From contig NZ_CP022111.1 in assembly GCF_000730165.1 (NCBI RefSeq), positions 992,001-1,056,000 on the forward strand: a stretch of DNA of 64,000 nt, read 5' to 3'. This DNA comes from Nitrospirillum viridazoti CBAmc (GTDB lineage Bacteria; Pseudomonadota; Alphaproteobacteria; Azospirillales; Azospirillaceae). Positions 1 to 64,000 of this stretch are shown in pieces. The position numbers and the translations under genes are program-made. Every line of letters starts with the position of its first letter. The stretch's first letter is position 1. The notes beneath the pieces are model-generated. The model had not been told where the DNA came from and searched no databases. It saw nothing but the letters and a program-made list of their open reading frames with translations.

Positions 1-1
1 G

Positions 2-490
2 AAGCTGGCCCACGCCATGGGGGCCGACGTCACGGTACTGAGCCAATCGCTGCGCAAGGAGGCCGACGGCCGGCGGCTGGGGGCCGACCATTTCTACGCC
101 ACGTCGGACGAAGCGACCTTCACGAAGCTGGCGGGCACCTTCGACCTGATCATCAACACGGTGTCGGCGCCCATCGACTGGAACGCCTACCTGGGCCTGC
201 TGAAGGTTGATGGTGCCCTGGTCGTGGTGGGCGTGCCGGAGGAACAGGTGCCGGTGGGCGCCTTCTCCCTGATCATGGGCCGCCGCAGCCTGGCCGGTTC
301 CCTGATCGGCGGCATCCAGGAAACGCAGGAGATGTTGGATTTCTGCGCCAAGCACAACATCATCAGCGACATCGAGACCATCGCCATCAACCAGGTGAAC
401 GAGGCTTATGACCGCGTCGTCGCCAGCGATGTGCGGTATCGTTTCGTAATCGATATGGCATCGTTGAAGACTGCTGAAGCCGGCTTCTAA
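2..490 (+). CDS. Zinc-type alcohol dehydrogenase, C-terminal part (5' truncated by window)
   Basis: The reading frame is open from base 2, so the gene starts before the window; about 162 codons are visible. They cover the end of the NAD(P)-binding Rossmann fold and the C-terminal catalytic segment of a medium-chain dehydrogenase/reductase. Residues such as [19 protein letters not shown] and [12 protein letters not shown] resemble the cinnamyl-alcohol dehydrogenase/YahK group, which reduces aldehydes with NADPH and zinc. The zinc ligands lie in the missing N-terminal half, so catalytic competence cannot be judged. A strong hairpin terminator follows the stop codon. Confidence 0.85.
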
Positions 491-513
491 GGCCTTACGG
501 TTCCGACTTTGGA

Positions 514-549
514 CGGGCGGCGGGGCCATTCCGCCGCCCGCTTCATTTT
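514..549 (+). terminator. Rho-independent terminator
   Basis: A perfect 10-bp inverted repeat (cgggcggcgg at 514-523, ccgccgcccg at 531-540) has a 7-nt loop and is followed by a T-rich stretch, cttcatttt. It lies 24 bp after the dehydrogenase stop codon and should end that transcript. Confidence 0.8.
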
Positions 550-650
550 GCTGAAATGGAATTTAGGTTGCGCCAGGCGCGTGCCGGTTGTGGCTGTTCC
601 GAACGCGGACTACGCTCAAGGTCCTCGAATGGCTCTGAAGCGGTGACCCC

Positions 651-1019
651 ATGCGCCCTGGTATTCTGATCCTTGCCGGCGTGATCGCCGCGCTGTCTTC
701 CGGGGCCTGGGCCCAGGGCACCAATAGTTCGGCCACCAGTCCGGCGGCCGGCCCTGCGGCACCGCCAGCGCTGAAAAAGGACGACCTGCCCCGTGACATC
801 ATCGTCACCCCGCAAGTGCTGCCGACGCCGGAAGAAGAACAGGCCTACCACGATGCGGAATATGCCCGCCTCAAGGCCATGTTCGGCCCGCCGGAACTGC
901 CGCCGATCTCGCGGGGGGACGCCATGAGCCGAGATGAGACACAGAACACCGGCACCGTGGCGGGGCCCAAGGCGGTCAATTGTCCTGATATCGCGGCCTG
1001 TTACGCCCCGCCGAAATAG
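651..1019 (+). CDS. Small secreted hypothetical protein
   Basis: The 122-aa product starts with a classical signal peptide: a short basic end, hydrophobic residues 4-17, and likely cleavage after AWA near residue 21. The mature part is low-complexity, rich in Ala and Pro at first, then acidic (PTPEEEQAYHDAEYARLKAMF). Two cysteines near the C-terminus (NCPDIAACY) could form a disulfide. I recognise no domain. It is convergent with the DUF3422 gene. It is probably periplasmic; its function is unknown. Confidence 0.6.
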   Translation: MRPGILILAGVIAALSSGAWAQGTNSSATSPAAGPAAPPALKKDDLPRDIIVTPQVLPTPEEEQAYHDAEYARLKAMFGPPELPPISRGDAMSRDETQNTGTVAGPKAVNCPDIAACYAPPK

Positions 1020-1077
1020 GCCCAGACCAGGGGCGCCGGGCCAGGGCCGCCAGACTTCCTTGAACGTCAGAAAACCT

Positions 1078-2358
1078 TCAGTGCGGCATGTTGCGCCGCA
1101 GCCAGCGGGCGGCAATGGCCACCACGCCGGCGCAGACCGGCACGGCGATGGCCACGATGCGGCTGGTGGAAGGCCAGCCCTCCGTCTCCGGCAGGCCGTG
1201 CATCACCTTTTCCACCAGCGACACCAGGTAGTAGGTGATGCCCACGATGGACAGGGCCTCCACCGCCTCCTGGATGCGCACGTGCATGCTGGAATTGCGG
1301 TCCAGCGAGGTCAGCAGGGTGGCGCTCTGACTGGACAGGCCGACATCCACGCGGGTGCGCAGGCTGGCCTGGGCGCGTTCCATGCCGGCGGCCAGTTCCC
1401 CCTGAAGGCGGGCGGCGGCCTCCACCGTGCGGATGCCGGGCCGCAGGCGCCGCTTCAGGAACAGGCCCACGCGCTGCAGGCCGGGGATGCGATCCTCCCG
1501 CAGTTCGTCCAGCCGCTCGCTGACGATCTCGCCATAGGCCAGGCTGGCGCCGAAGCGCCAGCGGTTGCGCGTCACCAGATGGCCCAGGTCGACCGCCAGG
1601 TCGGTCAGGCTGTCCAGGATGGCGCGGTCCTCCGCCGGGGTCTTGCTGTCGCGGATGCGGCCGACGGTATCCTCCAGCCGGCGTTCCATGTCGGTCAGGA
1701 CCGCCATGGTCTCGCGCGCCTGGGGGAAAGCCAGGAAGGCGGCGGCGCGGTAGGTCTCGATCTCCAGGATGCGCTGCACCAGGCGGCCCAGCCGATCGTC
1801 GGTCAGGCCCCGGTTCTGAATCAGGGCGCGGCTGTAGCCGTCACCGTCAATATGGAAGTCCAGCGCCACCCAGGCCTCACCGCCATTGACCACGGCGCCG
1901 GCGCAGCTGCCGGTGGGGAAGCGGGCGGCGAGCGCCACGGGGTCCGGCTGCCCCTCCGCCTGCTCGACCTGCACGTTAACCGCCGCCAGGCGCCGGGCGC
2001 CCAGGGGACCGAACACGCCGTCCAGCAAGGTTTCCACCGCCAGCCGGGTCTCCTCACCATGAGCGCCGGTGATGGCCACGCTGACGCTGAGGAATTCAGT
2101 GTGGTGCTCCCACTTCACCTGGGCCGGCCGGCCGGCGATGGCGGTGGCGGTGACGCCATAGCGCGGCGCCTCGGCCTGCGGGGAGGGCAGGGCGTCCAGC
2201 ACGGTCAGCAGGCGGCCGGCGCAGGCCGATCCCTCCGCCGGGGTGCAGAGGTAGGTGGCCTGGAAGACCTCCACCGGCGCCTTCACCGGCATGGCCATGC
2301 GGGAGTGCAACTCCTGCATCAGCACGCCGCGCAGCGGGTGATCCGCCTCTATGCCCAT
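1078..2358 (-). CDS. DUF3422 family membrane-anchored protein
   Basis: A 426-aa protein with the N-terminal family signature HPLRGVLMQELHSR and the segment KWEHHTEF, typical of DUF3422. These are proteobacterial proteins of unknown function with a large soluble part and a C-terminal membrane anchor. Two hydrophobic stretches near residues 366-385 and 399-420, followed by basic residues (RWLRRNMPH), fit that anchor. It lies 135 bp downstream of the methylmalonyl-CoA mutase gene on the same strand, separated by a hairpin, so it is probably a separate transcript. No catalytic motif was recognised. Confidence 0.8.
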   Translation of the reverse strand: MGIEADHPLRGVLMQELHSRMAMPVKAPVEVFQATYLCTPAEGSACAGRLLTVLDALPSPQAEAPRYGVTATAIAGRPAQVKWEHHTEFLSVSVAITGAHGEETRLAVETLLDGVFGPLGARRLAAVNVQVEQAEGQPDPVALAARFPTGSCAGAVVNGGEAWVALDFHIDGDGYSRALIQNRGLTDDRLGRLVQRILEIETYRAAAFLAFPQARETMAVLTDMERRLEDTVGRIRDSKTPAEDRAILDSLTDLAVDLGHLVTRNRWRFGASLAYGEIVSERLDELREDRIPGLQRVGLFLKRRLRPGIRTVEAAARLQGELAAGMERAQASLRTRVDVGLSSQSATLLTSLDRNSSMHVRIQEAVEALSIVGITYYLVSLVEKVMHGLPETEGWPSTSRIVAIAVPVCAGVVAIAARWLRRNMPH

Positions 2359-2435
2359 GATGCCCTACCCCTCACGCCGTAAGCCGAAGTTCCGGGGGAA
2401 TGCTAACACAGGGTGGGCGCCAAGCCAGGGCGGAG

Positions 2436-2458
2436 CCCTGTGCGCCGGGCGCACAGGG
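2436..2458 (-). terminator. Terminator-like hairpin after the mutase gene
   Basis: A perfect 10-bp inverted repeat (ccctgtgcgc / gcgcacaggg) has a 3-nt loop. It lies in the gap between the mutase stop codon and the DUF3422 start. There is no clear U-tract on the minus strand, so termination is inferred from stem strength and position. Confidence 0.45.
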
Positions 2459-2493
2459 TGTTTCCCCCGCTGCATGGCTCCGCGGACGGAGGG

Positions 2494-4653
2494 TCAGGCG
2501 GCGGCTGGGCGCCGCTTCTGCAAAATTTCCAGGATTTCCGCGGCGGCTGTGGGGATGTTGGTGCCCGGGCCATAGATGGCGGCGGCGCCGGCCTGGTACA
2601 ACATGTCATAGTCCTGGGGCGGGATGACGCCGCCGCACACCACTAGGATGTCGCCCGCGCCCTGCGCCTTCAGGCTGTCGATCAGGGCCGGGACCAGCGT
2701 CTTGTGCCCGGCGGCCTGCGACGACACGCCAATGACGTGCACGTCGTTTTCCACCGCCTGGCGGGCCGCTTCCTCCGGCGTCTGGAACAGCGGGCCGACA
2801 TCGACGTCGAAGCCGATGTCGGCGAAGGCCGTGGCGATGACCTTGGCGCCCCGGTCGTGGCCGTCCTGGCCCATCTTCACCACCAGCATGCGCGGCCGGC
2901 GGCCCTCGGCCTCCGCGAAGGCCTCCACATCCTTGCGGATGCGGTTGAAGCCCTCATCGCCGTCGTAAGCCGAGCCATAGACCCCGCTGACGGAGCGGAT
3001 GACGGCGCGGTGGCGGGTGAAAACCCGCTCCAGCGCGTCGGAGATTTCACCCACCGTGGCGCGGGCGCGCGTCGCCTTGATGGCGAGATCCAGCAGGTTG
3101 CCGGTGCCGTCGGCAGCACCCTGGGACAGGGCGTCCAGCGCGGCCTTCACCGCCGCGTCGTCGCGGTTGGTGCGGATGGTGTTCAGGCGGGCGATCTGGG
3201 CCTCGCGCACGGCAGTGTTGTCGATGTCCAGCACCTCCACCCGCTCAGGATTCTGCGGTCGGTACTTGTTGACGCCAACCACCACCTCCTCACCCCGGTC
3301 GATGCGGGCCTGGCGGCGGGCCGCCGCCTCCTCGATCATCAGCTTGGGCAGGCCGCTGTCCACGGCCTTGGTCATGCCGCCCATGCCCTCCACCTGATCG
3401 ATCAGCTTCTCGGCCTCGGCTGCCAGGCTGTGGGTCAGACTTTCCACGTAGTAGCTGCCGCCCAGCGGGTCGACCACGTGGGGCACGCCCGTCTCCTCCG
3501 CGATGATCAGCTGGGTGTTGCGGGCGATGCGGGCGGAGAAGGGCGTGGGCAGGCCCAGCGCCTCGTCAAAGCTGTTGGTGTGCAGCGACTGCGTGCCGCC
3601 CAGCACGGCGGCCATGGCCTCGATGGTGGTGCGCACCACGTTGTTGTAGGGGTCCTGCTCCGTCAGGCTGACGCCCGAGGTCTGGCAATGGGTGCGCAGG
3701 GCCAGCGACCGCGCGTCCTGCGGATCGAAATGCTTCTTCATCAGCTTGGCCCACAGCAGGCGGGCGGCGCGCAGCTTGGCCACCTCCATGAAGAAGTTCA
3801 TGCCGATGGCGAAGAAGAAGGACAGGCGCGGGGCGAACTGGTCGACCTTCAGGCCCTTGGACGCCGCCGCCCGCACATACTCCAACCCGTCCGCCAGGGT
3901 GAAGGCCAGTTCCTGCACCGCCGTCGCCCCGGCTTCCTGCATGTGGTAGCCGCTGATGGAGATGGAGTTGAACTTGGGCATGTTCAGCGCCGTGTACTCG
4001 ATGATGTCGGCCACGATGCGCATGCTGGGGGTGGGCGGGTAAATGTAGGTGTTGCGGACCATGAACTCCTTCAGGATGTCGTTCTGGATGGTCCCGGACA
4101 GTTTGTCCTGGCTGACGCCCTGCTCCTCCGCCGCCACGATGTAGCCCGCCAGCACCGGCAGCACGGCGCCGTTCATGGTCATGGACACGCTCATCTTGTC
4201 CAACGGGATGCCGTCGAACAGGATCTTCATGTCCTCCACGCTGTCGATGGCGACACCGGCCTTGCCCACGTCGCCCACCACGCGGGGGTGGTCGCTGTCG
4301 TAGCCGCGATGGGTGGCCAGGTCGAAGGCCACCGACAGGCCCATCTGGCCCGCCGCCAGGTTGGCCTTGTAGAAGCGGTTGCTTTCCTCCGCCGTGGAGA
4401 AGCCGGCGTACTGCCGGATGGTCCAGGGCCGGTGGCTGTACATGGTGGCCCGGGGACCCCGCGTGTAGGGCGCGAAGCCCGGCAGGGTCTGAAGCTCCAG
4501 TCCCTCCAGATCCGCTGCGGTGTAGAGCGGCTTCACCGCGATGCCCTCGGGCGTGGTGCGCACCAGGCCTTCGGGGTCGGCACCGAATTCCTTGGCGGCC
4601 AGGCGCTGCCAATCGGCCAGGGTCTTCTCGGAGAAGTCGCTCATGATGGTCAC
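2494..4653 (-). CDS. scpA: Methylmalonyl-CoA mutase, single-chain
   Basis: The adenosylcobalamin-dependent enzyme interconverts (R)-methylmalonyl-CoA and succinyl-CoA, the last step of propionyl-CoA assimilation. The 719-aa product has an N-terminal TIM-barrel substrate domain (e.g. [20 protein letters not shown]) and a C-terminal B12-binding domain with DGHDRG, whose His near residue 599 is the lower cobalt ligand. The length fits homodimeric mutases such as E. coli Sbm. The GTG start overlaps the pccA stop as GTGA; an ATG three codons in (4644) is an alternative start. It is the last gene of the pccB-pccA-mutase operon. The mutB symbol is equally usable. Confidence 0.95.
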
Positions 4654-6656
4654 TCGAACTCGATGATGATCTGGTCGACGGCCAGGGACGTGCCCTTTTC
4701 GGCCGCGATCTTCTTGACGGTGCCGTCGGATTCGGCGCGTAGGATGTTTTCCATCTTCATGGCCTCCACCACCGCCAGCTCCTGGCCGGCCTTGACCTCA
4801 TCGCCCACGGCCACCGCCACGGTGACCAGCAGGCCCGGCATAGGCGACAGCAGGAACTTGGACATGTCCGGCTTGGCCTTGATGGGCATCAGGGCCGCGA
4901 ACTCCGCCGCCCGGACGGTCAACACCTGCACCTCCAACTCCGCCCCGCCGTGGAACAGGCGGTAGCCGATGCCCGTGCCGTCCACCTGAACGGCCAGGGC
5001 GTGACCATCCACCGTGCCGGCCCACAGCGATTGGCCGGGGTGCCAGTCGGTGTTGCGCACCGCATACGTCCGGCCGTCCAGCGTCACGTCATGGCCGTCA
5101 TCCACGGCGACGATCTCCGCCGGATGGTTGTCCCGGCCGCAGCGCACCACCCAGGTGGCGGGCACCACGCGGTGGTGGCCGGCCATCTGGCCGGAGATGG
5201 TCGCGTCCCGCTCCACCCGGCTGCGGTGGATGCTGGCGGCCATGGCCAGCAGGCGGGTCAGCACCTCGGCCGGCAGTTCGCGGCCGTGGAAGCCGTCGGG
5301 GAATTCCTCGGCGATGAAGTTGGTGGTCAGGCGCCCTTCACCGAAGCGGCGGGATTCCACCAGGGCCGCGAGGAAGCTGATGTTGTGGCCCACGCCGCGG
5401 ATCTGGAAGCGGTCCAGCGCGTCGCCCATGGCGGTGATGGCCGTGGTGCGGTCGGGGCCGTAGGTGATCAGCTTGGCGATCATGGGATCATAGAACATGC
5501 TGATCTCGCCGCCCTCGTGGATGCCGGTATCCACGCGGACGATGCTGCCCTCCTGCGCGCCCGGGCCCTCGGCCGGGGGCCGGTAGCGGGTGACGCGGCC
5601 GATGGACGGCAGGAAGTTGCGCGTGGGCTCCTCCGCGTACACGCGGGCCTCCAGCGCCCACCCGTTCAGCTTTACGTCATCCTGGATGATCGGCAGCTTC
5701 TCGCCCGCCGCCACGCGGATCATCAGTTCCACCAGGTCCAGGCCGGTGATCATCTCCGTCACCGGATGTTCCACCTGTAGGCGGGTGTTCATCTCCAGGA
5801 AGTAGAAGTTGCGGTCCTTGTCGACGATGAACTCCACTGTGCCAGCACTGCGGTATTGTACCGCCTGCGCCAGGGCCACGGCCTGCTCACCCATGGCCTT
5901 ACGCGTGGCCTCGTCCAGGAAGGGGCTGGGCGCCTCCTCGATCACCTTCTGGTGGCGGCGCTGGATGCTGCATTCACGCTCGCCCAGGTAGACGCAGTTG
6001 CCATGGGCATCGGCCATGACCTGGATTTCGATGTGCCGGGGCTCGGTCACGTACTTCTCGATGAACACCCGGTCGTCGGCGAAGCTGGAGCGCGCCTCAT
6101 TGCTGGCGCTGCGGAAGCCTTCGCGCGTCTGGGCGTCGTCCCAGGCCACGCGCATGCCCTTGCCGCCACCGCCGGCCGACGCCTTGATCATCACGGGATA
6201 GCCGATGTCGTGGGCGATGCGCACCGCCTCCTCATCGTCCTTGATGACGCCCAGGTAGCCGGGAACGGTGCTGACGCCGGCGGCCTTGGCCAGCTTCTTG
6301 GACTCGATCTTGTCGCCCATGGCGCCGATGGCGTGGACGTCCGGGCCGATGAAGGCGATGCCGGCGGCCTTCAAGGCCTCGCAGAACGCTGCCTTTTCCG
6401 AGAGGAAGCCATAGCCGGGATGAACGGCCTCGGCCCCCGTTTCCAGGCAGGCCTGGATGATGCGGTCGGCCACCAGATAGCTTTGGGCCGACGGCGCCGG
6501 GCCAATGGCCGCGGCCTCGTCCGCCATCTGCACGTGCAAGGCGCCGGCGTCCGCCTCGGAATAGACGGCGACGGTCTTGATGCCCATGCGGCGCGCCGTC
6601 TTGATGACCCGGCAGGCGATCTCGCCCCGGTTGGCGATCAGGATCTTGGAGAACAT
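4650..6656 (-). CDS. pccA: Propionyl-CoA carboxylase alpha subunit (biotin carboxylase plus biotin carrier)
   Basis: This 668-aa subunit carboxylates biotin with ATP and bicarbonate. The product begins [17 protein letters not shown], the conserved biotin-carboxylase start. I chose this ATG over an in-frame codon 14 residues upstream because family members begin here. An ATP-grasp domain with GGGGKGMR is followed by the biotin-carboxylase C-terminal domain. The C-terminal biotinyl domain carries EAMKMEN with the modified Lys near residue 634. It lies between pccB (11-bp gap) and the mutase gene (4-bp overlap), which argues for propionyl-CoA rather than acetyl- or methylcrotonyl-CoA as the substrate. 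Confidence 0.93.
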
Positions 6657-6667
6657 CAGGACGGGCC

Positions 6668-8203
<1,536 letters not shown>

Positions 8204-8298
8204 CGCCCGTCTCCTGACCGGTTATGGGTGCGCCGGATGGCGGCTGTTTTTGGGTGTGGCGATGGCAGCGGGGGCCACCTGGATTGACAGCTGCGATG

Positions 8299-8318
8299 TT
8301 TGCAAACAGTTTGATCCC
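8299..8318. promoter_or_regulatory. Candidate ScfR/PccR operator on the pccB side
   Basis: A perfect palindrome TTTGCAAA (8299-8306) is followed after three bases by a degenerate second copy beginning TTTGATC. The Rhodobacter sphaeroides regulator PccR is known to act at paired TTTGCAAA sites upstream of pccB. The site lies about 95 bp upstream of the pccB start, a suitable promoter position. The motif is seen; the function is inferred from the divergent regulator. Confidence 0.5.
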
Positions 8319-8365
8319 AGTTCAAGCCGATGCCACGCGAAATCGTGCGACGCCGGGGTGGTTAA

Positions 8366-8383
8366 TTTGTGAAGTTTGTAAAA
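8366..8383. promoter_or_regulatory. Candidate autoregulatory half-sites before the ScfR regulator
   Basis: Two imperfect copies of the same motif, TTTGTGAA and TTTGTAAA, sit one base apart about 22 bp before the regulator's start codon. The position would allow autorepression. Spacing is shorter than the published PccR arrangement, so this is tentative. Confidence 0.35.
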
Positions 8384-8404
8384 TTGAATGAGGGTGCAAC
8401 GGCC

Positions 8405-9841
8405 ATGGCGGGCAAGATTTTCGCGGGCGAACGGGTGCGGCAACTGCGCCAGCAGCGGGGCATGGCGCTGTCCGCCCTGGCCCAGGCCAGCCAGCTGTCC
8501 ATGAGTTATCTAAGCCAGATCGAAAACAATCAACGCCCCCTCAGCACGGCAGCGCTCGCGGCCATCTCCGCCGTGTTCGGGGTGGAACCGCGCCATTTCG
8601 CCGACGACAGCGATTTGCGCCTGGGCAGCGAGCTGCGCGAGGTACTGGGCGACCCGCTGTTCGCCGACGACGCCTCCGGCCTCAGCGCCATCAGCGACGC
8701 GGTACGCGCAGCACCCGGCATCGCCGGCCAGTTCATCAAGCTCTACCGCGCCTACCAGCATTTGATGGAGGAGGGGGCGCGCCACCGCCTGGATCAGGAT
8801 CTGGAGATGGAAACCGGCGGCACGGCGCCCTTCCCCTATGACGACGTGCGCGACTTCGTGCAGAGCAAGCGCAACCATTTCGCCAGCCTGGACGTGGCGG
8901 CGGAAACGCTGTTCGAAAGCCAGGGCTTCACCGCCACCCGCCTGCTGGAAGACCTGATCGACTACCTGCGCGATCGCCACGGCGTCACCTGCGCCGTGTC
9001 GGCGGCGCTGGGCGGGGAGGGGGTGCTGTGGCGCTACGATCCCGCCCTGCGCCAGCTGCATCTGGCGGAAAGCGCGCCGCGCGAAAGCCGCGCCTTCTTC
9101 CTGGCGCAGCAGATCGGCCGCATGCAGTTCGCCCCCCTGATCGAGGAGGAGGTGCGCAAGGCGCCGTTGAGCAGTCCCGAGGCGCGCGGCCTGGCCTACA
9201 CGGGCCTCGCCAATTACTTCGCCGGCGCCCTGATCCTGCCCTATGGCCGCTTCCTGACCCAGGCGCGGGCCGTGCGCCATGACATCGAACGGCTGCAGCA
9301 CCATTTCGGCACCAGCTTTGAGCAGGTGTGCCACCGGCTCAGCACCATGCAGCGGCCGGGCAACGCCGGCATCCCCTTCTACTTCCTGAAGGTCGACCGG
9401 GCGGGCAACATCTTCAAGCGCAGCAGCGCCACCCGTTTCCAGTTCGCCCGCTTCGGCGGCGCCTGCCCCTTGTGGAACGTGCACGAGGCCTTCGCCCAGC
9501 CGGGCCGCATCCTGGTGCAGGTGGCCCGCACGCCGGACGGCATCACCTATCTCTGCATCGCCCGCACCGTCACCATGACCGGTGGCGGCTACCTGTCCCG
9601 CCCGCGCGAGGCGGCGCTGGGCCTGGGCTGCGAGATCACCCATGCCGGCGACCTGGTCTATTCGGCCGGCCTGGACCTGCAGAACCAGGAAACGGCGGTG
9701 CCCATCGGTTCCAGCTGCAAGGTCTGCGACCGCGACGACTGCCGCCACCGCGCCTTCCCCTCCATCGGCCGGGGCCTGGCCATCGCCGGGCATGAGCGCC
9801 ACGTGGTACCGTTCAGCGTGACGCCTGGCGGGATTAAGTGA
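8405..9841 (+). CDS. Short-chain fatty acyl-CoA regulator (ScfR family), PccR-like
   Basis: The 478-aa product has an N-terminal XRE helix-turn-helix at about residues 8-65 (ERVRQLRQQRGMALSALAQ, SMSYLSQIENNQRPLS). A central ImmA/IrrE-like region carries FFLAQQIG in place of a metalloprotease HExxH, so no peptidase activity is expected. The C-terminal DUF2083-type domain has a cysteine-rich GSSCKVCDRDDCRHRAFPS. This architecture defines ScfR regulators that sense acyl-CoA esters. Divergence from pccB-pccA-mutase identifies it as the likely PccR equivalent. ATG 8405 was preferred over GTG 8369, as the longer start would overlap the motif and lacks a ribosome site. Confidence 0.87.
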   Translation: MAGKIFAGERVRQLRQQRGMALSALAQASQLSMSYLSQIENNQRPLSTAALAAISAVFGVEPRHFADDSDLRLGSELREVLGDPLFADDASGLSAISDAVRAAPGIAGQFIKLYRAYQHLMEEGARHRLDQDLEMETGGTAPFPYDDVRDFVQSKRNHFASLDVAAETLFESQGFTATRLLEDLIDYLRDRHGVTCAVSAALGGEGVLWRYDPALRQLHLAESAPRESRAFFLAQQIGRMQFAPLIEEEVRKAPLSSPEARGLAYTGLANYFAGALILPYGRFLTQARAVRHDIERLQHHFGTSFEQVCHRLSTMQRPGNAGIPFYFLKVDRAGNIFKRSSATRFQFARFGGACPLWNVHEAFAQPGRILVQVARTPDGITYLCIARTVTMTGGGYLSRPREAALGLGCEITHAGDLVYSAGLDLQNQETAVPIGSSCKVCDRDDCRHRAFPSIGRGLAIAGHERHVVPFSVTPGGIK

Positions 9842-9870
9842 AGCCTAGCGGCCGGCGTTTGAGCGCGCCC

Positions 9871-10587
9871 TCAACCCTCGGGCTCCGCCCGCTCCACTTC
9901 CCAGCTGACGGCATAGACATAGGGCTCCAGGCTCAGGCGGCCCACCATCTGCTCCATCGCCGCGTCGTTGCGGGTGGGGGAGACGGCCTTGGCGGTCACG
10001 TCGACCTTGGTGGTGTCCGGCACGTCCTGGCTGTCGATGCGGCGCAGGCCCAGGCCGCCGTGGGTCAGGGCGTGCATGAGCAGGGAGCGGATGTGCGCCT
10101 CCTCCGCCCCTTTGCAGGTGACGGAGACGGTGTAGTGCGTTTCCACATCCGTGGCGATCAGGATGCGGCGGTTCATGCGGCGCACCAGGGGCCGCAGGAT
10201 CAGGTTGGTGACGACGACGAAGCCGGCCGCCGCCAGGCTGGGCAGCCAGTAGCCGCCGCCGGCGAAGGTGCCGACCATGGCGGAGCACCACAGGGTGGCG
10301 GCGGTGTTCAGGCCGTGGACGTTCACGCCCTCGCGCAGGATCACGCCCGCACCCAGGAAGCCGATGCCCGACACCACCTGCGCCGCCACGCGGGTGGGAT
10401 CGCCCTGGCCCACCATGGCGGAGAAGATGACGAAGCCGGCGGAACCCAGGGCCACCAGCGCGTTGGTGCGCAGGCCGGCCATCTTCTGGTGCAGCTGGCG
10501 TTCGAAGCCGATGCCCGAGCCCAGGGTCAAGGCCATGGCCAGGCGCAGCACGACTTCCAGGGGGTTGGTCAGGTCGCCGGTTATCAT
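9871..10587 (-). CDS. MgtC/SapB family inner-membrane protein
   Basis: The product is 238 aa from the ATG at 10587, close to the 231 aa of Salmonella MgtC. It has about four or five N-terminal membrane helices with the family segments LGSGIGFERQ, LRTNALVALGSAGF and VVSGIGFLGAGVI. These are followed by a soluble C-terminal ACT-like domain (residues about 150-238). MgtC proteins support growth under low magnesium and modulate ATP synthase or phosphate uptake; which applies here is unknown. It is convergent with the ScfR gene and divergent from msrB. Confidence 0.85.
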   Translation of the reverse strand: MITGDLTNPLEVVLRLAMALTLGSGIGFERQLHQKMAGLRTNALVALGSAGFVIFSAMVGQGDPTRVAAQVVSGIGFLGAGVILREGVNVHGLNTAATLWCSAMVGTFAGGGYWLPSLAAAGFVVVTNLILRPLVRRMNRRILIATDVETHYTVSVTCKGAEEAHIRSLLMHALTHGGLGLRRIDSQDVPDTTKVDVTAKAVSPTRNDAAMEQMVGRLSLEPYVYAVSWEVERAEPEG

Positions 10588-10742
10588 CCTGTATTCTCTT
10601 ATCTTTGGCGCCGCGCCGATCGGCACCGTTTATGGCGCCGGCCGAACCATAAGGCAAGCAGGCGGGCGGCCACGACCCTGTGGCAATCCGCGCGCCGAAG
10701 GCCCATATCGGTAGCGACTTGGTAAAAAAGGAGCGTCAGGCC

Positions 10743-11141
10743 ATGGATGGCGAATACGAAGTGGTGCGCACGGACGAGGAATGGCGCCAGCTGCTGACGC
10801 CGGAGCAGTACGCCGTCATGCGCGGCCACGGCACCGAACGGCCGGGCAGTTGCGCCCTGAACCATGAGAAGCGGCCGGGCACCTTCTCCTGCGCCGGCTG
10901 CGGCCAGCCGCTGTTCCAGTCCACCCGCAAGTTCGAGAGCGGCACCGGCTGGCCCAGTTTCAACGACCCGGTGGAGGGTTCCGTCGCCACCACGGTGGAC
11001 CGCAGCTATGGCATGGTGCGGACCGAGGTGCACTGCGCCCGCTGCGGCAGCCACCTGGGCCACGTCTTCCCTGACGGCCCGCCGCCCACGCACCTGCGCT
11101 ATTGCATCAACGGCGTCGCGATGAACTTCGACGCGGATTGA
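10743..11141 (+). CDS. msrB: Peptide-methionine (R)-S-oxide reductase
   Basis: This 132-aa enzyme repairs methionine-R-sulfoxide in proteins. Two CxxC pairs (Cys50/Cys53 and Cys98/Cys101) bind structural zinc. The core is FESGTGWPSF, and the catalytic Cys121 lies in RYCING. The ATG at 10743 follows a good ribosome site (aaggag) nine bases upstream, so the longer in-frame start at 10680 was rejected. There is no signal peptide, so the protein is cytosolic. It is convergent with the next small secreted protein. Confidence 0.94.
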   Translation: MDGEYEVVRTDEEWRQLLTPEQYAVMRGHGTERPGSCALNHEKRPGTFSCAGCGQPLFQSTRKFESGTGWPSFNDPVEGSVATTVDRSYGMVRTEVHCARCGSHLGHVFPDGPPPTHLRYCINGVAMNFDAD

Positions 11142-11153
11142 GGTTCCAAGCGC

Positions 11154-11573
11154 TTAGTGCCGGCCCAGCTTACCCGCGGCGGGGCCGGCGGCGGCCACCG
11201 CCTGCTCCGCGCACTTGCTCAGGGTGTTCTCCTGGCAGGTGACTTCGGTGAAGCCCAGCGTCTGGCCCTGGGCGGAGGCGTAGCGGATGGGGAAGGCCAG
11301 CTTGTAGTGGATGCCCGAGCGCGCCGCCGCCGTGGGACCCTGCACCACCACGATCAGGGAATTGGCCCGGTGCCCGCTGCTGAGCACGAAGGCACCGTCG
11401 CGGCCGAAGGCCTGAACCACGGCGCCGGCCAGGGCGACCGTGACGTCATCATCGCCGCCGCGCAGCACCTCCACCTCGGTGGGGGCGCCGGCACGGGCGG
11501 GTGGCCATCCCGGGATGCACGCGACGGTCACGGCCATCACCACCGCCACTTTCACGATTCCGCGCGCATCCAT
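11154..11573 (-). CDS. Secreted hypothetical protein
   Basis: A 139-aa product with an N-terminal signal peptide (hydrophobic residues 6-20, likely cleavage after ARA near residue 28). The mature part is beta-rich (EVEVLRGGDDDVTVALAGAVV) with two cysteines near the C-terminus (TCQENTLSKCAEQ) that could pair. I recognise no family. It is probably periplasmic. The 264 bp between it and the divergent receptor gene hold no further gene, only presumed promoters. Confidence 0.6.
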   Translation of the reverse strand: MDARGIVKVAVVMAVTVACIPGWPPARAGAPTEVEVLRGGDDDVTVALAGAVVQAFGRDGAFVLSSGHRANSLIVVVQGPTAAARSGIHYKLAFPIRYASAQGQTLGFTEVTCQENTLSKCAEQAVAAAGPAAGKLGRH

Positions 11574-11837
11574 CGCCCTCTCCCGTCCTCAAAAGCCCTC
11601 ACGCACAGCTTTACGCGAAACGCTTGTGGGTTTGCCAGCGATGGTCCCAGATGGGGGATCGTGCCGCGGCGTCTCTTAACCATAGTGCCTATGGCCTTAC
11701 GTCGATTGCTGCGGCAAGCGCCTGGCCTGTAAAACGAACTCCACGCATCGTGACGCCGAGGATGCCCGGGATGCCCTCCCGGACGGTATGGGGCGGGGCC
11801 CGTTCGCGGATGAGGGCTTCGGATTGGGGAAAACATC

Positions 11838-13790
11838 ATGGCATTGGTAAAGACCTCCCGCTTGGCCGGGGCGAAGGGCCGAGCCCGCACCCAGGCGGCG
11901 GCCGCCGCCACGGTCGAGGCGCCGGTGAAGGCCACGCCCAAGGCCGTGGCACCGCCCAAGCGCACGCGCCGGCCCCTGCTGGCCGCCACCCGCCAGACGG
12001 CGGCGGAACGTATCGCCGCCGCCACCGAGGAGCTGGCCGCCGGCGTGGCGGAGGCGTCCGCCGCGTCGGAAGAGCTGCGCCGGTCGCTGGAGCAGATCGC
12101 CAGCGCGGCGGAAGAGGCGGCGTCGGCCAGCCATGAATCCCTGGCGGCCGTCGCGGGCATGGCCACCTCGTTCCAGCAGGCGCGGGAGCGGGCGGACAGG
12201 GCGCAGACACGCACCTTGGCCTTGCAGACCCAGCTGACCGAGGCCGCCGCCCTGATCGAGGCGTCGGTGACGGCGGTGGCCGCCAGCGCCGACCGGCAAC
12301 TGAAATCGGTCGACATCATCGTCACGCTGGAGCGCCACGCCGACCATATCGGCGACATCACCCGCACGGTGGCGGACATATCCGACCAGACCGGCCTGCT
12401 GGCCCTGAACGCCGCCATCGAGGCGGCGCGGGCGGGCGATCACGGCCGGGGCTTCGCCGTGGTGGCGGATGAGGTGCGCGCCTTGTCAGAGACCTCGGAA
12501 AAGCGGTCGCGCGACGTTCAGGTTCTGGCCGGCAGCATCACGAATGAGGTGCGCATCGTCGCCGACCGGGTTCGCGCGGCGGCGGCCACGGCGACCGCCG
12601 AGGCGGCCGAGGGGCGCACCGTCACCACCCAGCTGGAGAGCACCCGCGCCGACCTGGCCGGCCTGGTCGATGGCGCCCAGGCCATCCTGCTGGCGGCAGT
12701 GGAGGCGGATGCCGCCGCGCGGGAGGCGCAAAAGGGGGCGGAAAACATCTCCAGCGCGGCGGAGGAACAGTCCGCGGCGGCGGCGGAGGCCCAGCGCTCC
12801 GTGGCGCAGCAGAGCCAGGCGCTGGACCAGAGCCGCCAGGCCGCCGATGCTCTGGCCGCCCTGTCCGAGGGCCTCAGCGTCGAAGGCCAGCGCGGCAGCC
12901 TGGTCGAAGACGTGGGCGCCATGGCGGAGCAACTGTCGGCGGCGGTGCAGCAGCTGTCGGGTGCTGCCGGCGAAATCCTGATCGCCATCAATCAGATCAG
13001 CCGGGGGGCCCAAATCCAGGCCGCCGCCACCCAGCAGTCCAGCAGCGCCATGGGTCAGATCCAGCGGGCGGCCCAAGCCACCAGCAGTAGCGCTGGCCAG
13101 GCGCTGGACCGGATCAAAGGCTCGCAAGCCATGCTGGCGCAAGGTCGTGCCACCGTGGCCAGGCTGACTCAGGGTGCGGGCCGGGCCCTGGCCGAAACCC
13201 GCGCGGTGATCGACCTGGTCGCCGCGCTGGAGGAAACCGGCCGGCGCATGGAGAAGATCGTGGACGGCATAGCCATCGTGGCGGTGCAGACCACGATGCT
13301 GGCCGTCAGCGGATCGGTCGAGGCAGCGCGGGTCGGGGACCAGGGTACCGGCTTCGCCGTGGTTTCCACCGATATCCGCGCCCTGGCGCGGGATTCGGGC
13401 GAAAACGCCGACCGCGCGAAGGACGTCATCCGCCAGTTCCAGCTGCTGGTGGCGGCCGTGCGCCGCGATCTGGAACAGATCGCCGCCGTGGCCGAGGCCG
13501 AGATGCAGAAGAACAAGGAGATCGACGTCCGGCTGGCCGCCATCGCCACCGGCGCGCAGGAGCTTTATGCCGCCAGCAGCGACATCGCTGCCGGGGCCGA
13601 CACCATCAGCGGCACGGTGCGCGAGGTGTTGAGCGGCGTGCAGCAGATCGCCGTGGCGGCGGAACTGGCCGGCGGGGCCGCCATCCAAGCCGCCACCGCC
13701 GCCCGGCAGCAAGCACGCGGGGCGGAAGACCTGGCGGCCGCCATCGAGGAGATCGCGTCGCTGGCCGACGAGTTGCAGAAAGCCGGGTGA
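11838..13790 (+). CDS. Soluble chemoreceptor with two MCP signalling tips
   Basis: This 650-aa receptor has no membrane segment and no recognisable sensor domain; it starts with about 50 basic, Ala/Pro-rich residues. The rest is long Ala/Glu-rich coiled coil. It carries one canonical methyl-accepting hairpin tip at about residues 183-217 ([18 protein letters not shown], then [16 protein letters not shown]). A second, diverged tip lies about 300 residues later, at about 483-517 ([18 protein letters not shown], then [15 protein letters not shown]). It therefore looks like two fused MCP signalling units. A ribosome site (gggga) precedes the ATG. It is first in the operon and should bind the CheW domains and CheA encoded downstream. 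Confidence 0.88.
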
Positions 13791-15322
13791 TGGCCGCTTC
13801 CAAGGCGGCCGGGGGCCGCCACCAGCACGTGCTGACCTTCCGCGTGGGCGCCATCCGATTGGCTGCTTCGGCCGCCGACGTGATCGAGGTGTTGCGCCCC
13901 GTGCGCGTGACCCGGATGCCGCACGCGCCACCCGGCTTGGCCGGGGTCGCCAGCGTACGCGGCGCCGTCGTGCCCGTGCTGTCGCTGGCGCGCCTGCTGG
14001 GCGGGGAGGAAGCCGCGTCCGGCGCCGCGTCCCGCCTTCTGCTGCTGCAGGCGGAGGAGCCCGTGGCGCTGACGGTGGACGAGGTGGGGGCGCTGGCCCA
14101 GCTTGACGCTGGCGCGGACCAGGCCGCCGGCGGGCTATACGCCCACGAGGACGGCGCCCTGCGCCTGATCGACTTGGCCGAGCTGCTGCGCCGGGAGTTT
14201 GCCGGCCTGATCCGGCGCGGCGCTGGGCCAGGCCGGGCGGAGCCTGCCGAGCCGCGCCGGCAGGCGGCCAAGGATGAGCGCGCCTTTCTGGCCTTCACCC
14301 TGGCGGATCAGGCCTACGCCTTGCCCTTGGCGGAGGTGGGGGAGGTCATCACCCTGCCGGACCATCTGGCGAAGCTGCCCCGTACCGACGCCGCCATGGT
14401 GGGCGCCGCGTCGCTACGAGGCGCCCTGCTGCCCATCGTTTCTCTGCGGGCGCTGCTGGGCCTGGGCATCGCCGCCAGCGATCAGCGCGGGGCGCGCGTG
14501 GTCATCGCCCATATCGGTGGGTCGCGGGTGGGGCTGCTGGTTGACCGGCTGAATTCCATCCTGCGCGTGCCGGCGGACAGCGTGGGCGCGGTGCCGGCGG
14601 TACTGAACCGGGGCCGGGGCGAGGCCCAGATCCAATCCATCTGCCGTCTGCCGGATGGTTGCGGCCTGGTCTCCATCCTGTCGGGCGCGCGGCTGTTCCG
14701 GGATGACACGGTGGCACATATTCTGGCGGATGGCGGCCCCGACCCGCAGGAGGCACCTGACATGAACCCTGACGGCCGTGCGACGACGGCTGACCGCGTG
14801 GTGGTCTTCCAGCTGGGGGACGAGGAATACGGCCTGCCCGTGGACGCGGTGGAGGAGGTGGTGCGCCTGCCCGACACCCTGACCCGTGTGCCCAAGGCGC
14901 CCGGCTTCATCGAGGGGGTCATGAACCTTCGCGGCCAGGTGCTGCCGGTCATCGACCAGCGCCGCCGGTTCGGCGTGGCGGGATCCGGCACCGGCCGCCG
15001 GCGGGTCATCGTGACCCGCATCAACGGCAAACTGGCCGGCTTCGCCGTGGATGGCGTGTCGGAGATCCTGGCCCTGCCAGCTGACCGGGTGAGTGAGACA
15101 CCGGATTTCACCCAGCCGGGCGACGCAGAGGGTGCCTCGGTGTTCAGCCGCATTGCCAACCTGGAGACGGCGGACGGTGCCGGCCGCATGATCCTGCTGA
15201 TCGAACCGCGGGCCCTGCTGGACCGGGCGGAGCGTGACCTGTTGGCCGCCCTCGACGCAGCCTTGAAGGGGGACGACGCCCCGGCGGGGAGCGATGCCAT
15301 GACCGGTTCGGCCGCCCCGTGA
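13790..15322 (+). CDS. Triple CheW-domain coupling protein
   Basis: The protein, 510 aa from the ATG at 13790, holds three consecutive CheW-like domains at about residues 12-140, 165-310 and 335-485, joined by Ala/Pro/Arg linkers. Each keeps the conserved arginine region used for receptor and CheA contact: ASVRGAVVPV, ASLRGALLPI and MNLRGQVLPV. The third is closest to ordinary CheW. CheW normally has one domain and links receptors to CheA; three could crosslink a receptor-kinase lattice. The start overlaps the receptor stop (TGATG), and the end overlaps cheB (GTGA), so all three genes are translationally coupled. Confidence 0.9.
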   Translation: MAASKAAGGRHQHVLTFRVGAIRLAASAADVIEVLRPVRVTRMPHAPPGLAGVASVRGAVVPVLSLARLLGGEEAASGAASRLLLLQAEEPVALTVDEVGALAQLDAGADQAAGGLYAHEDGALRLIDLAELLRREFAGLIRRGAGPGRAEPAEPRRQAAKDERAFLAFTLADQAYALPLAEVGEVITLPDHLAKLPRTDAAMVGAASLRGALLPIVSLRALLGLGIAASDQRGARVVIAHIGGSRVGLLVDRLNSILRVPADSVGAVPAVLNRGRGEAQIQSICRLPDGCGLVSILSGARLFRDDTVAHILADGGPDPQEAPDMNPDGRATTADRVVVFQLGDEEYGLPVDAVEEVVRLPDTLTRVPKAPGFIEGVMNLRGQVLPVIDQRRRFGVAGSGTGRRRVIVTRINGKLAGFAVDGVSEILALPADRVSETPDFTQPGDAEGASVFSRIANLETADGAGRMILLIEPRALLDRAERDLLAALDAALKGDDAPAGSDAMTGSAAP

Positions 15323-16473
15323 CCCGCCTGCTGATCGTGGACGACAGCGCCCTGGTCCGCCGTCTGCTGGGCGACCTGTTCACCGCGGCCGGTGATTTCG
15401 AGGTGGCGTTCGCCCGCGACGGGCTGGAGGCGCTGGCCCTGCTGCGGGGGTTCAATCCCGACGTCATCACCCTGGACGTCCACATGCCGCAGATGGACGG
15501 GCTGACCTGCCTGGACCAGATCATGGTGGAACAGCCCCGGCCGGTGGTGATGGTCTCCTCCTTCACCGAGGCGGGGGCCGAGGTGACGCTGGAAGCCATG
15601 GCGCTGGGGGCGGTGGATTTCATTCAGAAGCCGGAGGGGGCCATCTCCCTCAAGATGGACCAGTTGGGGCCCGGCCTGGTGGACAAGGTGCGCCAGGCGG
15701 CAGGCGCCCGCCTGCGCCGGTCCCACCGCCTGGCCGAGCGCCTGCGCCGGCAAGCGGACGCCATCGAGGCCGGCAGGCCGGATATCGGTGCCGTCCCCGG
15801 GGGTGCCGTCGCCCGGGCCAAGCGCGCCCGGTTGCTGACCGACGCCCTGCCGCAGGAGGTGGAGGGGGCGGCCTCGCCGGCGGAAAGTCAGGCGGTGCCC
15901 GGCCTGGTGCTCATCGGCTGTTCCACCGGTGGTCCGCCGGCGCTGGACGCCGTGCTGGAAGGGTTGCCGGCGGACTTTCCCTGGCCGGTGTTGGTGGCCC
16001 AGCACATGCCGGCCACCTTCACCGGCCCGCTGGCGCGCCGCCTGGACCGCCTCTGCGCCCTGACGGTGCAGGAAGTGGCGCGGCCCACCCCGCTGGCCCC
16101 GGGGAACGTCTATATCGGCCGGGGCGATGCCGACCTGGTCCTGAGCCAGCGCCCCTCCGGCTTGGTGGCGTTGCCCACCCCCGCCAAGGAGGAATACCGC
16201 TGGCATCCCAGCGTCGATCGGCTGGTCGAGAGCGCATTGTCGCTGGTGGAGCCGTGGCGCCTGGTGGGCGTGCTGATGACCGGCATGGGCTATGACGGCG
16301 CGGCCGCCATGACCCGCCTGCGCAACGACGGCGGACGCACCATCGCGGAGTCCGAGGAGAGCGCCGTGGTCTGGGGCATGCCGGGAGAACTGGTGAAGGC
16401 GGGCGGGGCAGACGTTGTGGCCCCGCTGGAGGAAATATCCGGCCGCCTGGTGCGTATGGTGGCCGGCCGATGA
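15319..16473 (+). CDS. cheB: Protein-glutamate methylesterase/deamidase
   Basis: CheB removes methyl groups from receptor glutamates once phosphorylated by CheA. The 384-aa product has an N-terminal receiver domain with phospho-acceptor Asp53 (VITLDVHMPQMDG) and Lys in FIQKPEG. The C-terminal esterase domain has the catalytic triad Ser202 (GCSTGG), His229 (AQHMP) and Asp326 (GMGYDGAAAM). The start is GTG, overlapping the CheW stop codon, and the stop overlaps cheR by four bases. Both halves look intact. Confidence 0.95.
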   Translation: MTRLLIVDDSALVRRLLGDLFTAAGDFEVAFARDGLEALALLRGFNPDVITLDVHMPQMDGLTCLDQIMVEQPRPVVMVSSFTEAGAEVTLEAMALGAVDFIQKPEGAISLKMDQLGPGLVDKVRQAAGARLRRSHRLAERLRRQADAIEAGRPDIGAVPGGAVARAKRARLLTDALPQEVEGAASPAESQAVPGLVLIGCSTGGPPALDAVLEGLPADFPWPVLVAQHMPATFTGPLARRLDRLCALTVQEVARPTPLAPGNVYIGRGDADLVLSQRPSGLVALPTPAKEEYRWHPSVDRLVESALSLVEPWRLVGVLMTGMGYDGAAAMTRLRNDGGRTIAESEESAVVWGMPGELVKAGGADVVAPLEEISGRLVRMVAGR

Positions 16474-17375
16474 GTCCCCGCCGCCCCCAGGGCCCCAGCG
16501 GCGACGCCCCGTTGCTGAGCGCGCCCGAACTCGCCCGCTTCTGCGAGTTCCTGTATGACCGCACGGGCATGCAGTTCGGGGAGAGCAAGCGGTATTACGT
16601 CGACCGGCGCGTGGGTCAGCGCATGGCGCTGACGGGGGCCGGCAGCTTCGCCGACTATTTCAACCACCTGCGCCTGGATCCCGTGGAGGCGGAGCGGCTG
16701 ATCAACAGCTTCACCGTCAACGAGACGTATTTCTACCGCGAAGACCATCAGTTGAAGAGCCTCAGCCGCGACATGCTGCCGGACATCGTTTCTCGGCGGG
16801 GGCCGGGCGACAAGCTGCGCCTATGGTCCATCCCTTGCTCGACGGGCGAAGAACCGTATTCCATCGCCATCTGGCTGCTGGAGAACTGGGCCATGGTGGA
16901 CGCCTATCATGTGGAGATCGTCGGCTCGGACATCGATACCCACGCCTTGGAGGAGGCGCGGCTGGGGCGGTACGCCGCCAAGTCGCTGGCGCGCTTGCCG
17001 CCGGATCTGCGGCGGGACTATTTTCTAGAGTCCAAAGGACGGGGTGGGGTTGAGCATTTCCAGATCATCCAGGATTTGCGGGAATCCGTGACCTTCACCA
17101 ATGCCAACCTGATGGATGGGGACGCGCTGGCCATTCACGGCAAGTTCGATGTCATCTTCTGCCGCAACCTGTTGATCTATTTCGATGACCGATCGCGGCG
17201 CCAGGCAGTGCGCAACCTGCACGACCGATTGGTGCCGGGCGGTTATCTGTGCCTGGGTCATTCGGAGTCGCTGGCCCGCCTGAGCGACAGTTTCGACGTA
17301 CAGCGTTTCGCCGACGCCGTGGTCTATCAGCGCCCGCGTGACCCCCGCCCAGCCAAGGCGGGCCGCGATGGATGA
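16470..17375 (+). CDS. cheR: Chemoreceptor methyltransferase
   Basis: CheR methylates receptor glutamates with S-adenosylmethionine. The 301-aa product has the N-terminal helical domain with FTVNETYFYRE. The SAM-binding Rossmann fold has SIPCSTGEEPYSIAI, VGSDID and the signature DVIFCRNLLIYF. There is no TPR or pentapeptide extension. It overlaps cheB by four bases and cheA by eight. The paired cheR/cheB implies that the two-tipped receptor is adjusted by methylation. Confidence 0.95.
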   Translation: MSPRRPQGPSGDAPLLSAPELARFCEFLYDRTGMQFGESKRYYVDRRVGQRMALTGAGSFADYFNHLRLDPVEAERLINSFTVNETYFYREDHQLKSLSRDMLPDIVSRRGPGDKLRLWSIPCSTGEEPYSIAIWLLENWAMVDAYHVEIVGSDIDTHALEEARLGRYAAKSLARLPPDLRRDYFLESKGRGGVEHFQIIQDLRESVTFTNANLMDGDALAIHGKFDVIFCRNLLIYFDDRSRRQAVRNLHDRLVPGGYLCLGHSESLARLSDSFDVQRFADAVVYQRPRDPRPAKAGRDG

Positions 17376-19377
17376 ACTGCTGGAACAGTTCCTGATCGAG
17401 GGGCCGGAGCAGGTGCAGCATGCGGGCGAAGCCTTGCTGGCCCTGGAAGGCCGGCCGGATGACGCCGCCCTGGTCGACCAGGCCTTTCGCGCCATCCACA
17501 CGCTCAAGGGCTCGGTCGGCCTGTTCGACCTGCCGGCCATGGGGCAGGTGCTGCATGTCGCGGAGGATCTGCTGGGCGCGTGGCGCGATGGGCGCCGGGC
17601 CCTGTCACGGGGCGCCGTGGACGCCTTGATCGCAGCCACCGGCCAGACGGAACGCTGGCTGGGCGTCCTGGCGGCAACGGGCGGCGGCCTGCCGGCGGAC
17701 GCCGACGCCGTGGCGGCCGACCTGGTCAGCCGCCTAAACCGCGCCCTCGACGGCGATGCGCCGCCATCGGCCCCGATCCAGGCGACGGACATCGACACCG
17801 CCTGGATCGAGGCCCTGTTCCGGGACCGCGACTTGGCCCCCGCCCGCCACCCCAGGGTGACGGCATTGCGCTATGTCCCCGATGCCGGCTGCTACTTCCG
17901 CGGGGATGATCCCGTCGCCTTCGCCCGGGCGGTGCCGGATCTGCTGGCCCTGCGCATTACCCGGCGGGATGTCGCCGCGCCGGTGGCGGCGGATGCCTAC
18001 GATCCCTACGCCTGCGATCTGGTGGTTGAATTGCTGTCGGCCGCGGCGCCGGAGGTGGTCAAGGGGCCCTTCCGTTTCGTGCCCGACCAAATCCAGCTGC
18101 TGTCCTGGTCGCCGCCTCCGTCGCCATCCGCGCCCGTGCCGCCGCCAGCTCTGGCGGAGGGGCCGCGCAGCCTGAGGGTGGAGGCCAGCCGTATCGACGC
18201 CCTGGCCCAGCTGGTGGATGAACTGGTGGTGGCCAAGAACGCGCTGTCCGACCTGGCGGGGCAGATGGCGGACGGATTGGCGCCGCAAGCGGCAGCGCAA
18301 ATACTGGGTGACCGCCAGGCGGCGCTGGACCGGCTGGTCGCGCGCCTGCACCGCACGGTGATGGGCATACGCCTGGTGCCCATCCTGCCCTTGCTGCGCC
18401 GCTTCCCCCGGGTTGTGCGCGAAACCGCGACCGCCTTGGGCAAGGAGGTTGACTTGGCGGTCGATGGTCAGGATGTCCAGGTCGACAAGGCCATCGTCGA
18501 GGGGTTGTTCGAACCCCTGACCCATTTGCTGCGTAACGCCGTCGATCACGGCATCGAGCCGGCAGCGGAGCGTGCGGCGGCGGGCAAGCCTGCCCGCGCC
18601 TTGATCAGCCTGGTCGCCCGGCGCGAGGGTGACCACGTCGTCATCGACGTGGCGGACGATGGGCGCGGCATGGACCCGGTCCGCATCCGCCGGGCTGCCG
18701 CCGCGCGTGGGCTGTTGCCCGACCGCATGCTGGACGCCCTGGCCGACGACCAGGTGCTGGACCTGGTGTTCCGTCCCGGCTTCTCGACCGCCGAGGCGGT
18801 GACCGACTTGTCCGGCCGGGGGGTGGGCATGGACGCGGTGCGCGCCGCGGTCGGCCGCCTGGGCGGCAGCGTTGGCATCAGCAGTGCCTCCGGCCAGGGC
18901 ACGACGGTGCGCCTGGTCCTGCCCCTGAACCTGGTGCTGACCAAGGTCATGATCGTGACGGTGGCGGGGGAGCGCTACGGCATCCCCATGGACGGCATCG
19001 TGGAAACGGCGCGTGTGGACCCGGACCGCGTCTTTCCCATCCGCGCTGGGAGGGCTTTCGTGCTGCGCGACACTGCCGTACCGCTCCTATCCCTGGCGGC
19101 ATTGCTGGGGTTGCCGGAAGAGGCGCGGGCGGACGGGGGACCGTGCCGGGCGGTGGTGGCGCGGATGGGTGGCGAGCTGGTGGCGGTGGAGGTTGGCGCG
19201 TTCGTCGGCCGGCGCGACGTGGTGTTGCGGCCTCTGACCGGCCTGCTATCCGCGATGCCGGGCGTGTTGGGGACAACTCTTTTGGGGGATGGGCACGTGC
19301 TGATGATCCTGGATGTGCCCGGCCTGATCGCCGCCGCGCCCAGCGACACGGCGCCGGTGGGGCAGGGGGCGCCATGA
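17368..19377 (+). CDS. cheA: Chemotaxis histidine kinase
   Basis: The 669-aa kinase has an Hpt domain with phospho-acceptor His44 (AIHTLKGSVG) and a 150-250 region resembling a P2 response-regulator-docking domain. A Pro-rich linker follows. The dimerisation helices (about 267-340) precede the ATP-binding domain with N-box LLRNAVDHGIE (387-397), DDGRGMD (430-436) and GRGVGMDAVR. A CheW-like P5 domain lies at about 520-660. There is only one Hpt domain and no receiver, unlike hybrid CheAs of some developmental Che systems. The ATG at 17368 was chosen because it is the conserved start of P1. The stop overlaps the STAS gene (ATGA). Confidence 0.94.
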   Translation: MDELLEQFLIEGPEQVQHAGEALLALEGRPDDAALVDQAFRAIHTLKGSVGLFDLPAMGQVLHVAEDLLGAWRDGRRALSRGAVDALIAATGQTERWLGVLAATGGGLPADADAVAADLVSRLNRALDGDAPPSAPIQATDIDTAWIEALFRDRDLAPARHPRVTALRYVPDAGCYFRGDDPVAFARAVPDLLALRITRRDVAAPVAADAYDPYACDLVVELLSAAAPEVVKGPFRFVPDQIQLLSWSPPPSPSAPVPPPALAEGPRSLRVEASRIDALAQLVDELVVAKNALSDLAGQMADGLAPQAAAQILGDRQAALDRLVARLHRTVMGIRLVPILPLLRRFPRVVRETATALGKEVDLAVDGQDVQVDKAIVEGLFEPLTHLLRNAVDHGIEPAAERAAAGKPARALISLVARREGDHVVIDVADDGRGMDPVRIRRAAAARGLLPDRMLDALADDQVLDLVFRPGFSTAEAVTDLSGRGVGMDAVRAAVGRLGGSVGISSASGQGTTVRLVLPLNLVLTKVMIVTVAGERYGIPMDGIVETARVDPDRVFPIRAGRAFVLRDTAVPLLSLAALLGLPEEARADGGPCRAVVARMGGELVAVEVGAFVGRRDVVLRPLTGLLSAMPGVLGTTLLGDGHVLMILDVPGLIAAAPSDTAPVGQGAP

Positions 19378-19616
19378 CGGTGGAGGTTGTGGGGAATGTG
19401 ATCCACCTGCGAGGCGTCTGCGCCGCCGAGGACGCGGAAGCCTTGCTGTCGCGGCTGCAGGCGGCGCCCCAGGCCGAAATCGACGTCACCGCCTGCCGCC
19501 ACCTGCACGGCGCCGTTGTCCAGGTTTTGCTCGCTTTTCGGCCTAATGTACGCGGTATGGCCGAAGATATATTTCTGCGCGACTGGGTCATACCCAATTT
19601 GGCCGCGCATCGCTAA
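19374..19616 (+). CDS. Minimal STAS-like protein coupled to cheA
   Basis: An 80-aa product whose ATG overlaps the cheA stop (ATGA). It has the size and pattern of a STAS (anti-sigma-antagonist) domain: a beta strand VEVVGNVIHLRG, a helix AEDAEALLSRL, a strand EIDVTACRHLHG, then a helix. The position usually occupied by a phosphorylated Ser/Thr in the DxSG-type loop reads LHGAVV, so phospho-switching as in SpoIIAA is not expected. STAS proteins bind partner domains, and translational coupling suggests a CheA-system partner. The call rests on fold pattern and context. Confidence 0.6.
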   Translation: MTVEVVGNVIHLRGVCAAEDAEALLSRLQAAPQAEIDVTACRHLHGAVVQVLLAFRPNVRGMAEDIFLRDWVIPNLAAHR

Positions 19617-19742
19617 GTCTTTCGCAGACAAGATTACTGAGCGCGCGCTATACATATTTGGTCACTGGCCGGGTGCGAAAAGACCGATAACTTGCTGGTG
19701 ACGACAATAGGCAGATTGGATGACTTGGGCGGGATGGTTGAA

Positions 19743-20126
19743 ATGGGTACTACGGTCTTAATCGTCGATGATAGCAAGCTAGCGCGCATCGTCGTGGCCA
19801 AGGCTATCGCGGCGCTGCAGCCCGGTTGGACAAAGGTCGAGGCGAGCAACGCCGACGAGGCGCTGGCCGTCCTGCGCGATGGTCAGGTCGATCTCGCCAT
19901 TCTGGACTTCAACATGCCCGGCCGAAATGGATTGGAATTGGCGGAGCATATGCGACATCGCTACCCGGACATGCCCATAGCGCTCGCGACCGCCAACGTG
20001 CAGGACGAGGTGATCGCCCGCGCCCGCGCGGCCAACGCCACCTTCGTCAGCAAGCCCATCACCGAAGACGGGATCCGGGATTTCCTGTCCGGCGCAGCCT
20101 TGAAGCTGCGCGCGGTGCACGGATGA
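19743..20126 (+). CDS. cheY: CheY-like single-domain response regulator
   Basis: A 127-aa receiver domain without output domain: acidic pair in VLIVDDS, phospho-acceptor Asp55 (LAILDFNMPG), Thr in ALATANV and Lys in FVSKPIT. It lies between the STAS gene and cheC, so it is the likely soluble phosphoryl carrier of this pathway. There is a 126-bp gap before it with lower GC, which may hold an internal promoter. An ATG at 19734 and one at 19692 are alternative starts; 19743 leaves the usual short lead before the first strand. The stop overlaps cheC. Confidence 0.88.
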   Translation: MGTTVLIVDDSKLARIVVAKAIAALQPGWTKVEASNADEALAVLRDGQVDLAILDFNMPGRNGLELAEHMRHRYPDMPIALATANVQDEVIARARAANATFVSKPITEDGIRDFLSGAALKLRAVHG

Positions 20127-20773
20127 ACCAAACCCCCCATATCCTGGATGAGTTGGAGAACGACGCGCTGACCGAACTGGTCAACATCGGTGTCAGCCGC
20201 GCGGCCGTCAGCCTGCGCAAGATGGTGGGCAACCAGGTGACGCTGTCAGTGCCGTCGGTGGAGGTGGTGGGGCGCAAGCTGGCCGCCACCCTGATCCAGG
20301 AGCGGGAAAGCGATGAACTGGTGGCCGTTCGCCAGGACTTCTCCGGCGCCTTCAACGGCCGCGCCCTGCTGATCTTCCCTGAGTCCAATAGCCTGGAACT
20401 GGTCCGCGCCGTCACCCAGGACGAGCTGTCGCGGACGGAGATGGTGGACATCGAGGAGGAGGCCCTGGCCGAGACGGGCAACGTCGTTCTGAACGGTTGC
20501 CTGGCCACCATGGCCAATATCCTGCAGCGGCCCCTGACCATGTCGTTGCCGCAGGTGCTGCGCGGCGATGGGCAGATCCTGTTCGAACTGGCGGAAAAGC
20601 ACGATGACGACGGCGTCGTCCTGTTCCTGTACATCAATTTCGCCATCAGCGGCCGGGACATCCGGGGCTATATCGCCATGCTGATGGATCTGCCGTCGTT
20701 GCAGTCGCTGAAGGAGCTGATTGGCGAATTCATTGCGCGGGTGGTGGGCACGGATGGTGGCGATGCCCACTGA
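20123..20773 (+). CDS. cheC: CheC-type CheY-phosphate phosphatase
   Basis: The 216-aa product carries both CheC active-site motifs of the form D/E-x3-E-x2-N-x22-P. The first is DALTELVN followed 23 residues later by Pro; the second is EALAETGN followed by Pro at the same distance. Having two copies is typical of CheC rather than CheX. CheC dephosphorylates CheY-P. It overlaps cheY by four bases (ATGA), naming its likely substrate. No cheD, the usual CheC partner, and no cheZ is present in the operon. Confidence 0.9.
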   Translation: MNQTPHILDELENDALTELVNIGVSRAAVSLRKMVGNQVTLSVPSVEVVGRKLAATLIQERESDELVAVRQDFSGAFNGRALLIFPESNSLELVRAVTQDELSRTEMVDIEEEALAETGNVVLNGCLATMANILQRPLTMSLPQVLRGDGQILFELAEKHDDDGVVLFLYINFAISGRDIRGYIAMLMDLPSLQSLKELIGEFIARVVGTDGGDAH

Positions 20774-20809
20774 TGGTCTTGCCCCTGGCGCCGGGGGAAG
20801 GGGGCGGGC

Positions 20810-23638
20810 ATGAGCGGCCGAGCGGAGGCTGTGATCGTGATGGAGCGGGACGGCGGGGTTTTGCCGGAGGTGCGGGCGCTGTGCGGTCCGCTGCTGGACG
20901 CGCTGGTCCAATCCGGCATGCCCCTGACCATCACCGACCATCGCCGTCCGGGCGAGCCGCTGGTTTTCGCCAACCCCGCGTTCGAACGCCTGACCGGCCA
21001 CGCCTTCAGCGGCCTGGCCAACCGGCCCTTCGGCTTCCTGGCCGCCGCCGATGCCGACCCGGCCATCCTGGCCGGGATCGAGGAGGCTTTGGCCGCCGAC
21101 CGGCCGCTGACGGCCGATCTGCGGGTGATGCGCAAGGATGGCACCATCTTCTGGGACCGGCTGCGCCTGACCCCGGTGGTGGACGGCCAGGGCGCCACGC
21201 CCTATTTCCTGTGGACCCATTGCGACCAGACCGTGGACCTTGCGCGCATGGAGGTGGAGGCCGAGCTGGCCGCCAGCCGCCAGGCGCTGGCCAACGCCAA
21301 GGAACGGGCGCGCCTGGCCCAGGCCGTGGGCGGCACCGCCGGGGCCTGGGAATGGGATGTGGCCGATGGCCGGCTTTACGCCGACGCCCGCTTCGCCGAG
21401 CTGTACGGCCTGGATCCGGTGGCTACCGGCAATGGCCTGTCCACCGACGCCTTCTTCGATTCCATCCATACCGATGACCGCATGCGCATCCGCATTGCCG
21501 TGGCCGGGGTGATGCATGGCGCCGACATCTTCGCCAAGGACTACCGGGTGGTGGGCCGCGACGGCACGGTGCACTGGGTCTCGGCCCGCGGGGGGGCCGA
21601 CCGCACCGCCGACGGGACGGTGCGCCGCTTCCGCGGGGTGCTGGCCGACATCACCGAGCAGAAGCGGGTGGAGGAGCAACTGCGCGTGGCCCAGACGGCC
21701 GGCGGCGTGGGCACGTTCGAGTACATCAGCGGCTTCGGCACCGTATCCGTATCTGAACAGTTCTGCCGCCTGCTGGGCCTGCACCCGACCACGGCCCTGC
21801 CAGTGCGCACCGTCAACGCCGTGGTGCTGGCCGATGACGCCCCCCTGATCACCAGCCTGGAAGGCGGGGAGACGGCGCCTCCCTATCGCGAGTTCCGCAT
21901 CCGCAGGCCTGACACGGGGGAGATCCGCTGGCTGGCCCAGCGAGGAGAGCACCGCCGCGACGGCAAGCGTGACCGCGAAGGCCGCCAGGGATCCGGCAGC
22001 CGCTTCATCGGCGTGATCTACGACATCACCGCGTCAAAGGACGCGGAGGCAAAGCTGCGCCAGTTCGCGGAGACGCTGGAGGCGCGGGTGGAGGAACGCA
22101 CGCGGGAGCGTGACCGCGTTTGGAACAACTCCCGCGACCTGCTGGTCATCATCGGCGCCGACGGCATCTGCCGGGCGGTCAGCCCCTCCTGGACCGCCAT
22201 CCTGGGCTATGAAACGGATGAGGTGGCAGGCCGTCAGGTGCAGGACTTCGTCCACGCCGACGACGTGGTGGCGACGGCGGAGGCGCTGATGGGCGCCCTA
22301 CATGACCAGAACCTGACCAATTTCGAGAATCGCCAGCTGCACAAGGACGGCAGCCTGCGCTGGATCTCCTGGAACACGTCCAAGGAAGGCGATCTGGTCT
22401 ACGCCTATGGCCGCGACATCACCGAGGACAAGCAGCGCGCCGACATGCTGCGCCAGACGGAAGAGCAGCTGCGCCAGGCCCAGAAGATGGAGGCCGTGGG
22501 CCAACTGACCGGTGGGCTGGCGCACGACTTCAACAACATGCTCATGGGCGTCATCGGCGGCCTGGACATCGTGCGTCGCCGCATTTCCCAGGGCCGGCTG
22601 AACGACCTGGACCGTTTCATGGACGCCTCCATGGCCTCGGCCCAGCGCGCGGCGGCCCTGACCCACCGCCTGCTGGCCTTCTCGCGCCGGCAGTCGCTGG
22701 ACCCCAAGCCCATCGACGTCAACGGCCTGGTGCGGTCCATGGAGGATCTGCTGCGCCGAACTTTGGGCGAGCAGATCGAGCTGCGCATCACCGTGGCGGA
22801 GAACCTGACGGCAGCCCGCAGTGACGTGAACCAGCTGGAAAGCGCCATCCTCAACCTGGCGATCAACGCGCGCGACGCCATGCCCGACGGCGGCATCCTG
22901 ACCATCGAGACCAGCCGCGCCACCCTGGACCGGTCCTACACCAACCGGCATGACGGCCTGTCGCCCGGCGACTATGTCATGATCCGGGTCAGCGATACCG
23001 GCATGGGCATGCCGCCCGATGTGGTGGCGAAGGCCTTCGATCCCTTCTTCACCACCAAACCCATCGGCCAGGGCACGGGCCTGGGCCTGTCCATGATCTA
23101 TGGTTTCGTGAAGCAGACGGGCGGCCACGTGCGCATCGACAGCGAGCCCTGGCGCGGCACGGCCATCATCCTGTACCTGCCCTGCGATGGTGGCGCCAAC
23201 GCCCAGGATGGCGGCTTTGCCGGCATGGGCGAAACCCCGGAAGGGGCTGGGGAGATCGTCCTGGTGGTTGAGGATGACGATTCCGTGCGGCTGCTGGTCC
23301 TGGATGTGCTGCAGGAACTGGGATACACCGCCCTGCACGCGGCCGATGGGCGCGGTGCGCTGAGCGTCATCGAATCCTCCAGCCAGATCGATCTGCTGAT
23401 CACCGATGTCGGCTTGCCGGGTTTGAATGGCCGGCAATTGGCGGAGATCGCGCGCCGGCGGCGGCCCAACCTGCCGGTTCTGTTCGTCACGGGGTACGCC
23501 GCCAACGCCGCCGTACGCGGCGATTTCCTGGAACCGGGCATGGACATGGTGATGAAGCCCTTCGCCATGGACGAACTGGCGGCCAAGATCCGCGGCATCC
23601 TGGAAGAGCGGCAGGTGCTGGCGGCCGCTCCCTCTTAG
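20810..23638 (+). CDS. Multi-PAS hybrid sensor histidine kinase
   Basis: The 942-aa cytoplasmic protein has no membrane segment. It has four PAS/PAC units at about residues 25-145, 165-285, 290-415 and 430-545. The first resembles a LOV domain (NPAFERLTG) but reads RPFGFL where LOV photosensors have NCRFL, so it lacks the flavin-binding cysteine. A HisKA domain with His572 ([11 protein letters not shown]), an HATPase domain ([26 protein letters not shown]) and a C-terminal receiver with Asp866 (LITDVGLPG) follow. It starts 36 bp after cheC on the same strand with a good ribosome site, so it probably belongs to the chemosensory operon. Confidence 0.9.
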
Positions 23639-23732
23639 CGGGTATATTGTAAGAATGAATTCCGTATAGGTTGCGGACCGGCCCGCTTTCCGGCATATCT
23701 GGCTTCAGTGGCTTTAACCCCCGGGGGCTGGG

Positions 23733-24575
23733 ATGCGGATGAATTTGATCATGGGCGCGGTGGCCCTGTCGGTGCTGGCGGGCTGCGCCGCCACCGGACA
23801 AGGAACGGATGGCGCGGGAACGGCCGGGCAGGGCACCAGCGCCACGCCGGCCCAGCTTTTCGCCCGCTCCCTGAACGCGGCCGCCGTGGCGCGGCCGGAC
23901 TTGATCGGGCCGGAGCTGGTGCGCATCGCGCCCGACGCCCCCCAGACATCCTGGGCCAAACTGGTGTGGCGTGATGGGCCGCACGGGCGCCAGGTGCTGG
24001 TGGCCTCGACCATGGCGGCGTCGGCCTATGAGAAGTACTACGCTGGCAAGGCCGGCGGCACTTCGCCCGACAGCTGGGGCACCATGTGGGTGACGGCCGT
24101 GCCGCAGCTGCAGGAGTTTTGCGCCGGTGCCGTTGGCGACGCCACGGCCAAAACCGAACGGGTGAAACAGTATCTGGGCCTGGACCCGTCCCGCGATTAT
24201 TCCGAGGTGGTGGAGATGTGGGTGGCGCCCGAGGCGCTGGCCCGCCCGTGTCCGGACACCGACGTGACGACCGCCCACTGCACCCTGGACACCTCATCCA
24301 CCGTGGCCCGGCCCAACTGCGCCGCCGGCGACGCCGCTTGCCTGGAGAAGCAGGGCTATTGGGATTGGTTCGCCCGCAACATGCGCGTGAACTATGTCGA
24401 GGGCGGCGCGCCCTGGACCCGCTTGGGTTATACCTATGACTGGCATCCCCAGGCCGGCGGGCCCGATGGCGCCGTCCGCTATGGCGCCAGTGAATTCATC
24501 CTGAAGCCCAGCCGCCCCTATGACATCCGCGCTGCCTACACCCTGGCCGACTATTGCCGCAAGCCAGCGGCCTGA
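23733..24575 (+). CDS. Putative lipoprotein of unknown function
   Basis: A 280-aa product with a lipoprotein signal peptide ending in the lipobox LAGC (Cys near residue 18). A flexible Gly/Thr/Ala stretch (about residues 19-38) follows. The mature domain contains several cysteines, including PCPDTDVTTAHC and NCAAGDAAC. Aromatic segments YWDWFARNM and GYTYDWHP suggest a compact extracytoplasmic domain. No family was recognised. It lies 94 bp after the hybrid kinase and 20 bp before the DUF4269 gene. Confidence 0.65.
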   Translation: MRMNLIMGAVALSVLAGCAATGQGTDGAGTAGQGTSATPAQLFARSLNAAAVARPDLIGPELVRIAPDAPQTSWAKLVWRDGPHGRQVLVASTMAASAYEKYYAGKAGGTSPDSWGTMWVTAVPQLQEFCAGAVGDATAKTERVKQYLGLDPSRDYSEVVEMWVAPEALARPCPDTDVTTAHCTLDTSSTVARPNCAAGDAACLEKQGYWDWFARNMRVNYVEGGAPWTRLGYTYDWHPQAGGPDGAVRYGASEFILKPSRPYDIRAAYTLADYCRKPAA

Positions 24576-24595
24576 GGCCGACGGAGGGTGGCGCC

Positions 24596-25174
24596 ATGTG
24601 GCACAATCGCTGGATGGAAAAGCCGTCCTATGAGGAGGCGCTGGCGCTGACCGGCCTCATGAAGACCTTGGCGGCGTTCAACCCACGTGTGGCGGGCACG
24701 CCGCCCCTGGGCCTTGACCTGCCATCCAGTGACATCGACATCCTGTGCCACGCCCGGGACGCGACCGCCCTTGCCGCGGCGCTATGGACCGTGGGCGCGG
24801 ACTGGGAAGGTTTCACCCTGTATCAATGGCGGCGGGCGCCGCGGCCGGTCATCGCTCGTTTCCGGGCCCACGGCTGGGCCTTCGAGGTTTTCGGCAGTCC
24901 CGAGCCGGTGGAGACGCAGGCGGGATGGCGGCACTTCATGGTGGAGGCCCGCCTGCTGTCCCTGGGCGGCCTGGCCCTGCGCGCCGCCGTCATGGCGGCC
25001 CGGCTGGGGGGAATGAAGACCGAACCCGCCTTCGCGCAGGTGCTGAAGCTGCGGGGCGACCCTTATGCCGCCCTTCTGCTGCTGGCGGCCGCGCCCGATG
25101 ACCGGCTGTCGGCCCTGGTGGCCGCCGCTGGCTTCATTCCGGCATCACGGGGGCTGTTGGCCGGCGGGCGCTGA
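24596..25174 (+). CDS. DUF4269 (nucleotidyltransferase-like) protein
   Basis: The 192-aa product carries AGTPPLGLDLPSSDIDILC, matching the DUF4269 signature and resembling the paired-Asp loop of nucleotidyltransferases (DIDI). The molecular role is unknown. A strong ribosome site (ggaggg) precedes the ATG at 24596, so upstream in-frame codons were excluded. Its last 41 bp overlap the convergent exporter gene. Confidence 0.75.
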   Translation: MWHNRWMEKPSYEEALALTGLMKTLAAFNPRVAGTPPLGLDLPSSDIDILCHARDATALAAALWTVGADWEGFTLYQWRRAPRPVIARFRAHGWAFEVFGSPEPVETQAGWRHFMVEARLLSLGGLALRAAVMAARLGGMKTEPAFAQVLKLRGDPYAALLLLAAAPDDRLSALVAAAGFIPASRGLLAGGR

Positions 25175-26045
25175 GCGTGGCGCCGATGGAGGCCACCATG
25201 ATGGTGGCGATGGCGAGCCAGTGGAGGGGCGACAGCGCCTCGCCCAGCAGCATCATGGCCATCAGGGCGCCCACCGCCGGCTCCGCGCTGGTCAGCGTGC
25301 TGAAGGTCTGGGCCGGCAGGCGGCGCATCGCGAACATTTCTAGCGTGTAGGGTAGGGCGCTGGACAGGGCTCCCACCATGAAGGCGCTACCCAGGATGCC
25401 CGGCTGGAACAGGGTGGCCGCCCCGGTCTGCGCGATGCCGATGGGCAGCACCAGGGTGGCGGCGATCAGCGTGCCCGCCGCCGTCGCCTGGGTGCCGTGG
25501 GCGCCGCCCACCTTCTTGCCGGCGACGATGTACAGCGCCCAGAACACGCCCGCCCCCAGGGCGCAGGCGATACCGTACGGGTCCAGCTGCGCCGCCGCCC
25601 TCTCCAGCGGCAGCAGCAACGCCAGCCCCCCCACCGCCAAGCCTATCCACAGGAAATCGACCCGGCGGCGGGATGACAGCAGCGCCAGGCACAGCGGCCC
25701 CGTGAACTCGACCGCAATGGCAACGCCCACCGGTATGGTCTGCAGCGCCTGGTAGAACAGGAAATTCATCGCCCCCATGGCCCCGCCGTAAACCAGCAGT
25801 GGCCGCCAGCTGTTCCGCGTCAGCCGCAGGCGCCAAGGCCGCAGGAGCAGGGTCAGCATAAGGGCCGCCGTCGTCAGGCGCAGGGCCGTGGTGCCCTGCG
25901 GGCCCGTCACCGGGAACAGGGTCTTGGCGATGGACGCGCCCGTGGTGACCGACACCATGGCGGCGAACAACGCTGCCATGGGCAGCAGTGGGGACAGGCG
26001 GGCGGCCCCCGGCAGGGACGGCGGCAGGGTTGTGTCGTGGGACAT
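25134..26045 (-). CDS. RhtA-like amino-acid exporter (EamA/DMT family)
   Basis: A 303-aa integral membrane protein with about ten helices and two EamA repeats. It has close RhtA signatures (GVAIAVEFTGPL in the first half, LPYTLEMFAMRRLPAQ and TSAEPAVGAL in the second). E. coli RhtA (295 aa) exports threonine and homoserine; the exact substrate here is inferred. It is divergent from an Lrp/AsnC regulator, a common arrangement in which an amino-acid-responsive factor controls export. Its 3' end overlaps the convergent DUF4269 gene by 41 bp. Confidence 0.85.
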   Translation of the reverse strand: MSHDTTLPPSLPGAARLSPLLPMAALFAAMVSVTTGASIAKTLFPVTGPQGTTALRLTTAALMLTLLLRPWRLRLTRNSWRPLLVYGGAMGAMNFLFYQALQTIPVGVAIAVEFTGPLCLALLSSRRRVDFLWIGLAVGGLALLLPLERAAAQLDPYGIACALGAGVFWALYIVAGKKVGGAHGTQATAAGTLIAATLVLPIGIAQTGAATLFQPGILGSAFMVGALSSALPYTLEMFAMRRLPAQTFSTLTSAEPAVGALMAMMLLGEALSPLHWLAIATIMVASIGATLSARRPTAPVMPE

Positions 26046-26181
26046 GGGACTGTGATCGAGGAAGGATGTTTGGATGCTTGAGACTTCAAGCGCTGCCCTA
26101 GTTTAGCGGTTTGGTCCGTCCAAACGTGTCAATTATTGTTGATCCATGATAATTTTTATCGCGAAAGCGGTGCATGAGGCC

Positions 26182-26688
26182 ATGTTGATATCGCCCGACC
26201 TGGATGCCATCGACGCCAAGCTGCTGGAACAGCTGCAAGGTGACGCCCGCTTGCCCATGCCGGTGCTGGCGGAGCGGGTGGGCCTGTCGGGGCCGGCGTG
26301 CTACCGCCGCGTCCGGCGCCTGCGTGAGATCGGCGCCATCGAGCGTGAGGTCGCCATCGTCCGGCCGCGCACACTGGGCTGGCCTTTAACCATGGTGGTG
26401 CTGGTGACCTTGGAGCGTGACAGCGGCCGCGCCACCGATGCCGGCAGCGGGCACGTCATCGACCAGTTCATGCGCAAGATCGCCGCCGTGCCGGAGGTGG
26501 TGGAGGCCTGGTACGTCACCGGCGACCATGATTTCGCGCTGCGCATCGTCGCCCGCGACATGGAAGGCTACGACGATCTGACTCGGCGCATCTTGCTGAA
26601 TGACGAAAACGTCCGCACCTTCAAGACCTTGGTCGTCATGCGCCAAGCCAAGGCGTTGAGCCCGGTACCGGCCGACCAGGCAATCTGA
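26182..26688 (+). CDS. Lrp/AsnC family transcriptional regulator
   Basis: From the ATG at 26182 the product is 168 aa. It has an N-terminal helix-turn-helix (LDAIDAKLLEQLQGDARLPM, ERVGLSGPACYRRVRRLRE) and a C-terminal RAM/ligand-binding domain (VPEVVEAWYVTGDHDFALRI). Family members start at the LDAID segment, which favours 26182 over the in-frame ATG at 26146; neither has a strong ribosome site. It is divergent from the RhtA-like exporter and so is its probable regulator, sensing an amino acid. Confidence 0.88.
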   Translation: MLISPDLDAIDAKLLEQLQGDARLPMPVLAERVGLSGPACYRRVRRLREIGAIEREVAIVRPRTLGWPLTMVVLVTLERDSGRATDAGSGHVIDQFMRKIAAVPEVVEAWYVTGDHDFALRIVARDMEGYDDLTRRILLNDENVRTFKTLVVMRQAKALSPVPADQAI

Positions 26689-26734
26689 GCATTATTTCCA
26701 TAACGTATGTTATCGGTTTTTCGTATGTAGGCGC

Positions 26735-26774
26735 AAAGTTAAAATGTCAGGCCTGTGCAAAGTAGAACTGTCAG
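26735..26774 (+). repeat. Insertion-sequence end with two subterminal repeats
   Basis: Two 16-bp copies, AAAGTTAAAATGTCAG (26735-26750) and AAAGTAGAACTGTCAG (26759-26774), differ at three positions and are 24 bp apart. Such repeats resemble transposase-binding ends of IS elements, and a transposase N-terminus follows within 40 bp. The other end of the element was not found. Confidence 0.5.
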
Positions 26775-26810
26775 TCTTCCGGTTGGCTGTGTCCGACGTG
26801 GGAGGCTGCG

Positions 26811-26980
26811 GTGGGCTGGGTGGTGATGAGCGACCGGGAAGTTCGGCGGGTGGAGTTTCTGGGGGATGTGGTTGGCGGCCGTCTGACGGTGTCGTCAGCG
26901 GCGGCTGTTCTGGGCTTGAGCGAGCGTCAGGTATGGCGCTTGCTGAAGCGGTATCGGGATGGTGGCGCCATCGCCTCTCC
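26811..26980 (+). pseudogene. Truncated transposase, N-terminal helix-turn-helix only
   Basis: Around 56 codons encode SDREVRRVEFLGDVVGGRL and TVSSAAAVLGLSERQVWRLL. This is the DNA-binding N-terminus of ISNCY-type transposases that recur in alphaproteobacteria. After DGGAIAS the frame leaves the family pattern, and no catalytic domain follows. The remnant abuts the 3' end of the next minus-strand gene. It indicates an old insertion and deletion at this spot. With the flanking repeat, it is what fills the gap between 26689 and 27015. Confidence 0.6.
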
Positions 26981-27015
26981 GGCGCCGCCTGTTTCGATCA
27001 GGTCCGTGCCAGACG

Positions 27016-27819
27016 TCAGCCGGCCGTGGGGAACAGGGCGTGGAGGACGGCGGCCTTCCTCTGCAGATACTGGCCTATGATCCCTTCCAGATCATAGGCC
27101 GTCCAGTCAACCTCCACCGCCCGGGCGTAATGCGTCAGGGTGTTCACGGCGTGGAAGAAGTGATTCTTCTCGGTGCCGCCGCAATGCACCGTGATCCAGC
27201 GCAGCGGCCGGGCGGTGTCCTCTTCGGTGTAATGGTACTGGTCGATCAGCCAGCGCTTGAACAGCGGCAGGATGAACTCGACCTCCCCATGGGTGTAGAT
27301 CTCGTGCGTCAGCGTGGTCAGCAAGCCCAGCGCGACGTCAGGCTCCCGCAAGGACATATGGTCCTTCCACTTCTTGAAATCGGCGGCGGTCGGGTCGATG
27401 TAGCGGGTCTGCAGCCAGGCGTCGTCACCGACGATGCTGGTCGCCATGGTATGGAACAGCTGCGAATGGAGAACCTTGTGCGTCACCGCCAGGTCTTCAT
27501 CGATGATGCGGTGCAGGGCAACCAGGCTTTGCAGCAGGGCGTGGGAGTCGATCACCGGTTCGCCGCGATGCAGCTTCAGGGTCAATCGATTGCTGATGCC
27601 GGCGACCGTCATGGCGCTGTTGTTTGTCTGGCTCCAACTCGCGAAGAACCGGCGCAGGACCTCGGCGTCCTGCTGGCGCGCGGTCAGGGCGGTGAACCCA
27701 TGTTCTATGGTGGCGAACGCCGCGGGATGGCTTGAAAAGCCGGTCAGCAGCGGCCCCCGGAACGGCCCGTCGGGCATGCCCCGCAATACGGGCAAGATGT
27801 GAGTGCTCAGGTTTCCCAT
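27016..27819 (-). CDS. Uncharacterised protein, possible haem-oxygenase-like metalloenzyme fold
   Basis: The 267-aa soluble product is mostly helical and I cannot assign it firmly. Two His/Glu-rich helices stand out: LTHEIYTHGEVEFILPLF and HCGGTEKNHFFHAVNTLTHY, preceded by a long helix with EDLAVTHKVLHSQLFHTM. Spaced Glu and His on three helices is the pattern of haem-oxygenase-like di-iron oxidases and related enzymes; this is a hypothesis from pattern only. ATG 27819 follows a strong ribosome site (gggggaag), and the upstream in-frame ATG was rejected. It lies beside an IS remnant and an AT-rich upstream region, suggesting acquired DNA. Confidence 0.6.
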   Translation of the reverse strand: MGNLSTHILPVLRGMPDGPFRGPLLTGFSSHPAAFATIEHGFTALTARQQDAEVLRRFFASWSQTNNSAMTVAGISNRLTLKLHRGEPVIDSHALLQSLVALHRIIDEDLAVTHKVLHSQLFHTMATSIVGDDAWLQTRYIDPTAADFKKWKDHMSLREPDVALGLLTTLTHEIYTHGEVEFILPLFKRWLIDQYHYTEEDTARPLRWITVHCGGTEKNHFFHAVNTLTHYARAVEVDWTAYDLEGIIGQYLQRKAAVLHALFPTAG

Positions 27820-27934
27820 ATGACTTCCCCCAAACAAGCATGATGAGCGCCGCCGGCAGTGCGCGCCGGTGGCCTTAAAGGCGGATGGATGCTTTTCATC
27901 GCAGGTGCCGCGGCTGGCGGCGCCATCTATGGCG

Positions 27935-28030
27935 AGTTTTTCTGTTTGGTCTTGTTGTTTATTAGAAAGAAAAACGCATTATATTCTGTTAATATTTATC
28001 GAATTCTAAATTTACTTAATTTTTTAATGC
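27935..28030. other. AT-rich island upstream of the 267-aa gene
   Basis: About 95 bp are strongly AT-rich (tracts such as ttattagaaagaaaaacgc and ttcttaattttttaatg-like runs), in sharp contrast to the surrounding DNA. It lies between the start of the 27819 gene and the end of the paralogous membrane protein gene. It may hold the promoter of the former or a site for nucleoid proteins. No reading frame of note was seen in it. Confidence 0.5.
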
Positions 28031-28044
28031 TCTGCCCAATGACA

Positions 28045-28554
28045 TCAAATGGCAGGCTCCCCTTCCCTCGCGATGTCGATATCCTGTAGCGCCTGGTGCA
28101 GGCGCCGGACGGCGATGCGGGCGCCGGTGATCGTGATGTCCGAACCATCGACGCGCACCTCCACCGCACTTTCCCGCCACTCCAGCCAAGCCAGGTACCA
28201 GGGCACGGCCAGGCGGTAGAGGGTGCGGCCGCCGCCGCGTTCCGCCGGGTGATACTTGATGCCGGCCAGGACGCCGGCGGCCTTGGCGGCGGCGATGGCG
28301 GGGGTTGTCGTTATCAGCCGCCACTGGAACGGCAGAACCTCATAAGGTGCGCGCAAGGATCCTGCGAGGCTGCCGATCAAGGTGCCCACGATGACGTCGG
28401 CGTGCAGCGGCCCATAGCCGAACAGCTGCAGCAGGCCGTCAAAAGCCAGCAGGCCAGCGGTGGCAGCACCCAGGGTGCCGGCGCCATGACTCAATAGCTG
28501 GCGGGGCGACTGGAAGATCAGGACCTGGCGCCAGCGGGGCAGAAGGCACTGCAT
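28045..28554 (-). CDS. Unknown membrane protein, paralogue A
   Basis: A 169-aa protein with an N-terminal FQSPRQLLSHGAGTL segment and two hydrophobic helices (about residues 25-45 and 53-68). The C-terminal cytosolic-type domain has GGRTLYRLAVPWYLAWLEWR and SDITITGARIAVRRLHQAL. It is clearly homologous to the protein encoded at 29494-29973: both share WRQVL.FQSPRQL.SHGAGTL, the GGRTLYRLA block and GARIAVR.L..AL. I recognise no family. The pair flanks an orphan response regulator, so a shared role or control is possible. Confidence 0.65.
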   Translation of the reverse strand: MQCLLPRWRQVLIFQSPRQLLSHGAGTLGAATAGLLAFDGLLQLFGYGPLHADVIVGTLIGSLAGSLRAPYEVLPFQWRLITTTPAIAAAKAAGVLAGIKYHPAERGGGRTLYRLAVPWYLAWLEWRESAVEVRVDGSDITITGARIAVRRLHQALQDIDIAREGEPAI

Positions 28555-28814
28555 GTCGACGAGCTGTCCCTATCAGCCGGTTGCTCGCGTCATTGATAGC
28601 CGAGCTGGACAGTTTTTACAACTATGACGTTTAGAGATACCTCTCCGAGCGCGCACTCATCCAGGCCGCCCGAGGATGGTTAAAAATTAATCCTATACCT
28701 TGATATGATGGCCCAGGGCGCGGTGCGGGCCCATGGATGATGGGCACGGGAACGGCTGTCCTCTCGGGTGATTAAGCCACCGGGGCATGTAGCCAAGCGA
28801 CAGGGGATGGGCAA

Positions 28815-29471
28815 ATGACAGGGTCGGTTGCGGCATCGGCGGAAAGCCTCATCTGCGTCATCGATGATGATGCGGAGGTGCGAGGCTCGCTGGAAAGCTT
28901 CCTGAGGTCCTGCGGCTATGCCGTGCGCACCTTTGCCAGCCCCGACGCCTTCCTGACCTGCGACGCCGCCGACGCCGCCGCCTGCCTGGTGCTGGATGTC
29001 CAGCTGGGTGACGCCAACGGCCTGGATTTCCAGGACCAGTTGCTGGGCAGCGACAGCCACCTGCCCGTCATCCTGATCAGCGGCCATGGCGACATTCCCA
29101 TGACGGTGCGCGCCATGAAGGCCGGCGCCGTCACCTTCCTGCCCAAGCCCTTCGAGGAAGACGACATGCTGCGGGCCATAGCCGAGGCGGTGGCTCGCGA
29201 TCGTGAGCGGCGGGCCAAGCGGAACGAAAGCGCCTTGCTGCGCGCCCGATATGACGGCCTGACGGGGCGTGAGCGCGATGTGATGGGCCTGGTCACCGCC
29301 GGCCTGATGAACAAGCAGATCGCCGGCCGGCTGGCGCTGAGCGAGATCACGGTGAAAATCCATCGCGGCAACCTGATGCGCAAGATGGAGGCGGAATCGC
29401 TGGCCGACCTGGTGCGCATGGCGGAGGCCTTGGGCGTGCGCGAGGCCGTGTCCCGCTACAACCACGGCTGA
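28815..29471 (+). CDS. FixJ/NarL-type response regulator, orphan
   Basis: The 218-aa product has an N-terminal receiver (VIDDD, phospho-acceptor Asp61 in CLVLDVQLGDANG, Lys in FLPKPF). A C-terminal LuxR-type helix-turn-helix (LTGRERDVMGLVTAGLMNKQ, LALSEITVKIHRGNLMRKM) follows, which matches the FixJ/TtrR subgroup. No histidine kinase is next to it, so its partner is unknown. It is divergent from the paralogue A gene and convergent with paralogue B, which makes these two genes obvious candidate targets. The 260 bp upstream hold the divergent promoter region. Confidence 0.92.
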   Translation: MTGSVAASAESLICVIDDDAEVRGSLESFLRSCGYAVRTFASPDAFLTCDAADAAACLVLDVQLGDANGLDFQDQLLGSDSHLPVILISGHGDIPMTVRAMKAGAVTFLPKPFEEDDMLRAIAEAVARDRERRAKRNESALLRARYDGLTGRERDVMGLVTAGLMNKQIAGRLALSEITVKIHRGNLMRKMEAESLADLVRMAEALGVREAVSRYNHG

Positions 29472-29493
29472 GACGCCAGGCACGCCTGAAACG

Positions 29494-29973
29494 TCATGCG
29501 CTCTTCAAGGCGCGACGCAGGTGGCGCACGGCGATACGGGCGCCGATGATGGTGACGTCGGCGCCATGCACGCGCACCTCTACCCTGCATTCCCGCCAGC
29601 GCAACCAGGGGAGCGACGGGCCGGAGGCCAGGCGATAAAGGGTCCGGCCGCCCGCGCGTTCCACCGGCAGGTAGTCGATGCCGGCCAGGATCACGGCGGC
29701 CCTGTCCGCGAACAGGCCGGGATAGGCGCTGCTGACACACCACCGCACCGGCTGCACCTCATAGGGGATGCGCAGGGAGATGGCGATGGCGAAGGCCAGC
29801 GTCCCCGCCAGGATGTCGGGCGGGATGGCGCCATGGCCCATCAGCCGCGGCAGCCCGATGAACAGGAAAAAGCCGGCCGCGATGGTCGCCAGGGTGCCGG
29901 CCCCATGGGAGGCCAGCTGGCGGGGGGACTGGAACAGCAGGACCTGGCGCCAGGCGGGCAGCACGCTATGCAT
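29494..29973 (-). CDS. Unknown membrane protein, paralogue B
   Basis: This 159-aa protein is homologous along its whole length to the product of 28045-28554: FQSPRQLASHGAGTL, two hydrophobic helices, a GGRTLYRLASGPSLPWLRWR block and GARIAVRHLRRAL at the end. The start was set at 29973 by alignment with paralogue A; ATG 29979 is also possible. The gene ends 23 bp from the convergent response regulator stop. Topology suggests a membrane anchor with a cytoplasmic C-terminal domain. The function is unknown. Confidence 0.65.
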   Translation of the reverse strand: MHSVLPAWRQVLLFQSPRQLASHGAGTLATIAAGFFLFIGLPRLMGHGAIPPDILAGTLAFAIAISLRIPYEVQPVRWCVSSAYPGLFADRAAVILAGIDYLPVERAGGRTLYRLASGPSLPWLRWRECRVEVRVHGADVTIIGARIAVRHLRRALKSA

Positions 29974-30071
29974 GATCATGCATCCCAAAAGGCCGCCGAC
30001 GGTTCGGGGCGACACAGGGCCCCTGGATGTCGGCGGCAAGTTCGTGGGAGGGCAAAGAGGGGCTATCGGCC

Positions 30072-31328
30072 TCAGGCCGGAAGGATGTCCCAGCGGGCCT
30101 TGTTGAACTGCCGGATCAGGTTGGGATCCATGTTGGTGTGCTGGGCCACCAGTTCCGGCGGGGTACAGGCCAGCCATTGGGCCAGCGAGACCTCCTGGAA
30201 GCGATCGGCCTTGAAGATTTCCAGGAACACCAGGTCTTCGGTGCCGGTGTTCTGGACGTAATGGCCGAAGCTTTTCTTCACGTAGCCCAGGTCGCCGGGG
30301 CGGAAGTCGGCCGTTTGGGCGCGGGGGCCGGTGTTGAACACCGTCATGCGGCCCTGCCCCTTCAGATAGTACTGCCACTCGTCGGCGTTGGGGTGCCAGT
30401 GCAACTCCCGCAGGCCGCCGGGCTTGATGGTGACCAGGGCGGCAGCGATGGTCTTGCTGACCGGGAAGTTGCGGGTGTCCACCACCTTGACCGAACCGCC
30501 CTTGGTGACGCGGGTGGGCTTCATCGTGCCCATGGAGAAGGTGAACTCGAACTCCGGCTCACCATCCGGCGAGCGCACGGCCTTCTGCACCTCCTCCAGC
30601 GGCGGGATGGGATCCTTGGCTTGGTAGATCCACAGGTCGTCGACCGGGATGTTCTTGAAGGCGCTCTGCGGCAGGCCGAAATTCTCGGCCAGCACCTCGG
30701 GCGGGGTGTGGGCCATCCACTCGGTCAGCAGCAGGGTGTTGAACTCCGACGCGCGGCCGTTGTCGAACACCAGGGTGAATTCGGCCCCGCTGGTGCCGAT
30801 GCCCTGCAGGGAATGTGGCAGGCCGGGCGGGAAGTACCAGAGATCACCCTCCTTCACATCGCGCACGGCTGGCCGGCCGTCGGCGTCGATGACGGTGACG
30901 CGGCACTTGCCGTCGGTCATCACCGCCCATTCCGCCTGCTGGTGCCAATGCAGCTCGCGCACGCCCCCCGGCCCCAGGCGCATGTTCACGCCGGACACCG
31001 CCTCGGAAATGGCGAAGTCGGCCTGGGTCACCTCGCGCGCCCAGCCACCGTCCTGGATGCGTTTGTGGGCGTTGTTGAACGAAGCCCAGAACAGGTCCAT
31101 GCCGGCGACGTCGGTGGCGGGCGGGTCCTGGAAGGACGGGAACTGGCTGGCCAGCGCCGGGTTCTGTGGCCCCGGCTCCTGCCCGGCGATGGGGTTGGAC
31201 AGGTTGACGCGGCCCTGGGCCGGCCGATCGGGATTGCCGAAGGTGGCGGCGCCGGCGGAGTTCGCGGCGGCGGCCGCCGCGGCCACGGCGCCGGCCGCGA
31301 TGATGTTGCGCCTGGTGAAGTCGGTCAT
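30072..31328 (-). CDS. oxdC: Bicupin oxalate decarboxylase with twin-arginine-like signal
   Basis: The 418-aa enzyme splits oxalate to formate and CO2. Two cupin domains each hold Mn ligands: RELHWH with His127, His129 and Glu133, then His172 (GLPHS), and RELHWH with His310, His312 and Glu317, then His356 (GHYVQN). A SEFNT segment at 194-198 matches the SENST lid of B. subtilis OxdC, whose Glu favours decarboxylase over oxidase activity. The N-terminus TRRNIIAAGAVAAAAAAA looks like a Tat signal, so it may act in the periplasm. ATG 31328 has a gagg ribosome site. A LysR regulator is divergent. Confidence 0.9.
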   Translation of the reverse strand: MTDFTRRNIIAAGAVAAAAAAANSAGAATFGNPDRPAQGRVNLSNPIAGQEPGPQNPALASQFPSFQDPPATDVAGMDLFWASFNNAHKRIQDGGWAREVTQADFAISEAVSGVNMRLGPGGVRELHWHQQAEWAVMTDGKCRVTVIDADGRPAVRDVKEGDLWYFPPGLPHSLQGIGTSGAEFTLVFDNGRASEFNTLLLTEWMAHTPPEVLAENFGLPQSAFKNIPVDDLWIYQAKDPIPPLEEVQKAVRSPDGEPEFEFTFSMGTMKPTRVTKGGSVKVVDTRNFPVSKTIAAALVTIKPGGLRELHWHPNADEWQYYLKGQGRMTVFNTGPRAQTADFRPGDLGYVKKSFGHYVQNTGTEDLVFLEIFKADRFQEVSLAQWLACTPPELVAQHTNMDPNLIRQFNKARWDILPA

Positions 31329-31446
31329 GACGGATACCTCGGGCAAGGCACGGCTGGCCCCTCACCCCGGCTCATACCAGAGGATGATTTTCAAAGAGGG
31401 TCGGGGCTGCTGTGATCTTCTGGGACGATTTGCCGCCGGGTGGCCT

Positions 31447-31464
31447 GTCATTAATTCCAATGAC
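31447..31464. promoter_or_regulatory. Candidate LysR operator between oxdC and its regulator
   Basis: An 18-bp perfect inverted repeat, GTCATT-aattcc-AATGAC, lies in the 207-bp divergent gap, 119 bp from the oxdC start and 72 bp from the lysR start. LysR regulators bind such dyads. It does not fit the strict T-N11-A rule. Confidence 0.4.
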
Positions 31465-31535
31465 TTGGTCCCGACACACCCAATATGGCTAAGGCACCGG
31501 ACGATGTGCAGAAATAACAGTTATTATTGGACGGA

Positions 31536-32405
31536 ATGACGGTGTTCGATCTCAATCAACTGCGGACCTTCCTGGCCGTGGCCGACGCGCGGCATTTCAC
31601 GGCGGCGGGGGCGGCCCTGGGCATCAGCCAGTCCACCGTCAGCCAGCATATCCGCCGGCTGGAGGCCGCCTGCGGCCGGCAGTTGTTCGAGCGCGACACC
31701 CACACCGTGGTGCTGACGGCCGATGGCACCGTGCTGGCCGAACTGGCGCGCGATATTGTGGGCCTCAGCCGGCAGGCGGCCGATTATTTCACCGACAGCG
31801 CGCCGCGCGGCCGCGTGCGCCTGGGGGTCTCGGACGACCTGACCCTTACGCGCCTGGCCGACCTGCTGCGCGACGTGGGTCGCGCCAATCCGACTTTGAG
31901 CGTGGAGCTGACGGTGGGCCTGACCAGCCTGCTGTACCAGAAGCTGGACGCCGGCCGGCTGGACCTGGTGTTCGCCAAGCGCCAGCCGGGCGACGATCGC
32001 GGCACGCTGATCCACCGCGAACGTCTGGCCTGGCTGGCCCACCGAGACCTGGCGCTGGGCGCGGACGAAGCCGTGCCCCTGGTGCTCTACCCCAACGCCT
32101 CCATCACCAGCACCCTGGCGATGGAGGCCCTGAACGGCGCCCGTCGGCCCTGGTTCGTCGCCTGTTCCAGCGAAACGCTGGCCGGCTTGCGCGCGGGTGC
32201 GCAGGCGGGCCTGGGCGTGATGGCGCAGTCGCCCCTGCTGATGCGGGCACCGGGATCCGACCTGGTGGAGGTCGACGACCGCGCCGCCCTGCCCCCCTTG
32301 GGGGAGGTGGAGTTCGTCGTGCTGGGTCGCAGCCGCCGGCTGCAGGGCGCGCCGTCGGCCCTGGCCGACCTGATCATCAAGAAGGGCCCTGGGCTTTGGG
32401 CCTAA
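31536..32405 (+). CDS. LysR family regulator, divergent from oxdC
   Basis: A 289-aa product with an N-terminal winged helix-turn-helix (LNQLRTFLAVADARHFTAAG, GISQSTVSQHIRRLE) and a periplasmic-binding-like effector domain. The divergent position makes it the probable regulator of oxalate decarboxylase, perhaps responding to oxalate or another acid. ATG 31536 was preferred to the in-frame TTG at 31527. Its stop codon directly abuts that of the convergent HAD gene. Confidence 0.9.
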   Translation: MTVFDLNQLRTFLAVADARHFTAAGAALGISQSTVSQHIRRLEAACGRQLFERDTHTVVLTADGTVLAELARDIVGLSRQAADYFTDSAPRGRVRLGVSDDLTLTRLADLLRDVGRANPTLSVELTVGLTSLLYQKLDAGRLDLVFAKRQPGDDRGTLIHRERLAWLAHRDLALGADEAVPLVLYPNASITSTLAMEALNGARRPWFVACSSETLAGLRAGAQAGLGVMAQSPLLMRAPGSDLVEVDDRAALPPLGEVEFVVLGRSRRLQGAPSALADLIIKKGPGLWA

Positions 32406-33074
32406 TCAATTGCGTGCGGTGACCCGCAGGCGTCCATCGGCCGCCACCGTCGCTTTCAGCGGCTCATAGTTGGGCACCAGCGGGTGTCTGGTTTCCAGGG
32501 GCTGGTGGTGCGTGGCGGTGATGACGGCCACGGCGGCGCCGGCCGCCTCCCCCGCCGTGATACCGGCGGGCGCATCCTCCCACACCAGGCAATCCCGCGG
32601 CGCCACTTCCAACTGGCGGGCGGCCAACAGGAAGGGGTCGGGCGCCGGCTTGCCCTGGCTGACATCATCGGCGGTGATCATGACCGGCGGCGGGGTCAGT
32701 CCGGCGGCCATAAGGCGCACATGGGCCAGGGCGCGCGGGGCCGAGGTCACCACCGCCCAGCGCGCGGCCGGCAGGTCCGCCACGAAGGCTGGTGCGCCAG
32801 GGATGGCCACCGTGCCCGCCACGTCGTCGATCTCATCCCGTGTCAGCTGGGCCACCTCCGCTTCCACGTCCGTGCCGGGCGGCGCCCAGCGGCGGATGGT
32901 TTCCACCGCGCGCACGCCATGCATAGTGGCCAGCAGGGGCGCCGGATCCAGGCCGTGGCGCAGGGCCCAGCGGGACCATGCCCGATTGGCGGATGCGATG
33001 CTGTCGATCAGGGTGCCGTCCATGTCGAACAGGAAGGCGGCGAAGGTGCGGTCGGCGTGGGGAATGGCAGGCAT
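32406..33074 (-). CDS. HAD-superfamily sugar-phosphatase-like hydrolase
   Basis: The 222-aa subfamily-I HAD has nucleophile Asp17 and Asp19 (FDMDGTLIDS), the Thr/Ser motif VVTSAPR, Lys in QGKPAPDPFLLAA and the acidic motif VWEDAPAG. This set is typical of the beta-phosphoglucomutase/YfbT-like phosphatases, which act on small sugar phosphates. The actual substrate is not predictable. The gene converges on the LysR gene with no bases between stop codons. Confidence 0.88.
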   Translation of the reverse strand: MPAIPHADRTFAAFLFDMDGTLIDSIASANRAWSRWALRHGLDPAPLLATMHGVRAVETIRRWAPPGTDVEAEVAQLTRDEIDDVAGTVAIPGAPAFVADLPAARWAVVTSAPRALAHVRLMAAGLTPPPVMITADDVSQGKPAPDPFLLAARQLEVAPRDCLVWEDAPAGITAGEAAGAAVAVITATHHQPLETRHPLVPNYEPLKATVAADGRLRVTARN

Positions 33075-33178
33075 GGGTCCAGCGGCGTCGTCGGGGTGCC
33101 ACTATCCTGCGATGGGGACGGCAATCCTGTCGACGCACGCGGATGCAAGGCACCGCCGATGTCGGCGGGCTTGTTTTC

Positions 33179-34180
33179 TCAGGCTGGCAGTGGATCGCCA
33201 GGCGACACCCGTTCCCGGCCATGCGGCTTGCCATAGTCCAACGCCGGCCCCACGGGCACGATGCCGGTGGGATTGATGGAACGGTGGCTTTCGTAATAGT
33301 GGCCCTTGATGTGCGCCAGGTTGACCGTGCCGGCCACGCCCGGCAGCTGGTACAGGTCGCGCAGGTAGGCGGAAAGGTTGGTGTAGTCGGCGATGCGGCG
33401 GATGTTGCACTTGAAATGGCCGACATAGACGAGATCGAAGCGCACCAGGGTGGTGAACAGGCGGATGTCCGCCTCCGTCACATGGTCGCCGGTCAGGAAT
33501 CGGCGGCTGGCCAGGCGGTCGTCCAGCCAGTCCAGGGTCTCGAACAGGGGGCCGATGGCCTCCTCATAGGCGGCCTGGGTGGTGGCGAAGCCCGCCTTGT
33601 AGACGCCGTTGTTGACGGTGTCGTAGATGCGGGCGTTCAGCGCGTCGATCTCCGGCCGCAGCGCCTGGGGATAATAATCGCCCGGCTTGGCGCCCACGCC
33701 GTCGAACGCGCCGTTGAACATGCGGATGATCTCGGAGGACTCGTTGTTCACGATGGTCCGCTGCTGCTTGTCCCACAGCACCGGCACCGTGACCCGGCCG
33801 CTGTAGCGCGGATCGGCCGCCTGGTAGACCTGGTACAGCACGCGGGCGTTGTTCACCGTATCGGGCACCGTGCCCGGCCCCTCGGCAAAGGTCCACCCCT
33901 CCTCCAGCATGCGCCAATGCACGACGGAGACGCTGATGGCGTCTTCCAGCCCTTTCAGCGTTCGCATGATCAGGGTGCGGTGGGCCCAGGGACAGGCGAG
34001 GCTGACGTACAGGTGGTAGCGGCCGGCTTCCGCCTTGAAGCCCCCGTCCCCGTTGGGCCCGGTGGATCCGTCGGCCGTGACCCAGTTGCGGAAGGCGCTG
34101 TCCTTGCGCACGAAGCGGCCGCCCGTCGACTTAGTCTCATACCAGACGTCGCGCCACTCACCCTCAACCAGCAAACCCAT
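33179..34180 (-). CDS. yqjG: S-glutathionyl-(chloro)hydroquinone reductase (Xi-class GST)
   Basis: A 333-aa protein with catalytic Cys63 in LACPWAHR, the mark of Xi-class glutathione transferases (E. coli YqjG, PcpF). These reduce glutathionyl-hydroquinones back to hydroquinones. The N-terminal thioredoxin-like domain is followed by an all-helical C-terminal domain (EADIRLFTTLVRFDLVYVGHFKCN), and the typical YYESHRSINPTGIVPVGP lies near the end. ATG 34180 has a clear ribosome site (aggaga); in-frame codons up to 34480 were rejected. It is monocistronic. Confidence 0.93.
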   Translation of the reverse strand: MGLLVEGEWRDVWYETKSTGGRFVRKDSAFRNWVTADGSTGPNGDGGFKAEAGRYHLYVSLACPWAHRTLIMRTLKGLEDAISVSVVHWRMLEEGWTFAEGPGTVPDTVNNARVLYQVYQAADPRYSGRVTVPVLWDKQQRTIVNNESSEIIRMFNGAFDGVGAKPGDYYPQALRPEIDALNARIYDTVNNGVYKAGFATTQAAYEEAIGPLFETLDWLDDRLASRRFLTGDHVTEADIRLFTTLVRFDLVYVGHFKCNIRRIADYTNLSAYLRDLYQLPGVAGTVNLAHIKGHYYESHRSINPTGIVPVGPALDYGKPHGRERVSPGDPLPA

Positions 34181-34672
34181 GGTCCGTCTCCTGTGATCCC
34201 GGCTGGCGTTTTGGTGCCGTCCGTCGGATGGTAGATAGCGCCGACGCGAACCGGGCGGCAGGCCCATAATTGTGTGGCTACCATTCAGGAAACCGGAACG
34301 GTGCCGGGCGGTTCCGGAACGCCGCCGCCGCGTGCGCGATCTCATCAATACGCATGGAAGGTGGTTGAGGAATTCCGCCGTGATTTCCTGGAGACGCTGC
34401 TGGATCGAGGCTTGAATCCCGCTGGAACCGCCTATGTTGTTGGCCATGCCCAACCCCCGTTTCCGCGGATCAATAATCAAGTACGTTTTGGCCGTTGGAA
34501 AATATGGTCTTCGGAATAGATCATTGTCAGGCTGCAGCTTGATTAAGAATCAATTGGGTCGCGACCATACGCCGTAAATCACGCACCGCCACCAAAATGT
34601 AATTATTCTCACCCAGGGTGCGGCCCCGGGGTGCGAATGGTACCGGGTGGCGGAATTTGGCCAGGGGACGTC
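34181..34672. other. Intergenic region between yqjG and manC
   Basis: This region holds the divergent promoters. Two palindromes are visible: TTGATT-aag-AATCAA at 34539-34553 and ggtcgcgacc just after it (about 34557-34566). Both could be operators for manC. An 81-codon frame at 34274-34519 shows no family features and was not accepted as a gene. Confidence 0.4.
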
Positions 34673-36097
34673 ATGGACAAGGCGCAGATACTTCCGCTGA
34701 TTTTATCGGGTGGCTCCGGAACGCGGTTGTGGCCGCTGTCGCGCGAGCTCTACCCCAAGCAGTTCCTGCCCCTGACGGGCGAGATGTCGCTGTTGCAGCA
34801 GACCCTGCACCGCTGCCATCAGGCGGGCTTGGGGCCGGCCATGATCATCGCCAGTCATGAGCACCGCTTCGTGGTGGCGGAGCAGGCGCGCAACATCGAC
34901 CTGCAACTGGACAGCCTGTTCCTGGAGCCGGCGGCCCGCAACACGGCGCCGGCCATCGCCGCCGCCGCCGTGGTCGCCGCCACCACACGGCCCGACCGGC
35001 TGATGCTGGTCCTGCCGGCCGACCATTCCATCGTGGATGAGGTCGCCTGGCGCGCGGCGCTGGATATCGCCATCCCGGCGGCGGTCGATGGCGCCTTCGT
35101 CACCTTCGGCATCGAGGCGACGCGGGCGGAGACGGGCTATGGCTACATCCGCAAGGGGGACGGATTGGCGGGGTGCGCCGGTGGCTTCCGGGTCGCGGAG
35201 TTCGTGGAAAAGCCGGATCGCGCCACGGCGGAGGACTACCTCGCGGGCGGCCAGCACCTTTGGAACAGCGGTATGTTCCTGTTCCGCGCCGACCGCCTGG
35301 TGGAGGAACTGGGCCGGTTCGAGCCCAAGCTGATCGAGGCGGTGCGCGAGGCGGTGGAGCGGCGCGCCGGTGATCTGGACTTCCAGCGCCTGGACGCCGA
35401 CAGCTTCGCCAGGGCGCCCTCCATCTCCATCGACGACGCCCTGTTCGCCCGCACGGCCCATGCCGCGGTGGTGCCCTGCAGCATCGGGTGGAGCGACGTC
35501 GGCTCCTGGAAATCCCTGCTGGATGTGCTGCCCGTGGACGACAAGGGCAATTTCCTGCACGGCGACGTGGTGCTGGAGGATACCACGGGCAGTTATGTCC
35601 GCACCGACGGCATCCTGACCACCGTGCTGGGCATGGACAACGTCATCGTCGTCACGACGCCGGACGCCGTGCTGGTGGCCAACAAGGACCGCATGGATGG
35701 CCTGAAGGGCATTGTCGCCACCCTGAAGAGAGGCAACCGGCGCGAGGCGCTGGCCCGCCCCCGCGTCTACCGCCCCTGGGGCTATTACCAGACCCTGCAT
35801 GAGGGAGAGCGTTTCCAGGTGAAGCGCCTGACGGTGAAGCCGGGGCACAAGCTCTCCTTGCAGAAGCATTTCCACCGGGCGGAGCATTGGGTGGTGGTGA
35901 ACGGCACCGCCACCGTCACCCGCGACGGCGAAACCCACATCGTGCGGGAAAACGAATCCATCTACCTGCCGCTGGGCTGTACCCACCGGCTGGAGAACGC
36001 CGGCAAGATCCCGCTGAACCTGATCGAGGTCCAGTCCGGTCCCTACCTGGGGGAGGACGACATCGTCCGCCTGGAAGACAGTTACGGCCGCGTCTGA
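34673..36097 (+). CDS. manC: Mannose-1-phosphate guanylyltransferase / mannose-6-phosphate isomerase
   Basis: A bifunctional 474-aa enzyme (AlgA/ManC/XanB type) making mannose-6-phosphate and GDP-mannose for exopolysaccharide or LPS. The N-terminal nucleotidyltransferase has ILSGGSGTRLWPLSR and FVEKPD. The C-terminal cupin-type isomerase has RPWGYYQTL, HKLSLQKHFHRAEHW and VRENESIYLPLGCTHRLEN. ATG 34673 follows an aggggа-like ribosome site; 34631 is a longer in-frame alternative without support. No other polysaccharide gene lies nearby. Confidence 0.94.
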   Translation: MDKAQILPLILSGGSGTRLWPLSRELYPKQFLPLTGEMSLLQQTLHRCHQAGLGPAMIIASHEHRFVVAEQARNIDLQLDSLFLEPAARNTAPAIAAAAVVAATTRPDRLMLVLPADHSIVDEVAWRAALDIAIPAAVDGAFVTFGIEATRAETGYGYIRKGDGLAGCAGGFRVAEFVEKPDRATAEDYLAGGQHLWNSGMFLFRADRLVEELGRFEPKLIEAVREAVERRAGDLDFQRLDADSFARAPSISIDDALFARTAHAAVVPCSIGWSDVGSWKSLLDVLPVDDKGNFLHGDVVLEDTTGSYVRTDGILTTVLGMDNVIVVTTPDAVLVANKDRMDGLKGIVATLKRGNRREALARPRVYRPWGYYQTLHEGERFQVKRLTVKPGHKLSLQKHFHRAEHWVVVNGTATVTRDGETHIVRENESIYLPLGCTHRLENAGKIPLNLIEVQSGPYLGEDDIVRLEDSYGRV

Positions 36098-36145
36098 CGG
36101 CCGAGGCCGCCATGCAGGAACCAAGCGCAAGCGTAGGTGACCCTC

Positions 36146-37516
36146 TCAGCGCTGGGCGGCTTCGGTCCCGTCCGGCGCCACCGCGCGGATGACCGCCCGC
36201 GTGTCGCGGCCGGCCTGGCGCATGCGGTCGGCCACCAGGCCGGCCAGCTTGGCCTGCTCTGCCGCCGGGGCCTGGCGGGACAGCGCGTAAAGGTCGGCGT
36301 CCTTGCCATCCAGGATGGTGGCGGCATCCGAGACGTAACGGGCGGGGAAGCTGCGCTCCACCTGGGCGTCCAGCGCGTCGGCCGCGGCCACCGACTGCAC
36401 GCTGCTGACATCGCGCAGGGTGGTGGGTTGCAGCCGCTGCACGGTCGCGTCGCCGCTGGTGTCGCGCAGGGCGGCCACCAGCGGGTCGTCCTTGTCGCCC
36501 TGGGCCAGGGCGGCGGTCATGCGGTTCTTCTGGTAGTTTTCCAGCGCCGTGTGGCGGTTGGTGACGCGGTTCAGGGCCGCGATCCTGGGCCCATGCACCC
36601 CCACCTTATCCAGCACGCTGGTCCATAGCATGGAAACCGTTCCGACCCCCGGCAGGACGCGGGCGTGGTAGGGCTGCGCCATGTCCTGGACATAGTGGGC
36701 GGCCCATCCGGCGAAGCGCCAACCCCAGTAGGGATGGCCCTGGGCGAAGGCGAAGCGCGACAGGGTCATGTACAAATGGACCCGCGCCTCCGGGTAGGTG
36801 TGCTGAAGGAAGGGGGCGGCCTTATAGAGGATGCCGGCCTCGTGATAGAAGCCCATATGGAAGGGCGCCTGGCTGCCATAGTCCAGCAGCGGATTGCCGA
36901 AGGGCTGTGGACCGAAATTGTAGAGCGCCCCCTGCTTCTGGCCATTGTCCTGGAACAGGCCGATATCCAGGCCGAAATCGGGCTCGTCGGTGGCGGTGGC
37001 GATCACGTCGGCCACGCTCAGCGCTTCCCCCTCCTCCACCCGCTCCATCCGCTTCTGGTCGATGTCGCCGGCGTCCTTCAGGATGCTGAGCGCCGACCAC
37101 GCCATCTCCCGGCCCGCCGCCGCGACCGTACCAGGTGGGTGCTGCACATAGAGCGCGAAGGGCACGTCCTCGTTAACGCGGATGGCATGGACGAAGGCCT
37201 GCTTCAGCGCCACCGGCTCCGCCCCGTCCGCCGCCTTGAATGCCAGGGCATCCGGTCGGGGGGCATAGAAGGGCACATTGGTTCGCGCCCACTGCTCCTC
37301 CTCCTCCAGCACCTTGGGCAAGGCCGCCGCCTCCATGGCCAGGAAGGTGGTCAGTGCCTCGGCCGGCACGCTGTGGCCGACCACCTGCGGCATCGTCCCC
37401 ACCGCATCCCAGGTGCACAGGGCGTGGCCGCTCCACGCCCACGCCACCGGCTGGGCGGCGAAGAAGAAGGCGGCCGTCAGGCACAGGCAGTGGTAGAAGG
37501 AGCGGGAATAGCGCAT
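36146..37516 (-). CDS. Secreted zinc-dependent phospholipase C / S1-P1 nuclease-like protein
   Basis: A 456-aa exported protein. A signal peptide (hydrophobic residues 9-21) ends at AWA, leaving a mature N-terminal WSGHAL. In zinc-dependent phospholipase C and S1/P1 nucleases, the N-terminal Trp and a following His bind zinc. A second zinc motif, GWAAHYVQDMAQPYH (HxxxD), lies near residue 270. Other features fit the all-alpha fold. Family and location are supported; whether it cuts phospholipids or nucleic acid is open. It is convergent with manC. Confidence 0.75.
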   Translation of the reverse strand: MRYSRSFYHCLCLTAAFFFAAQPVAWAWSGHALCTWDAVGTMPQVVGHSVPAEALTTFLAMEAAALPKVLEEEEQWARTNVPFYAPRPDALAFKAADGAEPVALKQAFVHAIRVNEDVPFALYVQHPPGTVAAAGREMAWSALSILKDAGDIDQKRMERVEEGEALSVADVIATATDEPDFGLDIGLFQDNGQKQGALYNFGPQPFGNPLLDYGSQAPFHMGFYHEAGILYKAAPFLQHTYPEARVHLYMTLSRFAFAQGHPYWGWRFAGWAAHYVQDMAQPYHARVLPGVGTVSMLWTSVLDKVGVHGPRIAALNRVTNRHTALENYQKNRMTAALAQGDKDDPLVAALRDTSGDATVQRLQPTTLRDVSSVQSVAAADALDAQVERSFPARYVSDAATILDGKDADLYALSRQAPAAEQAKLAGLVADRMRQAGRDTRAVIRAVAPDGTEAAQR

Positions 37517-37669
37517 CTAAGACCCTGTTTTCGCGGAGCCATCAAGGATGGCTCGGACCATACCCGGGTTCAGAGTCATTTCCGCGACATCGCGCTTCAA
37601 ATTTCCGGGCCTGGTGCGCAACCCCACACCGAATTCAAGATTGAAGTGACTCTTGTCGAAGAGGGGGCG

Positions 37670-38617
37670 TCAGCGCGGCCCAGGCGGCCTCCCATCGGTC
37701 TCACTCCTGGCCCCTTCCTCGACGAGCCAATCTCTGAATGCAGCAATCATTGGATCATCGAAGTCCTGTGGTCGACAGACCGCATAGTAGGCCAGCGGTG
37801 ATTCCAGCGTCGGCCCAAAGGGGCGCACCAGGCGCCCCTCAACCAAATCCTGGGTAACAAGAGTGGTCCGGCCCAGCGCGACACCGCCCCCGTCAACTGC
37901 GAGGCGGTAGGCTGCGGTGGAATCATTGACCCGCAGACCTCGCGAGGTATCGGGTGCCTCGCGCCCAATATTCTCGAACCAGTCGCGCCAGGTTCTGAAA
38001 TCAGGCAACAACGCCAGGGACACGTCATGGATAAGCCGGAAATGTGCCAGGTCTTCGGGCGATCGCAGTGGATGGGCGCCGTCCATCAGGGCCGGACTGC
38101 ATACCGGGAAAAAGGAATCGCGCGTAATATATGTCGCCGACAGGCCCTGCCAGTTTCCGGCGCCGTAGCGTAGACCGACGTCGATATCGCCCTTCGAGAA
38201 ATCGCTGAGATTCGTATTCATGTCGATGAGCAATTCGCACGCCGGATAGCGGCGGCGGAAACCGTCGAGCCGGGGCATGAGCCATCTGTCGCCGAAGGCG
38301 AAGGATACGGTAACGGTCAGGCCTTTGCGTCTGCGCCCGCCCGCCGCGCGGAGCCGAGCCATCCCGCCTGCCAGATGCTCGAATCCGGCGCGCAACTCCG
38401 GTAGCGCAGCCTGAGCGGCCTCCGTCAGGACAAGCCTGGCTGCGCCCGATTGTGAGCGATGGAACAGCTCGAACCCGATGACCTGCTCAAGGCGCCGCAC
38501 GAGCTGACCGACAGCTGCCGGCGTCACGTTCAGCTCGTCGGCAGCCATGGCGAAGCTCAGGTGCCGGGCCGCCGCTTCGAAGGCGCGAAGCGCGTTGAGA
38601 TGCTCTGGGGCTCGCAT
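37670..38617 (-). CDS. LysR family regulator (GcvA-like), divergent from SDR
   Basis: The 315-aa product has a winged helix-turn-helix (LNALRAFEAAARHLSFAMAA, NVTPAAVGQLVRRLEQ) and a long effector domain (FGDRWLMPRLDGFRRRYP, GDIDVGLRYG) typical of GcvA/AmpR-type LysR proteins. It is divergent from the short-chain dehydrogenase, with 131 bp between starts, and is its likely regulator. Such LysR-SDR pairs are frequent mobile accessory modules. Confidence 0.9.
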   Translation of the reverse strand: MRAPEHLNALRAFEAAARHLSFAMAADELNVTPAAVGQLVRRLEQVIGFELFHRSQSGAARLVLTEAAQAALPELRAGFEHLAGGMARLRAAGGRRRKGLTVTVSFAFGDRWLMPRLDGFRRRYPACELLIDMNTNLSDFSKGDIDVGLRYGAGNWQGLSATYITRDSFFPVCSPALMDGAHPLRSPEDLAHFRLIHDVSLALLPDFRTWRDWFENIGREAPDTSRGLRVNDSTAAYRLAVDGGGVALGRTTLVTQDLVEGRLVRPFGPTLESPLAYYAVCRPQDFDDPMIAAFRDWLVEEGARSETDGRPPGPR

Positions 38618-38748
38618 GCCGCTAAAGATATTCTATTGCGCGAGCCTAGAACATCTCATTTGTCGGGCAGGCCCTCGAAAAGCGATACATCTTCTTACGG
38701 AACGCGCGCTCCGACTTCGTAACACATTCGAAAGTCTGGAGAATTCCA

Positions 38749-39498
38749 ATGTCCAAGTTCAATGGCAAAATTGCTCTCGTCACCGGGGGCACGTCCGGCA
38801 TCGGTCTCGCCACAGTTTCTCTTCTCCGCGCAGAGGGTGCCGAGGTCATCGCCGTCGGTACCAATCCTGAGCGTCTGGCAGCGGCCCGAAAGATCGTCGG
38901 CGATAATGGCCTCGTCCTCGCGGCCGATCTGCGGAAGCAGGCCGATATCGACGGCGTGATCCAGGCGGTGTCCCGGAGGTACGGCAAGCTCGATATCGTT
39001 CATGCCAATGCCGGTCTCGGCCTGGCGGCACCGCTGGAAGCGGTCACCGAAGAGCAGATCGATGAGCAGTTCGGCGTCAATTTCAAAGGCCTTTTCTTCA
39101 CCATCCAGAAGGCGGCTCCTCTGTTGGTGGAGGGCGGCAGCATCGTTCTCACGACCTCATGGCTGAACGCAGTCGGTACCCCAGGCCTGTCGATCCTTTC
39201 GGCGACCAAGGCCGCCGTACGCTCCTTGACCCGGTCGCTCGCCGCCGAATTCGCCCCGCGCGGCATTCGCGTCAATGCCGTCAGCCCAGGTCCTATCGCC
39301 ACGCCGTTCGTCAGCAAGGTCGGTCTCGACGAAGCTACGGTGAAGGCCTTCGCCGATGCCATCGTCACCAAGGTTCCGCTGCATCGCTTCGGCGGCGCCG
39401 AAGAAGTCGCTCGGGCGGTCCTGTTCCTCGCTGGTTCGGATAGCGCCTATGTCACCGGCACCGAAGTGGTCGTTGATGGTGGTCTATCGCAAATCTAG
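38749..39498 (+). CDS. Short-chain dehydrogenase/reductase lacking the catalytic tyrosine
   Basis: The 249-aa product has the classical SDR fold: TGGTSGIG (cofactor), NAG in VHANAGL, Asn110, Ser near 137 (VLTTSW) and Lys154 in SATKAAV. The residue four before that Lys, normally the catalytic Tyr of YxxxK, is Leu150 (codon ctt at 39196-39198). All else is intact, so this is either an enzyme with altered chemistry, a binding protein, or a sequencing or strain-level mutation. A hairpin terminator follows the gene. Confidence 0.9.
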   Translation: MSKFNGKIALVTGGTSGIGLATVSLLRAEGAEVIAVGTNPERLAAARKIVGDNGLVLAADLRKQADIDGVIQAVSRRYGKLDIVHANAGLGLAAPLEAVTEEQIDEQFGVNFKGLFFTIQKAAPLLVEGGSIVLTTSWLNAVGTPGLSILSATKAAVRSLTRSLAAEFAPRGIRVNAVSPGPIATPFVSKVGLDEATVKAFADAIVTKVPLHRFGGAEEVARAVLFLAGSDSAYVTGTEVVVDGGLSQI

Positions 39499-39515
39499 GA
39501 CGAACTAAGGTCCCG

Positions 39516-39536
39516 GGGGCGGCCCATGGCCGCCCC
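39516..39536 (+). terminator. Terminator-like hairpin after the SDR gene
   Basis: A perfect 9-bp stem (GGGGCGGCC / GGCCGCCCC) with a 3-nt loop lies 17 bp after the stop codon. There is no T-run after it, so termination strength is uncertain. Confidence 0.5.
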
Positions 39537-39716
39537 GACCCCATCAAACGGAGCCGATGATAATGGCTTCCCCCGAAAACATACCCAAACGGACATCGTT
39601 GACCCGGCGCACCACACTCGGCGCAAAGCCATATCGGCGACGAAGAGCCACGCTTCGCCGCCGACACTGGCAATGTCAGCGAATAACCCGCTTGCCAGTT
39701 GAGCTTGGTTCCGAGC

Positions 39717-41684
39717 TTACACCGCCGTCTCCGGCTGCTTGCCGCGCTGTTTCACCAGCTGATCCAGTCCGCCCTGGGCCATCAGCAGGCTGATCAGGGC
39801 GTCCACCAAGGTGCCGTGACCGGCCTCGCCGCCGCCCATGGCCACGGTGGGCACCAGCGGCACCTTGGCCTGGGTGATGGCGCCGCTCAGCATGGCGGCC
39901 ACCTCCTTGGACAGGGCCATCTCCGCGCCACCGAAGGCATCGACCTGGGCCTTGGCCGCCTGGGCGTTGGCGTCGCCGATGGCGGCCACACGGTCGGCCT
40001 CGGCGCGGCCCTCGGTGCGGGTGCGCATGGCGGTCGCTTCGGCCATCACCTTGGTCGCCTCCGCCTCCTGCGTCTTGCGGGCCAGCTCGGCGCGGCCGTG
40101 GTTCTGCGCCACCTCGATGGACACCGACGACTTGGTCAGGTCGCCCTGCGCCGCCGCCCGGGCTTCGGCCGCGCGCAGTTCCAGTTCCTTGGCGGCCGCC
40201 ACCTGCTGGCTCTCATACGTCTCCACCTTCTCCCGGGCGACCTGGCGGGCGCGCAGCTGTTCAAAGATGGTGTCGATGTGGGTGTCGCCCTTGGCCGCGC
40301 GCGGCGTGCCGATCATAACCTCCTTCACGTTCAGGCGGTACTTGGCGAACCGGGCGCTCATGGCGGCCAGGGCCTCGCGCTGCACCTCGGCCCGCTGGTT
40401 CACCAGCTCGATCAGGGTGCGGCTTTGCGCGGCGTCCTTGAACCAGGCGCTGACCATGGGGTCCAGGGTCTGCTCCACCAGCTTCTTGATGTCCGCGAAC
40501 TGCTGCACCACCCAGGGGGCGTCGTCGTAACCGATGTGCACGACGATGGACAGGGGCAGCACCGGCTCGAACGCGTCCTTGGTGATCAGCTTGATCTCCG
40601 CCAAATTGTCGTCGAAGCCATGGGCCTCGCTGCGCCCCTCGATCCAGCGCAGGACGAAGTTGGTGGTCGGCACCGTGCTGACCTTCACAGCATAGGGGTT
40701 GATGGCGTACTTGCCGGGATGCAGGGCCGTTTGCCAGACGCCGCGCTGGCCCTGCTGCACCAGCTCGCCATGCTTATGATCCGTGCCCGACACGTCGGTG
40801 CCGCGCGGGCCGGTGAAGCTGACCACCACGCCGACATTGCCGATCTCCACCTGGGTCTTGGGCCGCACCTCGATGGTGGCGAACAGGCGGTTGATGTAGT
40901 AGGTGCCCTCCACCAACACCTGTTCCTGCCGGCCCCGACGGCCGCCGGCGGCCAGGAAGGTCTCCGGATCCTGGAAGGAATTGTGGAAGGTGGCGCCATC
41001 GGCGGCGTGAGTGCCCACGGTGGGGGCGATGATCTCGCCATGGTCCAGGGCGGGGCCGTCGTGGACGGTGACCACGCCCACCGCGTCCTCATGGTCGCGG
41101 ATGATCAGGGGGCGGAAGCCGTTACGCTCCTCGATCATCTCGCGCATGGTCTCCACGGCGCGCGCGTCGCTGGCATCGCCCAGCACCACGGCGTGGGTGG
41201 CCGATTCCGTGAAGACGATGAACTGCGCCGTGTTGATGGCGTAGACACCCTCACGCAGGATGCGGCGCTGGGGGCCACGCTGGCCGCCTTGGCTCACGAA
41301 GGCGCGGGCGTTCTCTACCCCTACGCCGACCGGCCAGCGGGCCAGCGCCTGGGCGTTGGGCAGGGCCTGGCCGCCGCGGGCGAAGATGTAGGCCAGGCTG
41401 CCCTGGGGTACCGTCACCAGGTTGGCGCGGTGCACGCGGTATTGCAGCGGCATGAAGAAATGAAATCCGCCGCGCAGCGTTTCCGGCCGGAAGCCGGCTT
41501 CGCCCGCCAGCGCCAGGAAGCCCTCTTCAACCGAGCCGCCCAGGGCCCAGAGCTTCTCCACGATGCCCACGGCATCGTTGCGGATGTAGACGACGGCACC
41601 GGTAAGAAACGCCAGGATGAGCACGCCCAGGACGCCGCCCACCAGATAAAGCGTGGTGAGCGCCCAGGAAGGGAACTCCAGCAT
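39717..41684 (-). CDS. SPFH/flotillin-like membrane protein
   Basis: A 655-aa product with one N-terminal membrane helix (residues about 8-30). An SPFH/band-7 domain follows, then a long Ala/Glu/Arg-rich coiled coil (about 480-600) of the flotillin type. Flotillins form large membrane assemblies that organise microdomains. The protein is larger than most bacterial flotillins (about 500 aa) and has no NfeD partner gene beside it. ATG 41684 follows a gagg ribosome site; 31 upstream in-frame codons were rejected. Confidence 0.82.
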   Translation of the reverse strand: MLEFPSWALTTLYLVGGVLGVLILAFLTGAVVYIRNDAVGIVEKLWALGGSVEEGFLALAGEAGFRPETLRGGFHFFMPLQYRVHRANLVTVPQGSLAYIFARGGQALPNAQALARWPVGVGVENARAFVSQGGQRGPQRRILREGVYAINTAQFIVFTESATHAVVLGDASDARAVETMREMIEERNGFRPLIIRDHEDAVGVVTVHDGPALDHGEIIAPTVGTHAADGATFHNSFQDPETFLAAGGRRGRQEQVLVEGTYYINRLFATIEVRPKTQVEIGNVGVVVSFTGPRGTDVSGTDHKHGELVQQGQRGVWQTALHPGKYAINPYAVKVSTVPTTNFVLRWIEGRSEAHGFDDNLAEIKLITKDAFEPVLPLSIVVHIGYDDAPWVVQQFADIKKLVEQTLDPMVSAWFKDAAQSRTLIELVNQRAEVQREALAAMSARFAKYRLNVKEVMIGTPRAAKGDTHIDTIFEQLRARQVAREKVETYESQQVAAAKELELRAAEARAAAQGDLTKSSVSIEVAQNHGRAELARKTQEAEATKVMAEATAMRTRTEGRAEADRVAAIGDANAQAAKAQVDAFGGAEMALSKEVAAMLSGAITQAKVPLVPTVAMGGGEAGHGTLVDALISLLMAQGGLDQLVKQRGKQPETAV

Positions 41685-42297
41685 GGAAGCCTCGTTCAAC
41701 GGACCTTGATGTGGGCGCCCGGTCCGGATCCGTGACGGAGTCCGGGCGCGGTACCGCCGTTGCCGACGCCCAGGCAAAGGGGCATCCGGCAGGCGGAATG
41801 GGGTGGAATTGGGGGGATGTGTCAGGAGGCCGCCGGTGTCAGGGGCGGCGCTGGCTCATGCCGATATCGATGAAGCCTTAGACACGGAAGCCGATCACGG
41901 CGCAGGCGTGCCGCTGGCTGGAGAGACAGGAACCGGAACGCCGCATTCTTGGGCACCCGAACCGTTTGTCGATGGCAGGGATTTTACCATGACGGCGGTG
42001 TGACACAACGCACACTCGCAATGCTGGCATTTTTTCCCAGCACCGCGCGCCGCGCATGCCGGTTGCCATGGACAAGCCGGGCGATTGGAGTCTGCCAGGC
42101 TGATGGGTCCTTGATCCATATCGGAAACAGAGTATTCCGATATGCGCGGCGTATAACTATTTCCGATATTAAGATCTCGTTATCAGATGATCACGAAATA
42201 CTATCAGCGTGACGCAATAAAGATATAAATATAGCGCCTAGAATTGGCCCTGCATCCCGATCAGGTGCGATCGAATACAGATGAAGGGTTCCTCAAA
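41685..42297. other. Long intergenic region with porin promoter
   Basis: The left 350 bp have ordinary base composition and no convincing gene. From about 42110 the DNA becomes AT-rich and contains the palindrome and repeated motif annotated separately, followed by the ribosome site of the porin gene. The short frames in the left part show no family features. Confidence 0.5.
42117..42169 (+). promoter_or_regulatory. Palindrome plus third half-site upstream of porin
   Basis: A perfect 10-bp inverted repeat, CATATCGGAA (42117-42126) and TTCCGATATG (42135-42144), has an 8-bp spacer. A further TTCCGATAT copy lies at 42161-42169, 26 bp after the previous one in the same orientation. It is about 130-180 bp before the porin start. 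The layout of one dyad plus a third half-site suggests a dimeric regulator bound cooperatively. It is not a standard Pho box. Confidence 0.5.
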
Positions 42298-43950
42298 ATG
42301 TCGAAGCAAACGCGGACGTCCCGGCCCGGGCGAACCGGCGTGTTCCTGTTCACCGCCGCCTGTGGCCTGATGGCCGGCCTGCCCGCCCACGCGGCTGAGA
42401 CCGTCCCGCAAGAGGTGCAACGGCTGCGCGCCCAACTGGAGGCGCAGATGAAGGTCAGCCAGGCCATCCAGGCCCGATTGGAAGCGCTAGAGGCGCGCGA
42501 GGCCGCCGACGCCAAGGCGCAGGCGGAAACCAAGGTCCAGGCGGAACAGGTCGCGGCGCAAGCGGCCACCCAGGCCAAGACCATCGCCAAGCTGGAGGCC
42601 AGCAGCGGCGACAATGGCAGCTTCACCATGGCTGGCGGCCGCCCCACCTTCACCGCCTTCGGCGGCAAGGGCACGCTGCAGATCGGCTTGCAGGCGCAGT
42701 TCGACGCGGCGGCCTATTTCGAGGACAACGCCAGCGTGAAGCGATCGGGCGTGGATCTGGGCGATGGCGTCAACGCCCGCCGCATCCGCATTCCCTTCGT
42801 CTTCCGCTATGGCGATGTCACGGCGACGGTCACGCCCGACTTCGGCGGGTCGCCGGATGGCCGCCAGAACACCCAGTACCTGTATGAGGCCAACCTAGCC
42901 TATATGCCCTTCAAGGGCTTCACGGCAGCGCTGGGGTATCTGCAGCCCAACATCAGCCTGCAGGACGCGCCCAGTTCCAACGACTTCATGTTCATGGAAC
43001 GCCCGGCCATCATGGATGTGGAGCGCAATATCGCCGCCGGCGACGCCCGCGCCGCCGTGGGCGCCCGCTATTACCAGGACCGCTTCTTCGTCTCCGGCTT
43101 CCTGACGGGCCAGGCATATGGTGGCCAGTCCACCACCACCGCGACCTCATCCGTCGGCGCCACCGGATCGGTCACCACCGCCATCTCCACCACCCAGCCC
43201 TCCAACGGGCAGCAGACGGGTGCCGTGATGCGCGTGGCGGGCCGCCCGGTCTATGGCGAGGACTACGACGTCCACCTGGGCTTCAGCGGGTCCAAGGTGT
43301 TCAGCATGAACCAGAACGACAGCAACCGGCTGGCGCAGAACCTGGCCCTGTCGGTGCAACCGGAATTGCGGGTGGACACCAGCAAGCTGATCAACACCGG
43401 TTCCATGCCGGCGACGGGCGTCTACACCTGGAACCCGGAAGTGGGCCTGCGCTACCAGAACTTCCTGGTCCAGGCGGAGTATGTGGAGATTGGCATCAAC
43501 CGCCAGCATCAAGCCGGGGCCGGCCTGGGCGGTGCCAGCCAGACGCCCGACCTCACCTTCCATGGCGCCTATGTGGACGCGTCCTGGGTGCTGACGGGCG
43601 AGCCGCGCCTGTACCAGTCGGCCCGCGGCGGCTTCAGCGGGCTCAAAGTCGCCCACCCGTTCAATCCCGAGACGGGCGACTGGGGCGCGTTCGAGGTGGC
43701 GGCGCGCTACAGCGACATCAACCTGAACAGCCATGTCCAGCGTTTCCTGGCCCAGTCGGTGACCGGCGGCGTGGCGGGCGGCCAGCAAGATGTCATTCAA
43801 CTGGGGCTGAACTGGTACCCCAACGACCATCTGAAGTTCATGGCCGACTACCAGATCGTGGACGTCAGCAAGCTCAGCGGCGCCACCCTGCAGAACCAGG
43901 CCGGCCTGCGCTACCAGGCCGTGGGCTTCCGCGCCCAGGTCGCCTACTGA
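42298..43950 (+). CDS. OprO/OprP-type phosphate-selective porin family protein
   Basis: A 550-aa outer-membrane protein with a signal peptide ending AHA near residue 31. An N-terminal coiled coil (about 37-100, rich in Glu, Ala and Gln) precedes a beta-barrel starting near residue 115. It has typical segments such as RRIRIPFVFRYGDVTATVTPDF and NFLVQAEYVEI. Phosphate or polyphosphate uptake is the family role; other anions are possible, and no pho gene is adjacent. The start follows an aaggg ribosome site. Confidence 0.8.
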   Translation: MSKQTRTSRPGRTGVFLFTAACGLMAGLPAHAAETVPQEVQRLRAQLEAQMKVSQAIQARLEALEAREAADAKAQAETKVQAEQVAAQAATQAKTIAKLEASSGDNGSFTMAGGRPTFTAFGGKGTLQIGLQAQFDAAAYFEDNASVKRSGVDLGDGVNARRIRIPFVFRYGDVTATVTPDFGGSPDGRQNTQYLYEANLAYMPFKGFTAALGYLQPNISLQDAPSSNDFMFMERPAIMDVERNIAAGDARAAVGARYYQDRFFVSGFLTGQAYGGQSTTTATSSVGATGSVTTAISTTQPSNGQQTGAVMRVAGRPVYGEDYDVHLGFSGSKVFSMNQNDSNRLAQNLALSVQPELRVDTSKLINTGSMPATGVYTWNPEVGLRYQNFLVQAEYVEIGINRQHQAGAGLGGASQTPDLTFHGAYVDASWVLTGEPRLYQSARGGFSGLKVAHPFNPETGDWGAFEVAARYSDINLNSHVQRFLAQSVTGGVAGGQQDVIQLGLNWYPNDHLKFMADYQIVDVSKLSGATLQNQAGLRYQAVGFRAQVAY

Positions 43951-43984
43951 GGCGGCGCCCCAGGACGGTCTGGTGCCGGATGGT

Positions 43985-44752
43985 TCACGCCATCTCCAGC
44001 ACCAGGCCGTCGTAGGCCGGCTCCACCCCCGGTGGCAGCATTGCCATCAGGGAGCGGTAGTCCATCTGGTGGTTCATGTGGGTAAGGTAGGCGCGGCGGG
44101 GTTTCAGCCGCTCGATCCAGCTGAGCGCCAGGTCCAGATGGGCATGCACCGGGTGCGGTTCGATGCGGGTGGCGTCCACGATCCAGGTGTCCACGCCCTC
44201 CAGTACGGCCCAGGCCTTCTCATCCAGATGCACGACATCCGTGGAATAGGCGAAGTCGCCGATGCGGAAGCCCATGCTGGGAAAGCGGCCATGGTCCTGG
44301 TGGAAGGGAATGAAGGTCAGATCACCGATGGTGAAGGGGCCGGTGATGGTGTGCGGCACCAGGCAGGGGCGCGGGAACCAGTCCGGCCGGTCCTGCGGCT
44401 TGAAGCAATAATCGAACTTTTCCTGCAATTGGCTCAGGGTCACCGTGTCCGCATAGACGGGCAGCGGCTTGTGATTCATCCAGTTGACCTGGCGCAGGTC
44501 GTCGATACCGTGCGCGTGGTCGGCGTGCGCGTGGGTGTAGACCACGGCGTCGATGCGGGTGACCTGCGCGTCCAGCAGCTGCTCCCGCATTTCCGGCCCG
44601 GTGTCGATCAGCACGCTGGTGCCGTCCGTCTCCACCAGGATGGACGCGCGGCGGCGGCGGTTGCGCGGCTCATTGGGGTCGCAGTCGCCCCAGACGTTGC
44701 CGATCATGGGCACGCCGCCGGACCCGCCGCAGCCCAGGATCCGTACCCGCAT
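43985..44752 (-). CDS. MBL-fold metallohydrolase, PhnP-like
   Basis: The 255-aa product starts MRVRILGCGGSGGVPMIG and carries the metal motif THAHADHAHG (HxHxDH), a further FHQDHG, STDVVH and LTHMNHQ. This pattern is shared with PhnP phosphodiesterases and related cyclic-phosphate hydrolases. The gene is last in the holB-metG-tatD operon in many alphaproteobacteria, where its substrate is not established. ATG 44752 leaves 8 bp to tatD; the longer frame would overlap it. Confidence 0.88.
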   Translation of the reverse strand: MRVRILGCGGSGGVPMIGNVWGDCDPNEPRNRRRRASILVETDGTSVLIDTGPEMREQLLDAQVTRIDAVVYTHAHADHAHGIDDLRQVNWMNHKPLPVYADTVTLSQLQEKFDYCFKPQDRPDWFPRPCLVPHTITGPFTIGDLTFIPFHQDHGRFPSMGFRIGDFAYSTDVVHLDEKAWAVLEGVDTWIVDATRIEPHPVHAHLDLALSWIERLKPRRAYLTHMNHQMDYRSLMAMLPPGVEPAYDGLVLEMA

Positions 44753-44760
44753 GCCGTTCC

Positions 44761-45606
44761 TCACGCCGGGAACCCCGCGACGAGGGTGCCGCACTCGGCG
44801 GGGGGGATACGGTCGAACAGCGTCAGCATGGTGGCGGTGGTGGCCCGGGCCAGGTCCGCCGGATCCATACCCTTCACCTCCGCCAGCAGGCGGGCAGTGT
44901 GGGCCACGAACGACGGTTCGTTGGTCTTGCCGCGCATGGGTACCGGCGCCAGGAAGGGCGCGTCGGTTTCCACCAGCATGCGGTCCAGCGGAACTTCCTT
45001 GGCGAATTCCCGCAGTTCGTCCGACTTCTTGAAGGTGACGATGCCGCTGAAGGAGATGTGCAGGCCCATCTCCAGCGCTTGGCGCCCCAGTTCAGGGCTG
45101 GAGCTGAAACAGTGCAGCAGGCCGCGCAGCTTGCCCTCGGCCCCGCCCTCCTCCCGCAGGATGCGGATCATGTCCTCATCCGCGTCGCGGGTGTGGATGA
45201 TGACCGGCAGGCCGGTTTCGCGCGCCACGGTCAGGTGGGCGCGGAAGCTGGCCTCCTGAACCTCCTGCGGGCTCTTGTTGTAGTAATAGTCCAGGCCGGT
45301 CTCACCCAGGCCGACGACCTTGGGGTACGCCGCCAACTCACGCAGCGTCTCAACGGTGCACAGCTCCTGCTCTTCCAGCGCCTGATGGGGGTGGACGCCC
45401 ACCGTGCACCAGACGTCGGGATAGGCCTGCGCCACCGCGTGCACCTGGGGAAAGCGGCTGAGGTGGGTGCAGATGGTTAGCATGGCGCCGACCCCAGCCG
45501 CCCGCGCCCGCTCCACCACCGCATCGCGCTGGTCGGCGAAGTCGGGGAAGTCCAGGTGACAGTGGCTGTCGATCAGGAAGGGCTTCTGGATCAGACCGTC
45601 CGGCAT
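44761..45606 (-). CDS. tatD: TatD-family metal-dependent DNase
   Basis: A 281-aa TIM-barrel hydrolase with metal motif DSHCHLD near the N-terminus, VGVHPH, GLGETGLDYYY, VIIHTRDADED and LVETDAPFLAP. TatD proteins are Mg-dependent 3'-5' exonucleases linked to DNA repair and fragmentation. The start overlaps the metG stop (ATGA), so it is co-translated with it. Confidence 0.93.
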   Translation of the reverse strand: MPDGLIQKPFLIDSHCHLDFPDFADQRDAVVERARAAGVGAMLTICTHLSRFPQVHAVAQAYPDVWCTVGVHPHQALEEQELCTVETLRELAAYPKVVGLGETGLDYYYNKSPQEVQEASFRAHLTVARETGLPVIIHTRDADEDMIRILREEGGAEGKLRGLLHCFSSSPELGRQALEMGLHISFSGIVTFKKSDELREFAKEVPLDRMLVETDAPFLAPVPMRGKTNEPSFVAHTARLLAEVKGMDPADLARATTATMLTLFDRIPPAECGTLVAGFPA

Positions 45607-47159
45607 CAGGCGGCCCCCTCCGTCTCCTCGACGTGGCGGGGGAACACGCCCTGCGGCGGCGGCAGCGGCGTGCCGGGCACCAGCGCCTGGTCCAGGTGGG
45701 CGAAGTCGCGGGCATCCGCCGGCACGGCCAGCAGGTCCAGCACCTTGGCCATGGAACCGGGCATGAAGGGCTGGGTCAGGATGGCGACGTGGCGCATGGC
45801 CTCCGCCAACACGTACAGCACCGTGGCCATGCGCGCCGGATCCGTCTTCTTGAGGGCCCAGGGGGCCTGTTCGTCGATGTAGCGGTTGGCGTCACCCACC
45901 ACCACCCACAGGGCGTCCAGCGCCTTGTGGAAGGCCTGCACGTCCAGCTCCGCCCGCATGGTGAGCAGCAGGCCGCGCGCGGCGGCCAGCAGGGCGTTGT
46001 CGGCCTCGGTGAACGCACCGGGCGTGGGCACCACGGCGCCGCAGTTCTTCTGGATGATGGACAGGAAGCGCTGGGCCAGATTGCCGTAGCCGTTGGCCAG
46101 TTCGCTGTTGATGCGGGTGACCATGGCGCGGCGGGAGAAGTCGCCGTCGTTGCCAAAGGGGATCTCGCGCATCAGGAAATAGCGGGTCTGGTCCAGGCCG
46201 TACTTTTCCAGCAGCTCTGAGGGCGCCACCACGTTGCCCAGCGACTTCGACATCTTCTCGCCCTCCACGGTCCACCAGCCGTGGGCGAACACGCGGCGTG
46301 GCGGCTGCAGGCCGGCGGACATCAGGAAGGCCGGCCAATAGACGGCGTGGAAGCGCAGGATGTCCTTGCCCACCACATGCAGGGCGGGCCAGTAGCGGGC
46401 GTAGGGCGTGCCCTCCCCCGTCTCGGGATAACCGATGGCGGTGGTGTAGTTGGCCAGGGCGTCCAGCCAGACATACATGATGTGCTTCTCATCGCCCGGG
46501 ACCGGAATGCCCCAGTCGAAGGTGGTGCGGCTGACCGACAGATCCTTCAGGCCGCCCTTCACAAAGCTCATGACTTCGTTGCGCTTGCCGGCCGGCAGGA
46601 TGAAATCCGGGTTGGCCTCATAGAAGGCGATCAGGCGGTCGGCCCAGGCGCTGAGGCGGAAGAAGTAGCTGGGCTCCTCCACCCATTCGCACTCGGCGCC
46701 CGTGGGCGCGAACTTGCGGCCGTCGGCCTCAGTGCGCAGCTCATCCTCACCGTAATAGGCCTCATCACGGACGGAGTACCAGCCGGCGTAGGAGCCGAGA
46801 TAGATGTCGCCGCTGTCCACCAGCTTCTGCCACAGCGCCTGCACGGACTTGATGTGCCGTGGCTCGGTCGTGCGGATGAAATCGTCGTTGGAGATGTTCA
46901 GCAGGCCGGTCAGGTCGCGGAAGTTCTGCGACACACGGTCGGTGAAGGCCTGCGGGTCGATGCCGGCCTTCTCAGCCGACTTCTCCACCTTCTGCCCGTG
47001 CTCGTCCGTCCCGGTGAGGAACTTGACGTCATAGCCGTCCAGGCGCTTGAAGCGGGCCATCACGTCGCAGGCGATCGTCGTGTAGGCGTGGCCGATGTGC
47101 GGCACGTCGTTCACGTAGTAGATCGGCGTGGTGATGTAGAAGGGCGGGCGCCCGGACAT
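45606..47159 (-). CDS. metG: Methionyl-tRNA synthetase
   Basis: The 517-aa class-I synthetase charges tRNA-Met. It has HIGH at residues 21-24, [17 protein letters not shown], and KMSKS (in EKMSKSLGN) near residue 300. It ends without the C-terminal tRNA-binding domain found in E. coli MetRS, the shorter form normal in alphaproteobacteria. A ggagag ribosome site precedes the ATG. It is 64 bp after holB in one operon. Confidence 0.96.
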
Positions 47160-47223
47160 GGCAACTCTCCGGCTAACAGGCTGTCGGTTTATTATTTAGG
47201 TCTGCGCGACCACTTTTCAGCGT

Positions 47224-48342
47224 TCAGGACGCCGCCGCCTCGATCGTGCGCAGCGCGCTCAACATCACCTGCTTGCGATCGAGATTGGCGCCTTCCGCCT
47301 TGGCGAACAGGCGGTTGACGTTGTCCCATACCTCCATCCAGCGATCAAGCGCACGATCCCGGCGCGCCGCGAAGGACAGACGTTCCATCAAGGCCGCCTC
47401 GCCCTCCACGATCTCGGCCGCTGCCTGGTCACGGGCCAGCGCGCGGTTGAAGCGGGCCAACCACCACAGCAGCAGGTCGGTCGTCGTCTCCCACACCGTG
47501 TCCTGGCCGGCGCGGGCCACTTGGTCGGCCAGGGCATGGGCGGCGGCCAAATCCAGGCGCGGCAGAGTGTCCAGCACGCCCAGCAGCACACGGTAGAGAT
47601 CCAGGCCCCCGGCGGCGGCCAGGTCCAGGCCTCGGCCGATGCTGCCGTCCGACAGGGTGGTCAGGGCGGCGGCGTCGCCCATCTCCAGGTCCGGCATCAT
47701 GCGGTTGACCAGGCTGCGCACCGTGGTGGTGGGCAGCGGCTCCAGCATCAGGGTGCGGGTGCGCGAGCGGATGGTGGGCAGCAGCGCGCCAGGGTTGTCC
47801 GCCACCAGCAGGATCAGGGCGCGGGGCGGCGGTTCCTCCAGGATCTTCAGGATGGCGTTCTGGCCGCTGGGGTTCATCTGGTCGGCGCCGTCCACGACCA
47901 CGATGCGCCAGCCGCCCTCCGCCGCCGTCAGCCGCAGGAAGGGGGCGATGCGCCGCACCTCCTCCACCGGCAGGTCGCGCTTGAAACGCTTGCGCTTCTC
48001 ATCCCAGGTGCGCTGGATGGTCAGCAGGTCGCCATGCGCGCCGGCGGCCACACGCCTGGCGATGGGGTTCTCGGGTGAGACGTACAGGCTGGTGGGCGGC
48101 GGTGGGGCGCCGAACAGCCCGTCGTCTTGCGGCTCCGCCCCGCCGGACAGCAGGAAGCGGGCGAAACGGTAGGCCAGCGTCGCCTTGCCGATGCCGGGCG
48201 GTCCGCCGATCAGCCAGGCGTGGTGCAGGCGTCCGCCGGTGGCGGCCTTGAGCAGCGTCTGCTCCGCCGCCGTATGGCCCATCAGGTCGTGCGTGGCGAT
48301 GGGCGCCGGCACGCTTTCCCGGTCGAACGCTGGCGCCGGCAT
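47224..48342 (-). CDS. holB: DNA polymerase III subunit delta'
   Basis: A 372-aa clamp-loader subunit. It has HAWLIGGPPGIGKATLAYRF (Walker A) near residue 50, then NAILKILEEPP and LLVADNPGALLPTIRSR, which are the sensor/SRC-region motifs of the family. Unlike many delta' proteins it keeps a complete Walker A lysine. The start overlaps the tmk stop by one base. Confidence 0.92.
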   Translation of the reverse strand: MPAPAFDRESVPAPIATHDLMGHTAAEQTLLKAATGGRLHHAWLIGGPPGIGKATLAYRFARFLLSGGAEPQDDGLFGAPPPPTSLYVSPENPIARRVAAGAHGDLLTIQRTWDEKRKRFKRDLPVEEVRRIAPFLRLTAAEGGWRIVVVDGADQMNPSGQNAILKILEEPPPRALILLVADNPGALLPTIRSRTRTLMLEPLPTTTVRSLVNRMMPDLEMGDAAALTTLSDGSIGRGLDLAAAGGLDLYRVLLGVLDTLPRLDLAAAHALADQVARAGQDTVWETTTDLLLWWLARFNRALARDQAAAEIVEGEAALMERLSFAARRDRALDRWMEVWDNVNRLFAKAEGANLDRKQVMLSALRTIEAAAS

Positions 48343-48986
48343 CAGGCGGCCCTCCCCAGGGGACCCAGGCGCCGCTCCACCGCCGCCAGCAGCCGGGCCT
48401 GGATGGTGGCGATGTCGCCGGTGGCGTCGATCACGGCGCAGCGGCCGGGATCATGGGCGGCGATGTCCAGGAAGCCCTGGCGCAGGCGTTCATGGAAATC
48501 CATGCCCATGCGCTCGTACCGGTCTTCGGCGCCGGGCCGTGATCCAGCACGCGCCAGACCGGCCTCGACCGGCAGGTCCAGCACCAGGGTCAGATCGGGC
48601 ATAAGGCCGCCGGTGGACAGGCGGTGCAGGTCGGCCAGGACGCCCCGGTCCACGCCCATGGCGTAGCCCTGATAGGCAACGGTGCTGTCGACATAGCGGT
48701 CGCACAGCACCCAGGCGCTCCGGGCCAGGGCCGGGCGCACCAGTGCCTCGACATTCTCGTGCCGGGCGGCGTTATGCAGCAGCGCCTCGGTCAGGCGCTG
48801 CCAGGGCGTGTCGCCGGCCACCAGCAGGCCCCGGATGGCGGCGGCGCCATCGGAACCGCCGCCCGGCTCGCGGGTGGTCACCACCTCCACGCCCCGGTCC
48901 GTCAGGGCCTGGGCCAGCAGGCGGATCTGGGTGGACTTGCCTGCCCCCTCTCCGCCCTCAAGGGTGATGAACCGGCCGGTCGCCAT
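48342..48986 (-). CDS. tmk: Thymidylate kinase
   Basis: This 214-aa kinase makes dTDP from dTMP. It has the P-loop LEGGEGAGKST, the DR motif CDRYVDSTVAYQG and a lid region PGAEDRYERMG. ATG 48986 gives the conserved MATGRFITLEGGEG start. It lies 8 bp after dacC and joins holB, a conserved order in alphaproteobacteria. Confidence 0.95.
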   Translation of the reverse strand: MATGRFITLEGGEGAGKSTQIRLLAQALTDRGVEVVTTREPGGGSDGAAAIRGLLVAGDTPWQRLTEALLHNAARHENVEALVRPALARSAWVLCDRYVDSTVAYQGYAMGVDRGVLADLHRLSTGGLMPDLTLVLDLPVEAGLARAGSRPGAEDRYERMGMDFHERLRQGFLDIAAHDPGRCAVIDATGDIATIQARLLAAVERRLGPLGRAA

Positions 48987-48994
48987 TAGCCGCC

Positions 48995-50167
48995 TCAGCT
49001 GCCGAAGATCATGCGGTGCAGGCCGGCACCCATGCGGCCGAACAGGCCCAGGCGCGGCACGTCGTTGGCGGCCCGCAGGGGGATTTCCAGGGTCTGCAGG
49101 TCCGGCGCCGTCACCTTCAGGGTGGCGACGGTGGCGCCCTTGGCCACCGGGGCGGCCAGCGGCAGCTGCGTCACCACGGCCACCTTCATGGCGCGGCGCT
49201 GCTCGGCGGTCAGGGTGATCTTCAGGGCGTCGGGGATGACCACCGGCACCGTGTCGGCGGTGCCCAGCGATACCGGCAGGGTGTCCACGGTCTCGCCCGC
49301 CTTGAACAGGGCATAGTCGTCGAACTCGTGGAAGCCCCATTCCAGGATGCGGGCGGGCTCATCCGCGCGGCTCTGCATGCTGGTCAGGCCGTTGATCACC
49401 AGCACCAGGCGGCGATCGCCGCGCTTGGCCGAGGCGATCAGGCCGTAGCCGCCGGCCTCGGTATGGCCGGTCTTCAGGCCGTCCACGCCCATGTTGCGGT
49501 ACAGCAGCGGGTTGCGATTGCCCTGCTTGATCTTGTTGTAGGTGAACTCCAGCTCCGAGAAATAATGATAGTACTCGGGAAAGTCGTGGATGGTGTGGAT
49601 GGCCAGGATGGCCAGGTCGTGCGCCGTGGAATAGTGGTTGGCGTCCGGCAGGCCGGCGGCGTTGGTGAAGTTGCTGTCCTTCATGCCCATGTCGTGGGCG
49701 CGCTTGGTCATGTTGCGGCAGAAGGCTTCCTCCGTGCCGCCCAGACCTTCCGCCAGGACGATGGTGGCGTCGTTGCCGGACTGCACCAGCACGCCACGGA
49801 TCAGATCCTCGACCTTCACGTTGGCGCCCAGCGGCAGGTACATGGTGGAGCCTTCGGTCTTGGCCCCGCCCAGTTCCCAGGCGCGGCGGCTGACCGGCAG
49901 GCTGTCCTCCAGCGACAGCTTGCCGTTCTTCAGCCGGTCGAAGACCATGTACATGGTCATGACCTTGCTCATCGACGACGTCGGCATGTGCTGGTCGGCG
50001 TTCTTGGCGAACAGGACGGTGCCGGTGTCGGCATCCATCAGGATGGCCTGGCGCGCCTCGGTATCAATGGTGGCGGCGTGCGCCACGCTGCTCAACAGAC
50101 CGCCCAGCAGCCCTATAACCAGGGCGGCCCTAACCGCGCCGCGTGTCGCCAAAACCTTCAGTTCCAT
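48995..50167 (-). CDS. dacC: D-alanyl-D-alanine carboxypeptidase (PBP5/6 family)
   Basis: A 390-aa peptidoglycan carboxypeptidase that trims the terminal D-Ala. A signal peptide (residues 12-31) precedes the peptidase domain with SxxK (Ser65-Lys68), SxN (Ser130-Asn132) and KTG (Lys232). The C-terminal beta domain is followed by an amphipathic end (GLFGRMGAGLHRMIFGS) that should bind the inner membrane. It is first in the dacC-tmk-holB-metG run and follows RlpA and MltB-type genes, a cell-wall neighbourhood. The dacA symbol is equally usable. Confidence 0.94.
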   Translation of the reverse strand: MELKVLATRGAVRAALVIGLLGGLLSSVAHAATIDTEARQAILMDADTGTVLFAKNADQHMPTSSMSKVMTMYMVFDRLKNGKLSLEDSLPVSRRAWELGGAKTEGSTMYLPLGANVKVEDLIRGVLVQSGNDATIVLAEGLGGTEEAFCRNMTKRAHDMGMKDSNFTNAAGLPDANHYSTAHDLAILAIHTIHDFPEYYHYFSELEFTYNKIKQGNRNPLLYRNMGVDGLKTGHTEAGGYGLIASAKRGDRRLVLVINGLTSMQSRADEPARILEWGFHEFDDYALFKAGETVDTLPVSLGTADTVPVVIPDALKITLTAEQRRAMKVAVVTQLPLAAPVAKGATVATLKVTAPDLQTLEIPLRAANDVPRLGLFGRMGAGLHRMIFGS

Positions 50168-50355
50168 GTCTCTTCTATCCCGACTGCGTGTCCGATAGCT
50201 CTAATAGCCTTAAAGCATGCGGGGGCACTGATGCCCCATGAACGGCCGTCCATGCCAGTCTCCAGACGGCCTATGGCCAAAATGTCCCAACCGGCGGCGC
50301 CCCCGGTGCACAGGGTGCGGCGGCCGGCGGGACCATTTCAAGCTTAACCCGCGCC

Positions 50356-51447
50356 TTACTCGACGATCACGCGGGCGCCGTTGTTGCCTGCGGCCACCAC
50401 CTGGTCCAGCACCTGGTCGGCCTGTTCGGGCGTGTCCAGCGGCCCGACGCGGACGCGGAAGAACTGCGTGCCGTTGACCATGCTGGGCGCCAAGAAGGAC
50501 GGGCCGATGCTGGCCAGCCGGGCGCGCAGCTTGTTGGCGTTGTCGAACAGGGTGAAGGACCCAGCCTGCACGTAGATGCGCTTCGGCCCCGGGCCGACCG
50601 CGACCTGCTGCACCACGGGCGCCGGCAGGAATCGGCCGTCCGGCTCCGTCGTGCCGGGAACGGTGGTGGGGGCCGAGACAGGCCGCGCCGGGGCCGGATT
50701 CGGCCCCTGCGCCGGCGGCAAGGCCTGGCCCTGCACCGTCACGCTGGGTCGCGGGGCGGCCTTGGGCACCGGACTACCGTCCGCCATGGTGGTGGGCACG
50801 GGCGCTGTGCTGCTGGGCGGCGCGGTCAGGGCCACCTGGCTGCCGCCGGCCTGCATGGCCGCCGCCGCGATGGCGCGGCTTTCATCCGCCAGGATCTGCA
50901 CCCGCACCTTGGCCGTGCCCTGCTGTTCCATACCCAGCAACTGGGCGGAGCGGCGGGACAGGTCGATGATGCGGCCGGCGGCGAAGGGGCCGCGGTCGTT
51001 GATGCGCACGACGATGGAACGGCCGTTGTCCAGGTTGGTCACCCGCACCAGGCTGGGCATGGGCAGGGTCTGGTGGGCCGCCGTCAGCTCGTTCTGATCG
51101 AAGGTTTCGCCGTTGGCGGTGCGCTCCTGGTGGAACCCCGGGCCATACCAGCTGGCGATGCCGGTCTGGTCGTAATCATAGTCGGCGCGCGGATAGTACC
51201 AGATGCCACCGATCTGGTAGGGGTTGCCCACCTTGTAGGTGGGCTGGCCCGCGCCTGCGGTCGATGGGGCCTGGGTCTTGACGGTGGCGGCGGGGCCCGG
51301 CGCCTCCTGCTTGTGGGCGCAGCCGGCCATCAGCAGGCCAGCCAGCGATGCCCCGGCCAGGGCGGGCGCTTTCCAGGGGAACTGCCACATCGATTCGTTG
51401 GTGGCGGCGGCCGTCGCCGTCCGCTTCACCAGATTTGCCCGGCTCAT
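50356..51447 (-). CDS. rlpA: RlpA-like septal lytic transglycosylase with SPOR domain
   Basis: A lipoprotein (lipobox LMAGC) with a double-psi beta-barrel (IASWYGPGFHQERTANGETF, NELTAAHQTLPMPS, VRINDRGPF, IIDLSRRSAQ). A Pro-rich linker and a C-terminal SPOR domain (RIYVQAGSFTLFDNANKL) follow. RlpA proteins cut denuded glycan at the septum. The start is uncertain: ATG 51447 leaves an unusually long lead before the hydrophobic segment, while ATG 51390 gives a normal lipoprotein signal but lacks a ribosome site. Confidence 0.9.
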   Translation of the reverse strand: MSRANLVKRTATAAATNESMWQFPWKAPALAGASLAGLLMAGCAHKQEAPGPAATVKTQAPSTAGAGQPTYKVGNPYQIGGIWYYPRADYDYDQTGIASWYGPGFHQERTANGETFDQNELTAAHQTLPMPSLVRVTNLDNGRSIVVRINDRGPFAAGRIIDLSRRSAQLLGMEQQGTAKVRVQILADESRAIAAAAMQAGGSQVALTAPPSSTAPVPTTMADGSPVPKAAPRPSVTVQGQALPPAQGPNPAPARPVSAPTTVPGTTEPDGRFLPAPVVQQVAVGPGPKRIYVQAGSFTLFDNANKLRARLASIGPSFLAPSMVNGTQFFRVRVGPLDTPEQADQVLDQVVAAGNNGARVIVE

Positions 51448-51490
51448 CACTCGCACACCGCTATGGATTGTGGCTGCACCCTACAACATC

Positions 51491-52600
51491 TCACGGCGCC
51501 GCGCCAAGTTGATCGGCCAGCAAACCGACGGTGGTCGCGAAATAGGTGGACCGGTTCCAGTTCATGATGGTGCGGTAGTTGTCATAGACCAGGAAGGCGC
51601 GGCCGTCCGGCCCGTCCGGAATGACCAGCGAGGCCGACAGCGCGCGGGCCGGCAGCGGCTTGCCGTCCAGGGACCGCACCCCGGCCTTGGCCCATTCCGC
51701 CAGCGTGCGCTTCTTGTCCAGGCCGGCGGCGGCCGCCGCGTCCAGACCTTTCGCCGGCAGCGTCACTTCCCGTCCCCAGGTGGTGCCGGCGTCCCAGCCC
51801 ACGGTGGACAGGTAGTTGGCGGCCGAGGCCAGCACGTCCGGCGTCCGGGTCCAGATGTCGCGGCGGCCGCAACCGTCGAAGTCCTGCGCGAACTTGAAGA
51901 AGGCGCTGGGCATGAACTGCACCTGGCCCATGGCGCCGGCCCATGACCCCTTCATGGTGGCGGGGTCGACCTTGTCCTCCTCCACAATGCGCAGGGCCTG
52001 GATCAGCTCCTTGCGGAAATAAGCCGGGCGGCGGCCATCATGGGCCAGGGTCGCCAGGGCGTCGATGATGCGGAAGCCGCCGGTGACGCGGCCGTAATTG
52101 GTCTCCAGCCCCCACAGCGCGACGATGTACTGCGGCTGCACGTGGTACTTGGCGCCGACCTGGGCCAGCAGGGCGGCGTTCTGGCGCATCATGTCCCGGC
52201 CGCGCTGGATGCGATCCTTGGTCAGGACGCGGTCGGCGTAGGTGGCGAAGGTGACCGTGCCTTCCGGCTGCTTGCGGTCCAGGTCGATGACGCGCGGCAG
52301 CTCCTGCACATTGGCCAGCGCGAGGTCCAGGGTGGCCTTGGAGATGCCCTGGGCCTGGGCTTCCTGTCGCACGCCCTCCAGCCAGCGCGCGAAGTCCGCC
52401 TGCTGTTCCGGCGTTATGACGGTGGGGGCGGGCGCCGTGGGGGCCGGTGGTTGCGCTGGGGCGGGCGGGGGTGCCGGTGGCTGCTGGGCGTTCGCCGCCG
52501 CCGGCGGTCCGCCGGCGCACCCCGTCAGCAACAGCGCCGACAGCAGGCCGATGCCGGCGCTGCGGGACAGGAGGGGGCGGCTGACGGGAAAGCGGGTCAC
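51491..52600 (-). CDS. mltB: MltB-type lytic murein transglycosylase
   Basis: A 369-aa lipoprotein with lipobox LLTGC (Cys28). A Pro/Ala-rich spacer (about residues 30-60) and an SLT_2 catalytic domain with Glu166 in ALWGLETNYG follow; QVQFMPSAF and NYLSTVGWD are typical of the family. It cleaves glycan strands to anhydromuropeptides. It starts 51 bp after the YdcF-like gene's stop and precedes rlpA. Confidence 0.92.
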   Translation of the reverse strand: MTRFPVSRPLLSRSAGIGLLSALLLTGCAGGPPAAANAQQPPAPPPAPAQPPAPTAPAPTVITPEQQADFARWLEGVRQEAQAQGISKATLDLALANVQELPRVIDLDRKQPEGTVTFATYADRVLTKDRIQRGRDMMRQNAALLAQVGAKYHVQPQYIVALWGLETNYGRVTGGFRIIDALATLAHDGRRPAYFRKELIQALRIVEEDKVDPATMKGSWAGAMGQVQFMPSAFFKFAQDFDGCGRRDIWTRTPDVLASAANYLSTVGWDAGTTWGREVTLPAKGLDAAAAAGLDKKRTLAEWAKAGVRSLDGKPLPARALSASLVIPDGPDGRAFLVYDNYRTIMNWNRSTYFATTVGLLADQLGAAP

Positions 52601-52651
52601 AGGCGAATTCCTCAGGCAAGCGGGAAAGGTGGTCGAAAACTAGGAATGAAA

Positions 52652-53491
52652 TCAGGGCGTTTTGGTGGCGCCGTCACCTTTCCCGCTTCCTTCGGCGGTA
52701 TCGGGTGCGGGGAACAGGCTGTCGGTACGGCCCAGCAGGCGGTAGGCCACCAGTCCGATGTATTCGTGCACCGACTGCGACAGCAGTTCCAGCCCACGCA
52801 ACAGGTCGAAGTCCGGCCGGCACAGCAGGGTCCTGGGGGCCCGGATGTCCACCGGGTAGGCCACCACCGGCCAGCCGACATGGCGGAAGATGCCCACCGA
52901 GCGCGGCATATGGAAGGCCGATGTCACCAGCAGCCAGGTCTGCCCGGGCTGCGGATGCATCAGGTCACGGCTGAACAGCGCGTTCTCCCAAGTGTTGCGC
53001 GACTCCCCCTCGAAGGTCACGCGGCCGATGTCCATGCCGATCTCTTCCAGGGCGGCGCGGGCCACCGGCGCCTCCTTTTCATCGGGGTCGCGCAGCTCCC
53101 CGGAACCGCCGGAGAAGATGATGCGGGCGTCGGGATAGCGGCGAGCCAGGTCGGGAATCACCATCAGCCGCTCCGCCGCGGCGTTCACCTCCGGCTGGCC
53201 CGTCTCGGCCGTCGCCACCTGGTCGACGGACCCGCCCAGGACGATGATGCCGTCGACATGGGCGGGCAGGCCCGCAGGCGCCGGAAAGCGCTGCTCCAGC
53301 GTGCGCATGCTCCACGCCCCGACGGGTAGCACGGCGATGATGGCCAGCCCCAAGGCTGCGGCCCGGGCGCAGAACAGGGATCGGCGCGTCCTGAAGCCCC
53401 CGGTTGCAAAAAGGCCAACCAACAAAAACAAAAGCAATAGGTTGCCGGGCGCCGTCAGCGTCCAGAAGATCTTGGACAGGGCAAAACTCAA
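52652..53491 (-). CDS. YdcF/ElyC-like DUF218 membrane protein
   Basis: The 279-aa product has two N-terminal membrane helices (about 13-30 and 42-60). A DUF218 domain with IIVLGGS, ARIIFSGGSGEL, ESRNTWENA and LLVTSAFHMPRS follows. ElyC and SanA, relatives with this architecture, act in envelope biogenesis and lipid-carrier metabolism. Its place before two cell-wall hydrolase genes supports an envelope role. The active-site chemistry is not established. Confidence 0.88.
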   Translation of the reverse strand: MSFALSKIFWTLTAPGNLLLLFLLVGLFATGGFRTRRSLFCARAAALGLAIIAVLPVGAWSMRTLEQRFPAPAGLPAHVDGIIVLGGSVDQVATAETGQPEVNAAAERLMVIPDLARRYPDARIIFSGGSGELRDPDEKEAPVARAALEEIGMDIGRVTFEGESRNTWENALFSRDLMHPQPGQTWLLVTSAFHMPRSVGIFRHVGWPVVAYPVDIRAPRTLLCRPDFDLLRGLELLSQSVHEYIGLVAYRLLGRTDSLFPAPDTAEGSGKGDGATKTP

Positions 53492-53538
53492 GGCATTTGC
53501 CTCCCATAATCATTGAGCGGGAAAGCCTAGGCCTGGCA

Positions 53539-53572
53539 GGCCTACTCCTGTAACCGGCCTACCCCTGTAGCC
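53539..53572. repeat. 17-bp tandem repeat, two copies
   Basis: GGCCTACTCCTGTAACC is followed directly by GGCCTACCCCTGTAGCC, with two mismatches. It lies between the divergent YdcF-like and EAL genes, so it could be an operator or a replication-slippage product. Confidence 0.6.
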
Positions 53573-53633
53573 AGCGCTTCAGGCCAAAGCGGTCCGGATA
53601 CCGTCAGATTCCATCGTATTTGTCGAATATTGC

Positions 53634-55028
53634 ATGGACGGCGCAGTTTCCTCATGCGGGCCGGACAGGAAATGGTCTAAGGTCAAACCCAATCGAGAAC
53701 AAGCCGGCCCAGCCCTGATCGTGACCGATGCCTGCCTGACCGTCGTCGCCAGAACCGACGCTGCACCTGCCGGTGCCGGTGCCATGCAGGATATTTCCGT
53801 TTTCACCCGCCGTATCGATGATCATCTGGCCAGCCACAGCGGCCCCTGCGCCGTGCTGGTCATCGAGATCTCCCGCATGGCGGAGCTGTACAAGCTGCTG
53901 GGCCAGCAGGCGCTGGACACGTCCATGGCGGTCATGGCCGAGCGGGTCCTGGGCCTGTGCGGCAGCGCTGACGCCGTCTGCCGGATTGCCCGGGCGCAGT
54001 TCGCCCTTTTCCTGCCCAACCTCAGCCATGCCAGCAAGGCGCTGTTCACCGCCTCCGCCCTGGCTGCCCGCATCGGGGAGCCCATCCTGGTGGAGGGGCG
54101 GCTCTTGTATATGGTGGCCAAGATCGGGGTGGCGGTGTCGCCCGACGATGGCACCAGCGGCCAGGCGCTGCTGCGCAACGCGGCCATCGCCCAAGGTGAG
54201 GTGGCGAAGTCCGGCTCCGCCCATTACCTGCACTATACCGAACAGATGCGGGAGCGGCTGCGCCACCAGCTGATCACGGAGACGGAGCTGCGCCAGGCCA
54301 TCCTGGACGAGGCTTTCGTCCTGCACTACCAACCCAAGGTGGCCATCGCCGACGGCACCCCCATTGGGGGGGAGGCGCTGATCCGCTGGCGCCATCCCAC
54401 CCGGGGCCTGATCTATCCCATGGAATTCATTCCCATCGCCGAGGAGACGGGCCTGATGGTGCCCATCGGCGAATGGGCCCTGCGCGCCGCCTGCCGGCAA
54501 ATCCAGACCTGGATCGAGGCCGGCCGCCAGCCGCTGCAGATCGCCGTCAACGTCTCGGAACGTCAGTTCCGCTGGGGCCACCTGCCAGCCCTGATCGACG
54601 TCCTGTTGCGGGAGACGGGCATCCCGCCCCATCTGCTGCAGCTGGAAATCACCGAATCGGTGCTGCCGGAAGATCTGGAGGGGGCGCTGCGCCAGATGGC
54701 CTGGATCGCCGATTGCGGCGTGGCCCTGGCGCTGGATGATTTCGGCACCGGTTATTCCTCGCTGTCCTACCTGCGCGAGCTGCCGCTGGATTGTCTGAAG
54801 GTCGACCGCAAGTTCGTGCAGGACATGGAACAGGACAGCGGCACCCGCCACATCGTCCAGGCCATCGTCGCCATGGCCAAGGCCATGGGCCTGAAAGTGG
54901 TGGCGGAGGGCGTGGAGACGGAAGGGGAGCGTAGCCTGCTGCGCGGCATGGGCGTGGAGGAAGGCCAGGGCTATCTGTTCGCCCGCCCCCTGCCCGTCAA
55001 GGAATTCGAGCTGTTCTGCGGGCTGTAG
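53634..55028 (+). CDS. EAL phosphodiesterase with degenerate GGDEF domain
   Basis: A 464-aa soluble protein. The GGDEF domain (about residues 55-205) has RAQF where GGDEF is expected (IARAQFALFLP), so it should not make c-di-GMP. The EAL domain (about 220-460) keeps Glu247 (EALIRW), NVSERQF, EITES, DDFGTGYSSL, LKVDRKFV, VAEGVET and QGYLFARPL, so c-di-GMP hydrolysis is expected. No membrane helix or other sensor domain is seen. An internal ATG at 53784 is an alternative start; neither has a clear ribosome site. Confidence 0.9.
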   Translation: MDGAVSSCGPDRKWSKVKPNREQAGPALIVTDACLTVVARTDAAPAGAGAMQDISVFTRRIDDHLASHSGPCAVLVIEISRMAELYKLLGQQALDTSMAVMAERVLGLCGSADAVCRIARAQFALFLPNLSHASKALFTASALAARIGEPILVEGRLLYMVAKIGVAVSPDDGTSGQALLRNAAIAQGEVAKSGSAHYLHYTEQMRERLRHQLITETELRQAILDEAFVLHYQPKVAIADGTPIGGEALIRWRHPTRGLIYPMEFIPIAEETGLMVPIGEWALRAACRQIQTWIEAGRQPLQIAVNVSERQFRWGHLPALIDVLLRETGIPPHLLQLEITESVLPEDLEGALRQMAWIADCGVALALDDFGTGYSSLSYLRELPLDCLKVDRKFVQDMEQDSGTRHIVQAIVAMAKAMGLKVVAEGVETEGERSLLRGMGVEEGQGYLFARPLPVKEFELFCGL

Positions 55029-55080
55029 GCGCCGGGGCCGCTTCGCCGGCAATCATTTTCATAGTCTGGACAAAGGCCCG

Positions 55081-55458
55081 TCAGGTCGGCGTGTGCGCGG
55101 CATCATCCCGGGCCCCCGCCCCCGTGCCGCTGACGGCGCGAACCCAGCCGGCGACGATGGCGCCCACGCCGTCGCGCAGGAACTCGACGCCCACGCCGTT
55201 TTCGGTGCGGCGCACGATGCGGACGGCGGCGGCCACAGGCGCGCCCGGCAGGCGCAACACTCCCTCCGTCCCGATGGGCAGGTCAGGATCAGGAACAAGA
55301 AAGGCACCGCCGGCGGAAACATCGGCGATACGGCAAGATACAAGGACGTCGCCGCAGCTCAACTGCACCTGGCTGTCAACCGACAGGCGGTCATAGGTCC
55401 GGCGGTTGCTGGGCCGCACCAGGTTGGACAGCATGCGCTTGATACCGCCCCAGGCCAT
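55081..55458 (-). CDS. PilZ-domain c-di-GMP receptor
   Basis: A 125-aa protein with the PilZ binding signature: RxxxR in NRRTYDR (Arg20-Arg24) and DxSxxG in DVSAGG (Asp46-Gly50). It is a single-domain c-di-GMP effector; the partner is unknown. ATG 55458 follows a ggggagggg ribosome site, so the longer frame to 55527 was rejected. It converges on the EAL gene, so degradation and sensing of c-di-GMP are encoded side by side. Confidence 0.88.
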   Translation of the reverse strand: MAWGGIKRMLSNLVRPSNRRTYDRLSVDSQVQLSCGDVLVSCRIADVSAGGAFLVPDPDLPIGTEGVLRLPGAPVAAAVRIVRRTENGVGVEFLRDGVGAIVAGWVRAVSGTGAGARDDAAHTPT

Positions 55459-55673
55459 TAACCCCTCCCCTGCGAAGTCAGACGGGCCGACGATTTCCCG
55501 ACAACGGGATAGCGTAAGCCATGCCATGGTTGGAGTGTGCCGCCAAAGGCGTCGCGATACAAATGCCTGAGCGGAATGCCTTTGCCGCGAGGTTCTTGCA
55601 CGGCGCGCGTCTTATGGTCGGTGCCATCCGCCGTTGCGGGTGCGTAATGAGCCTGGTGATCGGGGAATAAGCG

Positions 55674-55937
55674 CTAGGGTGCACTGAAATGCGTTCGCGT
55701 GGCGCAGTTCGGGGCGCGTCCGTCGACCAGCTCAAGAACGTAGGATTCAAGCTCCAGCCGTTCCTCAGGGGTGGCATCGGCGTACGCCCGGGTGCCGCGG
55801 ATGCCCAGAAGCATTTCCGCCGCCCGTGTCAGGGCGATATCAGCCGCCACGCACGGATGTGCCGGTCGGTTCTTGGGGCAGGCGCTCCCTATCGTTGCTG
55901 TGGGACCACCCCCGCGATCGTCATGAAGATCGGACAC
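55674..55937 (-). CDS. Small hypothetical protein, low confidence
   Basis: An 87-codon frame starting at GTG with a ggga-type ribosome site. The C-terminal half looks protein-like (ALTRAAEMLLGIRG, TPEERLELESYVLEL), suggesting two helices, while the N-terminal half is disordered. An ATG at 56039 is an alternative. I recognise no family. Base composition around it is lower in GC than in its neighbours. Confidence 0.4.
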   Translation of the reverse strand: MSDLHDDRGGGPTATIGSACPKNRPAHPCVAADIALTRAAEMLLGIRGTRAYADATPEERLELESYVLELVDGRAPNCATRTHFSAP

Positions 55938-56078
55938 GGTCCACGTCTCCCGGACAATTGTGGGCACTGATCTACAACGAAAGTTATTTATACAGGCTGC
56001 GAAACGGCCATGGAATTGTGACGGGCGGTCTATCTCCAAAGTGGCACAGGGACGGGATCGCGCGCGGGCGCCGACGTC

Positions 56079-56846
56079 TCAGTTGGGCCGGGCCGCGGTC
56101 TCCTCGGGCCCCGCCCCATACAGGGACGGATCGGCGTTGCCGTGATGGGCCTCCAGCACTTTGTGCACGGATTGGCCAATCATGCGGATCTCGTCAAACT
56201 GGGTGACCAACTCGAAACAAAACAGGAATGCCAGGGTATAACAGGGAGCGGGAAAGCGCATCATGACCCGCAGGATAGGGGTGGTGTACAGCGGCCGGAC
56301 GGCGTCGCGGGTCATGACCAGGGTGATCAGCACGCCGATGATGGCGCCACCCAGCACGTCCGTGGGGAAGTGCAGTCCCAAATAGACGCGCACCGTGCAG
56401 ACGAAGATGGCGGTGTAGGCCATGGCCAGCACACCGATCCAGCGCCACACCAGAAAGATGCCGGTGGAAACCGCCATCCACAGCATGGCGTGGTCGCTGG
56501 GAAATGAGCTCCAGGTCCGCAAGATGGTTTCGCTGGTGCCGCTCAAGGGAAAGTGGAAGGGCACGGTGGGATCGTAGATGGGGCGCTCCCGGAAGGGGAG
56601 GAAGTGGGCCAGCAGGCGCCCGGCACCCAGGGCCAGCAGGCCGCTGACGAAGGTGGCGATCACCATCTCCTTTTCCCACAGCCCGCGCCGGCCGCCCCGG
56701 AACCAGACCCACCATAGGATGGCCACCGGGAACAGGCCCTTGAACATCGAGAAGTCGGCAATGGTGCGGATGGCGTGGTTCACCACGTCCGAGGTGAAGG
56801 CGTGGGTGGTCAGGAATTCCTGGATGGCACTGTCGAAGCCGTTCAT
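56079..56846 (-). CDS. PAP2-family membrane phosphatase
   Basis: A 255-aa membrane protein with about six helices and the three phosphatase signatures: FRERP (variant of KxxxxxxRP), SFPSDHA (PSGH type) and RVYLGLHFPTDVLGG. PAP2 enzymes remove phosphate from phosphatidate or undecaprenyl pyrophosphate; which one is not clear. ATG 56846 follows an aggaag ribosome site. It is monocistronic. Confidence 0.88.
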   Translation of the reverse strand: MNGFDSAIQEFLTTHAFTSDVVNHAIRTIADFSMFKGLFPVAILWWVWFRGGRRGLWEKEMVIATFVSGLLALGAGRLLAHFLPFRERPIYDPTVPFHFPLSGTSETILRTWSSFPSDHAMLWMAVSTGIFLVWRWIGVLAMAYTAIFVCTVRVYLGLHFPTDVLGGAIIGVLITLVMTRDAVRPLYTTPILRVMMRFPAPCYTLAFLFCFELVTQFDEIRMIGQSVHKVLEAHHGNADPSLYGAGPEETAARPN

Positions 56847-57109
56847 TTCTACGTTCTTCCTCCCTGGCCCTACTCGTCTCTCTGGCGATCGGGCAAACCT
56901 CAAGCATCGCCGGCCGCGATGACGGCCGGACGTGCGCTATTCCCCCTATTGCCCCGGAAATACCGGCGATATCGGGCAGGCGACCCCGCGCCACCTCGAC
57001 TCGCAACTGCCAACAAAATGTAACAAAAACTTTATATGGCGCGCACGGCGTCGCCAAAGACGTTCTTTGGAAATAGGTCGTGGGTCACAGATTGGTCGCG
57101 CCGAACGAC

Positions 57110-57556
57110 CTAGCGCGCCAGTGGCGTGTAGCTGCGCCGGGCGGCCCAGGCATCCAAGGCCAGTTCCACCGGGCGGAACAGCGGCCGTGGCAGGGCGTCC
57201 AGGCTGTACCAGCCCCAGTCCGCGATCTTGTGCGGTTCCAGCACCTGCGGCTCGCCCGGTTCCACCTCCTCGGCGGTGAACTGGATGTCCACGTAATGCT
57301 TGTCGTAGGCTAGAATGTTGTGCAGGCAGAGGAAGCGCAGGCGCCGCACCACCAGGCCGCACTCCTCCCTCACTTCGCGAATGGCGCATTCCTCGAAGGT
57401 CTCGCCATATTCCAGGTGGCCGCCGCACCAGGAATAGCTGCCGTCGCCATGGCTGTTGCGCCGGCGTCCCAGCAGGATGCGGCCCTCACGCTGGATCAGG
57501 ACCCCGATGCCGACTTTGGGCACGCCCGCAGCGGCGGAGGCTAGGGATTGGGTCAT
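57110..57556 (-). CDS. Nudix hydrolase, NUDT15/MutT-like
   Basis: The 148-aa product has a complete Nudix box at about residues 46-68 (GHLEYGETFEECAI, then REVREECGLV), with all catalytic glutamates. GRRRNSHGDGSYSWCGGHLE resembles NUDT15-type nucleotide pyrophosphatases. It probably hydrolyses modified nucleotides. ATG 57556 gives the compact domain; the frame to 57640 was not used. It is divergent from the SRAP gene, another DNA-maintenance function. Confidence 0.9.
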   Translation of the reverse strand: MTQSLASAAAGVPKVGIGVLIQREGRILLGRRRNSHGDGSYSWCGGHLEYGETFEECAIREVREECGLVVRRLRFLCLHNILAYDKHYVDIQFTAEEVEPGEPQVLEPHKIADWGWYSLDALPRPLFRPVELALDAWAARRSYTPLAR

Positions 57557-57660
57557 GCTATGGCTCCGGATACTAGCTGTGGCGCATTTGGCCTTGGCAG
57601 CGGTATCATGCCGCCGCCCCGGCGCCAAGCGCCCGCCCACATTCCGGAGTCGTCCCCGCC

Positions 57661-58353
57661 ATGTGCGGTCGTTATGCCGCCATTACCCCGCCCCAGGCCA
57701 TGGAGGCGCTGTTCCAGACCCTGGGCGCCCTGCCCAATTTCCCTGGCCGCTTCAACATCGCGCCGACGCAATCGGCGCCGGTGGTGCGCTGGAACGCACA
57801 GACAGGGGAACGGCGCCTGGACATGCTGCGCTGGGGCCTGGTGCCGTCGTGGGCGGCGGATATGGCGGGGGGCGTCAAGATGATCAACGCCCGCTCGGAA
57901 AGCGTGACGGAGAAGCCCACGTTCCGGCAGGCCTTCGCCCGTCGCCGCTGCCTGGTGCCGATGACCGCCTTTTATGAATGGCGGGTGGAGAATGGCACCA
58001 AGCAGGCCTATGCCATCGCTCCAGCGAACCCGGATACGGCCGCCTTCGCCGGGTTGTGGGAGGGCTGGAAGGATCCGGCCAGTGGTGAATGGATGCGGAC
58101 CTACACCGTCCTGACCACGGCGGCCAACGACGTCATCGGCCACATCCACCACCGCATGCCTGTCATTCTGACGCCCGACCACTGGCCCGCCTGGCTGGGC
58201 GAGACGGATGCCGATGCCTCCGCCCTGCTGGATCTGCTGCGCCCCTACCCCGCCAATGAGACCCGCTTCTGGGCGGTGGGGCCGCGCGTCGGCAACGTGC
58301 GCAACGACGATGCCGACCTCCTGGCCCCACAGGTCACCTCAACTCTGTTCTGA
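57661..58353 (+). CDS. yedK: SRAP/HMCES-family abasic-site DNA-protein crosslinker
   Basis: A 230-aa SOS-response-associated peptidase-like protein. The catalytic Cys2 (MCGRY) would react with abasic sites in single-stranded DNA after Met removal. Asn76 (INARSE), Glu106 (AFYEW) and His164 (HHRMP) complete the active site, and all are present. It shields AP sites during replication. No LexA-type box was identified upstream by eye. It converges on the outer-membrane gene with two bases between. Confidence 0.94.
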   Translation: MCGRYAAITPPQAMEALFQTLGALPNFPGRFNIAPTQSAPVVRWNAQTGERRLDMLRWGLVPSWAADMAGGVKMINARSESVTEKPTFRQAFARRRCLVPMTAFYEWRVENGTKQAYAIAPANPDTAAFAGLWEGWKDPASGEWMRTYTVLTTAANDVIGHIHHRMPVILTPDHWPAWLGETDADASALLDLLRPYPANETRFWAVGPRVGNVRNDDADLLAPQVTSTLF

Positions 58354-58355
58354 GC

Positions 58356-59270
58356 TCAGAGGCGCAGGCCTAACTGCATCCACAGATTCTCGCCCTGGGC
58401 ACGGTGTTCGGCCACGAACTCGTGCTGCCAGGTGAAGGTCGCCTGCAGCGGCCCGATGTCATGGCTGATGGCCGGTCCCACCGCGAAGGCCTTACCGCGA
58501 TAGCCGTCGGCGCCGACCTTCACCCCATCCTGGGTGTCATCCTCATACTGGAGGTAGAAGTAGCCGGAGACGCCGAAGCGCCAGCCATCGACATTGCGGG
58601 CCACGGCGAAATCCAGGTCGAAGTCCGACCCGGAGTGATAGCGCGTGGCATCGTTGGTGGTGTTGAACGCCAGGCGCGGTGAAACCTGCGCCTGCCAACC
58701 CTGCGGATCGATGTAAGCCAAGCCCAGCGTGGGCTGGAAGGACCAGACGTTGCGGCCAATGTTGGCCAGGGCGGCGGCGTTGTATTGGCCCACCGGCATG
58801 AAGATGTCGGTGCCCCACACCAGGGACAGGTTGGGGCCCAGGCGCCAGCCCAGCATCAATGGCGTGATGCCGACGTCCCCGAAGCCCAGCTTGCTGGTCT
58901 TTTGCCCCGCCACCTCGGCATGCAGGTCGACGATGGGAAGGATCACCTCGGACGCCACCTGGGCGCCGAATAGCCGGTAGGGCGTGACGACGAAGCCGCG
59001 AAAGGTCTGCGAAACGGATTCGACGCTGAAATCCAGGGGCAGCTTGTTGCCGCCACCGTCGTTCATCTGGTCAGCGGTATAGTAGTTGGGCTGGAACAGG
59101 ATGTACTCGCCCGGTGGCGGCATCGCACCGGCCAGGTAGATGCTGGCGCCCGGCGGATAACTGTTGCCGCCGCTTTCAGTGGCGCGCGCCATATGCGAAT
59201 TTGCAAACGAAATCGAGCACAGAATTGTCGCGCCCATTGCCCAGTTCTTCACAGAGCATTTCCTCCTCAT
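58356..59270 (-). CDS. Outer-membrane beta-barrel protein, MetA-pathway/SphA type
   Basis: A 304-aa exported protein. A signal peptide (hydrophobic ATILCSISFANS) leads to a mature part starting ATESGGNSYPPGA. It has many alternating strands (VWSFQPTLGLAYID, WRFGVSGYFYLQYED) and a C-terminal aromatic-like end (LWMQLGLRL). It resembles proteins annotated as phenol meta-pathway outer-membrane proteins, presumed hydrophobic-solute channels. No aromatic-degradation gene is near. The start may be a few codons later; ATG 59237 is an option. Confidence 0.75.
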   Translation of the reverse strand: MRRKCSVKNWAMGATILCSISFANSHMARATESGGNSYPPGASIYLAGAMPPPGEYILFQPNYYTADQMNDGGGNKLPLDFSVESVSQTFRGFVVTPYRLFGAQVASEVILPIVDLHAEVAGQKTSKLGFGDVGITPLMLGWRLGPNLSLVWGTDIFMPVGQYNAAALANIGRNVWSFQPTLGLAYIDPQGWQAQVSPRLAFNTTNDATRYHSGSDFDLDFAVARNVDGWRFGVSGYFYLQYEDDTQDGVKVGADGYRGKAFAVGPAISHDIGPLQATFTWQHEFVAEHRAQGENLWMQLGLRL

Positions 59271-59477
59271 TTTGGCGATCCGTGTGCAGACGGCCACCTT
59301 TTATTTTGATGAGGAGAAAATCATCGAAAATGACGATGACGGACAAGGCGCATTATTCAATACGGTATCATCGGTTTGGGCGATGCATCGTGTGGTTGCC
59401 ATCGCGCCGCACGAATAGATCAGACACGACGACGACTGCGAGCGTCGATCGGAAACATAGCTGAGCTATTGAAAAAG

Positions 59478-59553
59478 TGGTGATCCCGGTGGGATTCGAA
59501 CCCACGACCCCATGATTAAAAGTCACGTGCTCTACCGGCTGAGCTACGGGATC
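59478..59553 (-). tRNA. tRNA-Lys(UUU)
   Basis: The minus strand folds as a 76-nt cloverleaf: acceptor GATCCCG / CGGGATC, D-arm with AGCTCAGCCGGTAGAGC, anticodon loop CTTTTAA with TTT, T-arm GTGGGTTCGAATCCCAC and an encoded CCA end. The anticodon reads Lys codons AAA and AAG. Confidence 0.95.
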
Positions 59554-59718
59554 GACCGCGGGGAAAACGCCTGGGTTTTCCGCGAACGAAGACGGGGGCC
59601 ATGGCCCCGTCCCGGTGTGGCGCGCACCATAATGACGGGTATGGGCGAGGTCAATGGAAAGCGGCGGGGCCTGGCACATCAACGGTGCATAGGGCCCCTG
59701 CCGCAACCGTCCTGGGGC

Positions 59719-60276
59719 TTATTCGCCGGCGCCGCCGGTGGCGGGCTCGACACCCCCGCCCACCCCTTGGCGGGCGTCCTGGGCGAAACGCTCGGCCAGG
59801 CGATGGGCCACGCGCGGGCTGACGAAGTGGGCGATGTCGCCGCCCAACCGTCCAATCTCCTTCACAAAGCGGGAGGAGATGAACTGGTGCCGATCCGACG
59901 CCATCAGGAACACGGTCTCAACCTGCGGGTTGAGGCGCGCATTCATGCCGGCCATCTGGAACTCGTACTCGAAGTCCGAGACGGCGCGCAGGCCGCGGAT
60001 AATCACCTGAGCCTGGCAGCCCACGGCGAAATTCATCAGCAGGGTGTCGAAGGGCCGTACCTCGACCGAGATGCCCTTGGCGGCCAGCGGCCCCAATTCA
60101 TCCTGCACCAGGGCCACGCGCTCCGCCGTGGAGAACAGCGGCCCCTTGCCGGCGTTGCTGGCCACGCCGATGATCAGGTGGTCGACCAGCTTGGCCGCGC
60201 GCTGGATGATGTCGAAATGCCCATTGGTGATGGGGTCGAAGGTGCCGGGATAAACCCCGATGCGACGCTCGCTCAT
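59719..60276 (-). CDS. coaD: Phosphopantetheine adenylyltransferase
   Basis: A 185-aa nucleotidyltransferase that makes dephospho-CoA from phosphopantetheine and ATP. It has GTFDPITNGH (His20 of the T/HxGH motif), RGLRAVSDFEYEFQM and SSRFVKEI. The C-terminus extends about 25 residues past the E. coli protein (159 aa). ATG 60276 gives the normal N-terminus. It lies about 100 bp downstream of gyrA on the same strand, a conserved order in related genomes. Confidence 0.95.
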   Translation of the reverse strand: MSERRIGVYPGTFDPITNGHFDIIQRAAKLVDHLIIGVASNAGKGPLFSTAERVALVQDELGPLAAKGISVEVRPFDTLLMNFAVGCQAQVIIRGLRAVSDFEYEFQMAGMNARLNPQVETVFLMASDRHQFISSRFVKEIGRLGGDIAHFVSPRVAHRLAERFAQDARQGVGGGVEPATGGAGE

Positions 60277-60339
60277 CCCCGCCCCCGCTGATCCCATTCA
60301 CCCATCGTGTCAGCTCCCTCCGCCGGCGTTTCCCAAGGC

Positions 60340-60372
60340 GGGTTCGAACCCCTGGGGGGATTCGAACCCCTG
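60340..60372. repeat. Two T-arm-like palindromic repeats between gyrA and coaD
   Basis: GGGTTCGAACCCCTG (60340-60354) and GGATTCGAACCCCTG (60358-60372) are 18 bp apart. They resemble the T-stem/loop of tRNA genes, but no complete tRNA is folded around them. They may be remnants of tRNA-directed insertion or hairpins ending the gyrA transcript. Confidence 0.55.
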
Positions 60373-60376
60373 TTCC

Positions 60377-63193
<2,817 letters not shown>

Positions 63194-63408
63194 GGAAAAC
63201 CAAGCCTCACGGGTGGCTGCACAGCCGCCCGCAGGCGATGGGGATCGGCCGCTTTTCTAGCATCATTCGCGCATGCGAACAATGAAACCGGCACGCCGCG
63301 TATCTCTAGGGTACCCGCGTACGCGCGCGACTCGGCTGCGGGGTTCCGCAGCCCCCACCCCAGCGCTACAGTGCGCGGGCGCTTTCCCCTCGCCCAGGGC
63401 CTCGACCC

Positions 63409-63816
63409 ATGACTCCGCCCTTCACCCCGCGTGGCTTCGACCATCTGGCCCTGCCCGTCACCGACATGGCGGCCAGCCTGGCCTTCTACCGCGATGTCCT
63501 GGGATGCCCGGTGACGGCGGAATGGCCGGAGGACGCGCTGGTGCGGCTGCGGGTGGGCGACGCCGACCTGTTCCTGGTGGACGTGACGGTGCCGGAGGGG
63601 GCTTGGGCCCAGCCGCCGTCGGGGCCGGGCCGCAACCTGGACCATTTGTGCATCGCGCTGGCCCCCTGTGACGAGGCGGCGGTGCGCGGCCATCTGGCGG
63701 CCCATGGCCTGGACATCATCGAAGAGCGGGTGGGCGACAACCGCCATGGTCCCACCCTTTCGCTCTATGTCCGAGACCCGCAGGGCACGCAGGTGGAATT
63801 GCTGCTGCCCCGCTGA
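63409..63816 (+). CDS. VOC-family (glyoxalase-like) protein
   Basis: A 135-aa protein with two beta-alpha-beta-beta-beta units: GFDHLALPVTDMAASLAFYR and NLDHLCIAL, ending YVRDPQGTQVELLLPR. His12, His78 and the Glu near residue 132 are positioned as metal ligands. Glyoxalase, dioxygenase or fosfomycin-resistance-type roles all occur in this fold, so substrate cannot be assigned. It is divergent from gyrA. Confidence 0.88.
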   Translation: MTPPFTPRGFDHLALPVTDMAASLAFYRDVLGCPVTAEWPEDALVRLRVGDADLFLVDVTVPEGAWAQPPSGPGRNLDHLCIALAPCDEAAVRGHLAAHGLDIIEERVGDNRHGPTLSLYVRDPQGTQVELLLPR

Positions 63817-63898
63817 AAGTCGCTAAAGAATCCGACAGCGCGCCCATCGGCTTTCCGGCTTGCTTCCGCCCATCTGGAGACAAGCTGGAAAGCCCATC

Positions 63899-64000
63899 AT
63901 GCGCCCGTTCAGGCACCTCATCCCGCTGCTGGCGGCCCTGTTGCCCCTTGGGCTGCCGCCCCTCAGCGGGCCTGCCCTCGCGTCCGATCACCTGGACACG
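63899..64000 (+). CDS. Start of a secreted protein, probably DUF4331 (3' truncated by window)
   Basis: Thirty-four codons are visible from ATG 63899. They encode a signal peptide (hydrophobic residues 7-22, cleavage after ALA) and then SDHLDT. The mature start SDHLDTP-like is characteristic of DUF4331 secreted proteins, whose function is unknown. A ggaaag ribosome site lies just upstream. The family call rests on few residues. Confidence 0.5.
   Translation, partial: MRPFRHLIPLLAALLPLGLPPLSGPALASDHLDT

What the first reader, a model, noticed from the sequence alone, without database searches (positions are those of the whole stretch)
11838..23638. A complete chemosensory operon with atypical scaffold and added STAS/CheC/hybrid kinase parts
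Nine same-strand genes run mcp, cheW3x, cheB, cheR, cheA, STAS, cheY, cheC, hybrid kinase. The first six junctions overlap, except that a 126-bp gap precedes cheY. Three parts are unusual together: a soluble receptor with two tips, a triple CheW, and a STAS protein coupled to CheA. No flagellar or pilus gene is adjacent. Che systems with hybrid kinases control development in Rhodospirillum centenum. I infer a non-motility or combined output that may act through the STAS protein or the hybrid kinase. This is the best candidate here for an undescribed system.
Basis: partly seen in the sequence, partly recalled or inferred. Interest (0 to 1): 0.75.

Follow-up and report, generated by a model that had tools for sequence, protein, structure and literature searches.

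The report
Compact class-F9 cytoplasmic chemosensory operon
This is a slimmed-down version of a known but poorly understood bacterial sensing machine that floats inside the cell rather than in the membrane; the machine is not new, but this version is trimmed and refitted, and it carries a small unnamed partner protein whose gene sits beside the kinase gene in nearly every relative examined.

Summary
The nine genes are real and intact. CheA falls with 47 other F9-type CheAs against 12 others (support 100/100); the two tips lie 300 residues apart in 24 of 25 receptors. The core order mcp-cheW3-cheB-HEAT-cheR-RR-cheA-STAS is complete in 65 of 80 named loci. Here HEAT and RR are gone and cheY-cheC-hybrid kinase follows; this compact form is one group (support 100), also on plasmids of Novosphingobium, Sphingobium, Rhizobium and Agrobacterium. 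The STAS-like gene follows cheA in 65 of 66 usable named loci, yet Pfam sees STAS in only 15 of 54. R. centenum Che2, the best-studied relative, sets flagella number rather than taxis, but lies on another F9 branch, and no second, lateral-type FliM was found in the window's genus. Most likely a cytoplasmic array feeds CheY and the hybrid kinase to set flagellation or lifestyle; the output is untested.

The parts
11838..13790 (+). mcp: soluble DosM-type receptor, 650 aa, two signalling tips, no ligand-binding domain found by Pfam, no obvious transmembrane segment
   Evidence: tip Glu at residues 195 and 495, spacing 300; tip 2 matches the F9 tip-2 signature
13787..15322 (+). cheW3: triple CheW-domain coupling protein, 511 aa
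   Evidence: three CheW stretches, 265.9 bits
15319..16473 (+). cheB: receptor methylesterase with receiver; S202, H229, D326 and receiver D53 present
16470..17375 (+). cheR: receptor methyltransferase, 301 aa
17338..19377 (+). cheA: class F9 histidine kinase (likely start 17368); Hpt H54, N-box N400, D441 present; no receiver domain
19374..19616 (+). small STAS-like protein, 80 aa, overlaps the cheA stop by 4 bp; His45 invariant in relatives
   Evidence: (STAS_2 23.0 bits, below cut-off)
19617..19742 (+). 126-bp gap with sequence conserved in the genus; a CAGACA-N18-TATACA stretch here (CAGACA in 6 of 7, TATACA in 6 of 7 genomes) might be a promoter for cheY-cheC-hybrid kinase
   Evidence: the generic sigma-70 scan found no site
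19743..20126 (+). cheY: single-domain receiver, 127 aa, D9/D55/T83/K104 present
20123..20773 (+). cheC/cheX-type CheY-P phosphatase, 216 aa, both E..N centres (E18/N21, E117/N120) present
   Evidence: (Thermotoga CheC 1xkr E 2.4e-9)
20810..23638 (+). soluble hybrid histidine kinase, 942 aa: four PAS_3 stretches, HisKA (H572), HATPase_c, receiver (D866)

Best explanation
A class F9 chemosensory system of a compact subtype. Shown by sequence: soluble two-tip receptor, triple CheW, F9-clade CheA with its catalytic residues, CheB, CheR, CheY, a CheC-type phosphatase with both E..N centres, and a soluble PAS hybrid kinase, conserved as one block through the genus. Inferred from V. cholerae cluster I: receptor and CheW3/CheA build a two-layered cytoplasmic array, the receptor bridging both base plates as a rod of fixed length. 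Inferred: another cytoplasmic receptor or the PAS hybrid kinase supplies an intracellular (redox or metabolic) signal; CheA phosphorylates CheB (adaptation) and CheY; CheC removes phosphate from CheY; the STAS-like protein sits at CheA and tunes phosphoryl flow as CheS does; the hybrid kinase is a second input on CheY and/or is itself phosphorylated by CheA on its receiver. Inferred output: a change in flagellation or lifestyle rather than moment-to-moment motor switching. Class assignment about 0.97; array about 0.85; CheY as hub about 0.6; flagellation/lifestyle output about 0.5.
For: F9 CheA group 48 vs 12 others, 100/100 (48 vs 14, SH-aLRT 98). DosM and triple CheW are called unique to F9 (PMC9321776 passages) and are present in V. 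cholerae cluster I, whose published locus numbers (DosM 1403, CheW3 1402, CheA 1397, an MCP 1394) are consistent with the ten-gene run mcp-cheW3-cheB-HEAT-cheR-RR-cheA-STAS-RR-mcp seen in L073 (annotated) and L115. Receptor tip spacing 300 residues in 24 of 25, 299 in one. Catalytic residues conserved. R. centenum Che2 has a tripartite CheW and two small unknown proteins; its mutants change flagella number but stay chemotactic; A. brasilense Che2 is F9 with cheC and not needed for chemotaxis. cheY-cheC-kinase follows in 13 of 13 compact loci (in G063 on a second contig); the kinases of the two Rhizobiaceae compact loci have no receiver (Pfam), which favours CheY as a shared target.
Against: No experiment on this operon. 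The window lineage is not on the branch of R. centenum Che2 or of A. brasilense/A. lipoferum Che2 within F9, and in its genus no second-type FliM (168-181 bits, which I take for the lateral flagellum) was found, while 41 of 60 F9-bearing genomes of the order have one, so the lateral-flagella role cannot simply be carried over. One compact F9 genome (G696, about 400 contigs) shows neither FliM nor FlhA. The identity of G076 as R. centenum is indirect. 300 residues of straight helix would span about 45 nm (0.15 nm per residue, recalled), more than the 35 nm reported for V. cholerae. L147, a named F9 locus, lacks cheB, HEAT, cheR and RR1 by the same scan, so the core is not invariable.
Confidence: 0.6

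Rival explanations
1. Non-flagellar output through the hybrid kinase, as in R. centenum Che3: CheA phosphorylates the kinase's receiver, which controls CheY phosphorylation and a developmental, surface or cyst-like programme.
For: The kinase ends the operon in 7 of 7 genomes of the genus; PMC3868531 (passages) shows CheA3 phosphorylating CheS3 REC1, and CheS3, not CheA3, phosphorylating CheY3; a compact F9 system in a genome where FliM and FlhA were not found (G696).
Against: Different class and domain order (CheS3: two N-terminal receivers and an HWE kinase; here PAS domains first and a C-terminal receiver); the kinases of the Rhizobium and Agrobacterium compact loci lack the receiver, so a receiver relay cannot be general in the subtype.
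Confidence: 0.25
2. Ordinary chemotaxis: CheY-P acts on the single flagellar motor type of this genus.
For: CheY and CheC are complete; FliM or FlhA is found in 68 of 69 genomes with a strong F9 STAS match; a published survey finds 97% of F9 species with a complete flagellar set.
Against: The genome has three other CheA loci, two of which group with Azospirillaceae CheAs that I take for F5 and F7 (class labels inferred); the F9 systems described in the passages seen are not needed for chemotaxis or have no known phenotype.
Confidence: 0.1
3. The STAS-like protein is the output: a partner switch controlling an anti-sigma factor or another regulator.
For: It follows cheA in 65 of 66 usable named F9 loci and is profile-related to STAS proteins of other che operons (97.4%, E 1.5e-11).
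Against: It is short, matches only about the first 50 STAS_2 positions, and where canonical anti-sigma antagonists have the phosphoacceptor Ser (position recalled, not aligned here) it has Ala47 in 52 of 54. The known STAS partner CheS acts on CheA-CheY phosphoryl flow. No anti-sigma family among the eight flanking ORFs scanned.
Confidence: 0.05

Closest known systems
V. cholerae cluster I (class F9; DosM VC1403, CheW3 VC1402, CheA VC1397)
   Same: Two-tip soluble receptor, concatenated triple CheW, own CheA; published locus numbers are consistent with the F9 gene order found here
   Different: Window lacks the HEAT and RR1 genes and a trailing RR-mcp pair; has cheY-cheC-hybrid kinase instead. 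The V. cholerae sequences themselves were not compared here
R. centenum Che2 (lateral-flagella biosynthesis), read here as L074/G076
   Same: Triple CheW, two-tip MCP, CheA-STAS adjacency, same core order
   Different: Has HEAT and RR1, a longer CheA (877-aa frame), no cheY-cheC-kinase block found in the 9 kb behind it; different F9 branch
A. brasilense / A. lipoferum Che2 (F9, with cheC), read here as L071 / L070
   Same: F9 core plus cheY and cheC; STAS after cheA
   Different: cheY-cheC lies upstream of mcp; HEAT and RR1 present; no kinase after STAS on the same strand; different F9 branch
Compact F9 operons on plasmids of Novosphingobium resinovorum, Sphingobium yanoikuyae, Rhizobium sp. 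L51/94, Agrobacterium vitis
   Same: Same nine-gene layout, one group with the window
   Different: Kinases shorter; those of Rhizobium and Agrobacterium (509 and 506 aa) lack the receiver, those of Novosphingobium and Sphingobium have it
CheS of S. meliloti / A. fabrum (STAS-only CheA partner)
   Same: Small STAS-related protein encoded with CheA; profile match to STAS proteins of other che operons
   Different: STAS_2 over cut-off in 4 of 4 such che-operon proteins tested, versus a shorter, sub-threshold F9 form with an invariant His; CheS itself was not compared
R. centenum Che3 / CheS3 (cysts, ACF)
   Same: A hybrid kinase encoded with a Che cluster
   Different: CheA-receiver fusion, two separate CheWs and another kinase architecture; different CheA clade

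Membership tests
Chemosensory class F9 | CheA falls in the F9 CheA clade | tested here: met
   48 F9-type rows one group against 12 others, 100/100; F9 rows include the A. brasilense and A. lipoferum che2-type loci (identified by gene content).
Chemosensory class F9 | Receptor with two tandem signalling domains and no sensory domain (DosM) | tested here: met
Chemosensory class F9 | Concatenated triple CheW | tested here: met
Chemosensory class F9 | Gene order mcp-cheW3-cheB-(HEAT)-cheR-(RR)-cheA-STAS (order observed here, not a published criterion) | tested here: met
   of 38 loci with cheB, cheR and cheA, 25 have HEAT and RR1 and 13, this one included, have neither
Chemosensory class F9 | Two-layered cytoplasmic array | not testable with these tools
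   needs cryo-tomography
R. centenum Che2-type (F9, flagella number) | Same F9 branch as the R. centenum cluster | tested here: not met
   separated by branches of SH-aLRT 100 in a five-protein tree
ACF / R. centenum Che3 | CheA fused to a receiver, single CheWs, ACF CheA clade | tested here: not met
   no receiver in CheA, triple CheW; CheA groups with F9
CheS (STAS-only CheA partner) | STAS domain over Pfam cut-off | tested here: not met
   23.0 bits vs 29.2; 15 of 54 F9 relatives match STAS_2 at E<=0.01
CheS (STAS-only CheA partner) | Binds CheA and alters CheY dephosphorylation | not testable with these tools
   bench assay needed
CheC/CheX phosphatase | CheC-like family match with E..N phosphatase centres | tested here: met
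   PF13690 43.3 bits, PF04509 22.8 bits, both over cut-off; E and N at both centres in 27 of 27
[quoted passage not shown] name used for two A. brasilense Che2 proteins) | Arg-rich [Y/F]xGP[D/E][R/K]R motif after the receiver | tested here: not met
   0 of 68 cheY/RR1/RR2 receivers in the F9 loci carry it (pattern search); motif from PMC5677366

The most novel reading that the evidence does not exclude
The small STAS-like protein is a constitutive, so far unnamed subunit of class F9 arrays, with its own signature (His45 in all 28 and all 54 sequences of two alignments, Gln50 in 28 and 53, Ala47 in 25 and 52; no phosphoacceptor Ser), probably docking on CheA; and the compact subtype has replaced the HEAT and receiver branch by a cheY-cheC-kinase unit in which an array kinase and a soluble PAS kinase converge on one CheY, so that the array works without lateral flagella and, in at least one lineage, apparently without any flagellum.
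Probability: 0.35. Interest if true: 0.55.

Novelty: new variant of a known kind. Interest (0 to 1): 0.36.

Why it matters
F9 arrays have a solved architecture but, in the passages read, no known physiological role in V. cholerae or in general. A single-origin subtype that lacks two components, carries a phosphatase and a second kinase, occurs on plasmids and persists where lateral-type flagellar genes are not found gives a clean comparison for asking what these arrays do. The overlooked STAS-like protein is an easy deletion target that is likely to be informative in any F9 species.

Tried and rejected
Considered and rejected: (1) ACF/Che3 homology: no CheA receiver, triple CheW, different CheA clade. 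(2) LOV photosensing by the first PAS of the kinase: NCBIfam lists sub-threshold LOV-family hits, but by eye the segment where the LOV cysteine would be (motif recalled) has none; no alignment was made. (3) c-di-GMP control through a Cle motif: 0 of 68 receivers. (4) Lateral-flagellum control: F9 and the second-type FliM co-occur (41 of 60 F9+ genomes against 4 of 22 F9-; not corrected for kinship, and 'lateral' is my reading of the 168-181-bit matches; lower-scoring third types, e.g. in G015, G041 and G050, were counted as absent), but none was found in 7 of 7 genomes of the window's genus. In one of these (G063, 730 contigs) no FliM at all was found though FlhA was.

Dead ends: the F9 HEAT alignment had no stretch conserved enough to scan with; no solved-structure relative of the STAS-like protein (best E 0.47); structure prediction was never accepted. 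R. centenum did not appear by name in the genome-contig scan (best 80 of a capped list, and records near the window may be left out), so G076 = R. centenum rests on size (4,355,543 against a published 4,355,548), on strong matches at three CheA loci, on CheA positions that roughly fit the locus tags, and on the triple CheW. Against it: that paper says the Che2 CheA carries a receiver; Pfam finds none in L074. I did not settle whether the paper's sentence or my identification is wrong.

Samples and rows dropped: CheA trees took 32 of 43 F9 loci plus 16 of 80 named loci, and other CheAs scoring over 150 bits and over 400 aa; L106 was too short, and one search also left out L061 and L208 (long branches). 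Not a balanced class panel. Concatenated tree: 31 of 43 F9 loci had all five proteins, and the compact locus of G248 (L116) is not among them. Named loci: 66 of 80 had cheA with at least 300 bp behind it; the one miss (L168) has a broken cheA frame, and one search lists a STAS further on. The 80 named loci are those nearest to L074 and include no compact operon. Alignment A6 took 53 of the 65 named STAS proteins plus the window's. Alignment A7 was drawn from 12 of 15 weak hits of the F9 STAS model, so its similarity is partly by selection.
Full report
What is there. Nine co-directional genes occupy 11838-23638. Pfam confirms each part, the STAS call being sub-threshold (23.0 bits, cut-off 29.2). 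CheA most likely starts at 17368. None of the nine proteins shows a clear membrane segment. Catalytic residues are present in the window and its relatives: CheC E/N 27 of 27 at both centres; CheY D9, D55 and K104 26 of 26; CheB S/H/D and receiver D 36 of 36; CheA N400 and D441 37 of 37, H54 in 28 with 9 gaps (starts set too far in by my script); kinase H572 22 of 22, receiver D866 in 18 with 4 gaps.

The window lies in a 7.38-Mb, four-contig genome. It has four CheA loci and 52 MCP-domain matches. All nine genes recur in order in the other 6 genomes of the genus, split over two contigs in one. Upstream neighbours (ScfRs-type regulator, mgtC, msrB, an unknown ORF) recur in 6 of 6; downstream ones (unknown ORF, EamA transporter) in 4 of the 5 whose locus reaches there, not in L050.

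What it is. V. cholerae cluster I has a concatenated triple CheW and the double-signalling-domain receptor DosM, which bridges the two base plates of a purely cytoplasmic array (PMC7534058, passages). [quoted passage not shown] For this family, PMC3245306 (figure legend) has F5, F9 and ACF systems in the common ancestor of azospirilla and R. centenum; PMC8429497 names A. brasilense che2 F9; that R. centenum Che2 is F9 I infer by elimination and from its triple CheW.

I tested membership directly. In trees of CheA P3-P5 regions, 48 F9-type rows are one group against 12 others with support 100/100, or against 14 others with SH-aLRT 98; the others include the three further CheAs of this genome and two of them. 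The receptor's two tip glutamates are exactly 300 residues apart in 24 of 25 receptors aligned and 299 in one, and tip 2 has its own signature, different from tip 1. In 65 of the 80, tblastn finds the whole core mcp-cheW3-cheB-HEAT-cheR-RR1-cheA-STAS in that order, followed by a receiver and an MCP in 51, a receiver alone in 11, neither in 3; of the other 15, L147 lacks cheB, HEAT, cheR and RR1, and the rest are shorter, mostly at contig ends (not each checked). Unlisted genes may lie between those found: L111 and L112 have 0.7-0.8 kb between STAS and the next receiver. In the annotated Sphaerotilus locus and in L115 the run is ten genes, which is consistent with the published V. cholerae numbers (DosM 1403, CheW3 1402, CheA 1397, an MCP 1394) and would make 1400 the HEAT and 1396 the STAS-like gene; no V. 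cholerae sequence was compared.

What is different here. Of 38 F9 loci with cheB, cheR and cheA, 25 have both HEAT and RR1 and 13 have neither. The 13 compact loci are all followed by cheY-cheC-kinase (in G063 on a second contig). In a tree of five concatenated proteins from 31 operons, the 11 compact operons with all five are one side of a branch (SH-aLRT 100), inside a larger branch (16 operons, 100) all of which carry cheY-cheC and 14 a kinase in the stretch read. L074 (R. centenum-like) and the A. lipoferum/A. brasilense operons lie on the other side. So the window shares the class, not the branch, of the characterised Che2 systems. Compact operons sit on plasmids of Novosphingobium, Sphingobium, Rhizobium and Agrobacterium, and the window genus does not group with the other F9 operons of its own family in that tree, which points to transfer (inference).

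The STAS-like protein. It lies within 150 bp of the cheA end in 65 of 66 usable named loci, in 42 of them overlapping by one base, and beside a CheA match in 65 of 66 strong places in the order, the other having no CheA in the truncated list. Records name it 'hypothetical protein' in 8 of 8 annotated plasmid loci. Pfam matches STAS_2 at E<=0.01 in 15 of 54 members; NCBIfam names no STAS in any. His45 is in 28 of 28 and 54 of 54 sequences of two alignments, Gln50 in 28 and 53, Ala47 in 25 and 52, Ala47 being, by recalled alignment, where anti-sigma antagonists have their phosphoserine. Comparison with a profile of STAS proteins from other che operons gives 97.4%, E 1.5e-11 over 59 columns; those were found with the F9 model, and 15 of 15 such weak places lie beside che genes. 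A STAS-only gene in che gene orders is already mentioned in a figure legend (PMC9239204; figure not held), so its presence is not new; I found no description of this F9 form in searches of an open-licence library, whose results I saw as listings and, for the papers named below, passages.

Does it need flagella? The F9 STAS model matches 60 of 82 genomes of the order strongly, 8 of 398 across the phylum at E<=1e-14 (12 more weakly), and 5 of 385 in the class. FliM or FlhA is found in 68 of the 69 genomes with a strong match. The exception, G696 (97% complete, about 400 contigs), has a compact F9 operon and neither gene. A second-type FliM, which I take for the lateral flagellum, is in 41 of 60 F9-bearing and 4 of 22 other genomes of the order, but in none of the 7 of the window's genus; relatedness was not corrected for.

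How it most likely works. See best explanation. The array, the CheA-CheY-CheC core and CheB/CheR adaptation follow from homology. The role of the kinase is open: in the two Rhizobiaceae compact loci it has no receiver, which favours CheY as the common target, while R. centenum Che3 shows that a CheA can instead act on a kinase receiver (PMC3868531, passages). The 126-bp gap holds sequence conserved through the genus that resembles a promoter, although the generic scan found none, so cheY-cheC-kinase may also be expressed apart from the array.

Papers: seen as passages found by search terms: PMC2890560, PMC3169532, PMC6759762, PMC10782961, PMC8561660, PMC8100600, PMC12654446, PMC3245306, PMC7534058, PMC4618731, PMC9321776, PMC9239204, PMC3868531, PMC5677366, PMC8429497. 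None read whole; no supplements. Briegel 2016, Dogra 2012, Berleman and Bauer 2005 and Wuichet and Zhulin 2010 are known to me here only as cited in these.

Noticed in passing
G000:C3:430113-430289 (L107): A true STAS_2 protein (48.6 bits, over cut-off) beside a cheA in another che operon of the same genome, the likely CheS counterpart.
   Followed up: partly
window 2494-9841: ORFs that read by eye like methylmalonyl-CoA mutase and propionyl-CoA carboxylase subunits (no family call made), next to an ScfRs-domain regulator that recurs beside the Che operon in the genus; a metabolic neighbour that might hint at the signal.
   Followed up: no
window 11154-11573 and 23733-24575: Two ORFs flanking the operon with no Pfam family; the first recurs in 6 of 6 genus loci, the second in 4 of the 5 that reach there.
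   Followed up: no
L118 (G696): Compact F9 operon with a second cheC after the hybrid kinase, in a genome where FliM and FlhA were not found.
   Followed up: partly
order survey: G018, G020, G030, G039, G041, G058: Six genomes have two strong F9 STAS places, so two F9 systems may coexist in one cell.
   Followed up: no
alignment A4 of F9 receptors: Tip-to-tip spacing is almost fixed at 300 residues; as straight helix this is about 45 nm, longer than the 35 nm reported for the V. cholerae array. Unexplained.
   Followed up: no
L147 (Magnetospirillum sp. UT-4): An F9 locus in which the scan finds mcp, cheW3, cheA and STAS but no cheB, HEAT, cheR or RR1 between them; a possible adaptation-less F9 variant.
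   Followed up: no
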